Both the position numbers and the translations under genes were made by a program. A stretch of DNA of 64,000 nt from Polytrichum commune (taxonomy: Eukaryota > Streptophyta > Polytrichopsida > Polytrichales > Polytrichaceae), in the NCBI GenBank assembly GCA_950295325.1, contig OX485805.1, positions 23,485,501 through 23,549,500 on the forward strand, written 5' to 3'. This document shows, one piece after another, positions 1 to 64,000 of the stretch. The notes beneath the pieces are model-generated. The model ran no database searches. It was not told where the DNA came from and saw only the letters and a list, made by a program, of their open reading frames with translations. Within the stretch, counting starts at the first letter, position 1. Each line of letters begins with the position of its first letter.

Positions 1-416
1 TCTCCGCACCGTGAACAGCTCCAGCATGCAAATCTTCCGGAGCTGGCGCCACACAGGTGTGTATGGCGCAAATGCAATACCTGATTCATTCCGTTTCACT
101 CTTGATCAGCTCATCTGCGAACTAAATACTGCTATACATACTTGTGCTAATTATAGTGGGTTATTGTCAAACCAATCAAAAATGAAAACTCAGACTGGAA
201 TATCGTCATACCCACTAAAAATGGAAAACTAAAATATTACCATAGCTAATTCAACACCAAGTTATGCGATGGACATTGATAGAATACTTCCAAAACCATT
301 CAACATGCTAACCCACAAAGAAAGCCGGGTTTTGGATCAAAGCAATCTACCAATGTCCATCCGACATCGCATGTTTTGAAATTCTCCGAGCTGTGATTTG
401 GTATGCCTCAAATCAT

Positions 417-466
<50 letters not shown>

Positions 467-934
467 GTAGTTGTAGGAAAAGTAGAAGGCAGATGCAAGG
501 TTCGTTGTGCGGGACGCCCAAATTTTATCATACGTCTGCAGAAACTCTTTGGCCATCTCCGGCGTGGTGACCACAATGGCAGGCACGGAGCCCAGCCTGA
601 GGTGGTAGATTTCTCCATACTTTTTAGCCAAGTTCGCCATGCTCTGATGCGGCAGCTTCCCCAATAAAGGTAAGTGACCCAATATGGGCCATGCTGGTGG
701 AGATGGCGGTAGCTTCAGCTTGGGTTGCTGTGACTTCACCAGTGCCACCAAGGGGATGAGGATCAAGGCGGCCAGGAGCAAATAAAATGCCGGAGCCTGC
801 TCTGCGAGACCAGCATCTGGGCTGTAATGCATATAAGTCGGTACTTTCGCAAGCGCAGCCTTCACGGAATCCATGACGTTCCTGAATTGGTGCAGATGGA
901 AAAGTCTCTGCAAGACAATCAAAGCTTCAATCAC
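1..934 (-). CDS. Cytochrome P450 (CYP71-clan type), 5' part, two exons
   Basis: This is the N-terminal part of a microsomal haem-thiolate monooxygenase; the substrate cannot be inferred. Exon 1 (463-934) encodes a hydrophobic membrane anchor, a proline hinge (LPPSPPAWPILGHL) and the first P450 helices (YGEIYHLRLGSVPAIVVTT). Exon 2 (1-80) follows an intron at 81-462 with GT donor and CAG acceptor. The spliced frame reads YNYTGIAFAPYTPVWRQLRK, which contains the C-helix WxxxR motif that contacts haem propionate. The rest of the gene, including the Cys haem loop, lies left of the window. Two in-frame starts are possible, Met at 934 or Met at 874; the latter gives a more typical length before the anchor. 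The phase across the intron is consistent (one base plus two). Clan assignment rests on general similarity to plant A-type P450s. Confidence 0.9.
420..461. repeat. (GA)n microsatellite at the P450 intron donor
   Basis: About 20 uninterrupted GA dinucleotides. On the minus strand this is a CT tract that begins directly after the GT donor of P450 intron 1, so repeat length changes would alter the sequence next to the splice site. Confidence 0.95.
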
Positions 935-2637
935 AAGAAAGGGTACTGTTCGAGTTTCGGTTTAATTTCTCCTGATAACAATCAACGGGAGTAGACTGGA
1001 TAATTGGCTGCTACACACTCGATCGAATTTGTTTCTGCTTAGGTCAGTTTGGCTTGCCATGGAGTTGCAGCTGCGGCGAGACATACAAATGAGGAAACAC
1101 CATCATCACATTATTTTGTTCATCAGCTCCAGAGCATGCAATTGTATCTCAGAAGCAGGATATGTCTTGCATTCTTCTGCCTCTAGAAAAGTTACGTCAG
1201 GTTCCATGGTGAGCGAAGAACTGGTGGCCAACGTTTTTTTTCACTTGGAGGTGATCTACAAACACGAGTTTGAGCAAATTAACGAGAATGAAGCTTGGAT
1301 GATGACGGGAGGAAATTAACACCGACGCCCGTTTCTTTAAGACAGTGGATAGAGAAGGGTCAGGAGCGACACATAACATTGGCGCGTTGCACGGAAGTTG
1401 ACCCATGATATATTTACAGTACGACTTTCCAAATTCTACCATGATGTAGGAGAGGTACGTTTCATCTCCACACACTGGGTTGGAAGGAACTCGCACTGTG
1501 ACACAGATTACATGTGAATGACATAATCATGTGATCCCCGAGCTCACAAACACATGACATCCAGCACCATGCAAAATATTCTAAGAGGAAATGAAATGCT
1601 AGACTCCTGGCTGCACAATCATGTGACCTATTTATTGTCATACCAATAACAAAGAAAACCTGGTGTTTGTCTGTTTGACATGAATTTAAACTTGCACAAA
1701 GTCATTGTGACAGGACAAGACATCACAAAAAGTTGGGTGTTGATGAAATCAAGCTGCGGCGGAAATGCAGCAGCTCGCAGGCATCCAATGGATGATTAAA
1801 AGATGCGACTGATCCCTCAGAGCTGGCCTCACTGGTGGCAAGCGGGTACTAAAGTTTTAGATCATAGATTTGACGAAACTATCCACACGATTTTCACATG
1901 ACTCAGGTTGACATGCAGGCTAGGATGTCAACACAACAGAATGCAAGAAGAGGGGGTTACATTCTGGGAGCTGCTGCCGCCGAATCCCAGTTTCCTAGCT
2001 ATTCATGCAAGCCTCCTTTTAAATGTTCTTCAAGGCTGCGAGCCATCCATCATCGACCTGCACATGGGCAAAAAACCTTCAATCGTTCAAGCAACTTGTG
2101 GAAGCTGATCCTGGAGGAGTGGAAGCTGAACAGCAAGCAGCAAGGATGAGAAAGACATGGGGCTGTGATAGTTATATGCAGACTTTTCCACCCGCGCCTT
2201 CAGCGTGCATGATTACATAGGTGAGCATCTCTTTGACTTCCAGCTTCATCTGATCCGCCCCCAATATTGCATTGGCCTTCGCGCTGGGTTGAAATCTCAA
2301 AATCTGAGCTTGAAAACTGGGTTTAGGAGACATGTTTACTCCGCTCCAGGTTTTTGAAGCAGGTTCTTCAAAGTAAAATTCATGCATTGTACAGTTTTGA
2401 GGTTCTCCGGGTTTTAAGAGGTGAAAACTAGTCAAGTGTACTTTCACATTTGGCAATGGTGCTAGCAAGCATCTCCATGGCCCATTGCGGGGCGGAAACC
2501 CATGAGTGAGGGTTGGCACTAGCATTGGATATGTCTATATGGGCGCTAGGCCCACAAAGAAGGGAGACGTAGTACACTTTATCGAAGAATCTCTTCTAAC
2601 ATACTTAAATATGCCAATTGAGATAACTTGCTTGCAC
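935..2637. other. Intergenic region upstream of the P450, no gene recognised
   Basis: It should contain the P450 promoter and 5' UTR (minus strand). Open frames are short and show no known domain. A 117-codon minus-strand frame at 2,172-2,525 is the longest; I cannot relate it to a family, so I do not call it a gene. Confidence 0.5.
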
Positions 2638-2939
2638 GATCACCACGTGTGAAAATGTACCTACCTTAATTAAGTCAAATTAACATGTGGTTCACAATTG
2701 ACTATGCTGGCCCCATTTTGACGTTCCCATTGTAAAATCTTAATAACCCAAGTGAACAATCAACCCATGTTTTAAAATGCTATGTTCCTTACAAACACGT
2801 TCAGATCACCACATGTGAAAATGTAACCACCTTAATTAAGTCAAATAAACATGTGGTTCACAATTGACTATGTTGACCCCATTTTGACTTTCCCATTGTA
2901 AAATCTTAATAACCCAAGTGAACAATCGGCCCATGTATA

Positions 2940-3979
2940 CACCCTAACCTTAATAATGTCACACCCTCCGTTTCACCAAAAACAAGGTGTGACATACTTG
3001 ATAATGTCACATTTTGTGCATAATGTGATATTATCAAAAAATATGTAGAAAATCAAAATATAATTACAATTTAAAAAACAAAAACAAATACGAGACTTCA
3101 ATGTTTTTGAATGTAAAATCTAATTCAAAATTGTGAATAACAACAAGAGCACATCATAATGTGTCATTGAGATCAGGTAAAGACCTCTCACTAGAGACAA
3201 AGAAGCTTCTAATGTCACATTGTTTTGTTGATGTTAAATGTGCAACACCAATTCTAATGAGTTTGTCATGGATTTTTTCCATTTCTAACAACTCATGAGT
3301 GCTGAAAATCTAAGAACCTTGGCTAGCCATAAAATTCAAAACATCTTTACCATATTTTTGTGCATCGCTTAGCTTCACTACTTTAGACTCATCATCACTG
3401 CTATCAACAATCAATGAGTCCACTTCCATGGAATCAAGAACTTGTTCGCCATCTTGCACTAATTGCACAAGCTCCTCAGTAGAAAATTCCACCTCAAAAT
3501 CATCTTCACCTTCCATGTTTATGTACTCCAAAGGACAAAGCTTTTCTACAGGCTTGCCTTCAACATCCAAACCCAAATTTAATGCGGCGATGAGTCTACC
3601 CAATTGAGCATTTGGACTCCGAAACACGTACCAAATTTGAAATTACACAAGGCATCCCACTATGCCGAAAGCATTGAATGAGAGCTCATTCAGTGACCCC
3701 CAATATGCTTTGCTTTAGCCCATGCTCACCCATGAACAATAATATCGAACCCATGCCCACCCATTATAATATCTATCGAACCCATGCCCACCCATACAAT
3801 CCATCCATACTTGATATTATCACATTTACACTACGGATTTTGAAAGAAAATAGTGACATTATCAAGGGCGATAGGGATAATAACGAGGGAGTTTTACACT
3901 ATGAAAATCGGTTTCAAACTTTTAGGTGACAATATCAAGGTGTTCTATTAACAAGGGTGACATTATCAAGGTTAGACTG
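2940..3979 (-). mobile_element. Pogo/Lemi-like DNA transposon remnant
   Basis: The ends form an imperfect terminal inverted repeat. The left end reads CACCCTAACCTTAATAATGT. The reverse complement of the right end reads CAGTCTAACCTTGATAATGT. Both junctions are flanked by TA (2,938-2,939 and 3,980-3,981), the target duplication of Tc1/mariner/pogo elements, and plant Lemi elements start with a similar CAG-type terminus. The interior encodes a transposase C-terminal fragment on the minus strand. At 1.04 kb it is far shorter than an autonomous pogo element, so it is an internally deleted copy. The flanking 166-bp duplication gives the empty site. Superfamily assignment combines the TIR, TSD and ORF evidence. 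Confidence 0.75.
3310..3627 (-). pseudogene. Pogo/Tigger-type transposase, C-terminal fragment
   Basis: About 105 codons. It has the layout of the tail of pogo-like DDE transposases: after a remnant resembling the TIxNCFR segment come an acidic linker (NMEGEDDFEVEF), a STEELVQLV segment and a final SDAQKYGKDVLNFMASQG helix. There is no in-frame ATG at the start and a stop lies just upstream (about 3,643-3,645). The catalytic DDE core is absent. Its position inside a TA-flanked inverted-repeat element supports the family call; the sequence match itself is from recognition of the pattern, not a search. Confidence 0.6.
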
Positions 3980-4494
3980 TATACTAAAATGCTATGTTCC
4001 TTACAAACAAATTCAGTTTTTTTGGCATCGTGGTCTGATGCAGGTACAGGATCCCACAAATTCGATGCTGCCACAGATACACTTACTTAGGTATCCTACA
4101 TTTACAGTGAGGCCTTGATTATTTATTTCAATTCCCAGAGAGGTGAATAATTTAATAAGACAAGCTGGCACATCTTGAAGGTGACAAGGGCATCACTTAA
4201 TTGTGGCAAAACCTGCTGAAAATGCAACCGTTAGATCTAGGCACCTCTTAAGCACAGTGTCCGTGTTTCTGTTTACAGGAACATATCAGACGAGAACTCT
4301 GCTTCCCCAACGATGCTGCAGTATTGATGCTTCCAATTTCAATGGTTAGTTTGTCGTGTTGTGCTGTGGCCAGGAATGGGAGCAAGTATCGCACATTGAA
4401 AAACGTCCAAAGGATAATCTGGTGCTGCCTCGAACGGCTCAGGGAGGTTGTCTTGAAGACTGCCACAACCACCACCCTAGGTAACTTAGGGCCG

Positions 4495-4930
4495 CTATAA
4501 GTTACACCATGGATCATGGAAGATGGCCTTTTTTCATGATCCGATTTCTTGAAAGATCAATTTACAAAGCCTTTGGGCTCCTCACTAGGTGTCAACTGAA
4601 TGTGGAATGTGCCGATCTTTTTTTAATATATGCCTAAAAAGGGTCCTACGCTGCATCACGGAATACTGTGATCAACATAAGGTTAACGGGCTCACATTCA
4701 TGGATGCATTTTTACTTTTCTTTCTTTCTTCTTGCCTAAAAAAGGTAATTTTGAAAAAAATAAAATTCAAGTTTTCTTGTCATGTCTCTGTTTTTTGGTC
4801 CTACTAAAAGACCATTGTCTTGTCTTGTCTTGTCTTGTCGTCCTCTTCTCATTACTACAGAAGGTGGTTCTTGTGAACACTTGCAATGAACACAATTGTC
4901 ATTATATGTGTCAATGGACCACGGTCCAAA
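4495..4930. mobile_element. Diverged relative of the 55.8-kb Tourist-like MITE
   Basis: The segment GTTACACCATGGATCATGGA and the following ATTTACAAAGCCTTTGGGCT match the left half of the element at 55,826-56,402. The right terminus is not clear, so the right boundary is approximate. Confidence 0.5.
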
Positions 4931-5413
4931 TGACTAGGTCTCTTAATAGTGTGAGCGATCATGTCAAAGGAGGCACCTCACTGTTGATCAATATCCAAGT
5001 AGGTTTAGAATTAATAATTGATGTGGAGTTTGGTCCCACGTTTGTTTTTTTAGGTGATATCTGACAACATCGCCATCCTTGGTCAAGCGGGCACCTGTTG
5101 GTCCGTCTAGGGTTATTTATTTCATCCACTGTAATCATCGCCCAACAACGAATTGCATGTAGGCTTGATGTCATCCGATGGTACTGAGCAGCTAGTTCGA
5201 ATTACTCTCCTCTTGGTCATCAACTTTGATACTACTCCCAAACCTCTTGGTTAGGGTTTGCTACAACATGCCATCGTCGGAGTCTTCAAGCCCTACTTTG
5301 TGCATCAACCAACAATGGAATCCAAGGTGAGTTTGCCTTTTTTGATAGGATGCATGTGAGTTCTTTAATTTGAATTGCAGAATGACTAATGTGATGATGT
5401 GGGTTGTGAATGG
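4931..5413. other. Left flank of the large retrotransposon
   Basis: No gene recognised. A short plus-strand frame at about 5,268 ends in a GTGAGT-like donor, and a possible acceptor (TTTTTGTAG) lies inside the 15-bp target repeat at 5,414. Too short to support an exon call. Confidence 0.3.
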
Positions 5414-5428
5414 TTGGATTTTTGTAGG
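5414..5428. repeat. Target-site duplication, left copy
   Basis: TTGGATTTTTGTAGG, identical over 15 bp to 20,033-20,047. It marks the 5' junction of the retrotransposon. Confidence 0.85.
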
Positions 5429-5923
5429 TGAAGTCTCAAGAGAGGGGAGCAATGCCGGAGCTCTGAATACCGGTATTGTGTTGACAGAGCTAGGATGGTC
5501 GTTGGTATTGTTGCAAGCATGCTGTGACTAAGTGTTCCTACGCACAAGGGTGAAGCCGTTTCCGTACGAAACTAGCACATGAACATGCTTACAGACCGAA
5601 GCTCTCGAAGAGTAGCAACATATTAGTTGAGTTACCTTACGGTTTTGTGCAGGTATAAATCTAAGTAGTTCGGTGAAGATTGGTAGGTTCAGAAAAGTTA
5701 TAGTACTGAGAGTATGTGGTGCGATTAGGTGTAGATCGGTAGCCTGGTGTAAGTTTGACTGATCGGTGCAAATCGTAAGAGATCGGGGTAGATCTGTGTA
5801 GCTGGTGCTCTGCGTGTCGGTCGACCGCACAGACATCGCAGCCACAATAAGCTCACAACTACAACGAGATCAAAACTGCACCGAGATCGTGTTGCACCAA
5901 AACCGAAACCCTCCAAAGTAACC

Positions 5924-6271
5924 TTAGCCAAAGCTCTGCGGGCGGCGATCGAGGAGGACGACGGTCGGTGTGCAGATCGTATCCAGCCAAGATCCGAGGA
6001 CATTGATCGGGGAGGGCGTCGGTCGGTGAGTAGATCGAACCCAACCAAACTCCAAGAACGTGGTTAGTAAGGGCGCCATTCGGTTTGAAGATCATACCCA
6101 GCCAAACGCTGAGGACGTTGCTTGGAGAAGGCGTCGATTGAAATACAGGCCAAACCCAGCCAAGCTCCGTGGGCAGTGAACGGAGAAGGCGTCGGTCGGA
6201 GTGCAGAACGAATCCAACCAAAGCTTCGAGGGCGTTGGAAGGAGAGTATGGAGGTAAGTGGGCAAATCGGG
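5924..6271 (+). repeat. 5' UTR tandem monomers, about 58 bp, six copies
   Basis: The anchor CCARCCAA recurs at about 5,924, 5,983, 6,041, 6,098, 6,156 and 6,214 (spacing 57-59 bp). Each is followed by a variant of GATCCGAGGAC and a GGAGAAGGCGTCGGTCGG-like segment. The position, 0.5-0.85 kb from the element's 5' end, recalls the promoter monomers of some L1 5' UTRs. That they act as a promoter is inference. Confidence 0.75.
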
Positions 6272-7979
6272 ACTGCATCATTCTTACATATGAGACTGCA
6301 CCGAGACCGGAGACCACATCCACGGATTCGGAAAAAGGTAAAGAATAGAGCATCAAAGTGTGAGGTTAGGACCACCACAACCTTGTCCCCTTGTTTCTCT
6401 ATTCGGATTCTTGTTCTAGGAAAAGTAGGCCTAACCTGTGCAAAACTTCATACCAAAGCTAGCACCAAGGCCAGAACCTACACCGAGGACATAATCTGCA
6501 CTAGAGGAGAGGCCAAACCGAGGTGATATCCGAGCGCCAAGGGCGATCACTACACCAAGGTCAAAGCCCAACCTCAAAGTGATAGCCCGATCCAAATCCG
6601 CAGCAGCCCTTCGAAGTAGGACTCTGCCCCGAAACCGTAGCATCAAGGCAGCAGCCCGCTCCACAGTAGCAGACCACGACTAGGCCGCTAACTGCACCCA
6701 AGAAGCAACCCGCTCCGAGGTCGGGAGGCTACACCAAACTCACCACCAACACCGAAGCATGCTACGGGAGTGCAAGTCTGCCCCGAGGTTGCAGCAACCC
6801 ACTCCAAAGCAGAAGAACACACCAAAGTCGCATACTACACTCAGGAAATAACCGGCTCCAGGGAAGGGGATTGTAGCAGACTGCACCCAAGAAGCGGATC
6901 GCTCCGAAGTCAGAGATTACACCGTAATCATCACCAGAGACAACTTCGAAGCCCGCTCCGTGGCCACAAGATTGCTACAAGGCTACAAACCTGTTTAGAG
7001 GGTGCAAGCCTATTCCGTGAACGGTACAGACACTGTCCACACAGCGGAAGGCAACAACTCTCTCGAACAGAGTATGCAGCAGCAATCCAGGACCTAGAGC
7101 CAAGCTGATACACCACCGAGTACTCGGTCACCATCAACCTGCACCGGACCAGGCAACTCAACCGAGTCCGCCGGGCCAATTTTCGAGAAACAAGGGTGAT
7201 TCCATTCTGCTCGAATAGACTGTGTGTACGGTGTTTTTGTGGCAAAGTAGTGACAGTGCTGCAAAGTGGTAGTGTAGATTCAAGTACTTAGAAAACCAAA
7301 ACCCAATCTGAGCATGCTGGGAGGGTTATAATTTGGTGTTGGAACATTGGCTCTAGTATTTAGAATCTACATGGCCACCTAACAAGCTGGTCCTACTCAA
7401 ACACGAACACACTGCACCCAGGCATAAAAGTGTAATCCAGAGCCGGTTGGTGAAGGGTGTGTGGATCCCGGAAGGAGAAAAAGCCCATATCTGAGCAAGT
7501 TGGATGGGCATGGCCTGAGTGCATTGGCAGGCCAAGTAATAAGAAAAACACCGGGACCATACACCAATCAAAAACCGGCCTCGATCACACCAGCTCTATC
7601 TCTTTGGAACTAACGACCGGAGCTCACCCGTCTCACCAAAGCCTCATGCGAAACAACACAAGAGCATCAGCACCCACCGAAGACACAGTGCATCAACCTC
7701 CTACAAACCCCAACAACACAACACCAAGTGGTCATAGAGGTAATTCACCTCACAAAGGTACGATTCCTCCCTCTTTGAATACAATGTTTTTCCATTTTCT
7801 CTTGCTACACATAGATAGGAAATGTCATTCCACATTGAATAACAACCATGAAAACACCCGCATAAATAAAAAAACTCCTCTACTACAAAGCCCCACTACA
7901 CGCGCTAGTGGAAAGTAGAGGAGCAAAATCTAAGCAAAAAAATAGCTTCACTAAACCAAACAAAGCATTATGTCCAAAC
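6272..7979 (+). other. Remainder of the retrotransposon 5' UTR
   Basis: GC-richer in its first 800 bp, with loosely repeated GCTCCGAGGTC/GCAGCCCGCTCC phrases, then turning A- and C-rich after about 7,400. A 153-codon plus-strand frame (7,457-7,918) shows no known domain. It could be an upstream frame but nothing supports a product. Confidence 0.4.
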
Positions 7980-9953
7980 ATGTACACTAAACCAACTAAT
8001 TCCAAACTAATAAACACAACTAATGTCACAATTTGTAGATACAAAAGGTTAGGACAAGGTAACCAAAGCTATAATCTCCTCCACAAAGCCTGCTTGCACG
8101 CGCAAAAAGGAGGAGGAGATAAAAACACTATCCCTCAAACCTACCAAAATATTAACAAACATTGTGATCAACATATGGCAAATAAAAGCAAAGCAGTTCA
8201 TGACGCCATCATGAGGAGCCCCATTGACACCAACATGGAAGACACGAATGACACAATGGTGATAGAGACCACCCAAACCAAGAGGACACAAGAAGCAAAG
8301 AAAGGAGGCAGCTCAAGCAAGCGGAAGAAAAATGTAGAGCTTACAACCGGATTAAAGGAAACACCGAAGGACTTTTGGCTTGGAATTTTGGCTATGGAGA
8401 AGCTCGCCATCGAAGAAGAAGTAAAAACCAAGGATTGTAGGCCATCAATGAAGAAGGAGGACCTCATCGAAATGGGCATATCCGAAGGAGAAGCAGAGGA
8501 GATGAGCCAACTGTACAAGATTGCATTCCCACATGTAAGACAACTACTCTACCCACTTGAGAGGCCAGATGGGAAAGGTGGGCAACATTTCAATTTAACT
8601 CAATTACCCATTGAAACCGAAGTCGATCCGGGCACCGGACTTTCCTTTGAGTACCACATAGTTGTCCACTTTCAAAGACCATCAACAGACTATACTCATA
8701 ATGAGATACTCAACATGGCAACAGCTAGACTAGCATGCATGAGCATCGAATTGGGGATAGGACTAGCGGAACCCATTTACATCCCTTGCAAAGAAAAAGA
8801 AAAAAACAGCAAAATCAAGTTCTAGACAGGGACCATTAAGATCCATCTCAAAAATCCTAAAGTTGATGGAATTAGCATGCTTAAGGGACTACGCCCTTTC
8901 ATCTTGTCACTAGACAAAACTCACACTCTAGGAAAGATTTGCAAATGCTATGATTCCATAGCTAGGAACACATTGCTATCTACAAAAATCGAAAACCCCA
9001 AGCTACACCTCATCTCCTTTAGCGAGTTACAGAGAGATGTTCTAATTGAAAGTTTCAAACATGGGTATGACTATGAGATTGCTAGTGTGCAAAAGGTTAA
9101 AGAGGAAACATGGGGATGGCTCATCTCAACCACGCCAACACAAGCAAACATGATCATCCAATACCTTGTCCCATACAAACAAGAACTCATGCAGGTAATC
9201 ACACCACAAGCAGCCAAAGTAGAAAGAAGGAGCCGCGGGGATGGACTCACAGAGGACGAAATCAAAAAGAAGAATGCCACCATGCTATGCCTCTATGGTC
9301 TTCACAAAATGAAGAAGGTTGAGGACACAAAGGACTCCATCAAAGCAGTGCTAGGTGAGCTCAATGTTGCATCCTTTTACTTTCCAGGACAAGTAGGTGA
9401 CCTTCACAAAGGCACGGCTAATGTGCAATGGCTTAACGCCATTGTCTACAAACAATGGGTAGGCAAGACAGTAGAGATCTTTGGTAAGCATGTAAGCTTT
9501 GCACCACGTCCAAAAAGCTTGCAAGGAGCAATACCACCCACTAAGGAGGAGCAAGAAAAACTTGGGTTTTGTGACATAACCACAACAATTGCGGATATTC
9601 TTGAGGCAACTCGCAATGCACCGCAAAGCAAAGGGAAAAGTAACATGATCACACATGACGACCTAGACGCACTAGTCGGAACTGCCATGGACAAGCGGAA
9701 TGGACAACTCCTAATTGAGCTCAAAACCGAACTCACAGCAAAAATACACAAGGAAATGGGAGACCTCAAAAAAGAGGTATCCTTGGAAGCGGATGTACGC
9801 GAAGAAAGAATCACCCGAAACTTGACAACACATGTCAAACAACAACTCACGGAAATCCGAAAACAACTTGCACTAACATCACAAGCGGTTAGTATGACAA
9901 CAAAAGCGCTAGACTCCATTCTAGCCCCAACACAACCTCAATTGGAAAACTAG
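7980..9953 (+). pseudogene. Retrotransposon ORF1, one in-frame amber codon
   Basis: The frame from ATG 7,980 to TAG 9,951 is 658 codons with a single interruption, TAG at 8,823-8,825 (codon 282). Downstream the same frame is immediately open (TGTIKIHLKNPKVDGIS, then MLKGLRPF), so the two halves are one protein. The N-terminal third is polar with a basic cluster (SSKRKKN); the middle has a folded-looking segment (FWLGILAMEKLAIEEE). The last about 100 residues (ELKTELTAKIHKEMGDLKKE onward) are heptad-like and probably coiled coil. I see no zinc knuckle or RRM motif. Its position upstream of ORF2 suggests the RNA-binding ORF1p role usual for LINEs. Only one lesion in 2 kb, against many in ORF2, is notable. 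The start could lie at a non-ATG codon further upstream (open to 7,908). Confidence 0.75.
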
Positions 9954-12311
9954 GTTGGAAAAACAACCACATAGCCCACCCACAAAAAATCTGTATCCAC
10001 ACAAGAAATGAAGAAATGGAAAAAATGAAAACAAACAAACCAATAGCATTTGGAAATGCTACCAACAAAGCAACACAAAAAATAAAAAAATAAATAACAC
10101 ATACAACTAAAGCATTCCTAAATCCTACCACACAAATCCGCAAACCAAAAGAAAAAAGAGAAAAACAAATAAAACCAAAGCATTTTTTAACGCTTTCACA
10201 CAAACTCATAAACTAAACCAACAACAAAAAAGAAAGAAAAATCCAAATCAAACCAAAGCATTCATAAATGCTCACACACAAACACATAAACTAAAACAAC
10301 AACAAAAATACCAAAAACAAAGTATACCAAAACAACCAAAACATAACCTAATACAAACAAAACTAACACATCCTAAAAACCACAAAACCAAAGCAATATA
10401 CAAACACAACATAACAACACTACGCCTACACACAAAAAGTTACAAAATACCAAAATACCAAAATAATAACCAAAAGAAAGTTAGGAAAAACTTACACAAG
10501 ATAAAACGAGCTCGGCCTACCGGCCTCGCCCAAGTACAAAACACATACAAACAAAACAAAGAAAACTCAAACTCATGTAAAACAACACCCAAACAAAGAA
10601 ATACCGAAAAAAATAATAACCAATTATAATACTAAAAAACACATACTTAGAAGAAATGTAGATAACACACTCAAAAGAAAAAACAACAACAAAAAAACAC
10701 CATACACAATTAACCACATAAGGACAAACACCCCACCTCCCTATAACAAACACCAAACAAAAAGACAAAGAAACCTTAAAAATATAGAGATACTCACAAA
10801 AAACAAATACCTAAGACAAACCCAACCCACCAACCTTGCCCATAATCAAAATAAATACAATAAAAGACACATATACTCAAAAAACAAAACACAACACACC
10901 AACTCATACAAAATAAAAACAAAAAGGAATAATGAACCCGCACAACATCAACAAACACAACCCCACCCCAAAACATACCCACCACCTAAGCTAAGTAAAA
11001 ACATTAATGTTAAGACAATAATGCAACAAAACAACAAAAACAACAAAATAAACATACTAATCAACAAAACAAAACACATAAAGACATACACCTCACCACC
11101 CCAAACAAACAAACAAAACCTTACAAAACTAATGACAAACAAAGACCTAAAAAGAACCCGGCCTACCAACCTCGCCCATAAACCAAAAAAAAACAACAAC
11201 AACAACAAGAATAAGCTTAAACAACACACAACCCCAAATAACATAAAACCCAAAAACAAAAATAAACACACCTAACAAAAACAAATAAAACCCCACCCCA
11301 AAAAATACACGACATACCTCCTACCTAGACTATGCAAAACCATCAATGGTAAAATAAAAGCACAACACAAAAACAAAAAAGATATACAAAAAACAAACCC
11401 AACAAACCTAGAACAAACAAAAAACAAGAAAGAAATAGCACCTCTCAACGTTGCCGCACAAACAAAACAAAAATTAACAACACATAACCCCAAAAATCCC
11501 AAAACCTCTAAACAAACACACAAAAACATAAAACAAAAAAAAGGAATAACACTTTCTAATGCCCTCACACAAAGGGAAACTAAAACAACACCCACAACCA
11601 TAAAATCAATTAAACACATAAAACCCCAAACAATCAAAAAAGCAAAACGCATAACCATAAACAACAAAGGTAAGAAAAATATCCCCATAACAAACCTACA
11701 ACGGGCTCGGCCTACCGGCCTCGCACAAAAACAAAGTAAATACAAACATAACAAAAGAACACACCCAACAATAATAAAAATACAAAAATCAAACACAAAT
11801 AAAACATCACCCAAACAAAGGAATACCAAAACTATAAAAAATAAGAATACCCATACTAATTCATATACCTTATACATACTTAGAATACATGCATCAAACA
11901 CAACAAAAACAAAGACAAAATACACAACTAAACTCATAAATACAAACACAAAACCCAAACCCGAAAAACAAAACAATACAAATACAATCAGACACAATAC
12001 CTCGACACAAATAAAACAAAATAAAACAAATGACCCTAACCGAAACAACAAAAGGCTCTAAAACAAACACTAAACAAACACAAACACCCAAAAAAAAAAA
12101 AATAATAATAATAATAACAACAAAGACAAAACAACCCTTAATACTACGGACCAAACAAAACAAAAAACAAAAAACAAAAAAAACATAAAACACCACCAAA
12201 AACAAACACAAACCTCACAAACAAATACACGAAAATAACCAAAAAAACACCTTTGGAAAGATAAAAAATACATACAAAGAACTGAAATCATACAAAACAC
12301 AAAAGGCAATA
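9954..12311 (+). other. Inter-ORF spacer, 2.36 kb, A/C-rich with palindromes
   Basis: There is no plus-strand coding frame. A motif close to GGCCTACCGGCCTCGCC recurs at about 10,513, 10,816 (degenerate), 11,160 and 11,708. Short palindromes recur in similar contexts: AGCATTTGGAAATGCT (10,046), AGCATTCATAAATGCT (10,256), AACATTAATGTT (11,001) and ACCATCAATGGT (11,339). The extreme lack of G and T produces long hydrophobic open frames on the minus strand that are composition artefacts. It may hold promoter or translation-initiation signals for ORF2; that is inference. Confidence 0.7.
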
Positions 12312-12509
12312 ATGGAACAGACAAACACGCCCCACATCACACAAACACATAAAAACAACATCAAACACCCAAACCAAATAACAAAACTAGACTACGAAGT
12401 AATAAATACATACAATAATAATAACAAAAAACAACGGTACACAACCTACAAAAAACGGAAAATCCTCCTCATAATCCACGCTTTCTTACACCTACTCCTA
12501 ATACTTAGC

Positions 12510-12536
12510 GGAGACATCGAAACTAACCCGGGTCCC
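12510..12536 (+). other. 2A-like ribosome-skipping motif GDIETNPGP
   Basis: Codons 67-75 of ORF2 read GDIETNPGP, an exact match to the D(V/I)ExNPGP consensus that makes eukaryotic ribosomes skip the Gly-Pro bond. Upstream is a hydrophobic leucine-rich run (LLIIHAFLHLLLILS), as in known 2A sequences of animal and trypanosome non-LTR elements, where 2A also sits at the ORF2 N terminus before the APE domain. Skipping would release a 74-residue basic/hydrophobic peptide and start the enzyme moiety at Pro75. Activity is predicted from the motif only. Confidence 0.85.
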
Positions 12537-13175
12537 ATGCCCAACGTCCTACAGTCACACCCATCCACACACAAAAATAGATGCAAAAGATACTTTATAG
12601 AATGCACAATCAAGTTACAACCCGAGTACCAACACTTAGCAAAACAATTTTCTCCAATCACAAATATAACACATCCAAATCATCAAGACACAACCACAGT
12701 CCATCCACACCTATCAAGATATATTTACCAAAATCAACACCACCCACCCCCACGCATACTGTACGCACTTATTACCACAATTAGCCCAGTAATCGAGACA
12801 TGCAACCATATACTAATACAAACCCTAGAACCAGACTGGACAACAAAAGTCTTAGAACGAATGGCCTCACTCCAAAACCCACCGGAAAGACACATCAGCA
12901 CCCCACACCCATACACACAATTCCTGCAAATAAACCAAGACATCATAAACCCACCTAACAACATCAACAAAAAATTATATAACTTCATGAACCAAAATAC
13001 TAAACCACTAACTCTACAATTAATGAAAGACAAATTCCCTTTTCTACCAGAAAATCTACTTATAGAATCATTAAAATGCAAAGAGCCACTAATAGAATAC
13101 TCCCACCCCCCACCACTACCCAACACACCAGCACAACACCCCCAAGCGAACCAGACAACACATCACAGTACACAC

Positions 13176-13938
13176 ATAATCACATGGAATGCTTCATCAC
13201 TAAATACAGCCCTACCAAACCTACACCAACTTATATCCAATACACCAAACAACCCGGCAATTATCACTATACAAGAAACCAAACTAACAGCAACAAAATC
13301 TACAAAGTATATACAAAGCCTATTCCCTCAATATAAACTAATATTCAACAATACACATGCACTAACAAGATGCATACAACAAAGAATGTCATATACACCT
13401 GCAAGAGGCGGACTCCTTACGCTCATAAATAAAACATACGCATACCCATGCAATATTACTAAAATCTCCACCCCAGCCGCAATATCACCATACCTCCAAA
13501 TAATAGAAATAAAGAACCAACCCCTACAACCATGGCTAATAATACACATCTATATGCCAACACACGAAGTAGATACACGATTTATACCAATATTATAACA
13601 GAACATAACACAACAAACCACTAATCACCCCAACCATACACACATTCTATGCGGAGACTTTAACAGAGACATAGCTCTAATTGGACGACAAAACGAATAC
13701 ATCACAACACCACCACAAGCACAAGATATAGAATGGTGTACATTTGTAAACAGCCTGCAACTTACGTACGTCCCCACGAACAGCTCATACTCTAGACAAG
13801 GTGGCCAAAACTATAACCAAACTAGCATAATAGATGGATACTTCATAAAAACAACTAACAATACTTTATACACATCAACCACGAATAATGACCACAACCT
13901 TAATTCAGACCACTCACCAATAATATTACATATACCAA
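13176..13938 (+). other. APE-type endonuclease domain of ORF2
   Basis: The expected motif series is present: ITWNASSLN (Asn), ITIQETKL (catalytic Glu), a RGGLLTLINK segment, CGDFNRD (Asp/Asn), SIIDGYF and SDHSPI (the final Asp-His pair). A TAA at 13,596 separates the Glu half from the GDFN half without a frame change. The function in LINEs is to nick the target DNA to prime reverse transcription. Confidence 0.85.
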
Positions 13939-14448
13939 ATAACACATTAATAACCCGATGTATGCCGACAATAACAGATAAACCCCAAGGATATTAAATC
14001 CTATCCCACAAGCAAATATTGAAAACTTCAAAAAAAAAAATTTTGAAGAAAATGCACTCCAAATAAATGAACTTACAAACACACTAAGCAAAGACCAACT
14101 AACAAACGACCAATGACAATCATCTTGTACAATACTAAACCACCTAATACAAAATATTTCTGACAAAATCCAAGACATGTGCAACGCACCACCCTTCCCA
14201 AACCTCACAAACCGTACATCACAACAAGGAGGCTTTCTGCCAAGAAAACTCCAAAAAAAATGGAAACACCACCTCTCCACCTACCACCTAATCAAGAAAG
14301 CAATTTTCACCATAAAAAATTCACCTAAATGGCCAACACACCCAATAATAGAAGAATTAAAAAACCACACCCAAGTTAATATCCCACCCCCCCAAATCAA
14401 GAACCCCACCAACAAGAATGGATAAAAAATTAGCCCAAATAGCCAAAA

Positions 14449-16074
14449 TTGCAAATATACACGCTCGAAAAATTACTACAAAATACACCCAAGAATGTGT
14501 CAAAAAAACTATATCCAAATACAGACAATTACATAAAAAACCCTAAAAAAATCAACAAAAGAGTCTTCAAACATCAAGAAACACCCCCATTAGATTGCAT
14601 TACAGATAACGACAACAATATCCTTACAAACCCAATGGACATAGCCAATGAAATCCACAAACAACAATCAATTAGTAACAGACCCACAGTTTCAACATGC
14701 TACCACCAACCAGAATACACACCACATTGTACTTGCCGAGTAAGACAATACCCATGGCATGACCTTGATGGATTTGTTATCGATAAAAGAAGAAACCCAC
14801 AAACCCCGCTACATAAATACTTCAACAGAAAAACATACGACTTAAGCCTTAAAAACCTAGCCAACAACAAAACACCCGGCCCAGATAAAATTCCTAACAT
14901 AATTTAAAAAAATATGCCTGAAAGCTTTCACAAACTACTCTTCCTATTCTTTTCTCACTGCTATAAACAAAAACAAATTCCAAAATCATGGAAACTAAGC
15001 TTAACTATACTCTTATATAAAAAGAGAGATCCCTCCAAATTAACCAACCATAGACCAATTGCACTAGCAAACACAATATACAAATTTTTTACGAGCACTC
15101 TAACATTCATACTGTCAGCATACGGAGAAGAACACTAAATCTTACACGATAGTCAAGAAGGATTCATAGCAGAAAGAAGCACATCCAGACAACTTCAACT
15201 CCTGATAGCAACACTAAAAGACGTACAATTCACAAACCAAGACATATACCTACTATATATCGACTTTAAGAACGCCTTCGGCTCTTTTGACCACGCAAGA
15301 ATATTAGCCATAACCAAAGACTTAGGATATCCAGAAGACGTTGTGACCCTAATATGAAACATTTATTCAAACTCTAATACCATATTCACCGGCGAACATT
15401 TTGGAAAAACAAAACCTATACCCATACAAAGAGGCACAATACAAGGCGACACACTCAGCCCATACCTCTTTCTGATATTCCTAGAACCCCTGCTAAGATG
15501 GCTACACAGAAGGAAAAATGGATACACATTTGGTACATCCAAACTAACAATTAGCTCGGCAGCATACGCAGATGATCTGGCAGCTATCACAAGCAACCTC
15601 CAATCAATACAAATCCAACTAAATAAACTAGACAAATATTGTGATTGGGCCGGAATGAATTTGGGAGTGCCAAAATGCGCCATCACAGGATGCCCAAATA
15701 AATCAAAAACAAAACCTAAAACATTCAAAGCCAAAATCCAAGCCCAAAACATCAACTACAAAAACCAATTACTATCTATTCTACACCAAAACGAACCTTA
15801 TGTATATTTAGGCATACAACTAGTACCCTCACTTAAATGGAAACTCCAAACACACATCACTTTAATCAAAATAATAAACCAATGCAAACAACTAACAACT
15901 TGCCCAGCTACAATGAAACAAAAAATAAGCATGGTGGACACCGTCATCAGAGCCGGTATAGCCTATAGCTTCTACGTAGTCCCATACTCATTACCAACCA
16001 TTAAAAAATTAGACAAAAAAATTATTGGAATCCAAAAAAAAAATGCGGCCTATTCAAATGTACAGCAAATATAA
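14449..16074 (+). other. Reverse transcriptase domain of ORF2
   Basis: One frame with three in-frame stops. Motifs in order: NNKTPGPDKIPN, HRPIALANTIYKFF, EGFIAERST, motif A YIDFKNAFGSFDH, motif B RGTIQGDTLSPYLF, catalytic YADDLA (about 15,565-15,582), then YLGIQL. The spacing is that of APE/LINE-type RTs. The catalytic aspartates in motifs A and C are intact. Confidence 0.92.
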
Positions 16075-18069
16075 TAACCCAACTACCACATGACCTATTT
16101 GGATTATAAGTCTTCTCACTAAAAATGCCTATCTAAGATGTATTGGTGAACAACTAAAAAACGCATTAAACGACCATGGCAGATTAAGAATAATATACAA
16201 ATGACTCATACAACATGTACTAGCCAAACACAGAGGGGTGGAGGACATACAAAGAATTAAATACCAAGACTGTATCAGATCACCTACAACAAGAACACTA
16301 TTTCTTATGAAAAAAGAAGGAGGAATTCACCTCAAAAGCACAAAAGCAAATTTCCAATTTCATATGACAAAACTGGAATAAGAATGAAGAACACAAGCCA
16401 TAGCTCATCTACCACAACTAGACAACGAGATATCCCTTAAACTCCTACATAAACTTCTAACCCACAACATACAAAAAATAAAACACATTTCTCTCCCCAA
16501 CGGCACAAATTTAATGTCACCAAAAGACTTCCAAACCTATTACAAAACACCGACAAAACTAGTAAAAAATGCACTACATATAGCGGAACAACTCTTTTGC
16601 CACCAAATCTGTAACCAAAACTGCCCAAATCCATGTACTCGACACCCACAAGTCCGCACACTCAAAGCACAATACATATCAGAAAATAGTGAACTAACAC
16701 CAAGAATGCCGGAAAACCCCCCGCATCCACCACTACCACAACAACCCGAACAACCCAACCCACCCTCAAATATAAAAAATAATCCTCTAAGATTCCCCAT
16801 ACAAATTATACTAAATCACAAAACAAACGAAACAAAAGATAAATATAAAATAACAAAAAAATTCAACACGTATCTATGCCAATGGTCACCTCAAAATAAC
16901 ACAACATATAATAAATGGCTACCACAAGGTGACCTATTCTCACTAAACCAACCCACAGTAGTCGAACACAACATTAAACTACTAAAAGAATACTACACGA
17001 GACATCAACACAATTACTACAATAGCATAGTATATACGCATCTAACCCCTACACAAACTAAAGACTCGAGATTCATACCACCATCTACGATAATACCACA
17101 CACCCAAATATCAATAATAGAATGTAACCCAGAAAAATATATTACCTCTGTAACTAACACTATACAAACACAACACGAACTAACACACATATATATGAAG
17201 ACACAGGCAAACACCTCATTACCATCCCAACCACTAGACTAAAATGACTATGGCAACAATATAACAAAGACAAATATAATACACATGGTCTAGTACCCCC
17301 CCCCCCCCACAATCATTTGAAACAAAATTAGTATGGCTCTACCAAAGATATAACCCTAAACAATCGAAAAAAGACCCACTAAAAATAGCTCAATACACCC
17401 TCTCACAAAACCTCCTAGACTCCATCACAAAAGCATTCAACATCTCACACTCATACTTCTCCTCACCAATAACATGTTCTACACATATCACAAATTTTTT
17501 TCCCCATTTGCAAGGGACAAAGTTTTTGGATCACTAGGCACCGCCTTCCAATATAAATGGAATTGAATTGGGTATGTCCACCCACATAATGAAGAAATGG
17601 CCCAACAAGCAATACATTGGGCTAGATTAGCAACCAAAAACGACCCAAACACCATCACATTACTAGTCACACCGGACATCAATTGGTACCAAAATTACTC
17701 ACCACACACCGGACCCTTCCCGGATGTACATGTTCTGACCCATTTCACTACAGATACCATCACATACGACGAACCCACAACCCCTCAAAATACAAACAAA
17801 TCCCGAATTGAACCATTAGCAATACACATCTTTTGTATCCACCACCAAAACCACAATATTGGCACACCCAACCAAATAGATATAATCAAAACAACAATAG
17901 AAAATCTACAAATAGCACAATACCACATACAAATTAAAAGGCCCCACCCACACCCAACAACACACCAGTAAACAAAAACATTAAATGGAATAAATTACTT
18001 TACCCACCCCATATTAACCCGCCAACCACAAACACACCACCATTATCAAACTACAAAATCAACACTAGA
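16075..18069 (+). other. Unassigned region of ORF2 between RT and RNase H
   Basis: About 2 kb with open stretches at 16,514-17,242 and 17,597-17,971 in shifting frames. The first begins with RT-thumb-like helices and a Cys-rich patch (CHQICNQNCPNPC), then a proline-rich linker. The second has a compact, conserved-looking segment (HWARLATKNDPNTITLLVTP, then DVHVLTHF) that I cannot place in a family. A C tract at about 17,291-17,305 lies between them. Longer than the usual RT-RNase H linker, so an extra domain is plausible. Confidence 0.5.
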
Positions 18070-18087
18070 TTAAAATTCCCACCACAA

Positions 18088-18535
18088 TACAGCTACTACA
18101 CAGACGGCTCGTTTGTCCCACCCAGAAAAGACAACGCCGGGCATTGGAAGAAAGAAAAGAAGCGGGCTACGGAATCTACAACCCAAAAAAACAGAAATAC
18201 GTATATCAAAGAGACTACCTGGCCTACAAACCAGCTTTAGAGCAGAACTAATGGCCATACACAAAACACTCAAACTAATTACTACTAAATACGCTAATGA
18301 ACCAGCACACATATTCACAGACTGTCTCGACTGTCTATATGTATTTAATACACAAATTAAACACCCCACCGACCATAACAACCACGCTGACAAAACTATA
18401 TTAAAATCTATGGTAGAAATGTTAAAAAGCCGAACACAACCCACCACGATGTATAAAGTCAAAGCACACATAAACATTGATGGGAATGAACAAACAGACC
18501 AGCTAGCAAAACAAGGCATCAAAAAAAAGATTTAG
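18088..18535 (+). other. RNase H domain of ORF2
   Basis: The four acidic signature positions are visible: YTDGSF (about 18,097-18,114), RAELMAIHK, HIFTDCLDCLYVF and NEQTDQLAKQG. A one-base shift separates YTDGSF from the rest. The probable role is removal of template RNA from the cDNA hybrid. Confidence 0.8.
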
Positions 18536-18689
18536 ATTCGCTGAAAAATCATACGAATATGCATACACTACTCCATACTACTTTCAAAAAGACACATGGC
18601 CTGGCCCAACCAAACGACCTGACAAAGGCCCTGTCAGATGCCTTGAAACATACATTACCAAACACGACCGAGATAACAACCTAAAAATC

Positions 18690-19550
18690 ATGTCAGAACA
18701 ATTCCCCAACATTAGCAAATGGACAATGAACCCTGATATAGATAACGAAATATCCAACAATTTCTGGTCTAACCCTGCAATAACAGATCCACAAAAAACA
18801 TGCCTACTAAAATTCCGAACGGGACAATACATGGGCAATGCCAGAAAACAACTATTTTTTGGCATAGAAAGATTCCCATCTATCACATGCTCAATCTGCA
18901 ACTCCCTTGATGCAGATACATAGCTACATGTACTGTTAAAATGCAACCAACACCACATACATGCCCTAAGAACCAAAAGACACAACAAAGCAGTATGGGA
19001 ACTAAGAAAGCTACTCCTATCATGGCAAAAATCCAAATGTTACATCCTCATGAATGCAGGAACATTTAACAACAACCCACAAGAGAATACAGTCTCCACA
19101 TGGCTCCTCCCATGCACATGTACACAACAAACATGCCACTGTAACGCTAAATTCAAACCCGACCTCCTGTGTATTAAAGAACTCCCACACCAAAGTACCC
19201 CACCATCACACCCAATAGACAATCTGGCGATACATTTAATCGAATTCACATACACAAATGACAGATTTCCACAGGATACAATTAACAATAAAATCCAAAA
19301 ATATCAACCATTAATTAACGACATCACTCAACACGGCTGGAAAACAGAGCCACTTCTAGTCATTACGGCCGGAACAAGAGGAACCATGCACGTCCCGTCA
19401 ATGAAACAATTGGAACAAACATTTAAACTCCCTGAAAACCCGATAAAACATACATTCAAAGAAATAAACACTATTGCCATACAACATGCTAGTTCAATCC
19501 TTCTACATAAAAGGCGTACTGAAAACAACCAAGCAATACCAACAAAATAA
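18690..19550 (+). other. CCHC plus restriction-like endonuclease at the ORF2 C terminus
   Basis: One frame, broken only by TAG 18,921. It reads CSIC, then LHVLLKC, H, LRTKRHN: the layout of the CCHC/RHN segment before the RLE of R2-like elements. About 190 nt later comes KPDLLCI, then LIEFTYTND and NKIQKYQPL, i.e. KPD, an acidic residue on a strand, and a K..KY helix, the R2-type RLE signature of PD-(D/E)XK nucleases. The tail (PLLVITAGTRG) also fits this fold. Family assignment is by motif order; structure prediction would test it. Confidence 0.7.
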
Positions 19551-19668
19551 GAAAGAAGAGGTCATAATGAGGACCCCTTTATTAAATTATATGAACACTA
19601 ATAGCTCAGGAAGAAGGGTAGAAGCCGGTTGGTCGGTAACAATTTTCCTGCCTTTAACCACTAGGTAG

Positions 19669-19788
19669 CACCAAGTCATGCATTACACATTTAAACGCTC
19701 CAACGGACTCAACGGGAATCAAACCCAGACCGTCTAAAGTACAGAACAAACATCCTCCCTCAACCAACCGAGGAAATATGACTTGGTG
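19669..19788 (-). other. tRNA-like foldback in the LINE 3' UTR
   Basis: CACCAAGTCAT at 19,669-19,679 pairs perfectly with ATGACTTGGTG at 19,778-19,788. Between them, on the minus strand, a GGGTTTGATTCCC segment matches a tRNA T-arm/B box, preceded by GGTTGGTTGAGG resembling a D arm and an anticodon-like stem. It could be a SINE fragment captured by the element, or an element-encoded RNA structure used in template recognition. There is no evidence that it is a functional tRNA. Confidence 0.5.
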
Positions 19789-20016
19789 ACCACCAACACC
19801 CCAATCCGCAACTTATACTATAACACTGACGTCACTACCCGATAAATTACCGCAATCGGTTACATTTACGTTGTCTCCTGGTTACTATAGTGCCCATCCT
19901 CGAAAGGGGAGAGTAGTACTGTCCCAATTTCCCCCTGTCTGGTAGACATCGGGTCATTTGACAATACGAATGGACACTTCATTCACGCCGGCCCCTTAAA
20001 CTGGGACCGGAGTTTC

Positions 20017-20032
20017 TATCTATCTATCTATC
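20017..20032 (+). repeat. (TATC)4 tail at the retrotransposon 3' end
   Basis: Four perfect TATC units end exactly where the 15-bp target repeat begins, replacing a poly(A) tail. Confidence 0.9.
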
Positions 20033-20047
20033 TTGGATTTTTGTAGG
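20033..20047. repeat. Target-site duplication, right copy
   Basis: TTGGATTTTTGTAGG, identical to 5,414-5,428. Confidence 0.85.
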
Positions 20048-21411
20048 GGAGGTGGCCATTGGCAACACCTCCGACTTTGAGGAGTGGATCTCACCTATGT
20101 TCAAGTGGTGTGTGGTTAGGTATGTATCTATGAACAAACCCCAAAAAGGCCTATACTTAAAAACAATTGGACAATAATAGGGCTATCCTTAAAGTCTCTC
20201 AAAGACTCATGATCTGGTAGGGAGTTTTGGCCCACTTTTGACATTTAATAAAGTTTAAGGAGTGTTCAAGGGTGTTGGAACCCTTGATTTTTGTGAATGG
20301 AAGGGAAGGTGTTTGACTTTAGAGTGCACAAGAGTGTTGCATAAAAACGAATTTTATAGCAAATTTTTGAAGGCACCTAAAATGATGCTCTCAAAAGTTT
20401 GACAAGGAGTTTATTTTTGTAGACTTATGTTGGCCAAAATCAAGCGCTTCCACTAAACTTCACCAAAATTGGAGGCTCCAACACCACTCGAACACTCTTT
20501 GTGCATTATGAGATGTCGACAATGGGGCATAATTCCCTATGAAAACATGGGTTTTGAGAGATTTTTAGGGGAAAAATGTTATGTTATTAGCATAGGCCCT
20601 TCGGGAGGCACCAAACATGCCTCTTTTAAGGGTTGCTCCTATTAAGAGCTCACCAAAGGTTCTTGTGTCAAAGACTGATTTTGAAACACAAGTGAAACTC
20701 CTTGGACATCGTTGTTCAATCCAAATGATTTTGAGAAAACTTTAGGATCTTAAAATAGGTTGTGCTCCATACACGTATTGGCTCGGCCTATGCAAGGCTA
20801 GTTTGGTCCATAGATCCTAGTACGATAAGCTAGAAAAGTTATCTATAACAACATGCATGCACTCTTGAAAAAGTGAACACGACAATCATGAAGACTTAAG
20901 CTTAAATGATCCTTTGAGAGCGAACCAGGAGAATCTTCACTTTGATAATGAATAAGACATTCGTAGGAGCTCCCATTATTTATAAGGGAATGAGCTACAG
21001 CCTGGGCTTGGAATTGCTAACCATTATTTTGTATTGTACTGGTCAGTCATGCATGGGATTTCCCAGAAGAACTGGCTAGTTGGGAATGTGTGTTTGTCTG
21101 CATCCACAATAAGCAGGAAGTATATAAGTTAGCGAACTTGAGAAGCTTTGGCAACCATTGATCCTGTGTATTGAAGGAGTCACTGGAAACAAGCTCCACA
21201 TTTGGTGCCACCATGGCAGAAGAGGAAAAGGTGCCACCCCAATTAAGGAGCGAGGTTCGCGGCAGCTTTCATTTTGTCCCATTGCAACCACAGCATCCCT
21301 CTTGGATCGGCAAAAAGAGAATCAGCATTCTGCAAAATTTATGATTCTTGCTCGAAATCCAGTGACAAAATCATGAGACGCATCGACTTAGAGAAACTAA
21401 CTTATGCACGG
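20048..21411. other. Intergenic sequence, no gene recognised
   Basis: Unique-looking AT-rich DNA. Near 21,120-21,220 a TATA-like AGTATATAAG, a CTCCACA end and a TGGTGCCACC sequence resemble an LTR end followed by a primer-binding site, but no second LTR or pol gene is visible. Confidence 0.3.
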
Positions 21412-22440
21412 CAAGTTGGAATCACAGGTCAAAATGCCTCGTTCTTTGTTGGATGCCTAAACCCTTGCCTCCAAGGAACCAGTGTACGGGTTGGTTTAAG
21501 GTTTAGGGCAAGTTGGAAATCACAGGTCAAAATTGCTCCTTCTTTTGTTGCCTGCACCCCATCAAGCCTGGATTTGGGCGAACCAACCCATACACTCGTT
21601 CTTTGTTGGATGCCTAAACCCTTGCCTCCAAGGAACCAATGTACGGGTTGGTTTAGGGTTTAGGGCAAGTTGGAAATCACAGGTCAAAACTGCTCCTCCT
21701 TTTGTTGCTTGCACCCCATCAAGCCTGGATTTGGGCGAACCAACCCATACACTCGTTCTTTGTTGGATGCCTAAACCCTTGCCTCCAAGGAACCAGTGTA
21801 CAGGTTGGTTTAGGGTTTAGGGCAAGTTGGAATCACAAGTCAAAACTGCTCCTTCTTTTGTTGCTTGCACCCCATCAAGCCTGGGTTTGGGCGAACCAAC
21901 CCATACACTCATTCTTTGTTGGATGCCTAAACCCTTGCCTCCAAGGAACCAATGTACTGGTTGGTTTAGGATTTAGGGCAAGTTGGAATCACAGGTCAAA
22001 ACTGCTCCTTCTTCTGCTGCCTGCACCCCATCAAGCTTGGATTTGGGCGAACCAACACATACATTCGTTCTTTGTTGGATGCCTGAACCCTTGCCTCCAA
22101 GGAACCAATGCACGGGTTGGTTTAGGGTTTAGGGCAAGTTGGAACCACAGGTCAAAACTGCTCCTTCTTCTGCTGCTTGCACCCCATCAAGCTTGGATTT
22201 GGGTGAACCAACCCATGCACTCGTTTTTGTTGGATGCCTAAACCCTTGCCTCCAAGGAACCAGTGTACTGGTTGGTTTAGGGTTTAGGGCAAGTTGGAAT
22301 CACAGACCAAAACGCCTCCTTCTTCTGTTGCTTGCACCCCATCAAGCTTGGATTTGGGCGAACCAACCCACACACTCGTTCTTTGTTGGATGCATAAACT
22401 CTTGCCTCCAAGGAACCAGTGTATGGGTTGCTTCGCCCTA
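21412..22440 (+). repeat. 157-bp tandem array, six copies plus a partial one
   Basis: The anchor TTTGGGCGAACCAAC (small variants) occurs at about 21,573, 21,730, 21,885, 22,042, 22,198 and 22,353, spacing 155-157 bp, preceded by a shorter partial unit from 21,412. Each unit joins the 83-bp foldback element also present at 28,515 to a segment with GGTTTAGGGTTTAGGGCAAG (two telomere-type units) and a TTGGAATCACAGGTC stretch. Only the last unit keeps the right inverted repeat (GGGTTGCTTCGCCC, 22,424-22,437). The frames open through the array are repeat translations, not genes. Confidence 0.9.
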
Positions 22441-24530
22441 GCCATCAAGCCTGTAGAGGATCTGCACCGATTCCACTTCTTCCACATTCTTCGGACCCAA
22501 TTCGGGACAACGGACGTTAAAGTAACCCCCTACGAACTTGTAGGGAGAGGCGGATACTTGCTGGGGTAGACCCCCAGAGGTTTATTTAGGTTTTCTAAAC
22601 CTGACTAAAAACTGCTACCCACCCCACCCAACTTCGACAAAAAAACATTTTGAAGGTCATTTGTCCACAAGTCCCATATTGAGTGCATTTCACCTTCAAG
22701 GTCTAAAATCCAACACATATGTGCACTTCCAATTAGTAAATAAGCAATTGGTTGGGATTTCATTATGGAAGTGAAACCATCAATAAAGCATGTAATTAAC
22801 TTGGAGGTCAAAAACATTACAAAATCCTCATATCTAGTTAAAATCCTCACTATCTAGTCCCGAGCCTAGTTGGCAAATGATGTGGTATGGTTTGAAAGTG
22901 GAGGTCTGAAGCCTCAAGCACCGACCCTCTCATTGGTACCCAGACATGAGGCAAGAATGTAGGACTTTTAAAAGTGTCGCCTCCGGTCCTTGTGATTGGT
23001 TGTTTTTAGTCTTAGCTATGAGGGCACGATGAGCTCCATTAACAAAAACCGATGGTGAGATATATGAGAGTAGTAAGGCATTTGGGGATGGGACAAAAAC
23101 TATCCAACAGGTCATTGCTTGGTAGATAAACAATGAACATGTGCAAAAACTACCCAACTAAAACCTACTCGAAAATCTCCGGAGCAAGTTCTTGTAGGTG
23201 CATTGGGATAGCCGGATGCCTCCGCTCTAACCGAGGAGCTTTACCCAGTTTTCGAGAAAGACTTTGGTTATTTGATGAAGCCAGGTGGGAAGGGGGCATT
23301 GGTATAACCACTTGACGCTTGGCTATACAAGTCCACCAATGGGTGTAACCCCATGACACTTGCTGTAAAAATATCATCTCAAGTGTTTCAATGTGCTACC
23401 CTAAGTGTCATATTGTAAAGAATTATTCAATTCAAGAAGTTACTCATGTTGACAATTAGTGGACAGGACACTTCTAGGCCTTTGAGCAATTTAGTGTACA
23501 TGACTTACAAACTTGATGAGGCATGTATAAATTGTTTATTTGGTCATATATTGGGACCCCCACATCTTTTTTAAGTGTTAGGCGACACTAATACGTGAAA
23601 GTACTGCAATAATCCATGACTTTAGTTATACTCGAATCCAAATTCAAGAGTCACGTTGAGCAATTCTTGCATGAATTATGTTTGTCTTATCTCGTAGTTG
23701 CTTTACACTATAGTGAAGAAGTGCACCGGTCGGTCAAGAAATTCAGCCCAAGACATGGTTATTTGAGGTGAAGGATGGTATGCCGGAGAAGATGAAAAGA
23801 CAATTAAAAACAATGCCTTAAGAAGTCTTGACTGGCCGTAGTGTGACCACCTAGAGGAGAAGTGTATTGGACAACTTCACCAAAAGGAGAAGTTCACTGG
23901 ACAACTTCACAAAATGGTCATAGCTGGCCATAGTAGAAACCTTACCCCCTAATTGACCATTGAATTGAAATGTAAAAAATTGTATTGATAAAAAAATAAA
24001 ATGTATATGGCAATGTTTTAGAACTTCATTCATAACAATAATTTTTTGAAAATATTCCACCTCTATAATACATCCATATTAAGGTAAATAAGTAGGTAAC
24101 ATTATCTTCTTATTGATTTCTAAAGAAATTACATTTTGGTAGTGCAAAAAAATCATCCTTTAGAGAATCAAAGTGGGCTGACCTTGTAAAAAAAGGTCAA
24201 AAAATAAATTCTCCTCACTTTAATTCTTATAATCTTCCAATCCATGTGGTAAAAAAATTTCTAAAAAATTCAATAGATGTATTCAAAAATCCAAAAAAAG
24301 ATCTTATGGTTGGAAATTGAAGGGCATTTTATTTTTCTCTGGCTTTGTTCTTTGTACTTGTAAGGCAAATTTTTAGGGGTCTTTGGAGAACATACTTATA
24401 GTCTTTTAGGAATGAAGAGGAGAAATCCCATATACATTGTAGGAAACACTACCCTTCTCCGCTATATAATACATAAATTATTCTTAATCATCTTCTTCAA
24501 TTTCTTTCTCCTCTATATTGATCTTGAATC
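22441..24530. other. Intergenic sequence, no gene recognised
   Basis: AT-rich, only short open frames on either strand, no RNA gene or repeat family I could tie to others in the window. Confidence 0.4.
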
Positions 24531-25520
24531 ATGGACAATCAAAGACAAAAAAATTCTAGTTTCCTTGTAATCTTTTTGGTTCCGAAGTATGTTATTGTTT
24601 CAGTTATGGCGGTTCCAAAAACCATCATTTATCAACATAATGTTGCAATTACGATGATGATATTTTTATTTATTTGGGAGCAAAGAGAGGTCAGTGTGGA
24701 ATTCGATCGGCCAAATGAATATTTGTCACAATATTTGCTTAAATCGAATAGTGCAAGAATGTTTTAAGACTGTCTACAGATGAGTAGGCCTACATTCACA
24801 TATTTATGTCATTTGCTTGAACCTTTTTTGAACAAAAATAAAAATAAAAATTAGACCTTATATCCCAATAGAGATGAAAATTTAAATATATTACATTGAT
24901 TGGATTCTAGTGATATTTTGCACATACTTGCATATTTATATTGTATATCAAGGCCTAGTGCTTCGATTATTGTTCGAAAAACTTGTGGGGATCAAAACAT
25001 TGTTGGGACCCTTGGTTTTTCAAAGACCAACACTAAGAAGGATGAAGCAAATAGCTACAAAATTTAAGAGTTTGCATAGAATTTCATATATCCTAGGGGC
25101 AATAATTGACATTTACATTCCAATTACTGCTCCAAGCATAGAAAAATCTTGACTTGCATCCTTACAATTTTCTTATGTATCACCATTTGTACTGTCCATT
25201 GTAGTTGAATCGCATGCTTCATTATGGAGCCAGTTTAGTGCCACCATTGATTCAAAAAATCATAGAATTTACATTTGTGTTTATCATTCTCTAAAACCGA
25301 ATTGGCAAGTATACGTTTTTTGTACGATTTAAAAACAGACTCAAACTTCTTTCAACATGCTTCAGTAGTACAAAAAATCCAAGAATTACAACTAACATTC
25401 GTGCCTAAAATTGAACCTATGTATCAACTCCTGCTTAAATTTAAGTATGACATTAGAACACTATGCAATATCATATGCTGGAGGATGTTAAAATGCTTCA
25501 AAACAAACACTCAATCTTAA
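24531..25520 (+). pseudogene. Harbinger/PIF-type transposase fossil
   Basis: Fragments in different frames resemble HARBI1-like transposases. Around 24,770-24,830 a DCLQMSRPTFTYLCHLLEPF segment corresponds to the conserved FRMSxxTFxxL helix. At about 25,065-25,140 FKSLHRISYILGAIIDIYIP fits the F..L.GIPyxxGAIDGTHIP block that carries the first catalytic Asp. Many stops and frameshifts separate them and the later catalytic blocks are unrecognisable. It could have mobilised the Tourist-like MITEs in this window's family; that is inference. Confidence 0.55.
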
Positions 25521-25740
25521 AAAATGATCTTGAAATGTTTAAGATAACACATGTTTGGATAGTGTGGGATGGATATGGAAACAATACATGGACATTTTGA
25601 GCATGAAAGAAGAGAAAAGAAGGTTGGTGTAAACTAACTAGAAATATTAATGGATGATTGAATATTTTAACCACATGTGCCAGTGTGTAAGCAGAAGATG
25701 ATAGAAACAAAACAACTCCTAGTTAAAGATGAATGGACTG

Positions 25741-26045
25741 AAGTAAAACAATTCCAAATTTATAATATGTGCACTAGAGTTTGACAACTCTACATTTAGT
25801 GCATTTGAATTAGACCATTCCAGATTGACATAATATGCACATGAGTTAGACAACTCTCGATAAGGTGCACTAGAATTAGACAGTTCTAAATATAAGAACA
25901 GATGAATGGATCAAGTTGGAATTAGACAGTTCCAACTAAAAGATTGGATGGATGAATCAAGTTGGAATTAAATATTTTTAACTAAAAGAATGAATGGATG
26001 AATCAACTTGGAATTAAACACTTCCAATTGGAAGAATGTGATTGA
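25741..26045. repeat. Degenerate short tandem repeats
   Basis: Units related to GAATTAGACARTTCCAA and, from about 25,900, about 50-bp units with ATGGATGAATCAAGTTGGAA are repeated at least three times with mutations. Non-coding. Confidence 0.55.
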
Positions 26046-26577
26046 ATTAAGAGATGGAAAAAAATTCTAGAAGAACATAAGATAGAATCGTAGTAGAACT
26101 AAAAGATAGACCTATGAATAGAATATTTTTATTATATGTGAAAATAGAAAGTAAAAGTAGTGCCTTTGACATAAGAGGAAGCTCAGGGGAAGAAAGAAGA
26201 TACTTATTATTTTGTATGGTCGGTTGGTTGAGCTTAGACCAAGATCTAATTGGTCTATGATTGTAATTAAATGCTACCAAAACAAAATTGAGTTCTTTAA
26301 CTCATCATTTTGATTGATAATTGTTATTATGAAAGTTAGTAACAAACTTGTGGGAAGTTTGTTACAGTTGGTGAAGTGTAGGGATAAGACTTTGAATCCA
26401 CGAGGTCTATGGTTCGATGCTTAATGACGTTGTTTTGTCAAATTGAAGCCCCTTCGATTTAAAGACCAAATTGGGGGGGGGGGGTGAGAAGGGGGACACA
26501 TATTGGGGCCAATCAGGCCTTTCTTGGCTGTGAGCAAAGGTGAAGGCAAAGGTAAAGACATCAAATAGCATACTTTT

Positions 26578-26618
26578 TTCTTCTTCTTCTTCTTCTTTTT
26601 TTTTTTTTTTTTTTTTTG
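26578..26618. repeat. (TTC)n and poly(T) tract
   Basis: TTC repeats run into about 20 T; a 10-base G run sits nearby at about 26,474. Confidence 0.9.
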
Positions 26619-28514
26619 CTGGGGCTTTCTTTTTTCCTATTGCATCCCTCTTATTCTTTTTAGTATTGACATAATAGAGACTTTTGAAGCACTTGTGGGC
26701 TTTCTTGAGTTTTGCTCTCCAAATTTGTGGCTAAGTTACTATGCTTTTGTCTTTGTTTGTTTGATATAATCGTTGAGTTACATATTGTGGATGAAAATTT
26801 TATTCAATGACTTTCTCTTTGGAAAGTGAAAATTAATTTTATGTGTAATAAAGGCCTATTTAAGTCTTAGTTTATGTTTTTGTATATGTAGTGGAGGCAT
26901 TTATCACATCAAATAAAAAAAGCTTAGTATAAATATATGAGTCCACTTTCTCGCATGCTATTAGTACATGTATATTTGTTTTTCTCTATAAACTTCTTGT
27001 ATATAGAGGGTTTCATTTCATAGTGACCCACTCACACCATTTAAGTTTCTAGTGAAGAGTCCACCCCACATGGTCAAAACTGATTTGCTAAGCCAATCAT
27101 GCATACCGCCAATTCAAATGGGATTCAAAAATAGGAATCAGCCACAGGGTTGGTTTGGGCACCCTCTACTTTAACTTCAGATTTGTTGTGTACCATGAGG
27201 ATGCACCTTTTATAACATGTATGAGTACACTTGAGTGCACAAAAGGGGTATTAATTTGAATTTTTTCCATACTACGTATACATATGCTACAAAATTTATA
27301 ACTTCTAGTGATGTACATGTACGGAGGACCTCTAGAAAACATATAACATGTGTACTTGTAAGGTAGGGTCACTAGACTTTATGGGAGAAGTATTTAATAT
27401 TATATGAAACTAGCATGAATATTCTTCTCATTCCTTATCTCATCCATATATGTATGAAAGAGGTGTGTAGTATTAGGGTTTTGAAAAAAGTAGTTGAGCT
27501 GAGAACAAGGGTTGCAAGAGGAATGCCTAGCACTTCTTTGTGGTTGATGCAAGTCATTGTGGGTGGTTGATGCCTTTGTTAGATCATGGGCAACATCGAA
27601 ATTGCGAAGGTGTTGAAAGCCGGGTGGGTTTTGTCTCAATCGTTTTCATGTCACTGGTAAACCTCCAATGTGTGCAACAATCTGGATGAAGCATTTAGGG
27701 ATCGCAATTCTTGCAAGTTCTAGGATCAAGAATGGAGATCAGTTTATGTTGGTACCAAAAAGAAACCAACAATAGGTGGACTTATGATCTTACGGATCAT
27801 TTGATAATAGATTTAGAAACAAGAATTGCATTGGCTTCTATGACATACATTATAAGCTTAGATGCTTATAAGCTACATCCAGGGGATGAAAAAGTCTTCA
27901 TTGGTTTTATTAATGACTGCTAGGGTTTTACATTGTACATATGATGCGGGTTCATTATTATTCAAACTAATTAAGCGTGATTATATGTAATCATGCCTTA
28001 TTAACTGTAATTGAGCACAAGGCCTAAGTTTTTTCGAAGTGGTCTAAGTGGCCTTCAAAATGTTTTTTTCAAAGTTGGGCGGGACGGGGCGGACAGTAGT
28101 TTTCGGTTGGGTTCAAAAAATCTCAAAAAATCTCTGGGGGGCTGCCCCATCTTGTATTTGCCTTCCCTCTACAAGTTCATAGGGGGTACTTTAACGTCCA
28201 CCGGTCAATTCTTACATGCCCAATTGGAATTCACCACATGTACTAACCTCAAACACCTTCTACAATATACTTCCAAGGCCAAATTGCTATTTGAATATAA
28301 AACATTAAAGGCTACCTTGAGTTACATATTCCTGACAAGTGGATCCCATCTATTGGAAGATAGGCAACCCAATGTTTGCATGCACAATCCATGACGTCAG
28401 CTATTCATCATGGCTCATGAAACGCCATTCGCATGTTCTCTTCCTATTTCCTCCTTTTTTTATCCCGTTTTATTTCTACTGGCAAGTGGAGGCAAGGACA
28501 ATGAACGGGTATTT
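26619..28514. other. Intergenic sequence, no gene recognised
   Basis: Short open frames only (largest about 127 codons at 28,011-28,394, low-complexity start, no known domain). Confidence 0.4.
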
Positions 28515-28597
28515 GGGCGAACCAATCCATAGACTCGTTCTTTGTTGGATGCCTAGACCCTTGCCTCCAAGGAACCAGTGTAGGGGTTGTTTCGCCC
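28515..28597. mobile_element. 83-bp foldback element
   Basis: The left end GGGCGAACCAATCCATAGAC and the reverse complement of the right end, GGGCGAAACAACCCCTACAC, match over about 28 bp with few mismatches, so nearly the whole element folds back. No clear target duplication. It is the same sequence that forms half of each unit of the 21.4-22.4-kb array, here as a single dispersed copy. Confidence 0.7.
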
Positions 28598-28847
28598 CAG
28601 CCCCAGCCATGAACAGGGAGAACTGGTTGCTTCACTAAAATATGATATTTTGTGTCACTTGCTATTTGGATTTACACAGTACATTAGATATGATACCTAA
28701 TGTTTGATTATGTTTAATGTTGTTACCACCCTACCATGCTCAACACTAATTTTCAATTTCTCGATAGTTAGTGTCAGACATAAATGTGCCCCTATCTTCC
28801 CTATTGCCACCTCCCTTCTAGTGAAGCACTCTTCTTCGATCGCTTCA

Positions 28848-28848
28848 A

Positions 28849-28889
<41 letters not shown>
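28848..28889. repeat. (CT)n microsatellite
   Basis: CT repeat with two TTT interruptions. Confidence 0.95.
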
Positions 28890-29266
28890 CTTTTATCATT
28901 GTTATTTTTTTCCATATCCTTACTAACACTAAATTCAAACATGTAACTTCCGCATATTACCATAGTAGATATTTAGTGTTTGAGTTTACATTTAATGTTA
29001 CTTACTTTCATAGGGTTATTGACATTTAGTGTATGCGTTCATATTTAGCATATCAAACACTAAATATCATATTTAGTGTAGTGCTATATCTTTTTACTAT
29101 TGTTGTCATGTTTTTACCAAGTAAAGTTGCTATTGTTCTATAACATCCAAACAACCAATTTCACATAATTCGGTGAAATATGATATATTCATTAAAATAG
29201 ATATAACATTGCGTAACTCCAAATAATAAACGACACTAAATATCATATTCAGTAGTGTAGTTAAAA

Positions 29267-29443
29267 ATGAACCGGTTGAGTTTGAGAAAGAGCCGGTTGG
29301 AGTTCCAAGACACTAGGAAAACCGCCAACCGCTTTAGAGGAGTCTATAGAATTTGCCCCAATTTAATAAAGGAAAAAAAAACTGACAGGTGTCAACATGT
29401 CACCGGTTGGAGTTGGAAACACTACTAGGATCTCGACCGATTA
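29267..29443 (-). repeat. CCGGTT-rich dispersed repeat, antisense copy
   Basis: On the minus strand it gives GATCCTAGTAGTG, CCGGTGACATGTTGACA, TCTATAGACTCCTCTAAA and TCAAACTCAACCGGTTCAT in the same order as the plus-strand copies at 57,646 and 60,420. No coding capacity. Confidence 0.7.
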
Positions 29444-29874
29444 TGCCCTAAAATCCCCCCATCACGATTGTCGATGTTAGTAAAAGAAGAAAATTATGAG
29501 CACGATTCGTGTGGGAACTGTAAACAACCGGAATGAAATCTGGTGGACATTTGGTGCCCAAAACAAAAACAAAAAAGGGATCAAAGAAAATAAGCATCAT
29601 GGAACCTGGATTTTTTGAACTGCGGAATGGGGCATATGATTTGGCAAATAGAATCCCATATTTTGGTCTATAGTGATCAGTTGAAATATCCTTTGATTTG
29701 ATGGAAAAAAAAACAAAAAGAAAACAAATAGAAAAGAAGCCTCTCTCAATCAAGAGGATAAGTTCTCAAAGTAGGCCTGTAAGTTCTTCACGCATATTCC
29801 CTGAAAATCTCTTCTTCCATGTTGCCAGAATATACATTATTATTTTACTTCCTTGTCGACATATTATACACTCA

Positions 29875-30365
29875 GGGCCACTTCACACATGAGCCAAGAG
29901 CCGTGACCATGAAATTGTGAGAGCCCAAAAGAAAGTGTCCAAAGGCCGTCCCAACACGCCTCCAAAATCATGTAGTGTGGTCCATGTAGTGTGAAGTCAT
30001 ATGTGACCGGACCCTCGACCAAATGCTATTTCAATGAATTTTTATCCATGTGGGTCCTCGTGCATGATAAAGTAGAATAAACCAACGGTTGTGAGCGTTC
30101 GGAGTGCCATGGTCTCCCAACGGTTTCGTGTTAGGCCTACCTCCAAGAGGTGGTTTTTGAAAATAGTCCAAGTGACCGTGAAACATGATCCATTCGATGC
30201 CCTGTAGGAGTCCATGTAGACTTTACATCCATCTTACACTCACGTACTCCGTTGGTCCCTCAAGCGTAGTGTGAAGGGAACTTGGACCGGCTCCGCCTTT
30301 TCCACCAATGAGAGTGCTTGAAGTGTAAGGGTCATGGGCTCTTAGTCTCGTGTGTGAAGTGGCCC
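29875..30365. mobile_element. 491-bp inverted-repeat MITE, copy A
   Basis: The left end GGGCCACTTCACACATGAGC matches the reverse complement of the right end GGGCCACTTCACACACGAGA, and both continue AAGAGCC. It is flanked by TCA on both sides (29,872-29,874 and 30,366-30,368). A second copy lies at 58,369-58,865. A 3-bp duplication and GGGCC terminus fit PIF/Harbinger-type MITEs, though TCA is not the usual TWA target. Confidence 0.75.
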
Positions 30366-30707
30366 TCAACCATTGAAGGTACGAGGATGGATATGTGCAA
30401 TTAGGTTGCCCCACACTAATACATCGATGTTCCACACTATTTTGAACATCTATGACCACGTTACAAAATACAACAATTATTATTTTACCGTGGTTGCTAT
30501 ACGGGTGAATGAATAAAAGTTGTAATTTTTTTGTAATCTGATTTTGACCCAACATAATTCACATGGGTCAAAGGGGCAACCTATTTATGAAGGCAACCTG
30601 ATTGCACATATCGTTGTCTATCAACATAAAATCAATGTTGAATCGATTTTATGTTGATCGTTGTCCATCAACATAAAATCAATGTTGAATTTAACCCACA
30701 AAGTGGA

Positions 30708-32206
30708 CGGAGATGGGGAGTGAGCTTGGATTGGTTTACTTGTAGACAACACCAAGGCTTCGCGGGATCTAAGATATGGGGGCACATAAGCAAGGCCTGG
30801 AAGGTAATGGTTAATGGGACCTATCAACTTCCCCCTCGCACTAGGATGGAATTACTGCATTCAAATATATGGTGGTCAGAGGGCGTAGATCTCCTCAATA
30901 AAGGAATAGATTACACTAAAGGCCTACATCTCTATCGCAAAGGAATCCGGTGTGTGGACAACGTTTGGGATAGCACGCAACAAGAATTTCTCACATGAGA
31001 GAGAGCACAAGGTAAATTTAAGCTTACTAACCTTGAACAAGGAGACTGGGAGGAGGTGACGGATGAAATCTCTCGAAAGTGGCGCCAATTACTGGAATCC
31101 GAGGAAGATACCACGTATGCCGGTCAATGGCTAGGTCTCTACATAGGCAGGGAAGAAGACCCGGCCTTAGTCATTAGATGCGATGAGGATTTCACTCCCG
31201 AGTGCTTTCAACGGAAAACCCTTACATTGCCTCTTCCGGTGCAATGCTTTACGGTTGGAAAACACTCAAGATGCCTCAGGGAGTGGGAAAACCCTCAAGG
31301 AGAACTTGAAGGTTTCTTTCACAAGGTCAAGATTATGCACACTAACAGGGGGCCTAAGAAGGACGGGAAAAGGGAGGAAATTATTTTCTTCTATGGCAAA
31401 CTTGCCACTCTAGGGTGGGACCCGGACAGATGGAGGTGGATCGATGGCGGTCGGTTTCTGGACTATACCACCAAGGATGGATGTGCCAACATCCTTAATA
31501 GGAACCCAGGCACCACACGGGCGGGAGACAAATGGCAAGGTTATCTCCCAAGGAACTATAGGTTTCACTGGTCACATGTGTGGGATCCGTTACGGTCGGG
31601 TAAGGAAGCCGCGTTTATTTGGTCAATATGGCATAAGGCGGTGGCCGTTAATGATTGGAGGGCACGCATTGCTCCGGCCTCAATTTCCAAACAATGTGTG
31701 CTTTGCCTTCCTAACACTAGTGAATCAGTCAAACACAAATTTTGGGACTGCATTCAAGCTAGACGGGCATGGAGATGGGCTACATATATCATGCACGAAC
31801 TCTGCGGGGTTAGATCCGGAAACTATGATTGCTTCAATTGGAAACAAGTGATTTTTGAGGAAAGAATTCCCAAGAGATATGGGAAAATGGTTAAAATTTG
31901 GCACCTTCTTAGGGGCATTACCCTTTGGACTATTTGGATTGAACGGAATGACAAAGTTTTCAACCAGATACAATGGCATGAATCTAAGGTTAAGCAATAG
32001 ATTTGGGATGCGTTGATTATCTATGCCAAGATGGCTTGGAAAAGGGTGGTGGCACAAGTTAAGATTAGTAGCTTCTCAAAAATGACTATGTTGCGCGGCT
32101 TCGACAAGACTTGGGGGCGAGGAGCGTTCTTTGTCGTGGACAAGATATGCATGTCAATTGGAACTGGAGAAGACACCGTAGGTAGGTTGGCGAGGCCCCT
32201 TCGGGG
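30708..32206 (+). pseudogene. L1-type LINE ORF2 C-terminal fragment
   Basis: One frame from about 30,708 to 32,206 with two interruptions (TGA 30,996 and TAG 31,998); reading resumes in frame after each (ERAQGKFKLTNLEQGDWEEV; IWDALIIYAKMAWKRV). It contains the plant reverse-transcriptase zinc-binding domain: FIWSIWHKAVAVNDWRARI, then CVLC, SVKHKFWDC, AWRWA. The RT and endonuclease are missing, so the copy is 5'-truncated as LINE insertions often are. It belongs to a different LINE lineage from the 14.6-kb element (no RNase H or RLE, different base composition). Confidence 0.8.
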
Positions 32207-32210
32207 GTTA

Positions 32211-32986
32211 TAATGGGATTGTCTACATTTAATTGTCTACATAATCCAATCTCTTTTAAAGATATGCATTTTCTAGTGTATGTTCTTAGATCCACATCTA
32301 ATCACACAACCCTCAAATATAGGTGTCCAATCATGATAAGTAACTGATTTAGGCCCACATATGCTAGGCCTTTTGGAAGAAGAACTCGGTTGTGTTGTGT
32401 GCATTGAACCTTCAAACTTTGCATTGTTTGGTAAGAGGAAGAAGTCATTTCTCCCCAAAAAACAAGTACACCATTTATGATATTTGGTGTCATGTACACT
32501 ATTTGCGAAAGGCCTAAACTAGATGTCTAGAGGGCTCAAAGTGTCACGTCTACTAAATGCCAATGTGTTACCATTTGTCAACATGAGTAGCTTTCTAAGT
32601 GACAAATTATTTACACCATGACATTTAGCTTAGCACATTAGGATACTTGAGATGATAGTTTTGCATTTTAGTGGGCAAGGGGAAGATATTATTGAGCATA
32701 CTAATGGCAGGTGTCATGTGTTTTCATTTCAGTATAGAAGAAGATGATTTTGAGCATACTATTGTCAAGTGTCATTTGTGTACACTTTAGTCAACTTGTA
32801 GACCATTGTGTAACATTGTGTACACTTCATTTTACGCCTCTGACACTCACGGGTAGATCACTTTAAGTTAGTGCATTTTAAAAACGACGTGCGGCATAAT
32901 ATAGAGAGGATTAAAATCATTTGAAATAAAAATCATAAAGGAATTCCAAATAATGAAGGGGCCATTAAATGTAGACAATCCCATTA
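32211..32986. mobile_element. Inverted-repeat element, about 776 bp
   Basis: TAATGGGATTGTCTACATTT at the left is matched by its reverse complement at the right (ending at 32,986), about 23 bp perfect and flanked by TA on each side. No transposase frame inside. It abuts the 3' end of the LINE fragment. Possibly a Tc1/mariner-like MITE. Confidence 0.6.
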
Positions 32987-35900
32987 TAAGTAAGTTAGAT
33001 GGACATAAAACGTGGGCCATTATTTTTTTGTAAAATTAATATAGGGGTTGAAGATAAGGATCCTAGAAGGTATGTTTAGTATGGTATGTAAATGGGTTTA
33101 GGACTCACGGGGATGGATGATAATTGGTATTACTTTGCTATGGTCTCCTATGTGTTTTCTTCATAACTTTGTTTGCAATGGTATTACTGTTTGCACCCTT
33201 CTTTGTTTCCATGCTTTCCCTCAACACTCGTCAATTGCATTAGGAAGTAGATTAGCTTTTATTACTTAAAAGGAATATAGAGTACAAAAAATTGCAGTGA
33301 CTTGGACAATATAAGTAATGGAAGGGTGCAAACAAATGGGCCATTTTTGAAATTTAAGTAATTATAGGGAGGCTTTAATTCAACCCTTGAAGTTAAATAG
33401 CCCCAAAACAAAACAAAAAAAACCCAGCTGCACGTGGTGCACAAAAATGCCTTAGAGTGATCTACCCGTGCTGACACTAAATACCATAAATAATGTAGTT
33501 CACAAAAAAACTAACTGAGTGGAAAATGGATAGTGCATGAGATATAACACTAGAACGGACACATCCTTAATGAATTGGTACAATCCTTGTGAGTAGAAAT
33601 GTGAAACCTATTGATGAAACGAGGATATGCATTAGTATGTGGATGTTATTCAATTAATTTTTCATGTTCTCCAATTGTCTTGTATTAATAAATCTACGAT
33701 GAAGCATCAGCAAAAATCGGATTTAAAATCGGACCTTTGGTTTGGTTATGTTCATTGGAAGTGCATGCTTGTTGATCCTTAACTGCATGCATAGATCCTC
33801 CTACGTGTGTTCACTATTGAGTGTCGAGTAGTGAATAGAATTTGACAACATAGTGCAATATTTTCTAAACATGTGTCATTATGGTGTGCATTTATGAATC
33901 CCCTGAGAGGTCCACCACTCCGCGGGGTAATTTTTAATTAGAATTTTAGCATTAAAAGTTAGAATTGATAGGGAATTGGAGAAAAAATTGTTCATTTAAG
34001 CATTTAAATCCAAAAAGGGGAAGGTGAATCACCGAGGACTTCATGCATTCACCCATGAAAGGAAAAAATAACTAGTTAAGGTAGGGTTAGTCAAAATGAC
34101 ATTTTAAATAGTGGTAGAAATTAGCTAAGTTAGAAAAAATTACTAACTAGGAAACAAACTAGCTCAGTTAACATACAAAACTTCTTTATTTCTTTAGAGG
34201 TAAGTTAGAGTTCATGTTTTAGGAGTTGAGATATTATAGATCTTGACGGCTGATGAGATAAGTGCTCAATTTATTATTTCAAATCAAACATTTATCATTT
34301 TCATCTTGAAGAGCTTTTTGTAGCTATTCATAGCCGTTTTCCGTTTGTGATTTGGTTGAGGGAGCAAATAGTTATGAATTTCAAAAGTCGGAGTATAAAG
34401 TAGGATGTGCTTTAATATTATATTTTTCCAAGTAGAGCTTTTATTTGAATTTCTAAGGCCATTCAAAATGTTTGATTTGATCAAATGATGAATTAGATAT
34501 GAATTTTCAAAGATTGGATATATAATTGGGCACTTCTAGTTGACTGCTTGCGTTAGAGTGAGGCTGTTGGATCCATCTCGGCTTACCTTCTTCAATTCAC
34601 ATTATTTATATATATATATATATAATTATTTTTCCAAAGGTATATCATAAGCCCCAATCCGACTAATAATGAATTAGTTATGAATTCTTGAAGTTGGAGG
34701 TTAGATACGTGGAGGTGGAAGGAGTGGTTGAATGGACATTGTGTTTCCAAGCCTCGTAACTTTTGCAATTCTTATCCGATTGGGGTGGATTTTAGGTCTC
34801 TGAAAAGCAAATGACATGTGCTAGCGAATTAATTATGTTGAAGCCATAATTATAGTTTATAAAAATGATATTTTGACCATTTAACAATCTACGTTCCACA
34901 ACTAAATTAGCTACAAGGAAGGAGATGAGGTCAAATCTCGGGAAGTGTAGTAGAACTGGGAGCGTCCATTGAAAGGTGAAGGGAAGTGCTCGAAACATAT
35001 TTTTGAGGATTGGGAGTAAAACAAAGAAGTAGCGGCTCGGCCTACATCAAGCCAAACCGAACAAGGAGCACTAAGGTAAGCCAAGTAATCCTAGCATTTC
35101 AATTCAGATTGGAGGGAGTGTGGCCAAGGTGTGCATTTCTAAACCCACTCATCTATCTTGTAAGGTCGAGTAATTCAACCACTTGACCGCTAAGGGAGGT
35201 ATTCAACTCTGTTGTTCTCGGGGCCCCTAGGTATATTTCGTGGTGGTAACTTTGATTATTAAAATAATTTTGTTTGTGGTGAAGTTGGATTAATCACCGG
35301 CATGGCCACTCTACATGTTGTTGGTGGAAATATAGGGTTAATGATTTACGAATTCATTATTGTGTTGTTGGCCCTATGAATTGAGAATTATAACTCAAAC
35401 TTTGAAGATTATGCAATAGGTTGAATCTACTGGTTGTCTATTACTGTGATCTCATTTTGTTGCATTTTGTGGTTATTTGCACTTAACGAGAAAATAACCA
35501 CCAAACCTACTGTGAACCCTTATTGGTAGGATAATCCGAATCATGAATTTAATTCGGTAGGGTGATTTCACCCTTTGGACCGTTGAAGTCGGAAGGGTTT
35601 AAGCTATCACTCGACCTTCAAAGGACTTGCATGAGGCCCTAGAAGGTTCCAAGCTAAGGGATGCATCAACTAGGTAAGGGGTGATGTCTAAGGCATAAAT
35701 ATAACAAGATAGAATGTGTAAACGAAATTAACTAAGTAAGAAGGAAGTTGTATAAAAGGTGGGACTTAAACGAAATCCCCCCGCTTAGGATATCTAAATA
35801 TAACTATATAAGGAAGTAGGAATGCATTGAACGGTCGATCAAACTGTCGCTCTTCTGTCCACTGAGCTAGGGGTGGTATGAGTCACACCCAGTTGGTGTG

Positions 35901-38725
35901 TACCAAAGCCATCTCAATTCATAAGTTAAGATTGTCTTGGTTCCAATGCTGGTACATCTGCACGTAGACTAGCTCGTAGATCTAGGTTCCAATTAGGTAT
36001 GAAAAGGATTAGTGGGTTTTAGAGCCACAATATTAAAAACTAAGGCCTAACCTCCGGAAATTCATTCCCCCTCCAAAATCTAAGCAATCACCTTATACAC
36101 CTACCATCCGAGTTCGGCTTGGGTACCTGAAAGTGCAAGCCACCCTCACCAAATGACTTGTATGGCATATTTAGACCCCCTCAAAGGGAGGTGGCCCAAA
36201 AGCGCTACAATGTTCTTTGATCCTCGCCTGACCACACACCAAATAAATATAGGTGGCCGATTCAAAAATTTAAGCGAATATTACCCACATATCTTATACC
36301 ACCTATCAAGTTTGTGATTTCATTCTCTTATGCGGTCCCAACACTTCTTTATCAACATTGGCATAGGTGTAATCTCATAAAGATTGTGAAAATTTTCTTT
36401 TGAGGAAAAGTTTGTTACATGTTGACATTGTTACTCGGGGAGGTGACTATCGGAATTTTAGAAAACCGTGTGAGATTTTTTTTTAAAAAAAAAATAAAAA
36501 AAATAAAAAAATAGTTCGCTTAGGGTAAATTTTATAATTTTGCTAGATCTACCATAGCATTGGAAATATGTCCCCTATATGATTATATGTAAAATAGAGT
36601 AGTGGATAATTCCTTCATTTTAGTAATTAATTAAAAAATAAAATAAGGTCATAAACATAAGATCCCCCCTAAAAATGTATAGTAGGATCAGTAGAATAAT
36701 TATGCGTTTGACTACTTGGATGAAGAAGTGTGTAATTTTTATCCAAATTTGAATCAAGTGCTTTAATATGGAGGAAAATATCATGGAATTTTTTGGAGGA
36801 AAACAAGGTGAAGTAACTGGAGACTTCGAGGGTTGCCCCCCTCATGCCATTAGCTATTTTTAGCTATTCATTGTCATTGGTGCTAAACCTCTTATAATTT
36901 ATTAGTCTTATCATGACACTATAAAGGATGTTGAACATGTATCTTGATAGTATTGGAAGGTGCATAGTTATATCCTAACCCTTCACATTATAAGTGATTG
37001 TTACAAGGTTTGAATGGGATTATAATTAAATGTGTTTGTAAGCACAATTAAAGTAAATGTTTTTAATTTTTTGTATTTAACTTGCACTTGAATGCAACCT
37101 TGGTTTCTTTGGAGTAGGTAGTTGTACAAAATTTCATGTCTTGTCATAATTAATTGTATTTCTTCAACTTGTCAATTTCAACTTGTATATTTTGTTATCT
37201 CCATGTTTATTGGTAACCCTTCAACTAATATCCAAGTCCTATTGGTTGTGTTTTGAAGGGTACTTTGAATGGTATGAAGTGTTTGTTGATCACATAGTCG
37301 GTTTCACAATGCTATAGTATTCCATCCACTATTTGGTACTCCTACAATTTATAAAAATATATTATGCCAAAAATTAGCCTCTCTAAATAATTACAAATAA
37401 ATATAGGGTGCTAAAAATGCGTCAAATTAACTTTTTATCTACAAATAGGGAGGGAAAAAACATTGAGAGGTGCATAAATATCCCCCTATTAAATGCCCCA
37501 TTATCGCATGTGGTTACGAAACGTAAGGGGGTGTGATCGCCCTGAGCATTGTTAAAAACACGATTGCCACTTTGTTCATTGATTGAGTATGCATGATAAT
37601 TCATGATTAGAACCTTGCAATTGTTACCAGATTGATCTTGCTTGAATACGTCTCTAACATAAACTTGTAGGTCAACTTCAACAACCAGGTGACTATAAAC
37701 AAAACTGGCTTAGCTTGCTTGGGCCGCTTTAGTCAAGGATATACACCTGCTAAATATGTCCAAAGGAAGATTGATTGAAGTGACCTCAGGAAACACTTAA
37801 GATTTCTTGACCTTGGATGTCAACATCAGAACAGATAAGTTGAGTTTGCCAAGAATTTCAACTCATACATCATCTGCCCTTTCTAATCATGGGCAATTGG
37901 AATGAAACATGTTACTCTTCAAAAACTATGTGGTCCTCCATACGCCTCTGGAAATCTGCTTTGCCTAACTTATTGCTTTGATGTTCAAAACTTTACTTCA
38001 CCTTAGAATAGCATGTGTGGCGGCTGTTCAAGAAGCTACCAGACCTCTCACTTCTACTACATTACTTTGACAAAACTTCTAATCCTAGTGTGGACCAGTC
38101 ATATTACCAGTCATTTAACCAGATGTGATACTTGTGATATAAGAAAAAGACAAAAAGAGAATTCATTGTCTGCTACCTTGCAAAATGGCAGACACGTGCT
38201 AAACATTGAAGACTTCAACTTTGTGTTTAAAAAAAGACCATAGCTTCTAGGTGGATGGAAATACTGGGGCTGACAAGCATTTAAAGGTTAAAGGATTGAC
38301 ATTCTCACCATAGCTTGACTCCTGCGGCTTAAAAGCCTCTCCTGCAGGGCTCAGAGTAAGTGACATTCCTGGAGGGATTTATCCTCCAGATACGAGCACA
38401 ACTTCAGAGGTTTCAAGTGTTTGTTGCTTGTGATTGGCAGTGCATTGACAGAATCCAAAAGCAGGGCTGACCGGAGGATTCCCTGTGGGTTAGATCCTCA
38501 AGGAAAACAACATCCTGCAAGCAGGAAGACTGGGGTTGACAGTGAATTTATTCAAATAATGAGACATTACAAGGAAGAGCAAGCACCGCGTCACAGACTG
38601 CAAATATCAAATATCAGCACTTAATAGCAATTTCTTGCTTGAGCTTCCAACATGACTGCTTGTTGCTCTACCTTCAAACCTACATAATGTAGCAATATGA
38701 ACAGAAGAATGATAAACTGTTTAAC
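32987..38725. other. 5.7-kb AT-rich intergenic region, no gene recognised
   Basis: No open frame over 76 codons and none with a recognisable domain. A (TA)n run lies at about 34,609-34,624 and a poly-T/poly-A switch at 36,478-36,511. On the minus strand near 35,853-35,875, TAGCTCAGTGGACAGA looks like a tRNA A box but has no B box. The last kilobase may include the TAF1 3' UTR and terminator region. Confidence 0.4.
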
Positions 38726-38751
38726 TCTCTCCCTCTCTCTCTCCCTCTCCA
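38726..38751. repeat. (CT)n-rich tract downstream of TAF1
   Basis: CTCTCCCTCTCTCTCTCCCT-type sequence about 200 bp past the TAF1 stop codon. Confidence 0.8.
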
Positions 38752-38945
38752 TCTTTGTACAGGGTTTCGCACCTTCAAATACAGCACACATAATGGACCA
38801 GATGGACACTGACCTCTTCCAGAAGGACATTGATCAGTTGTTTGGGTTTCTGTTCCACCTTCAGAATACAACCGTGGATTATGTCCAAGTTAGGCTTCAC
38901 AAAATCCACCTAGAGCTTGGTGACAAATCCTCAGAGACCTGTGAA

Positions 38946-41900
38946 TTAGAACATGTGTACACTCCGGCGGCGGTCAAGTCTTGGAGAGTTTCCCCTCGAG
39001 TTATCCTCCAATGGTTCAATACCAGACTCAGCTTCGTCAAGCTCGACATCCCTTGCTTCAAGTTCTTCATCACACAGCTCAAGCAATCGGTCTGCCAACG
39101 GTGGGATCCCAGGATTCCTTCCATCATTGTAAATGTGAGCGTTATCAGCAATTTGTTGGACGTCCTGTCGGAATTCACTACGGCTGTTGTACTTCAGCTT
39201 ACGAACCCGTTCACGGATTGTTGAAAGATCCATGGGCTGCTGAACGTAATAGTGGTAGTCGGGGGCATCCTTCTTAGGGACTGGCTTTCGAAATAGAAAA
39301 GAGCAGTCTGCATTTTTTAAGAACTCCAGTACACCTTCTAAAATATTGCACAATTCAACCTGCAGGACATTCCACCAGATCCTATAAATTATCTAATCAC
39401 AATAAAATGCAGTGCAATTTTTGGGATAAAATCCTGAATTTGTACAGAAATCCTCAATGTGGAGGCAAAGTGGAGGAAACCCAGAAGGAAGTAACTTGTA
39501 AGTAAAAGAAGCCAAAGTGCTCACCTGGCCTCCTCTCTTGCGTATTCGTTTTTGCACATTACCCGATTCAGGAGTTGGTTGATGATATGTTGGAACATGT
39601 ACCTCAGGTCGTCTCTTGACCCCTTTCCCCCTGTCTTTCACATTTGGTAAGGGAGTAGATCCAGCCATAACCCTTACTTTCTCCTTTATATTTTTCATTT
39701 TCACTTGCTTGTCCCGAAGCCTCCCTCTCTCTTCTTCTCTGGCTTTTCTTTCTCTTTCCTCCCTCTCTGCTTTCATCTTTGCTTCTGCTTGCAATCTCTC
39801 CCGTTTCTTTTCCTTCATTCTCATCTGCTTTTGACGGTCCCGCTCTGCTTTCTCCTGTTCCTGTCGAGATCTCTCTTCCTGCTCAGCTCTAACCCTCTCC
39901 TCTTCCGCCATCTTCCGTTCGAGTTCTTCCTGTTCTCGTTCCATTTCTTCTGCAAGTGCCCTCTGATATTCTTCTGCCTCTCGCTGCCGCTCCCTCTCCG
40001 CATGTTCTCGTTCCTTCCTCTTCAGTGATACAGAATCATTATTCACATGCACAACCTTCTTCTTCAGCGTCTTTACTGGCAACAACCTCTTGCTCTTCAC
40101 ACCATTTGAAGCATTTGACAGCTTCTCGCGTCGCTCCAACTCCCTCTCTTCTCTTAACCTCTCCTCCAAAAGTGCAGCCTCATATGCCTCTTGCTCTCTC
40201 CTCATCCTCTTCTTCTCTTCCTCGGCTTCTTGTTCCTTTTTAAGTCGCATCTGCTCCTGCTCCTGTTTCTGCTTCAATTTTAGCTTGAGAAGGGGAGGTC
40301 TAGCCCCACTGTCTCCTGTACCATTGGCATCACCTGAATGTCGTCTCTCAGGCTTTCCTTTCCCAATTTTCTTCACAGGTGGCGCTGCGATATCATCTGT
40401 GCTATTCTGACTGCTGTTCCCTGTCAGCAGCCTGATTTTGAGAGAAGGAAGCTTTGCTAGAGGTGGTGGTGGTGGTGGGGTTTTCGAATCCTTCTTCGGC
40501 AATGGTACTTTGGGTGGAGGAGCCTGTACAGATTTGGGGGAATCCAGTTCTTCCACTGTCTTTGTGGAGAGCGACTTTCTCTTTATGGTGATCTTTGTCC
40601 CTTGTCTTTCCACTAAACCTTCAGCAGCTGCCCCCTGGTCTTGCCAAGCCACAGGCTCACCATCTTCCATATACAATGGGCATTTTTTGTTGGTTCTCAT
40701 ATGCCCCAACTGCAAGACCATCAATGATTCAGCTATATTCAATGCAATTCACCAAAAGCCCACAAACATGAAACTCGTCTGTGGAAAACAATAAGCTTCT
40801 TCTGGATCTGAACTTTAACTTCACAGCCAACTTCCATAAAAAGGGCAGATACTTTGTGAAAGGAAGTTCGTAACTGAAGTTAGAATCTGAGTTGACAGCT
40901 TACACTATCTTCGAGTGACATTCTACCCAAAATTCGAAAGGTGAAGTAGCATTCTTACCTGTCCACAGGCCCCACAAACCAGGGATAATGCGTCTCGCCC
41001 AAACTTTCCATTTACCTTGCCCTTAGTTGGTATCTGCCACACCCAGAAAGATGGCTAAGATAGTCCTCATAATGAACCAACCAGGAACATATAAAAGATG
41101 GTCGTCCTGAACTTCAATGGAAGCTCTTGAATTCAAGAGAGTCAAGAAAGTTAGACACCAATGCTTTCATAATCATCTAAGGATATTTCTACAAATAAGC
41201 ATAGCACACTAAATCAGCAAAAATGCTGTGAGCTCGTAAGAATGATTAAATAAAAGGCTGCTTAAAGTTTGCAAAATCTGAATCCAGATGTAAAAGACAA
41301 GTGTTGCAATGAGAACCTTCCAAGTCAAGGTCACAATTTTCATGATATCCACCAATGTTTGCCCCTATACTAAATGCTTATGTGATCATTGTGCACTTAA
41401 AGCCCAAGTAGTTTTAGTTGGTAACCCAGTTGAAGACATACCTTTACCTCTTTGACAGGGGTTGCCCCCTTTTTCACCTTCTTGGCAAGTTGAGAAGATT
41501 TTGCGGGCCCCTTCTTTCCAGACTTATCTTTATCAACCCCTCCTTTTTGATTTGCTGCTTTGAGTGCATTCTTCTTTGCTAGATAGAGCGCCACCTATAG
41601 ATACACCAAGCAAGAAACGTAGGTAAGCACCTAAACACACAAAGACGTTTGGCACAAGAAATGGTACATTTAGAAGTCAGCTTGGTCCAGCTTGGACCAG
41701 AGCAATGCAAGCCCAGCAAACAGGAGAGACATATTGGCCACCAGAAACTTTACGTTGAGTTTACTAAAGAGAACATTGCCAGCTGCAAGCAAATAAATAA
41801 TATTGTCTTGATAAGATGACAAGTACCTCCTTAGGGTCTGTGATTATGATTTCCTTCGAGGTATAAGTGCCATCTGGCTTCTTTGTACGAATAATGCGTT

Positions 41901-44900
41901 TGAGAATTCTTTTCTTCTTTTTGCCAGCTGTGTCTCCACCTACAAAACAAATGCAAATGAGAAACACCTTCATTGAAATTCTGCATTAGAAAGTAATACA
42001 TTCCACTGACAAATATACTTATAGTTATAATTACAAGTAGTCACCATTCACAATATGCCTCCACGTCAAGTCATTTTTCAGCTCCCTCATCCAGTAATTC
42101 CATGACAACTTTCAGCATGGACAGCTATGGTTATGGATAAGTCATTGGCAGCTCAAATATCCACCTGAGGTCTAAGCAAATACACAACAAAAATAAGAGC
42201 CGAACCAAAAAATGCAAATCTCAAACTTTATCAACCATAGCATCAATGAATAGACTTACCAACATCAGTGATAGTTTCTTTCTTTTGCACCTCTTTCTTC
42301 TCTTTAGTCACTGTACCCCCCTTTCTCTTCTTTTGCTCCTCCTCAGCTTCATCATCTGCAAATAGAGGAAGAAAGATGCATTGCCCAATAGATATGAGAT
42401 CAAGCCAATAGCACCTTCATCAGGTTGGTTCTCAGAATCTCAGTGCTGCCTCTCTTGTTCCTGCTCATACTATAATAAGTTTCAGTGATGAAGACATTCT
42501 GTAATGCAAACCTCTCTTCATGGTATTAGATTTTGATAAGACACTGGCCCTGAGCATTGACCTGTCTAGGTACTAAGTATAGTAAAGACTAGAATAAGGT
42601 TGTTTCTTTCCAAATTACACGTGTACAGTAATCGATGCCACTCTAGTAGAAATACAGGTCAATTCAGCACAATGTGAAGTACAAACCAACTCCAATATGG
42701 AAGAAGAGAAACATCAATTGCAAGCTTCATTGCTAAACTACCTGCTCGAAGCATTCGTCGTAGTTCTGCTGCTTCTGCCTCTTCATCTTCAATATCTTCT
42801 TCCTGCTGAGCAAGTTGTTTACGACGGCGAGCACCCAGTCCTCCCATGCCTTCCCTCCGTCCTCTCTTACCTCCACCCTCATCTCCTTCTTCAGCTTCAA
42901 GGAGATTCTCCAAGTCACCAGCAAAAGAATCAAGGTCTCCATTAGCCTCTCCATCACTTTCTGAATCATCACCCTCAGTAATGGCCAGGCTCTGTGCTTG
43001 TCTATCCCAAATATCTTGACACTTCTCACGTGTCTGTTGCTGTAGCTGAAGGAATGACATTCTCTGTCCACGTGCAAATTTGTTCAATGCAGCTGCTCCT
43101 AATTTAACTCCAGAGGCTGCTTGCTCACTTGACAGCTTTCGAACCATTGCAATTCGATGCCACCGAGTCAGTTTATCAATCTCATCCTCTGGTACTTTGA
43201 ACTTCACCAAAACCTGTAGAACACACCACCAGTTGTAGATAAATGGGGACATATATACAGGTAAATGTGGCATCAGTTATGACATGCCAAAGATGCTACT
43301 GTATCTGCTGCCCTCCCAGTGGCTATGTGATCATCCCAGAACCATCTTCAAAGAGAAAGTCAGATAATCGTAGTAGGCTTAAAATATTGGACAAGACAGT
43401 CCCAGATCAGTACTGCCTCTAACAAATTCCAGGAACAGCAGGGATTGAATTCGATTTAGAGCATTTCACTGCCTTGAACCTCATTTCACAAAAGGTGCAA
43501 TGTTCATGCAGGTTGATACAGCAAGTTGCAGTTTACTTCAAACTGCATAAAATGAAGTAGAATCGATATGGGGGAGAACAGTGCTGGAAAATGAGGCGAA
43601 AATATATCAGTGTCAAACCTCACGGGCAGCCTCCATGCTAAGGCGCCGAAGATCTGCATCTGTACCCGTCACTGCTCCTCCACCTCGTGCAGCTGCAGCT
43701 TTCTTTTCAACCAGAGCACCTGCATTAGGAGGCTTGGTTGCCACACGTAAGTAACTGAAGCCCAGCCCCCGGCCTGATGGATCACCTGGCCCAACAATCT
43801 CCAGCCGTTCCAAGCTCCCCCGACCCTGAACACCAGGGACAGTCCAGAGACATAAATCACTTATGAATGATCTTATGCAGTATCCCAATTAGCCTTGTGC
43901 TTGAGGTTAGCATGTAATTAAGGAAAACCACATACTTTTTTTTTAAGAGAGACGCTATGTTCTCCTATTCAAGAAATTTCTCAATTGAGATCTTAAGGTG
44001 GACATGCTATATTACCGTTTAGCCCAACCAAATGCTAGAATTTTACTGGAAGTACATGAAAAGGGTTGCAAGAATAGCCGCATCTACGCAATGTACATGA
44101 TCCTTGAACTTTATAACACATGTCATTAGCTGCACCTGGTTACCATAATAAGACAACCTAGCAAAAACCTTAAGAAAATCTTGTATTGAAGTGAACTGAG
44201 TACAAAGAACATGTTACAACTTGGACTAGGTTAGACATACGAATAGATCACCAAAAACTTCACCAGCCCTGTTTCATACAGTATATAGCCCTTATCCTGA
44301 ATAGAAAGTGACCTCCGCATCTCTTTTTCTCTTGGCTAAGTTCATGGCTCACAACTCAGTCTTATGTACTATTCCCACCAAGCTGCATCAGCGACCAATA
44401 AAAATTAGTGTGATTACATTGCAGCCACAAGGAGAAATATACCTGCATGGTGGCCGCCACAAAATTGGAGCTGAGATTCCATGGAGTGATTTGAAGTTCT
44501 CGCTCAATGTGTGATGCAGCTGCCAAGGTGATAGCCTCGTCAGGAAGCTGGTTCATAGCAGCCGCCAAACTTGAAGGCTGGGTTAGCTTCTGTACACCCA
44601 TGCGTTTCAGGTGATGCAGACCAGCTTGCATGCTTTCATATGTACACACCTGAGAGAGAAACAAACGTAGTTCAAGAGGCAAGTGACTACTGCTTGGAAT
44701 CCCTCACTCTATAAGCAAAACAGGCACACAAATCTCAATGTATTGATGAAAGTAGTGATCATGAGCTTGAGACATATCCTTTTCTAATGCCAATCTGAAA
44801 CTGCAGCTTTAAGGAAGAAGCAAGAGGGAGCATACATTCTCAGGTGTCACCATACGCCTCATTTCCTCCTCAGAGGGAATCCTAAAATTTCGACGCATCA

Positions 44901-47900
44901 ACCAACACATTTCCCCTCCGTACCTCTGAATCATATTCCAATGACAAGTTACTTTAAATTAGAATGTAGAATGACGATAACAGTGCAACAAAGCAGCCTT
45001 AATGAACAGTGTAATCAACACAACAAATGAAAGAAATAAGGTACAATTACAGCTGAAATGGTTGTCCCAGTTGACCTGCAGGCATAGTTCCTTGCAAACA
45101 TGCCCCACTGCTTACAACAATGTGCAAACACAATGCTGTTAAACCCCACACATCTGTAGAAAGTAAACCTGAAGCTCAGCACAATGCTTGAGTCGTTTGC
45201 GCATAGAGCCTTCTGCAAGTGAAGGAAACTGTGAGGTGAGATCCTCAGCCCGTACATAAGGTGTTACATCACCAGGTTTCTCTTTCTCACGGAACTCCCG
45301 GTACAGGTACACAAGCAATCGGTTACCTATGTAGTTCTGAACCAACTTGGAAGTTGGTGTCAGCACCTCCATGTGGGGCTCCTGCCAAGGAAAGAAAGAA
45401 AGTCGTTTCACAGCATAAATTTACTTTGACAAGTTAAAGAACCGGATGTGCAACTATCTAAAATGTAAGTCACTCAGAAGTGTCAAGGACCTACTTGGAG
45501 TCAGTCTACTCACATAACTATTCCCAGTAGACCAACTGTCATCCCCTTTAGTTTTTAATTACATATGAGATTACAAGGCTGTACATGACATTGTTCTGGA
45601 CATAACTCACATAGGTCCCCCCCAGTAGACCACATGCCAACTGTCATCCACTTCTACAAAGAAATGAGCTCAAGAAAGAAAGTGTAAACTGGATCTCTGT
45701 AAGGACATGAAGAAAGACCTGCTGACCAACAACATGGACGCTGTCAATCCGCCTCAGAGATAGAGTCCCTTTAGGTGAGCGCACAAGCAGAAAGTCTGTG
45801 CTGGCCACTTTGTGGGCAAAAATGGGTGCCCGATACATGTTTGTCTCTAAACTGGACTGAGTTTCACCAGGTCGAATGTCTCCAAGAAATGGTGAATCCT
45901 CTGTTGGTTCTAGAGGCAGTGTAATGCCAACCCAAGGACCCCGCTCAGCACGTAGAGTGGTGGCAGTAGCATCTGTGGGAGTCTGCTTCCGGTAGTAAGT
46001 GTATAGACGGCTGCCCATACCTACATTCCCAAGCAGAAGTGGCCTTTCCTCACAGTACCTTCATCCACATAGAAGAAAGTCATTTGCAATCCCATTTTGA
46101 TTTCAATTGCCCTATATAAATTTTGACATATCTTCAGAATGCACTTAGGAACTGCAAATGATGTGCCATGAAATGTACCCCAAGATAACAACATTGTGCT
46201 GGAATCACAGAAATTGGAACAAAGAAAACTTGTACTGAAATGCAAAAATTGGGGGCATGCTACAGGGGTTCACGATGCTTCTGTAACATGCAACATGAGG
46301 TAACAGTCCTTGCATATGAGGAAATTAATACTGAGTGAGACATAAAAGAGAGACTGAGAACCATTAGCTTCCTAACTTGTACATAGAGAGAGCAGGCCAT
46401 ATACATACTATATAAGATGATCTATTTCGGATTCAGGATACATACTCCATCAGAGCAACATGACCATCCTTGACAGAAAGTTCTGATTTCTTCTTGAAAG
46501 CCCCCGGAGGCCGAAGAGGCTTATTTTCCCCTGGCAGACGCTGTGCTTTTGGCCATGGATAAATCTTTGTCCGAACTAGATGCAACACAGAATTTGGTGG
46601 GACTTGCTGTTGTGCAAAAGTAAGGCCTTCGACTAACTCCTTCCCAAAATAGAACACCTTCCACTTTTCTGAAGGTTTTAAATCTGTAGGGAATCAAACA
46701 TTTCAATTAGTTCAGACTCTTTGAATTCTCTTTGAGGTTTGCTCCTAAACAAGAACAGGTCACATCAATTTACCTCCAAGCTTCTTCGTGATTTTTGCTT
46801 TAAGAATATTCAGGGTATCAGAGGCATCGATAGTGAGCTTGCTTCCCTTCCCACCCAACGTCTTCAATATAATCTTCATGATGCCTTTTGCAGCAAGCTT
46901 TCCTTGTTCCTTTGCAGCTACCTCGTTGTGATGAGGATACCACACTGCTTTTGGGCGATGAAAATTTGCCAAATCCTTACTGCCCCCACCCAGGATCCCA
47001 CAAAACAAATTTTCAGTGGATCAGACTAACGGATGAGGTTTCATAGAAGCCAATCAAGTTTTGATTTCTGAAAAAAAAGTTCCATCGTATGCTATACAGA
47101 ATTCAGGTTACCACTTATAGTTATGTCAACTGAGCTTTATTCTTCACTGATATGGGCTATTTCCTTCCTCATAACTGACTATTGATAAGTTTCTTCTTGA
47201 GGATCTAGAGCTAGCAGAGAGCGGATCAACCTCCGTGACTGTAGGCATCATTATCCCCATAAAAGAAGGTTGGAGTAAATACAGAAATAACAACTATATC
47301 CACCACCATAGAGCAGAAACTGAACGATTGTACCAATCTACCACGCAACTTATACCACTAATAGAATATATTTACTGTGCAATTTGGACTGTCACATGAT
47401 GCATGAGACTCATTGAACCACCAGGACCTAATTGCAGATTATTATGACGTGTCCATAAATAACAACTACATGTCACAATTACATGGCATATACAATAGAC
47501 ATTGAGAACTTCCCAACAGTTATGTCCTGCATTGCATTTGCAAAAACTTCAAGAGGAAAAGAACCCACTTGGATAACTTTGGCTTCATGGTTTGCAGCTT
47601 GATGGCAGGAAGTGAATGCATGACTTTAACTCCATGAATAGCCCGTTTTTTGGCATTGGATTTCTGCTGCTGATGGGTCTTCTTGTTTGTGTAATACTTA
47701 TCATTTGAGATATTAAATTTAGTGAGAGGCACCGAAGCATTGATTGTTCCCTCCCCTCCATCAGGAACGCCCTCTTTTCCACGTGGATTAATCAGAACTG
47801 CGGCAGCATGGAGTCGTATGGATTGCCCTTCTTTTGTGTCTGAGACCTCAAAAACCATTTGTGGGTCCATCATGTCAAATATTATCTGCATTGAAAGCAA

Positions 47901-50900
47901 TCCTCATAGTTAGAGACAAGGATCTTCGTGGTGCAAAATGAAGTGCTTTGAAGGCATGCTGGAGCACAATAAGAAACTTAAAAGAAACCCAAAAACTAAC
48001 ATTATCATATTCTGGCGTGAGAAGGGGAAAAGGAGAAAGACTTGTGATCTAGAAACACTACTGCAAAAGAATTGAAAAATGTCAAACTACGGCTCTTTAA
48101 CATACTTGCACAATTGCTTTATACATCAAACTTTCAGCTCATAGAAATTACTTATCATACATTACATATATCACTAAGAAAACAGGGGCCCCAACAGATA
48201 TATATGTATATATATAAGAATCTAAAACCCACCTGTGACCTCGGTAAACAGGACCCTGATTCCTCCCAAGAAATTTTGGTGAGCCAATCTCCCCCTGCAA
48301 GCTCAAGATTCTTCTCTTTCGTTTCCAAAGTTACTTTGCTAATGCGTTTCGTAATACCATCAGAGATTGCTCCTTCAGGGTCTTTTGCAGAGGACACTGT
48401 CTCAAGCCTAAGCAATTGTGGGTGACGAGAAGTTTGTGTGGGCTCATCAAGATCTTCATCACTACTACTTGGCCTACATAAAGGCTCCACAAGCAGAGGC
48501 CTGCGCCAACTTGATTTTTTCCGTAATCCCTGTTCAAACTCATCCGATGATGCTTGTTCATGCGAACTGCTTAGTACACAGCTCTGCTCATCTTCTGAGT
48601 CTACCTCCACTAAATGCTTGCCACCAAACCGGTTTGCTGGACGACTCCCTCTGGTTGATTCCAATTTGTCCCAAACAATGTTAGCTTCCCATTCTTGCTG
48701 GTGAATAAGGTCAAAATTTGCTGCAGGAATGCTCCTCCTGCAATCAGCGATATCAACTTCCCATGCAAGAATGTCTTCCTTCATGGGCTCTGCTGGAATG
48801 AACGCAGCTTTCTTTGGCTTACTTCGACCATTTCGATAATGCGAGAGGACAGGAATGGTCTTCATGCCCTCCTCCTCCTTCCCACTCCAGTCTTTTGACT
48901 CGTCTGGGTTGCTTTCAGATTCGGAGTCACCTTCTGCACTCAAATCAGCCAAAGGCAAAGGCAGCTGTGAACACGTCTTGAGAACAGTCTCCTCATCGTC
49001 TTCCATGGCTTCTTGATCCTCCCGAGGTCGATCCCGTTTCTCTGTCCAATGAGGTCACAGGATCAGCTTCTCCATCCATTCATACCGAGGCAATTCAACC
49101 TGTAAGTACCTTCAATTTGTAAGGTAAGGCCAAGTTGGCCCAGATTCTAATACATATGCTCCTGGTCATGGGGACAAAACGGTTAAGTGGACCAGCTCCA
49201 TAGTGTTCTTAAAGGCAGTTCATGAGTCTTGCGGTCCACAAAGGGATGTCCAAGCAGGGCATCTTGGTCATTTCAGTACCAAAATGACTAAAAAGAACAT
49301 GATCAAACCCCTGATTGATGGAACTGTGTCTAGATTGCATAATCATTGGCTCCATCAGTATAAAATAATCCTGTGACGCAGAAGACTCACCTTTAGCAAC
49401 ATTTCTCTTTGGACGCCCTTTCCGTTGACCAATTACCCAGTAAGGTTCTCGTACTCCAAAAAGTTCTGAGAATCTTAGGACTGTTTTCCCATCCTCTTGA
49501 CAAAGAACAGGTAACTCAACCTTGGCCGCAACTGCTTCTGGCACTTTTGGTAAAGAAGGCGTATTCTGAAGATACACATATTACAAAAGGGAATATGAGC
49601 ACCTTCCCAATGCAAAAATAAGGATTTACATAAATTCTGATAGAATTCAAAATGAGGAGTTCCACAGAATATAGTACCTGTGACTCTATTCCTTGTTCCC
49701 AATCTTCATTTTCTTCAGCCTCCTCATCTGAGGCTAACACATCCACTACACTTGTGCGGCACTCTTCTTCTGCCACAGATACCTCCACTGGTAGTTCTGC
49801 AACAAACAAGTGAAACTGCTTAAGTGTCAGTTATCTCCAAAGCACCTTTCAAATAAACCCAAGAACGGTTGCTAAAAGAGCTATATTTAACTGCACCTTG
49901 CACACAATGAGAAGGTCCTGCACAAGCATTGTAACTCAAATCAGCCATATTGACTGTTTGGTTATAAATGACCTCAGTTGTGTTGATTTCAAAAACCCAT
50001 GTCATACACAAATTTCTAGAGATACAGAGGTCTTATTACGTAATCCAACTACTCAACAAAAAAAATAGTAGAATACAGTTTATAACTGCAGGAAAATGAA
50101 TTGAGGCAGTAGCATGCGGATGAAGAGACTCTATAATACATGCTAGTGTTAACAAACATAGGAGTTCTCCTTTCCTTCCTTTTCTCTTTTTCTTTTTTTG
50201 CAGGAAAACGCCCACTAAATCAACCATGGCAAGTGAATTCAGAGACAGGATTGTGTTAACACAGTGGTTGAATTAAAATGCCTGGCATGATCGTAGACAA
50301 TTCAAGTTGTGTCTCTGGGGGCTGCTCAGCAGAATCAAAGTCTTCATCTTCGTCATAATTATCTTCTTGAATCTTAGGAACTCCAGCCAAGGCAACCTGG
50401 GCATAGAACTGCATTTCCTGTGGGGCAATTTGGACCTCTGGACCCTCATACTGTTCCTGTATGTCTTCATAATCTACAGCATCTTCTGCTTTCTGATCAT
50501 AATCTGCAATTTAAAAGCACACACCCTCCACTGTGAGAACCCAGACAATAACCTGTAGATCACTACACAATTACTTCGATAAAATATTAGATAGGGCTAC
50601 AGACATAATTACTATCATCTTTAAACCCCGAGGACCAACATGTTTCTCATCTCCAGAAGAGCCAAGATCAAAATTCTAATAAAATGTAGAAATGTTTTGT
50701 AACCAGAACATTGCATTAATACAGGTGGTTACAGTGCCTCTAATGGTATATAATTTGCATAATTCATTTCCAAATAACAATTACAGAGTTTGAGCTAGTC
50801 TGGGATTTGAGGTGTTCATTGTCACTTTAGCCAAGACACCAAACATGAATACCATTTAATACAATAGGTTCCCCTGAAGAGTTTCACCTTCATGCTCCTC

Positions 50901-53250
50901 TATCCCGTTCCTCACAGCCAGTTTCTTCTTTTTGGCATAGAGCTGCTAAACATAGCAAGAATAAGAATCAAAAATAAAATTCGAGCTTTCAATATACATC
51001 AGCTATAGAAAGAAACCTTGATTTCTACACAAATCCTATTTTTGGGCGCAGTTTATTGTTAAGCATCACATCTTACAAGCTGTAACTTGACATAGTGCAC
51101 TCCAAAGAGTGTATGTGTTGATAGTGAACTCAAAAAAAATTGACCTAAATGTACTGGAACAAAATTTGGCCCAGTGGAAAACTTGTAATCACAGGCCCTC
51201 AAAGCTCAATTACCTCAAGTCAAATTGCAAACAACTACAAAAGTCATTGAGCACATCAGAACTCACTTCAATATCAACAAAAGACGGCAAGCGGCCTGCC
51301 AAGGCTGACAACCGCTCCTTTGCATCCTGTATAGAAAATTGATGAAGATCATTAATGAAATCGTGAGGACAGGTTTAACATTCCAAAAAATAGAAATAAC
51401 AAGTGTAAACTTCAGATTTTCATCATGGAAATCCAATACAAAGTTTGACAATGATGACATCAACACTCCGTATTTGGGGTTCCACCTCTCCCACAAATTG
51501 CTGACCCCATTGGTACTTTAATGACAACTCTCTGCACTTTCTGCTCTTCCTAACTACTCTCACATCTGAGCAGATATTTCTCGGATGAGCCCTAAAATGA
51601 CGACTTGGAACCTGAACATTTTCATGTGAAAAGTATAAACCAACAGGACTCCCTGATTGGATTGACTGTGGAACCACAAACAAATGAAGGGGAGGGGGCT
51701 CCAACACTACTTAAAGCATCAAATGCCTTCAAACCTGGGCAAATGAACAAAATTTAGCTCACGGCTTTGTTTTTCTTGTTAAAAGATTTTGCTTATTGAA
51801 TATACGTAGAGAAATGCAAGCAAAACCTACCCGAGGGGGTAAGCTGTGAAGCAAACAAAATGATGAAATCAAAATGAAGTTCCTTTTATGACTGCAGCAA
51901 CAGCTCCATGACACTACTTGGTTAAGGACCGAAAGAGAACCCAGGGCGTGAATTCTTTCTGTTGTTGCTTGTCAAAATCACAATTTCCAGCTTTTTTGTG
52001 GAGATGAATGCCCAACATTCAATAATCCATGGAATAATATCATGAGGCAGTTCAAGAGGGTTGGTTTCATAGATTGTTTGTGTAAGCAAAGGATGTATTA
52101 TTTGCTTTCTGGCAAGGGTCACAATTTGAATCTCATCGTAACACAAAGTAACAATCTCTGTACGATGAACCGACGTCCGTTTCTAATAAAAGGTTCTCAT
52201 TTCATACTAACTTCCTTTTTTGTGTGGGTCGATGAGTCAGAAATCATTAAGGCTCACTAGTGTTCCAGTACAAGTTAAAAATTTGGCAAGTTCTATCTTT
52301 GAGAATATAGACATCATCAAGATGTGAAGAGTGTAGTTGAGATTACTCAGCTCTAACACTCTGCGAATGACCCAGTCAGAATTGTGGTCACTGAACTCAA
52401 ATTTAAATTTTGAAAATCAAATAGCATCCAGTCCCTTACTGCATTCCGTAGAACCTCTTCAAAAACAACCTCACAGCACCTTAGACGGAGGTCGAAAGAT
52501 CTTTCCTGGGGTTTCAGCTGGGTGCTCATGAACCCAACTTCCGTCTTTTTCACATGTAAGATATAAAGCCCCAAGAAATAGAAGAGATTCTTGACCCTCT
52601 TATAATTCACGAACAAAAGACGAAATCTGAAACAGAATTAAGGTTACTTGATCACGTCTTCGCTGGAAAAATTAAAAATCCAAAAGAAACGAATTTTGAC
52701 TTCTTTCATAATAGTTTTTAACTAATTAGAATCGTATTATTTCGTCGTGTGTTACTGAACTTAATAAGAAGGAGACACAAGTGTTGGGTTGGAATTTGCT
52801 GCGGCCGATAAGTAAAGTGTGCAATCAATCATGAGGCCCCGCCAATACTATTCTATTTCCATTTCATTAGTGGTTAAGGGGTTTCCCTTATCACTTTACT
52901 ACATCTGAGGATACTCATTCATCATAATGCAATTGCTCTGTGCTCAAACCATCTTAGAAGTGAGCATTTAGATTAAATTGAGCAAAAGTCGTAAACCCGA
53001 ATAATCTCAAATTGCTTCAAAAGACAAAATAGTCGTGCTGGGTAAGGTAAGAAGCTTGGCATGAAGAGCATGAAGAAGTATATGGCGGAACCTGATCAAG
53101 ATATTCTTCGTCAAGATCACCCGAATCATCGACATTCCCAAACATAAAACCAAGCATTGGTCGCCCCCTTCCCTCGCCATCTCCATCTTCCTCCTCCTCT
53201 TCCTCATCATCGTGCCCCGTTTCGTTATAGTCTTCGTAAATTTCTCCCAT
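38946..53250 (-). CDS. TAF1: TAF1, TFIID subunit 1, complete, 22 coding exons
   Basis: Largest TFIID subunit, scaffold for RNA polymerase II initiation. Coding exons: 53092-53250, 51267-51326, 50888-50945, 50282-50503, 49678-49796, 49391-49565, 48233-49041, 47569-47885, 46774-46979, 46446-46683, 45719-46058, 45169-45381, 44836-44925, 44443-44649, 43619-43825, 42742-43213, 42260-42355, 41827-41939, 41442-41594, 40959-41033, 39525-40709, 38946-39359. They sum to 5,928 nt (1,975 residues). Near the N terminus is LGFMFGNVDDSGDLDEEYLD. The DUF3591 core spans about 490-1,240, interrupted by a plant-type ubiquitin-like domain (about 670-760). The zinc knuckle CGACGQLGHMRTNKKC spans exons 20-21, a long charged coiled coil fills exon 21, and exon 22 is a single bromodomain with NAHIYNDGRNPGIPPLAD. 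Splice phases agree throughout. The exon 4 donor is inferred as GC and is the weakest join. The start is the first ATG after an upstream stop. Confidence 0.95.
40959..41033 (-). other. TAF1: TAF1 exon 20, first half of the zinc knuckle
   Basis: A 75-nt exon ending CGACGQ; the remaining knuckle residues LGHMRTNKKC open exon 21 at 40,709. The CCHC motif is only seen after splicing, and it links the TAF1 core to the charged C-terminal region. Confidence 0.9.
46446..46979 (-). other. TAF1: TAF1 exons 9-10, ubiquitin-like domain
   Basis: MKIILKTLGGKGSKLTIDAS in exon 9 and KVFYFGKELVEGLTFAQQQV in exon 10 form a ubiquitin-like fold split by one intron (46,684-46,773), with the K/P-rich RTKIYPWPKAQRLPGENK after it. 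This insertion within the core is characteristic of plant TAF1. Confidence 0.9.
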
Positions 53251-54800
53251 AGGGCTCTGACCTTCCAGGCCTTCGCCAAATTTCAATACATTAAGCCCTC
53301 CCTAAACCAGGGCCCCACAAAATACTCAAGTTGTGGCATCTTCGGCCTAAGGCACAGATACATCTCTCTGCTCTGAACCCCCTTCGGACCTTACAGCCTG
53401 ATTATCATCACCTTCGGCACTCGTCGGCGCAGGAAAAACCTCAGAAATTGCGCCACCAGTAATAACTCGTGGATGTGAAGATAGTTCAAAGGTTATTATA
53501 CTCTGTCATGCCAACATTGAAACCTGACTCAAACCACAGCTCCTTCGCAAGCTCGAACCCCAGTGTATAATACATGAATTTGAGCTCCTCGCAGGAAAGC
53601 TACTTACTTAATACGATTCTCCCTTCTCCCTTCGTCAAAGTCATAAAAACTCAGCTGCTATATGATAAAAACTCGATACACCTAGTGATGATGATCCCGA
53701 TGTTTTACCATTGCCTATGATGTGCACATGTTAAGACCACAGCACAAGGGAACCATGATGATGCATAATTGACATCATAATCATAACAGTTACGATGAAG
53801 GATGCCTTCACATCCGATCCCACTCAAAAATGACAAAGATTCTCGTCCTTGCCGATAACAAGCTGCGATGATGAGAGCTAGCTACAGATTACTCCACTCT
53901 CCTCCCGCAATATCAACCCTGATGGGCACGGGGGTTCTACTAAACCCTAATTCCACCATACCCTCTAGTACTCTACCATAACATCCTCGCCCAGCTCGAT
54001 AACAAACCCCTCCCAAATGCTCCTCAATTTAACCGAAACAACTTCCTAGTACCCCACACCTGCAATCCCACCTACGCTTGATTCTATAATACTCTCTACA
54101 GAAGCCTCTGCCCCTGGAATGAGAGAGAATAGGTAGCTAAGCTGATCGCTAGTGAGCTAAGGTCAGGATCCCAACATGAGCAAGTAAGCATGGACTTATT
54201 CAATCATTCCTGAAACTTGTGGACCGGATGGGTACCGGATAGAGGCGAGGGGGGGGGGCAAAAATCTGTGAGCGAGCAGGGGCTCGTTGTCTCCAAACCC
54301 TGAGCGTAAGAAAATGTGTCTTGTGAAGTCGATACGGGATGAAATTGCGCAAGAATTGGGTTGAATGTGTTGGAATTTTGCGCTGCATGTAAGTTAACTG
54401 AATGGTAGGAGGGGGGAGTGGACGTGCGCGCGAGGAGTGGGAGTTATGGCGGGGTTTATGAAGGGATGGGGAGGGATGGATGTTGGTAGGGCGGACGGGG
54501 AGCAGGAGCGGAAGGAAGGAAGGCGACGGAAGGAGCCTCTCCCCTGCGTCATTCTAGCCTTATCATCGTACTCTTCCCCCCCCCCCCCCCCCCCCCTTCT
54601 CCCTTTTCCACTTACTTGTGTATATAAGGCATGTAAGGCATTCCCAACTCCATTGGGGGGGGGGGGGATTTGGACCGTCGGATCGAGTCGGAGATTGTCG
54701 CATCCGGTTAGCAATTGTGGATCGTGCATATCATTGCTTCAAGTTTTAGAATCGGAGGTGGTATGAAAAAGTTATAGGAGGTCAAACTGAAGATTCTTTT
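53251..54800 (-). promoter_or_regulatory. TAF1 upstream region
   Basis: It lies 5' of the TAF1 start and likely holds its 5' UTR and promoter, but the transcription start cannot be read from sequence. AAACCCTAA (53,942-53,950) matches the plant telo-box often found in housekeeping promoters. Farther out are homopolymers: about 20 C at 54,577 and a G run at about 54,655. No other gene is recognised here. Confidence 0.35.
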
Positions 54801-55825
54801 TTTCCAGTTATTCAAAGTTCTAGTGATGAACCCGACATGTGGGATCAGTTTGGCCTAGAAGACCCCCTCAATGCCAGACTCCCTCGAAGGGTTGTAGCTT
54901 AAAGGGGCCACACCTAACAAAAAGAGTTTAGAAACCTCCCATAGTACTTATATATTGCACCTTTGCCACGGGGGTGGACTCTTCATATCACGTGCGAACT
55001 AATGTGAGTGTAGGAAGGGGTGTTGTTTGAGACTCTAGCGTGCACAGTGTATATGAGGGAGAGGTATTGTTTTCTCCAATGTGTACATTTAAAAAGTTTC
55101 CTCACGAGTTATTACAAGGCCTTCAAGAACAATGCCTAATCAACAAATATGTTTGTTTGTTATGGAGTGTTTCATAGCTCTCCCCAAGACATCAATGTAA
55201 GAAATTCTAGTCTAGAGCTCCATGTAGATATGCATGTAAGCCCCCCCCCCCCCTTCCCCCTTAATGAGCTAATAGAGAGGTTGGGTCAAAAACCCAACAC
55301 CCAAAAAGTGGAGGTATTATCTCTATTGTGCTCCTCACCTATCTTCTTTTATAGCACCCCCCCCCCCAACCTAATCTGAAGAGTGGAAGTTAAGTATTTA
55401 GTTCCTCACATGAGTTTTAGTTGACTTAAGCCAGTAAATGTGGAACTTTACATGTCACAAATCGGATGATGAATTGCGTGTTCAAGGGTTGAATGACTTG
55501 TGTTTGTGATGTTTCTTGGATGACACATGTTTGCCTTATGGTATCTTGAACTAGAATTGAAGTAAATATGGATAAAAGACTTGTCCAAAATCAACAATGC
55601 ATTTGAGAGTATTTTTTTCACTGTTGAAACACGCACATTGCAAAATAATATATTTGGGGAAGAAACTAGAAAAATTTGATGAAAACCCCAAAAATACATA
55701 CTTTGAGAAGCAATATGCTAGTCCAATGAGTACATTTACGCTAATTTTGGTTGCTTGGGTGCAAGGTGCCTTCTCTCTAGATTTATGTTTTTTTTTCACA
55801 AATAACACAGTGTGCATGCAACTAA

Positions 55826-56402
55826 GGGGTTGTTTACACCATGGACCATGAAGTCGGACCATGGAAGAAGGTTTTTTACCATGGTCCGACTTCACGGTCC
55901 AACTTTCATGGTCCGATATCTTGAAAAAGCAATTTACAAAGCCTTTGGGCCCTTCACTAGGTGTAATCCGAATGTGGACCAAGAGGAATGACCTTGCACC
56001 AAAAAATGAATGTGATGATTTTTTAACATATGCGCAAAAAGGGAATTTTTGGAAAGATAAAATAAAATAAAATAAAAATCAAGTTTGACCATTCTCTTGT
56101 CTTCATCATCTCTTCCCCAAAAAAAATTCATTCAAAATTTATAACAACATTTTTCTACCATTGGCCCCTACGTTTTTATACCATAGCACCTCTTTTGCCT
56201 CTCCCACTACAAAACCCATCGGACCAAGTCTTTGGATAATGTAGGCCTTTTAAATGTATCTTTTGGGGACCTTGAACTCCATGGTCACACTGACATTTTT
56301 CCCATGGTGTAAACCGAAGTGGTCCCAGGACGAGTTCAACAACCAATCACAAATTTTACAAGGCCTTGGGACGACTTCATGGTCTGTGGTGTAAACAACC
56401 CC
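55826..56402. mobile_element. Tourist-like (PIF/Harbinger) MITE, 577 bp
   Basis: The left end GGGGTTGTTTACACCATGGA and the reverse complement of the right end GGGGTTGTTTACACCACAGA form the inverted repeat. TAA occurs on both flanks (55,823-55,825 and 56,403-56,405), the standard Harbinger target duplication. No transposase frame. Related copies at 4,495 and 60,310. Confidence 0.85.
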
Positions 56403-56405
56403 TAA

Positions 56406-57351
56406 CACGTGCTACGATATAAAATGTAGTTTGCTTCTAGGATTAGTTGCTATTAAATTTGTTAAAGGGTCCCCAACAGAAGTGCACATATAAAATCTCA
56501 TTGTGTCCATATTCCATGTGTAAGTTTAGATTTACGTAAAATGTAGTTGTTGGCATAGCCATTGCTCAACGAGCCACTCGATTGTTTTACATGTCAAGGA
56601 TTTTATTAATAACTCATAACAATGCTCAACAATTGGTTGTTGTTCTCTTTTCTAAACCGGTATAATTCATCAGAACCCCACGCCCTAGGCTAGATCACAT
56701 TTTCACATGCCAAAGGAGCTTAATGACTAAAGTGACCAGGTATTGTCACATTGGTTCCCAACAGGGAAAAGTTCCCACACAGGTGCAGACAGGAAGACCG
56801 GGCAGTGAAGGAGACCTGGGAAGGGTGGGGCCTGGCCGAATGAAGATGTGATCTAGTCCGGGGCAAACTCCACCCATGTTTAACCAAACTATGGCAAGAC
56901 ATGAAAATCATAGAACTAATTTTGAAGAATGTTTCTTGTAGATTGCAAGGGCCCACATAAACAGACCAAGTCTACTTAATAATGTTATGATGGTGGAGCC
57001 TCAAAGGAGTAGGTCCAAATGATAAGTTCTAAGATGTGCTATATATAAAACAAACTTTCCAAAAGTTCTTTTGAGATTTATCCCAAAATAAGAGTTGTTG
57101 GGTGCCATCAAAGGATTGAATCCATAGACAGTTATGAAAACAAGACATGATTTTATTTCCTCGATTTCAATGATCATCAAGTTTTTGGAGGCCAATGAGA
57201 GAGAATCTAAATAGATGCACTTAAGGGGGAAAAATAATTGCTTAAAATTTTATACTTCTCTTCAAGCAAAATCCAACAATCTAGGATTGAGAATCCCAAT
57301 TTGGATGTATAGGACGTTGAGGGTTAAGCCTTGTTAGTGGATGTAGGAGAG
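56406..57351. other. Intergenic sequence, no gene recognised
   Basis: Short frames only; no repeat family tied to others in the window. Confidence 0.4.
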
Positions 57352-57601
57352 AGGGAATCATTGTATATGAGCGTACCTTTCATCCATCCAACATAAAAAC
57401 TTGACCCCCCCCCCCTCCCCCCTCCCTTTATGTTTGTTGCTGATTAATCTCAAACGACCTTGAGTAGATTGATTCGGGGTCTTTGAAGCTAATTCCAGTG
57501 TCAAATCAACTTTTAAGAATAAACTTTGGGCTGCATATTATTTTAGGGTTTTTTTTAATGTTGGATGAATGGGAGGTACGCTCGTATACAATTATTCCCT
57601 C
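57352..57601. mobile_element. 250-bp inverted-repeat element
   Basis: GGGAATCATTGTATATGAGC near 57,353 and the reverse complement of the right end, GGGAATAATTGTATACGAGC, extend into about 45 bp of imperfect inverted repeat (continuing GTACC and CATCCAACAT). A C-rich run follows the left arm. Superfamily and target duplication unclear. Confidence 0.6.
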
Positions 57602-57645
57602 CCTCCATGGATATATAATGCAGTGTCCGGGAAGTTTCTGGGCAT

Positions 57646-57845
57646 AGTCGGTCAAGATCCTAGTGATTCTGAATCTAGCCGGTTACATGTTGACATCTTC
57701 CGATTCTGCTTTCATTCATTTGAGATGTATTCTATAGATTCCTCTAAAATAATCGATAATTTTCTTGAGGTCTCCAACTTCAACCGGTTATTTCTCAAAC
57801 TCAATCGGTTCATCTATAACTAACCACCGGTCCTCCCCGAGTAGT
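57646..57845 (+). repeat. CCGGTT-rich dispersed repeat, copy 2
   Basis: Shares GATCCTAGTGATTCTGAA, GGTTACATGTTGACAT, TCTATAGATTCCTCTAAA and TTTCTCAAACTCAATCGGTT with the copies at 29,267 (antisense) and 60,420-60,815. About 195 bp, non-coding. Confidence 0.75.
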
Positions 57846-58368
57846 GATATAATGTGACTTACCATGGGGATGTCCATTGTTTTTTATGCATGTAGAGGTG
57901 GTGGGATTCCATATAAAACAAATTGGTCTTCCCTTTGTTTATGGGACACCAACTCTTTCGTCAACTCCATGCCAATTTTCTACACTTGCATTAATTGGCG
58001 TTCAAGGAAAGACCTTTGAGTGTTATTGAGAATCTCCACTAGATTTTTTTTTGTTGTCACATGTCATAATGACATGTGCCAAAGTTTGACTTCAAATTCA
58101 TTATCTTCCTTGTATTAGAGTACAAAATTGTGGATTCTTTTTTCCCTTGCATCTCCCATGCATCCATAACATTACTCTAGCTCCTTGGCTTATACGTTCT
58201 TTGGGACTAGGTATCAGGCAAGCATAATTCTCCATTAACTCGGTGAATCCCCTGTTTATGGAGAGCACTCAATGTATTGTATAATTTTCAACAAGCATCT
58301 ATAATTTATCATAGTTTTTTTAATCGCAACCTCTTTCTTTGGAAAGAAACCGTCAACCAGCTGCTTAA

Positions 58369-58865
58369 GGCCACTTCACACATGAGCCAAGAGCCGTGAC
58401 CATGAAATTATGACAACCCAAAAGAAAGTGTCCAAAGGCCATCACAACACACCTCCAAAATCATGTAGTGTGGTCACGGATTCTCAAGTGTAGCGTGAAG
58501 CCATATGTGACCGGGCCCTTAACCAAATGCTATTTCAATGAATTATTATGCATGCGGAACCTCACACATGATAAAATACAATAAATCAACGGTTGTGAAC
58601 ATTCGGACTGCCATGGTCTCCCAGTTTTGTGTTAGGCCTACCTCCAAGAGATGGTTTTTGAAAATAATCCAAGTGACCATGAAACATGATCCATTCGATG
58701 GCATGTAAAAATCCATGCAAACTTCGCATCCATCTTGCATTCACATACTCCGTTGGTCCCTCAAGCGTAGTGTGAAGCTAACTTGGACCGGCTCTGGCGT
58801 TTCCACCAATGAGAGTGCTTGAAGTGAAATGGTCACGGGCTCTCAGTCTCGTGTGTGAAGTGGCC
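58369..58865. mobile_element. Inverted-repeat MITE, copy B
   Basis: Near-identical over its length to 29,875-30,365, same orientation, with the same GGCCACTTCACACATGAGCC terminus. The flanks differ from copy A and no clear target duplication remains. Confidence 0.8.
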
Positions 58866-59261
58866 CCTAGTAATGTTATGTCCCTTGCTCCTCAAAGGCT
58901 CAATTATAATGCATCCAAGAAGTGAGTGGTTTGAGAGATCCAAGCACATTCAAACAAAAAAATGATTAATTGTTGTTGATAAATAGGTAATAACATCAGT
59001 GATAAGTTTCATTGCCTTGAAGTGAATATACAATTTTACTTAATTTTATGATTTAAAAAAAAAACAGTTCTAAAATTTCCTGGGCCACAACGATTGCATG
59101 GATTCTCGTCATCGATATGATTCAAATCTATACCAATTGTTCAACGATCTGGACACTCAAAATTAGTGTGAGCCAAATTTATCAACCATTATTAGTGTAG
59201 TGTTTCATGCTGCAATTGGAATCACCAAAGTACAGTCGACGGATCTCTATTTCGACAGAAA

Positions 59262-59305
59262 ATAATAAACCCCCCCCCCCCCCCCCTTTTTTTTTTTTTT
59301 TTTTG
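59262..59305. repeat. Poly(C)-poly(T) tract
   Basis: About 17 C followed by about 20 T; another C run is at about 59,484. Confidence 0.9.
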
Positions 59306-60309
59306 GTTTAGACAGAAGGTTGATAGGCCAACGCCAAAGCACAAGAGACAGTTGATCACCTGGCAAGTTTTCTGTCAAGTAGAGAGGAGATTTCACAGTC
59401 GGAAATTGAACCGCCAACCTCTTCCTTCAGATTTGGGTATCTCTCCACCATCATCCAGTAGTTTAGGGTCATTTTGGACCCACCTCCCCCCCCCCCCCTC
59501 AACACTTCCCACATGTCATTCATACATTGGGTGTGGCTACTTAAATCCCACATGGAATTTACATTCAAGCACTAACTTAAGTTAAGGTGACCAAAAACCG
59601 TGAGAGAAAATGATTAGGATTTCTCACGGTCATGGTCGGTTGTCCAAAGACCATGACCATGAGAGATCCACCTCATTTTTCAAAAGTCTTAGTCATTGGT
59701 CATTGTGTAAGTAGACTTAGACCAGGACATAGTGTAAATAATAATAATAATAATAAATACACGAAACATCTCAAACTTACTAAATAATATACATGTCAAA
59801 ATAACAGTGTGATAAAATAGATTTTCTTCTTCTTTTGACATGGGTCATCATATATTATGCTGAGACAACTTATGTGAGTTCTCTCGTCGCAAAATTTGCG
59901 TGACCACCAAAAATTGTCAATACCTAAACATGTAAGATTCCATGCCATTTCCGTTTCATTTCCTCATCCATATTTTAACGTGCTCACCCTTGATCAAGCA
60001 TTATTTTCAATGGCCTTGTGTAAAACGAAAGGGGACCGCAACTCATTTACCAACCATTGAATTTTATTTTTTTAATTCGGTGGTCACTTAGTGTGAGCAT
60101 GCCCCTTAGTAAGATGAAATAGACCACATGAGTCTATGGTGATGAAATTGGTATCTAGCTCGAGTTTCAACAATGGATAAGATGGGCTTCCATTGCCATG
60201 AATAAGTCTAGGTATAGCTACTTACAATTCAACTGCCACCACATGGTCAACTTATGGCTCAATGAATGATGTACCTAGTATGGGATGGTCCATTTATGGT
60301 TCCAAACAT

Positions 60310-61359
60310 GGGATCTTTGTATTTATATCATGGACCATGAAGTTGTCCCTTCCAGTGCCCAAGAAGTTTTGGGCATAGTTACTTAAGATCCTAGCAGTGA
60401 TCGGGGATATTTTTTGACATAATCGGTTGAGATCCTAGTGTTTACAAGTCCAACCGGTTACATGTTGACATCCTTCGGTTTTCCTATATTAAATTGGGGT
60501 ATATTCTATAAATTCCTCTAACGTGATAAGTAATTATCCTGCAATCTTGAACTTCAACCGGTTATTTCTCAAACTCAACCGGTTCATCTGTAACTAACTA
60601 CCGGTTCTCCCCGATCATAGGATCCTAGTGATTCTAAACCCAACCGGTTACATGTTGACATTTTCCGGTTTTGCTTCATTTATTTGAGGTATATTCTATA
60701 GATTCCTCTAAAATGATTGGTAATTTTCTTGAAGTTTCGGATTTCAACCAGTTATTTTTCAAACTCAACCGGTTCATCTGTAACTAACCACCGGTTCTTC
60801 CTGAGCAGTGGTCCTTTCCTCCCTAAAATATGTGATTGGATGTTGAACTTGTCCTTGGACCACTTTGGTTCACATTAAGGAAAAAAATGTAAGATTGACC
60901 ATGGGACCTTGAGGTCCCCAAAAGGCCTATTTAAGGCCTACATTATCCATTGTCATGGTTCAACGGGTTTTGCGGTGAGAGAGGCGAAAGAGGTTCTCTC
61001 ATTGCAAAAGTCAATGGACCATGGCAGAGAAATATCATTTAATATTCTTTAAATATGTATATGTATATATAGTTTGCCAAACGTTATTGTAGTTAGGAAA
61101 GAAGGGAGGAAGAAGGGGAGAAAGTAAAACATGAAAAACATCCCAAAATTGGCCTTTTGGGCATATATCTAAAAAAACCAACACATCCACTTTTTGATGA
61201 TGGTCACTCCTCTTGGTCCACATTCAATTTACACTTGGTGGGGGGCCCAAAGTCTTTAAATCTTACATTTCTTGTTAGAAATACAACCATGGAAGTGTGA
61301 CCATGGAAAATGGCCATCTTACATGGGACAACTTCGTGGTGCATGGTGTAAACAACCCC
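60310..61359. mobile_element. Tourist-like MITE relative carrying a nested insertion
   Basis: The right end GGTGTAAACAACCCC and interior blocks (CATGGACCATGAAG; a 60,830-61,350 segment) match, inverted in part, the element at 55,826. The left TIR is decayed. The two CCGGTT repeats at 60,420-60,815 interrupt it, so they inserted later. Confidence 0.6.
60420..60815 (+). repeat. Two tandem copies of the CCGGTT-rich repeat
   Basis: Two units of about 195 bp, the second starting near 60,620, each with GATCCTAGTG, CCAACCGGTTACATGTTGAC and TCAAACTCAACCGGTTCATC in order, ending in ACCGGTTCT.CC. They lie inside the MITE relative. Confidence 0.8.
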
Positions 61360-61900
61360 TCATCCAACTCATCTTACGTGGTCAAAGTATTCCCTTTCCA
61401 AACAAATTTACATGTTGTCCAAGCATTTAACCAAGGTTGTCCATGACTTTTAAGGTAGGTGGGTCTATAATGCTTACTTTTTCCCAACTAGCCCACTTCT
61501 CCCAAGACATGAAACACATGACTAGTACAAAGATGGTTAGCAAATCCAAACCAAGGCTGAAGCCACTTTGCTCATAATATTTTGAGCTTGTATGAGTATC
61601 TTATTCATTCTCAAAGTGAAGATTCTCATGCTCATTGAATGATCATATAGGCACCCCCTATTATGTCAACTATTGAGCATAGAACGGTTACCATATTTGT
61701 GTCGGTAGTCCAATCTCCTAAAAAATGTCTTTTTGGTCTCCATTCTTGGATCCCCACAAAACCACGTACCACTCAAAATATAAGTGTCCTAATAAGAAAA
61801 GTAACCAAATCAGGGCTGTCTACCTTATGCAAATAACTCCTTGTCAGGGTCACAAGTGAATGCTTGAATTTGCAAACAACAGGTATTGCAAGGGTTAAGG

Positions 61901-61927
61901 AACCCTAAACCCTAAACCCTAAACCCT
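61901..61927. repeat. Interstitial plant telomere-type repeat
   Basis: Slightly more than three CCCTAAA units, the complement of TTTAGGG, the canonical plant telomere unit. It may be a trace of double-strand-break repair or a telo-box cluster. Confidence 0.9.
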
Positions 61928-62059
61928 TGACAAAGCTAGATTTAAGATCACCACACATCTTTATCACAACCATGACACCAATTCCTCCAGAACTTGTCAC
62001 GACTCTGTTCGACTTCATTGAGGATGCGTTTTACTCCACAACCCTTCATTTCTGTTTGA

Positions 62060-62375
62060 GAGTGTTTGCTACATGGTTTTTTGTCAACAATGCTGAGTTC
62101 CAGTGTTTGTCCTCACCGCAATTTGTTAACATGTATCAATCTTTCTGCTAATGCCAACTCTTCAAAGGAAAAAAATTGGCTGAACAGACTAGATGAAACT
62201 GTGAACCAAACCTTGGAAAGTCTTGATGTGTTCCTATGTGGTTGAACAGATCGCATTTCTATTCTGAGGAAACAACCTACATGGTCTTTTGTCAACAACG
62301 CTAAGGGAGTAGTACTTTTGTCATCGAAGAAATTTGTTAACATGTGTGGGTATTTGTGCTGATGCCAAACTCTTG
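62060..62375. repeat. Diverged direct duplication, about 190-bp spacing
   Basis: CTACATGGTTTTTTGTCAAC at about 62,070 recurs as CTACATGGTCTTTTGTCAAC at about 62,277. Both are followed by AATTTGTTAACATGT and a GCTGATGCCAA-like end. Non-coding, downstream of the BAP31-like gene. Confidence 0.65.
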
Positions 62376-62550
62376 AGAGACTAAACTCACTCTGAATTGT
62401 AGTTTAGGGTTTAGCTGAAGAGACTCTAAAGAAGCTCGTCGATGATGCTCATGTGCACTTAGTTGACATTCTTCTTCCTTTGTCCTTTGGCTGATAACAG
62501 GTTGTGGACAACCACTTGGATGCTAGTTGCAGATCGTGAAATTGTAAATA

Positions 62551-63133
62551 CTAGGAGTACTTCTTGGTGTCTGAGTTTGCATATTTACGGTCAAACAATG
62601 ATAGCTGGATGCGCAGATTCTCGTTATCGTCCATCATTCGAGTGTACTCATTTTGGAAGCCTTCAGTTTGTTTTTCAAGTGCTTTCAGATTTGCCTTGGC
62701 GCTCTTCAACTCCTTCTCTTTCGAGTTTACATCTCCCTGCACCTGCTCCAGTTTCTGCCGTAAATCTGAAACAATCTCTTTCAACGACCTTACCTCTTCC
62801 ACCAACACCTCATCCCCTTTCCCTGCTTTTGCATTCTGCTCGTCTTGAAGCCGTAGATACTCTGCTTGAGCACCTATAAACCCCATGGAAGAATCTTGTC
62901 AAACACCCTACACTTTTTAACCTGCAGGAAATTTAATTCAATTCAACCCTTCAATGACATTTCTTGGTGTGCACAATAGCTGAACGATCAAAGTGCTCTG
63001 TAAAAGGGGGGGGGGAATTCAGTAAGTACCTCTGGCTTGTTTCTTGAGAACATCCACATTCCGTGTTAGTCCCTCCACTGCCTTCAACGAAGAATGCAAG
63101 CTGCTCATTGTGAGCTCCAGAAGAAGACAAGAA
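62551..63133 (-). CDS. BAP31-like ER membrane protein, two 3' exons (5' part not found)
   Basis: BAP31 family proteins are ER membrane proteins with an N-terminal three-helix domain and a cytosolic coiled coil, acting in protein sorting. Exon A (63,030-63,133) encodes LELTMSSLHSSLKAVEGLTR, the segment after the last membrane helix. Exon B (62,551-62,873) encodes the coiled coil, ending KQTEGFQNEYTRMMDDNENL and a short tail KKYS. The join is one base plus GT, giving KKQARGAQAEYL. The TM-coding exons are not recognisable before the window edge at 64,000, so the intron upstream is long or the 5' part lies outside. Family call is from the plant BAP31 signature; the end lacks a clear KKxx retrieval motif. 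Confidence 0.75.
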
Positions 63134-63408
63134 CCTGCCTCAAAGTGTACACATATTTCAGAACCCTAGAAAGAAAGATGACTCGGATGTTGCCACCAGT
63201 GTGAATTACGGTGTTGCTTCATCTTCGAGTTTGTCTAGGTCTACATGTAATCTTGAAATGAGCATCCCAAGAATTAGAGGGCCCTTCAAGACTACTGCCT
63301 CCTTTCAAAGGTGAACACCTCGAATGGAAGCGGACAAGCCGGCCTTCCCCAAATGCAAACCCCCTCTGTTCCCATATGGTTGGTTGAAAAACTACGGTGG
63401 ACCATAGG

Positions 63409-63470
63409 TGGTAGGGTGCAACGGAAACCAAGTACTAGGAAGGTCACCCATCCGAGTGCTCAAACCCAAA
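63409..63470 (-). rRNA. 5S rRNA-like 3' part (pseudogene or SINE3-like)
   Basis: The minus strand reads GGATGGGTGACCTTCCTAGT and then GTTGCACCCTA, matching the internal box C and 3' end of plant 5S rRNA (GGATGGGTGACC ... GTTGCACCC). The 5' half is weakly conserved at most, so it is not a working 5S gene. It may be a retrotransposed fragment or the head of a 5S-derived SINE. Confidence 0.5.
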
Positions 63471-64000
63471 CTCTAACCATCTGGAATGCAACTATCCCTT
63501 GTTCCCGCGAATGAATTCGCACACAACTTTCATCATGTCATGTGAGGTACACTCAGGCCTCCTTTACGATAGAGCTTGAGTTGAAGATGAAAATTTTCAC
63601 GAGCTGGATTGTTGAATGTGACAGGCTTTCATACAGAGCTCAAACTAATGAGAGCTTCACCGATCCTCAAGCTCTTGACTATTTGAGCAAGTGTACAGTC
63701 TATGGCCATGCTCAAATTGAGGTATCATGGGGCGATGATACTGAGCAAAGGAGAATTCATGACAAGCCAAAGATCCTCTGAAAGCCCATTAGCTTGGGTC
63801 CATAAAACGAGAGCTCAAACTCCCAGGATTCCTGGGCGAACTCCATGAAGTAACTTCGGATATTGACTAAGTCATTCCACATGAGATCCATCAAGGCGCC
63901 ATCTAAGCGTCGTAACTCTGGTAAAATGTTCAAGGATACAGTGGGCTTGAGTGAAGAAAAGCATGCGTAAGAGAAAAAGTTCTCCAAGCTTTTAATCTTC
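63471..64000. other. Right edge, no gene recognised
   Basis: Minus-strand frame 63,757-63,987 (76 codons) is open with an ordinary residue mix, but I do not recognise it. It may be part of the BAP31-like intron or a repeat. Confidence 0.3.

Follow-up and report, generated by a model that had tools for sequence, protein, structure and literature searches.

The 64,000-nucleotide stretch of moss DNA analyzed here (the window) very probably carries a non-LTR retrotransposon that is complete in length but no longer active, one member of a large moss family of Dualen/RandI type. By its matK, the host is a moss close to Dawsonia, and its genome comprises seven large contigs. Judged from its sequence, the element is a land-plant variant of the known Dualen/RandI kind, a group that reportedly goes back to Kojima and Fujiwara in 2005. 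Bounded by a target-site duplication, it measures 14,604 bp (5,429 to 20,032) and comprises the following features.

5414..5428, +, left target-site duplication TTGGATTTTTGTAGG (sequence match)
5429..20032, +, whole non-LTR retrotransposon copy, 14,604 bp, decayed (from its ends and sister copies)
5429..7865, +, 5' UTR (delimited by the ORF1 boundary)
5947-6231, +, tandem repeat in the 5' UTR, about 4.9 units of 58 bp
7866..9953, +, ORF1, one in-frame stop at 8823 (no Pfam match)
9954..12488, +, A/C-rich low-complexity spacer, 57% A and 25% C
12510..12536, +, putative 2A StopGo-type motif GDIETNPGP (read from the translation)
13160..13960, +, apurinic-type endonuclease (APE), stop at 13596 (ends approximate)
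14920..15830, +, reverse transcriptase (RT), stops at 15136 and 15355 (ends approximate)
17292..17940, +, PCIF1/CAPAM-like methyltransferase-fold domain, GYVHPHN at the NPPF site, broken (ends approximate)
18083..18517, +, RNase H, D-E-D-H residues present, internal frame change
18890..18944, +, CCHC zinc knuckle, stop at 18921
18945..19490, +, restriction-like endonuclease (RLE), PD-E-K residues present (ends approximate)
19551..20016, +, 3' UTR, ending with a GC-rich inverted repeat (about 19988-20011) and then GAGTTTC
20017..20032, +, (TATC)4 tail
20033..20047, +, right target-site duplication

Ends, sister copies and reading frames

The perfect 15-bp duplication at 5414-5428 and 20033-20047 occurs three times in the whole 407.8-Mb genome of the moss, and two of these occurrences are those flanking the element; the (TATC)4 at 20017-20032 abuts its right copy. 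Moreover, a sibling copy on C7 presents both of the same ends together with a duplication of its own and matches the window element at 95% at the 5' end, 94% in the RT and 97% at the 3' end with corresponding spacing, the shared 5' block starting 17 nt past the sibling's duplication versus 18 nt in the window copy. The 3' end is shared by 38 further 3' junctions. The earlier note had taken the direct repeat and the tail to mark both ends and had considered the 5' end complete; both readings hold, and no copy with differing ends was found among those examined. The Rfam search of the window returned no matches at gathering scores. As for the target, AGG lies at or beside the end in four of the five duplications read, and was considered as a target motif and rejected, showing no enrichment in 37 3' flanks (0.020 to 0.023 versus 0.019 further out); in the same flanks, a few of which retain part of the tail, no L1-like A-run stood out downstream.

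The first look at the moss genome yielded 1,564 RT candidates, 150 of which were scored. Among the six other copies retrieved, which were chosen in part for long frames, four present an ORF2 that is open over 2,625 to 2,924 codons (stop to stop) and contains, in one frame, a low-complexity linker, a 2A-type motif, APE, RT, a PCIF1/CAPAM-like fold, RNase H, a CCHC knuckle and RLE. The frame relation between ORF1 and ORF2 varies among copies. In the window, ORF2 is split over three frames, with 23 stops counted in nine tblastn blocks (several of them within block overlaps), and ORF1 has its single in-frame stop; on this reading of the sequence, the copy is full-length but now inactive. Its decay had been missed in the earlier note.

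The conserved part of ORF1 starts at about 8100, as indicated by the alignment with other copies. The AlphaFold2 model of ORF1 is poor (mean pLDDT 48.8), and its order of strands and helices hints, with low confidence, at RRM folds followed by a coiled-coil tail. The A/C-rich spacer corresponds to an open N-terminal linker of ORF2 in the intact sister copies. A role of the spacer as an AUG-free scanning device was rejected, AUGs not being depleted overall (17, 12, 4, 4 and 16 in five copies versus 10.4, 6.4, 4.7, 4.0 and 10.3 expected). Downstream of it, GDIETNPGP represents a putative 2A peptide matching the 2A/StopGo consensus D(V/I)ExNPGP, a form present in the window and in four of the six other copies, with K in place of E in two of the seven.

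Enzyme domains of ORF2 and a putative mechanism

In the window pieces, Pfam recognized Exo_endo_phos_2 (4e-8), RVT_1 (4.6e-13) and RNase_H (5.5e-12), the first half of the APE remaining below the cut-off (0.058) and the RLE piece being without a match; the 2A and RLE motifs were read from the translation, and the RLE is backed by matches to an R2 profile. The set of 2A, APE, RT, RNase H and RLE listed in the earlier note was thus recovered. In the open sister ORF2, APE and RLE occur together, both with their catalytic residues. Furthermore, one usable pair of copies indicated purifying selection on APE, RT, the methyltransferase-like domain, RNase H and RLE, with a dN/dS of about 0.10 for the methyltransferase-like domain.

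This last domain, absent from the earlier note, sits between RT and RNase H; its kind was determined on sister copies, where both fold and sequence match PCIF1, and its position in the window was obtained by alignment to them. A DAM-like identity was our first guess and was replaced by the PCIF1 match. Nothing corresponding to the PCIF1 WW domain turned up in the Pfam scan of P0001. Both the PCIF1 match and the low dN/dS would be expected of a working cap-adenosine N6-methyltransferase by which the element RNA would come to resemble host mRNA or be better translated. However, we consider such an activity unlikely: all four intact moss copies have HPPN or HPHN in place of NPPF, NPPF occurs in none of the 69 rows aligned at this site (NPEY being the commonest), and disruption of NPPF lowered PCIF1 activity, according to the available part of the published account (PMC6318281). 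Since NPPF is altered in the moss, RNA binding seems likelier than methylation for this domain.

From the two-ORF architecture, the two ends and the order of the ORF2 domains, which the sequence provides directly, we infer the following mechanism. The element RNA would begin in the 5' UTR and be bound by the ORF1 product, with its low-confidence RRM-like folds and coiled-coil tail; translation of ORF2 would follow that of ORF1, and the 2A would free the enzyme from the freely varying linker. Nicks in the two strands, 10-15 bp apart, would then be made by APE and RLE; in target-primed reverse transcription, the RT would start from the first of these nicks at the UAUC-repeat tail, and the RNA would be removed by RNase H. 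The PCIF1-like domain, with its altered NPPF, would probably bind the capped 5' end of the RNA, or its adenines, instead of methylating it. It is possible to hypothesize, although this is less likely than not, that a PCIF1/CAPAM-like fold was captured between RT and RNase H and is common to the dual-endonuclease LINEs of green algae and mosses; in most of them its methyltransferase motif would be lost, and selection would have kept it to grip the capped 5' end of the element RNA, aiding full-length insertion of giant elements. Such a domain would tie retrotransposition to the recognition of the RNA 5' end.

Placement of the reverse transcriptase

The moss RT groups with green-algal sequences, putatively of Dualen/RandI type, whereas R2, the Utopia-like rows of oomycetes and the moss's own L1s lie elsewhere. 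In the first tree, an 83-row branch including the moss and five named green-algal rows received an SH-aLRT of 96; in the second, the smallest group uniting the moss and named algae counts 75 rows, with an SH-aLRT of 77. The moss rows fail the letter-composition test in both trees, so the placement is less sure than these values suggest. With regard to Dualen/RandI as the nearest precedent, proposed in the earlier note, the match in APE, RLE, RNase H and tail stands, as does the grouping of the RT with the named green algae covered by the trees; a grouping with the C. reinhardtii Dualen and Repbase RandI references is presumptive.

The family could alternatively constitute a separate new clade between R2-type and APE-type elements, having kept both nucleases and not being sister to algal Dualen/RandI. 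The long stem of the moss group (0.9 changes per column), its join to the nearest database rows, none of them among the named algae, with an SH-aLRT of at most 82, the odd letter composition, and the fact that R2 proteins are the best solved-structure relatives of the moss RT are all in keeping with this. Nevertheless, the support for the 83-row branch and the Haematococcus row P0054, which presents APE, RT and RNase H together with matches to PCIF1-like and RLE profiles, make it rather improbable. The three frames and many stops of the window copy, taken by itself, would suit a plant L1/RTE that later acquired RNase H, RLE and other pieces by insertion, or a chimera of neighboring fragments, but this is hardly credible, since four sisters carry all domains in a single frame without interruption (a strong argument against nested insertions, which we reject), tblastn of one sister ORF2 against the window is colinear from end to end, the open frames sit on several chromosomes, at each of which a misassembly would be required, and the RT falls outside the L1 group to which four L1s of the same genome belong, a constraint uniting moss and L1 lowering lnL by 41.8 (AU p 0.0494, marginal, with long branches present). 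A Dualen/RandI-type element remains our preferred reading.

Comparison with known systems

Different from the PCIF1/CAPAM m6Am methyltransferase, where NPPF is found, the moss domain has this motif replaced and is embedded in a retrotransposon polyprotein; no PCIF1 domain in any LINE was found in the open literature, among the matches listed. R2 and Utopia resemble the moss element in the C-terminal CCHC and RLE, its RT being nearest to R2 among solved structures; however, the moss element has an APE, which to our knowledge both lack. As further differences, no fixed target was found for it, and its RNase H follows the RT, whereas in oomycete Utopia it precedes it, as reported in the available text (PMC4640811).

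Plant L1 elements likewise have APE and RT, some also RNase H. We know of no plant L1 with an RLE, and the moss RT groups elsewhere. Moreover, the moss RNase H retains the H that is replaced by R in the archaeal-like RNase H of plant L1 (PMC4640811, available text), and plant L1 ends are mainly poly(A), in 224 of the 233 flowering-plant families (PMC3747384, available text).

The closest likeness is to Dualen/RandI, where APE, a PD-(D/E)XK nuclease (RLE) and RT are combined in one element (PMC3636483, PMC4640811), RNase H has been reported (PMC4640811) and the algal RandI 3' tails are tandem repeats, such as (ATT)n and (CTATTT)n, in eight of eight families (PMC3747384), as far as the accessible portions of these sources state. 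The moss element corresponds in that a single ORF encodes both APE and RLE, in having RNase H, and in its (TATC)n tail instead of poly(A). It differs in its 14.6-kb length, in the long A/C-rich spacer and 2A before the APE, in the PCIF1-like domain between RT and RNase H, unmentioned in the available text of the published Dualen/RandI descriptions, and in its land-plant host: RandI entries stand under green algae only in the published tables examined, and no Dualen element in a land plant was found in the open literature, among the matches listed. Dual-nuclease elements have been regarded as illustrating how, as LINEs evolved, RLE gave way to APE (PMC4640811, available text). The pairing of APE and RLE has so far been reported from green algae, and the moss adds a land-plant case, in which long open copies with both nucleases under selection would allow each cut to be assigned by experiment to one or the other nuclease.

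Ends of the element in the window and in its sister copies

The copy of the element present in the window is decayed, and it is delimited as follows:

5429, + strand: element start, directly after the left repeat copy
20017-20032, + strand: (TATC)4, directly before the right repeat copy

The perfect 15-bp direct repeat and the abutting (TATC)4 claimed in the earlier note were both confirmed, the repeat being exact at each end and occurring three times in the 407.8-Mb genome. A genome search using the 3'-terminal 473 bases as the query gave 1,631 first-look candidates, of which 40 were scored; all of these, including the match in the window itself, end at query position 460-473. In 38 of 38 fetched 3' junctions, i.e., the scored matches minus the window and the C7 sibling, CGGAGTTTC or a near variant precedes a TATC, ATC or TAT repeat, and the flanks beyond differ from one another, except for one common to the fetched stretches L059 and L060. 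In L078, L082, and L086, the TATC tail has given way to extended ATC or TAT runs, as might result from slippage of the repeat unit at insertion.

The closest of the 40 scored matches, a sibling on contig C7, was followed in three pieces, which are equally spaced in the two copies and show identities of 97% (3' end), 93.8% over 901 bp (RT piece), and 95.2% over 629 bp (5' piece). The sibling, which has its own target-site duplication, (C)CTTCCAAACA, is a genome copy sharing both ends, of the kind that the earlier note had proposed to look for. The shared 5' block starts 18 nt past the duplication in the window versus 17 nt in the sibling, and the small number of bases that differ there may reflect either untemplated addition or divergence. 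The duplication script covered five of the six fetched copies, all but C3_42009; candidate duplications were detected in three (14 bp, TATGTAGATGAAGG; 12 bp, TGGCCCCATAGG; 11 bp, TTGAATTAGGA), and none was found within the fetched stretch for C4_34922 and C6_34070.

As for the surroundings, an array of 6.4 copies of a 156-bp unit (93% matches) lies just 3' of the element (21438-22430), and joining the flanks (5101-5428 and 20048-20400) gives an open frame of approximately 68 codons across the empty site, which may be a disrupted exon or a chance occurrence. An open frame at 30999-32000, similar to the end portion of a plant L1 ORF2, is presumably zf-RVT-like, and the exon-like frames at 39393-49054 (- strand) resemble, in our reading, TAF1. 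The genome comprises 64 contigs, seven of which are long (C1 to C7, 42-78 Mb); C8 is probably the plastid, since it bears an intact matK, the product of which is 97% identical to a database cluster, 89% identical to that of Dawsonia sp., a member of the Polytrichaceae, and 75%, 72%, and 71% identical to those of Oedipodium, Tetraphis, and Tetrodontium, respectively. This places the host within or near the Polytrichaceae.

Domain anatomy, open copies, and selection

The ORF2 protein of a C1 copy (P0001) presents the following arrangement:

Residue 578: GDIETNPGP (2A), after a low-complexity linker
801-965: APE
1418-1681: RT
2171-2299: PCIF1_WW (PF12237)
2434-2577: RNase H
C-terminal to RNase H: CCHC knuckle, then RLE

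These domains are colinear on window positions 12489-19547 (tblastn), and the whole 2A, APE, RT, RNase H, and RLE set previously claimed is present in the window, even though, among the window's own pieces, Pfam did not match the RLE, and APE was below the cut-off in its first half. The sought motifs of APE, RT, RNase H, and RLE, which we take to be catalytic, occur in the window's frames as well as in each of the four moss ORF2s that are intact. Of 94 proteins (4 moss and 90 database), 77 were matched in the RLE region by an iterated profile; all 77 have the D of PD, 72 have the P, 76 have E/D at the following site, and 59 have the K. A profile including a Utopia-like row matched R2 proteins in PDB (E 1.7e-7); without it, an R2 protein was still the top match (E 1.2e-4), with a second, weak R2 row (0.88) behind alanine racemase (0.35).

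A genome search with a 238-residue RT piece scored 150 matches of 1,564 candidates; many lack stops, and the longest open frame reaches 2,924 codons. Of the six copies fetched, four were selected for their long frames and two for their likeness; the former have ORF2 frames of 2,919, 2,924, 2,625, and 2,625 codons, counted from one stop to the next, with overlapping ORF1 frames, and the latter are broken. Since the ORF2 regions of two of the open copies, C1_17950 and C5_35129 (stitched from L042-L045), are 98-100% identical in protein, the family appears to have moved recently. The 5' UTRs of these two copies are mostly unrelated, each with its own tandem repeats, which suggests that the 5' UTR is replaced quickly; L1 promoter monomers undergo comparable replacement.

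In the main selection comparison (C4_34922 versus C1_17950, dS 0.36-0.72 across regions), the dN/dS values were 0.07 for APE, 0.05 for RT, 0.10 for the PCIF1-like domain, 0.04 for RNase H, and 0.10 for RLE, versus 0.50 for the linker before 2A. Replacing C1_17950 with its near-copy C5_35129 gave the same picture, and the comparison between these two was excluded for having too few changes. Comparisons with C1_40946 gave 0.05-0.15 for the enzyme and PCIF1-like domains but were saturated or nearly so and were not relied on.

Phylogenetic position of the RT

In a quick-search tree of 97 RT rows, the four moss rows group together (SH-aLRT 100) within an 83-row branch (SH-aLRT 96) that includes five named algal rows (Parachlorella, Pleodorina, and Haematococcus); R2, human L1, a fungal row, a presumably RTE-like row, five oomycete rows, and four further rows fall outside. 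The moss rows fail the letter make-up test in both this tree and a second one of 101 rows, obtained by adding four L1-type RTs from the same moss. In the latter, the smallest group of moss and named algae has a support of 77, the L1 group has a support of 95, and a position inside plant L1, which the earlier note had argued against, is not favored: joining the element to L1 costs 41.8 lnL units (AU p 0.0494, marginal).

Nearer database fragments number 244 (E <=1e-30), the best 120 of the 244 being 45-88% identical to the moss. Several database relatives (P0006, P0027, P0043, P0016, P0032, and others) carry PF02902, PF02338, PF02099, PF00628, or PF00145 in the same protein, which we take to be Ulp1, OTU, Josephin, PHD, and cytosine methylase, respectively; so this group often acquires accessory domains.

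Proposed mechanism and comparison with known elements

Besides the ends, tail, duplications, domain order, and conservation, which are established for the element, it is possible to hypothesize that insertion would proceed by target-primed reverse transcription, with two nicks 10-15 bp apart, and that the tail would lengthen by slippage on the repeat. The 2A could free the enzyme from the weakly constrained linker, with ORF1 acting as a putative RNA binder and the PCIF1-like fold as a possible binder of the RNA 5' end. This mechanism is weakened by the alteration of the 2A motif in two of the seven copies read, by the frame relation between ORF1 and ORF2, which is not constant between copies, and by the search for a target motif for insertion, which found none.

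Both nuclease types are described as encoded by Dualen/RandI (PMC3636483, PMC4640811), which the table of PMC4438587 enters under green algae only. Short-repeat 3' ends occur in eight of eight algal RandI families (PMC3747384), and Dualen is present in all core-Reinhardtinia species studied (PMC8226300). As regards PCIF1, the part of one survey considered here places it in eukaryotes only and does not mention transposons (PMC8868631).
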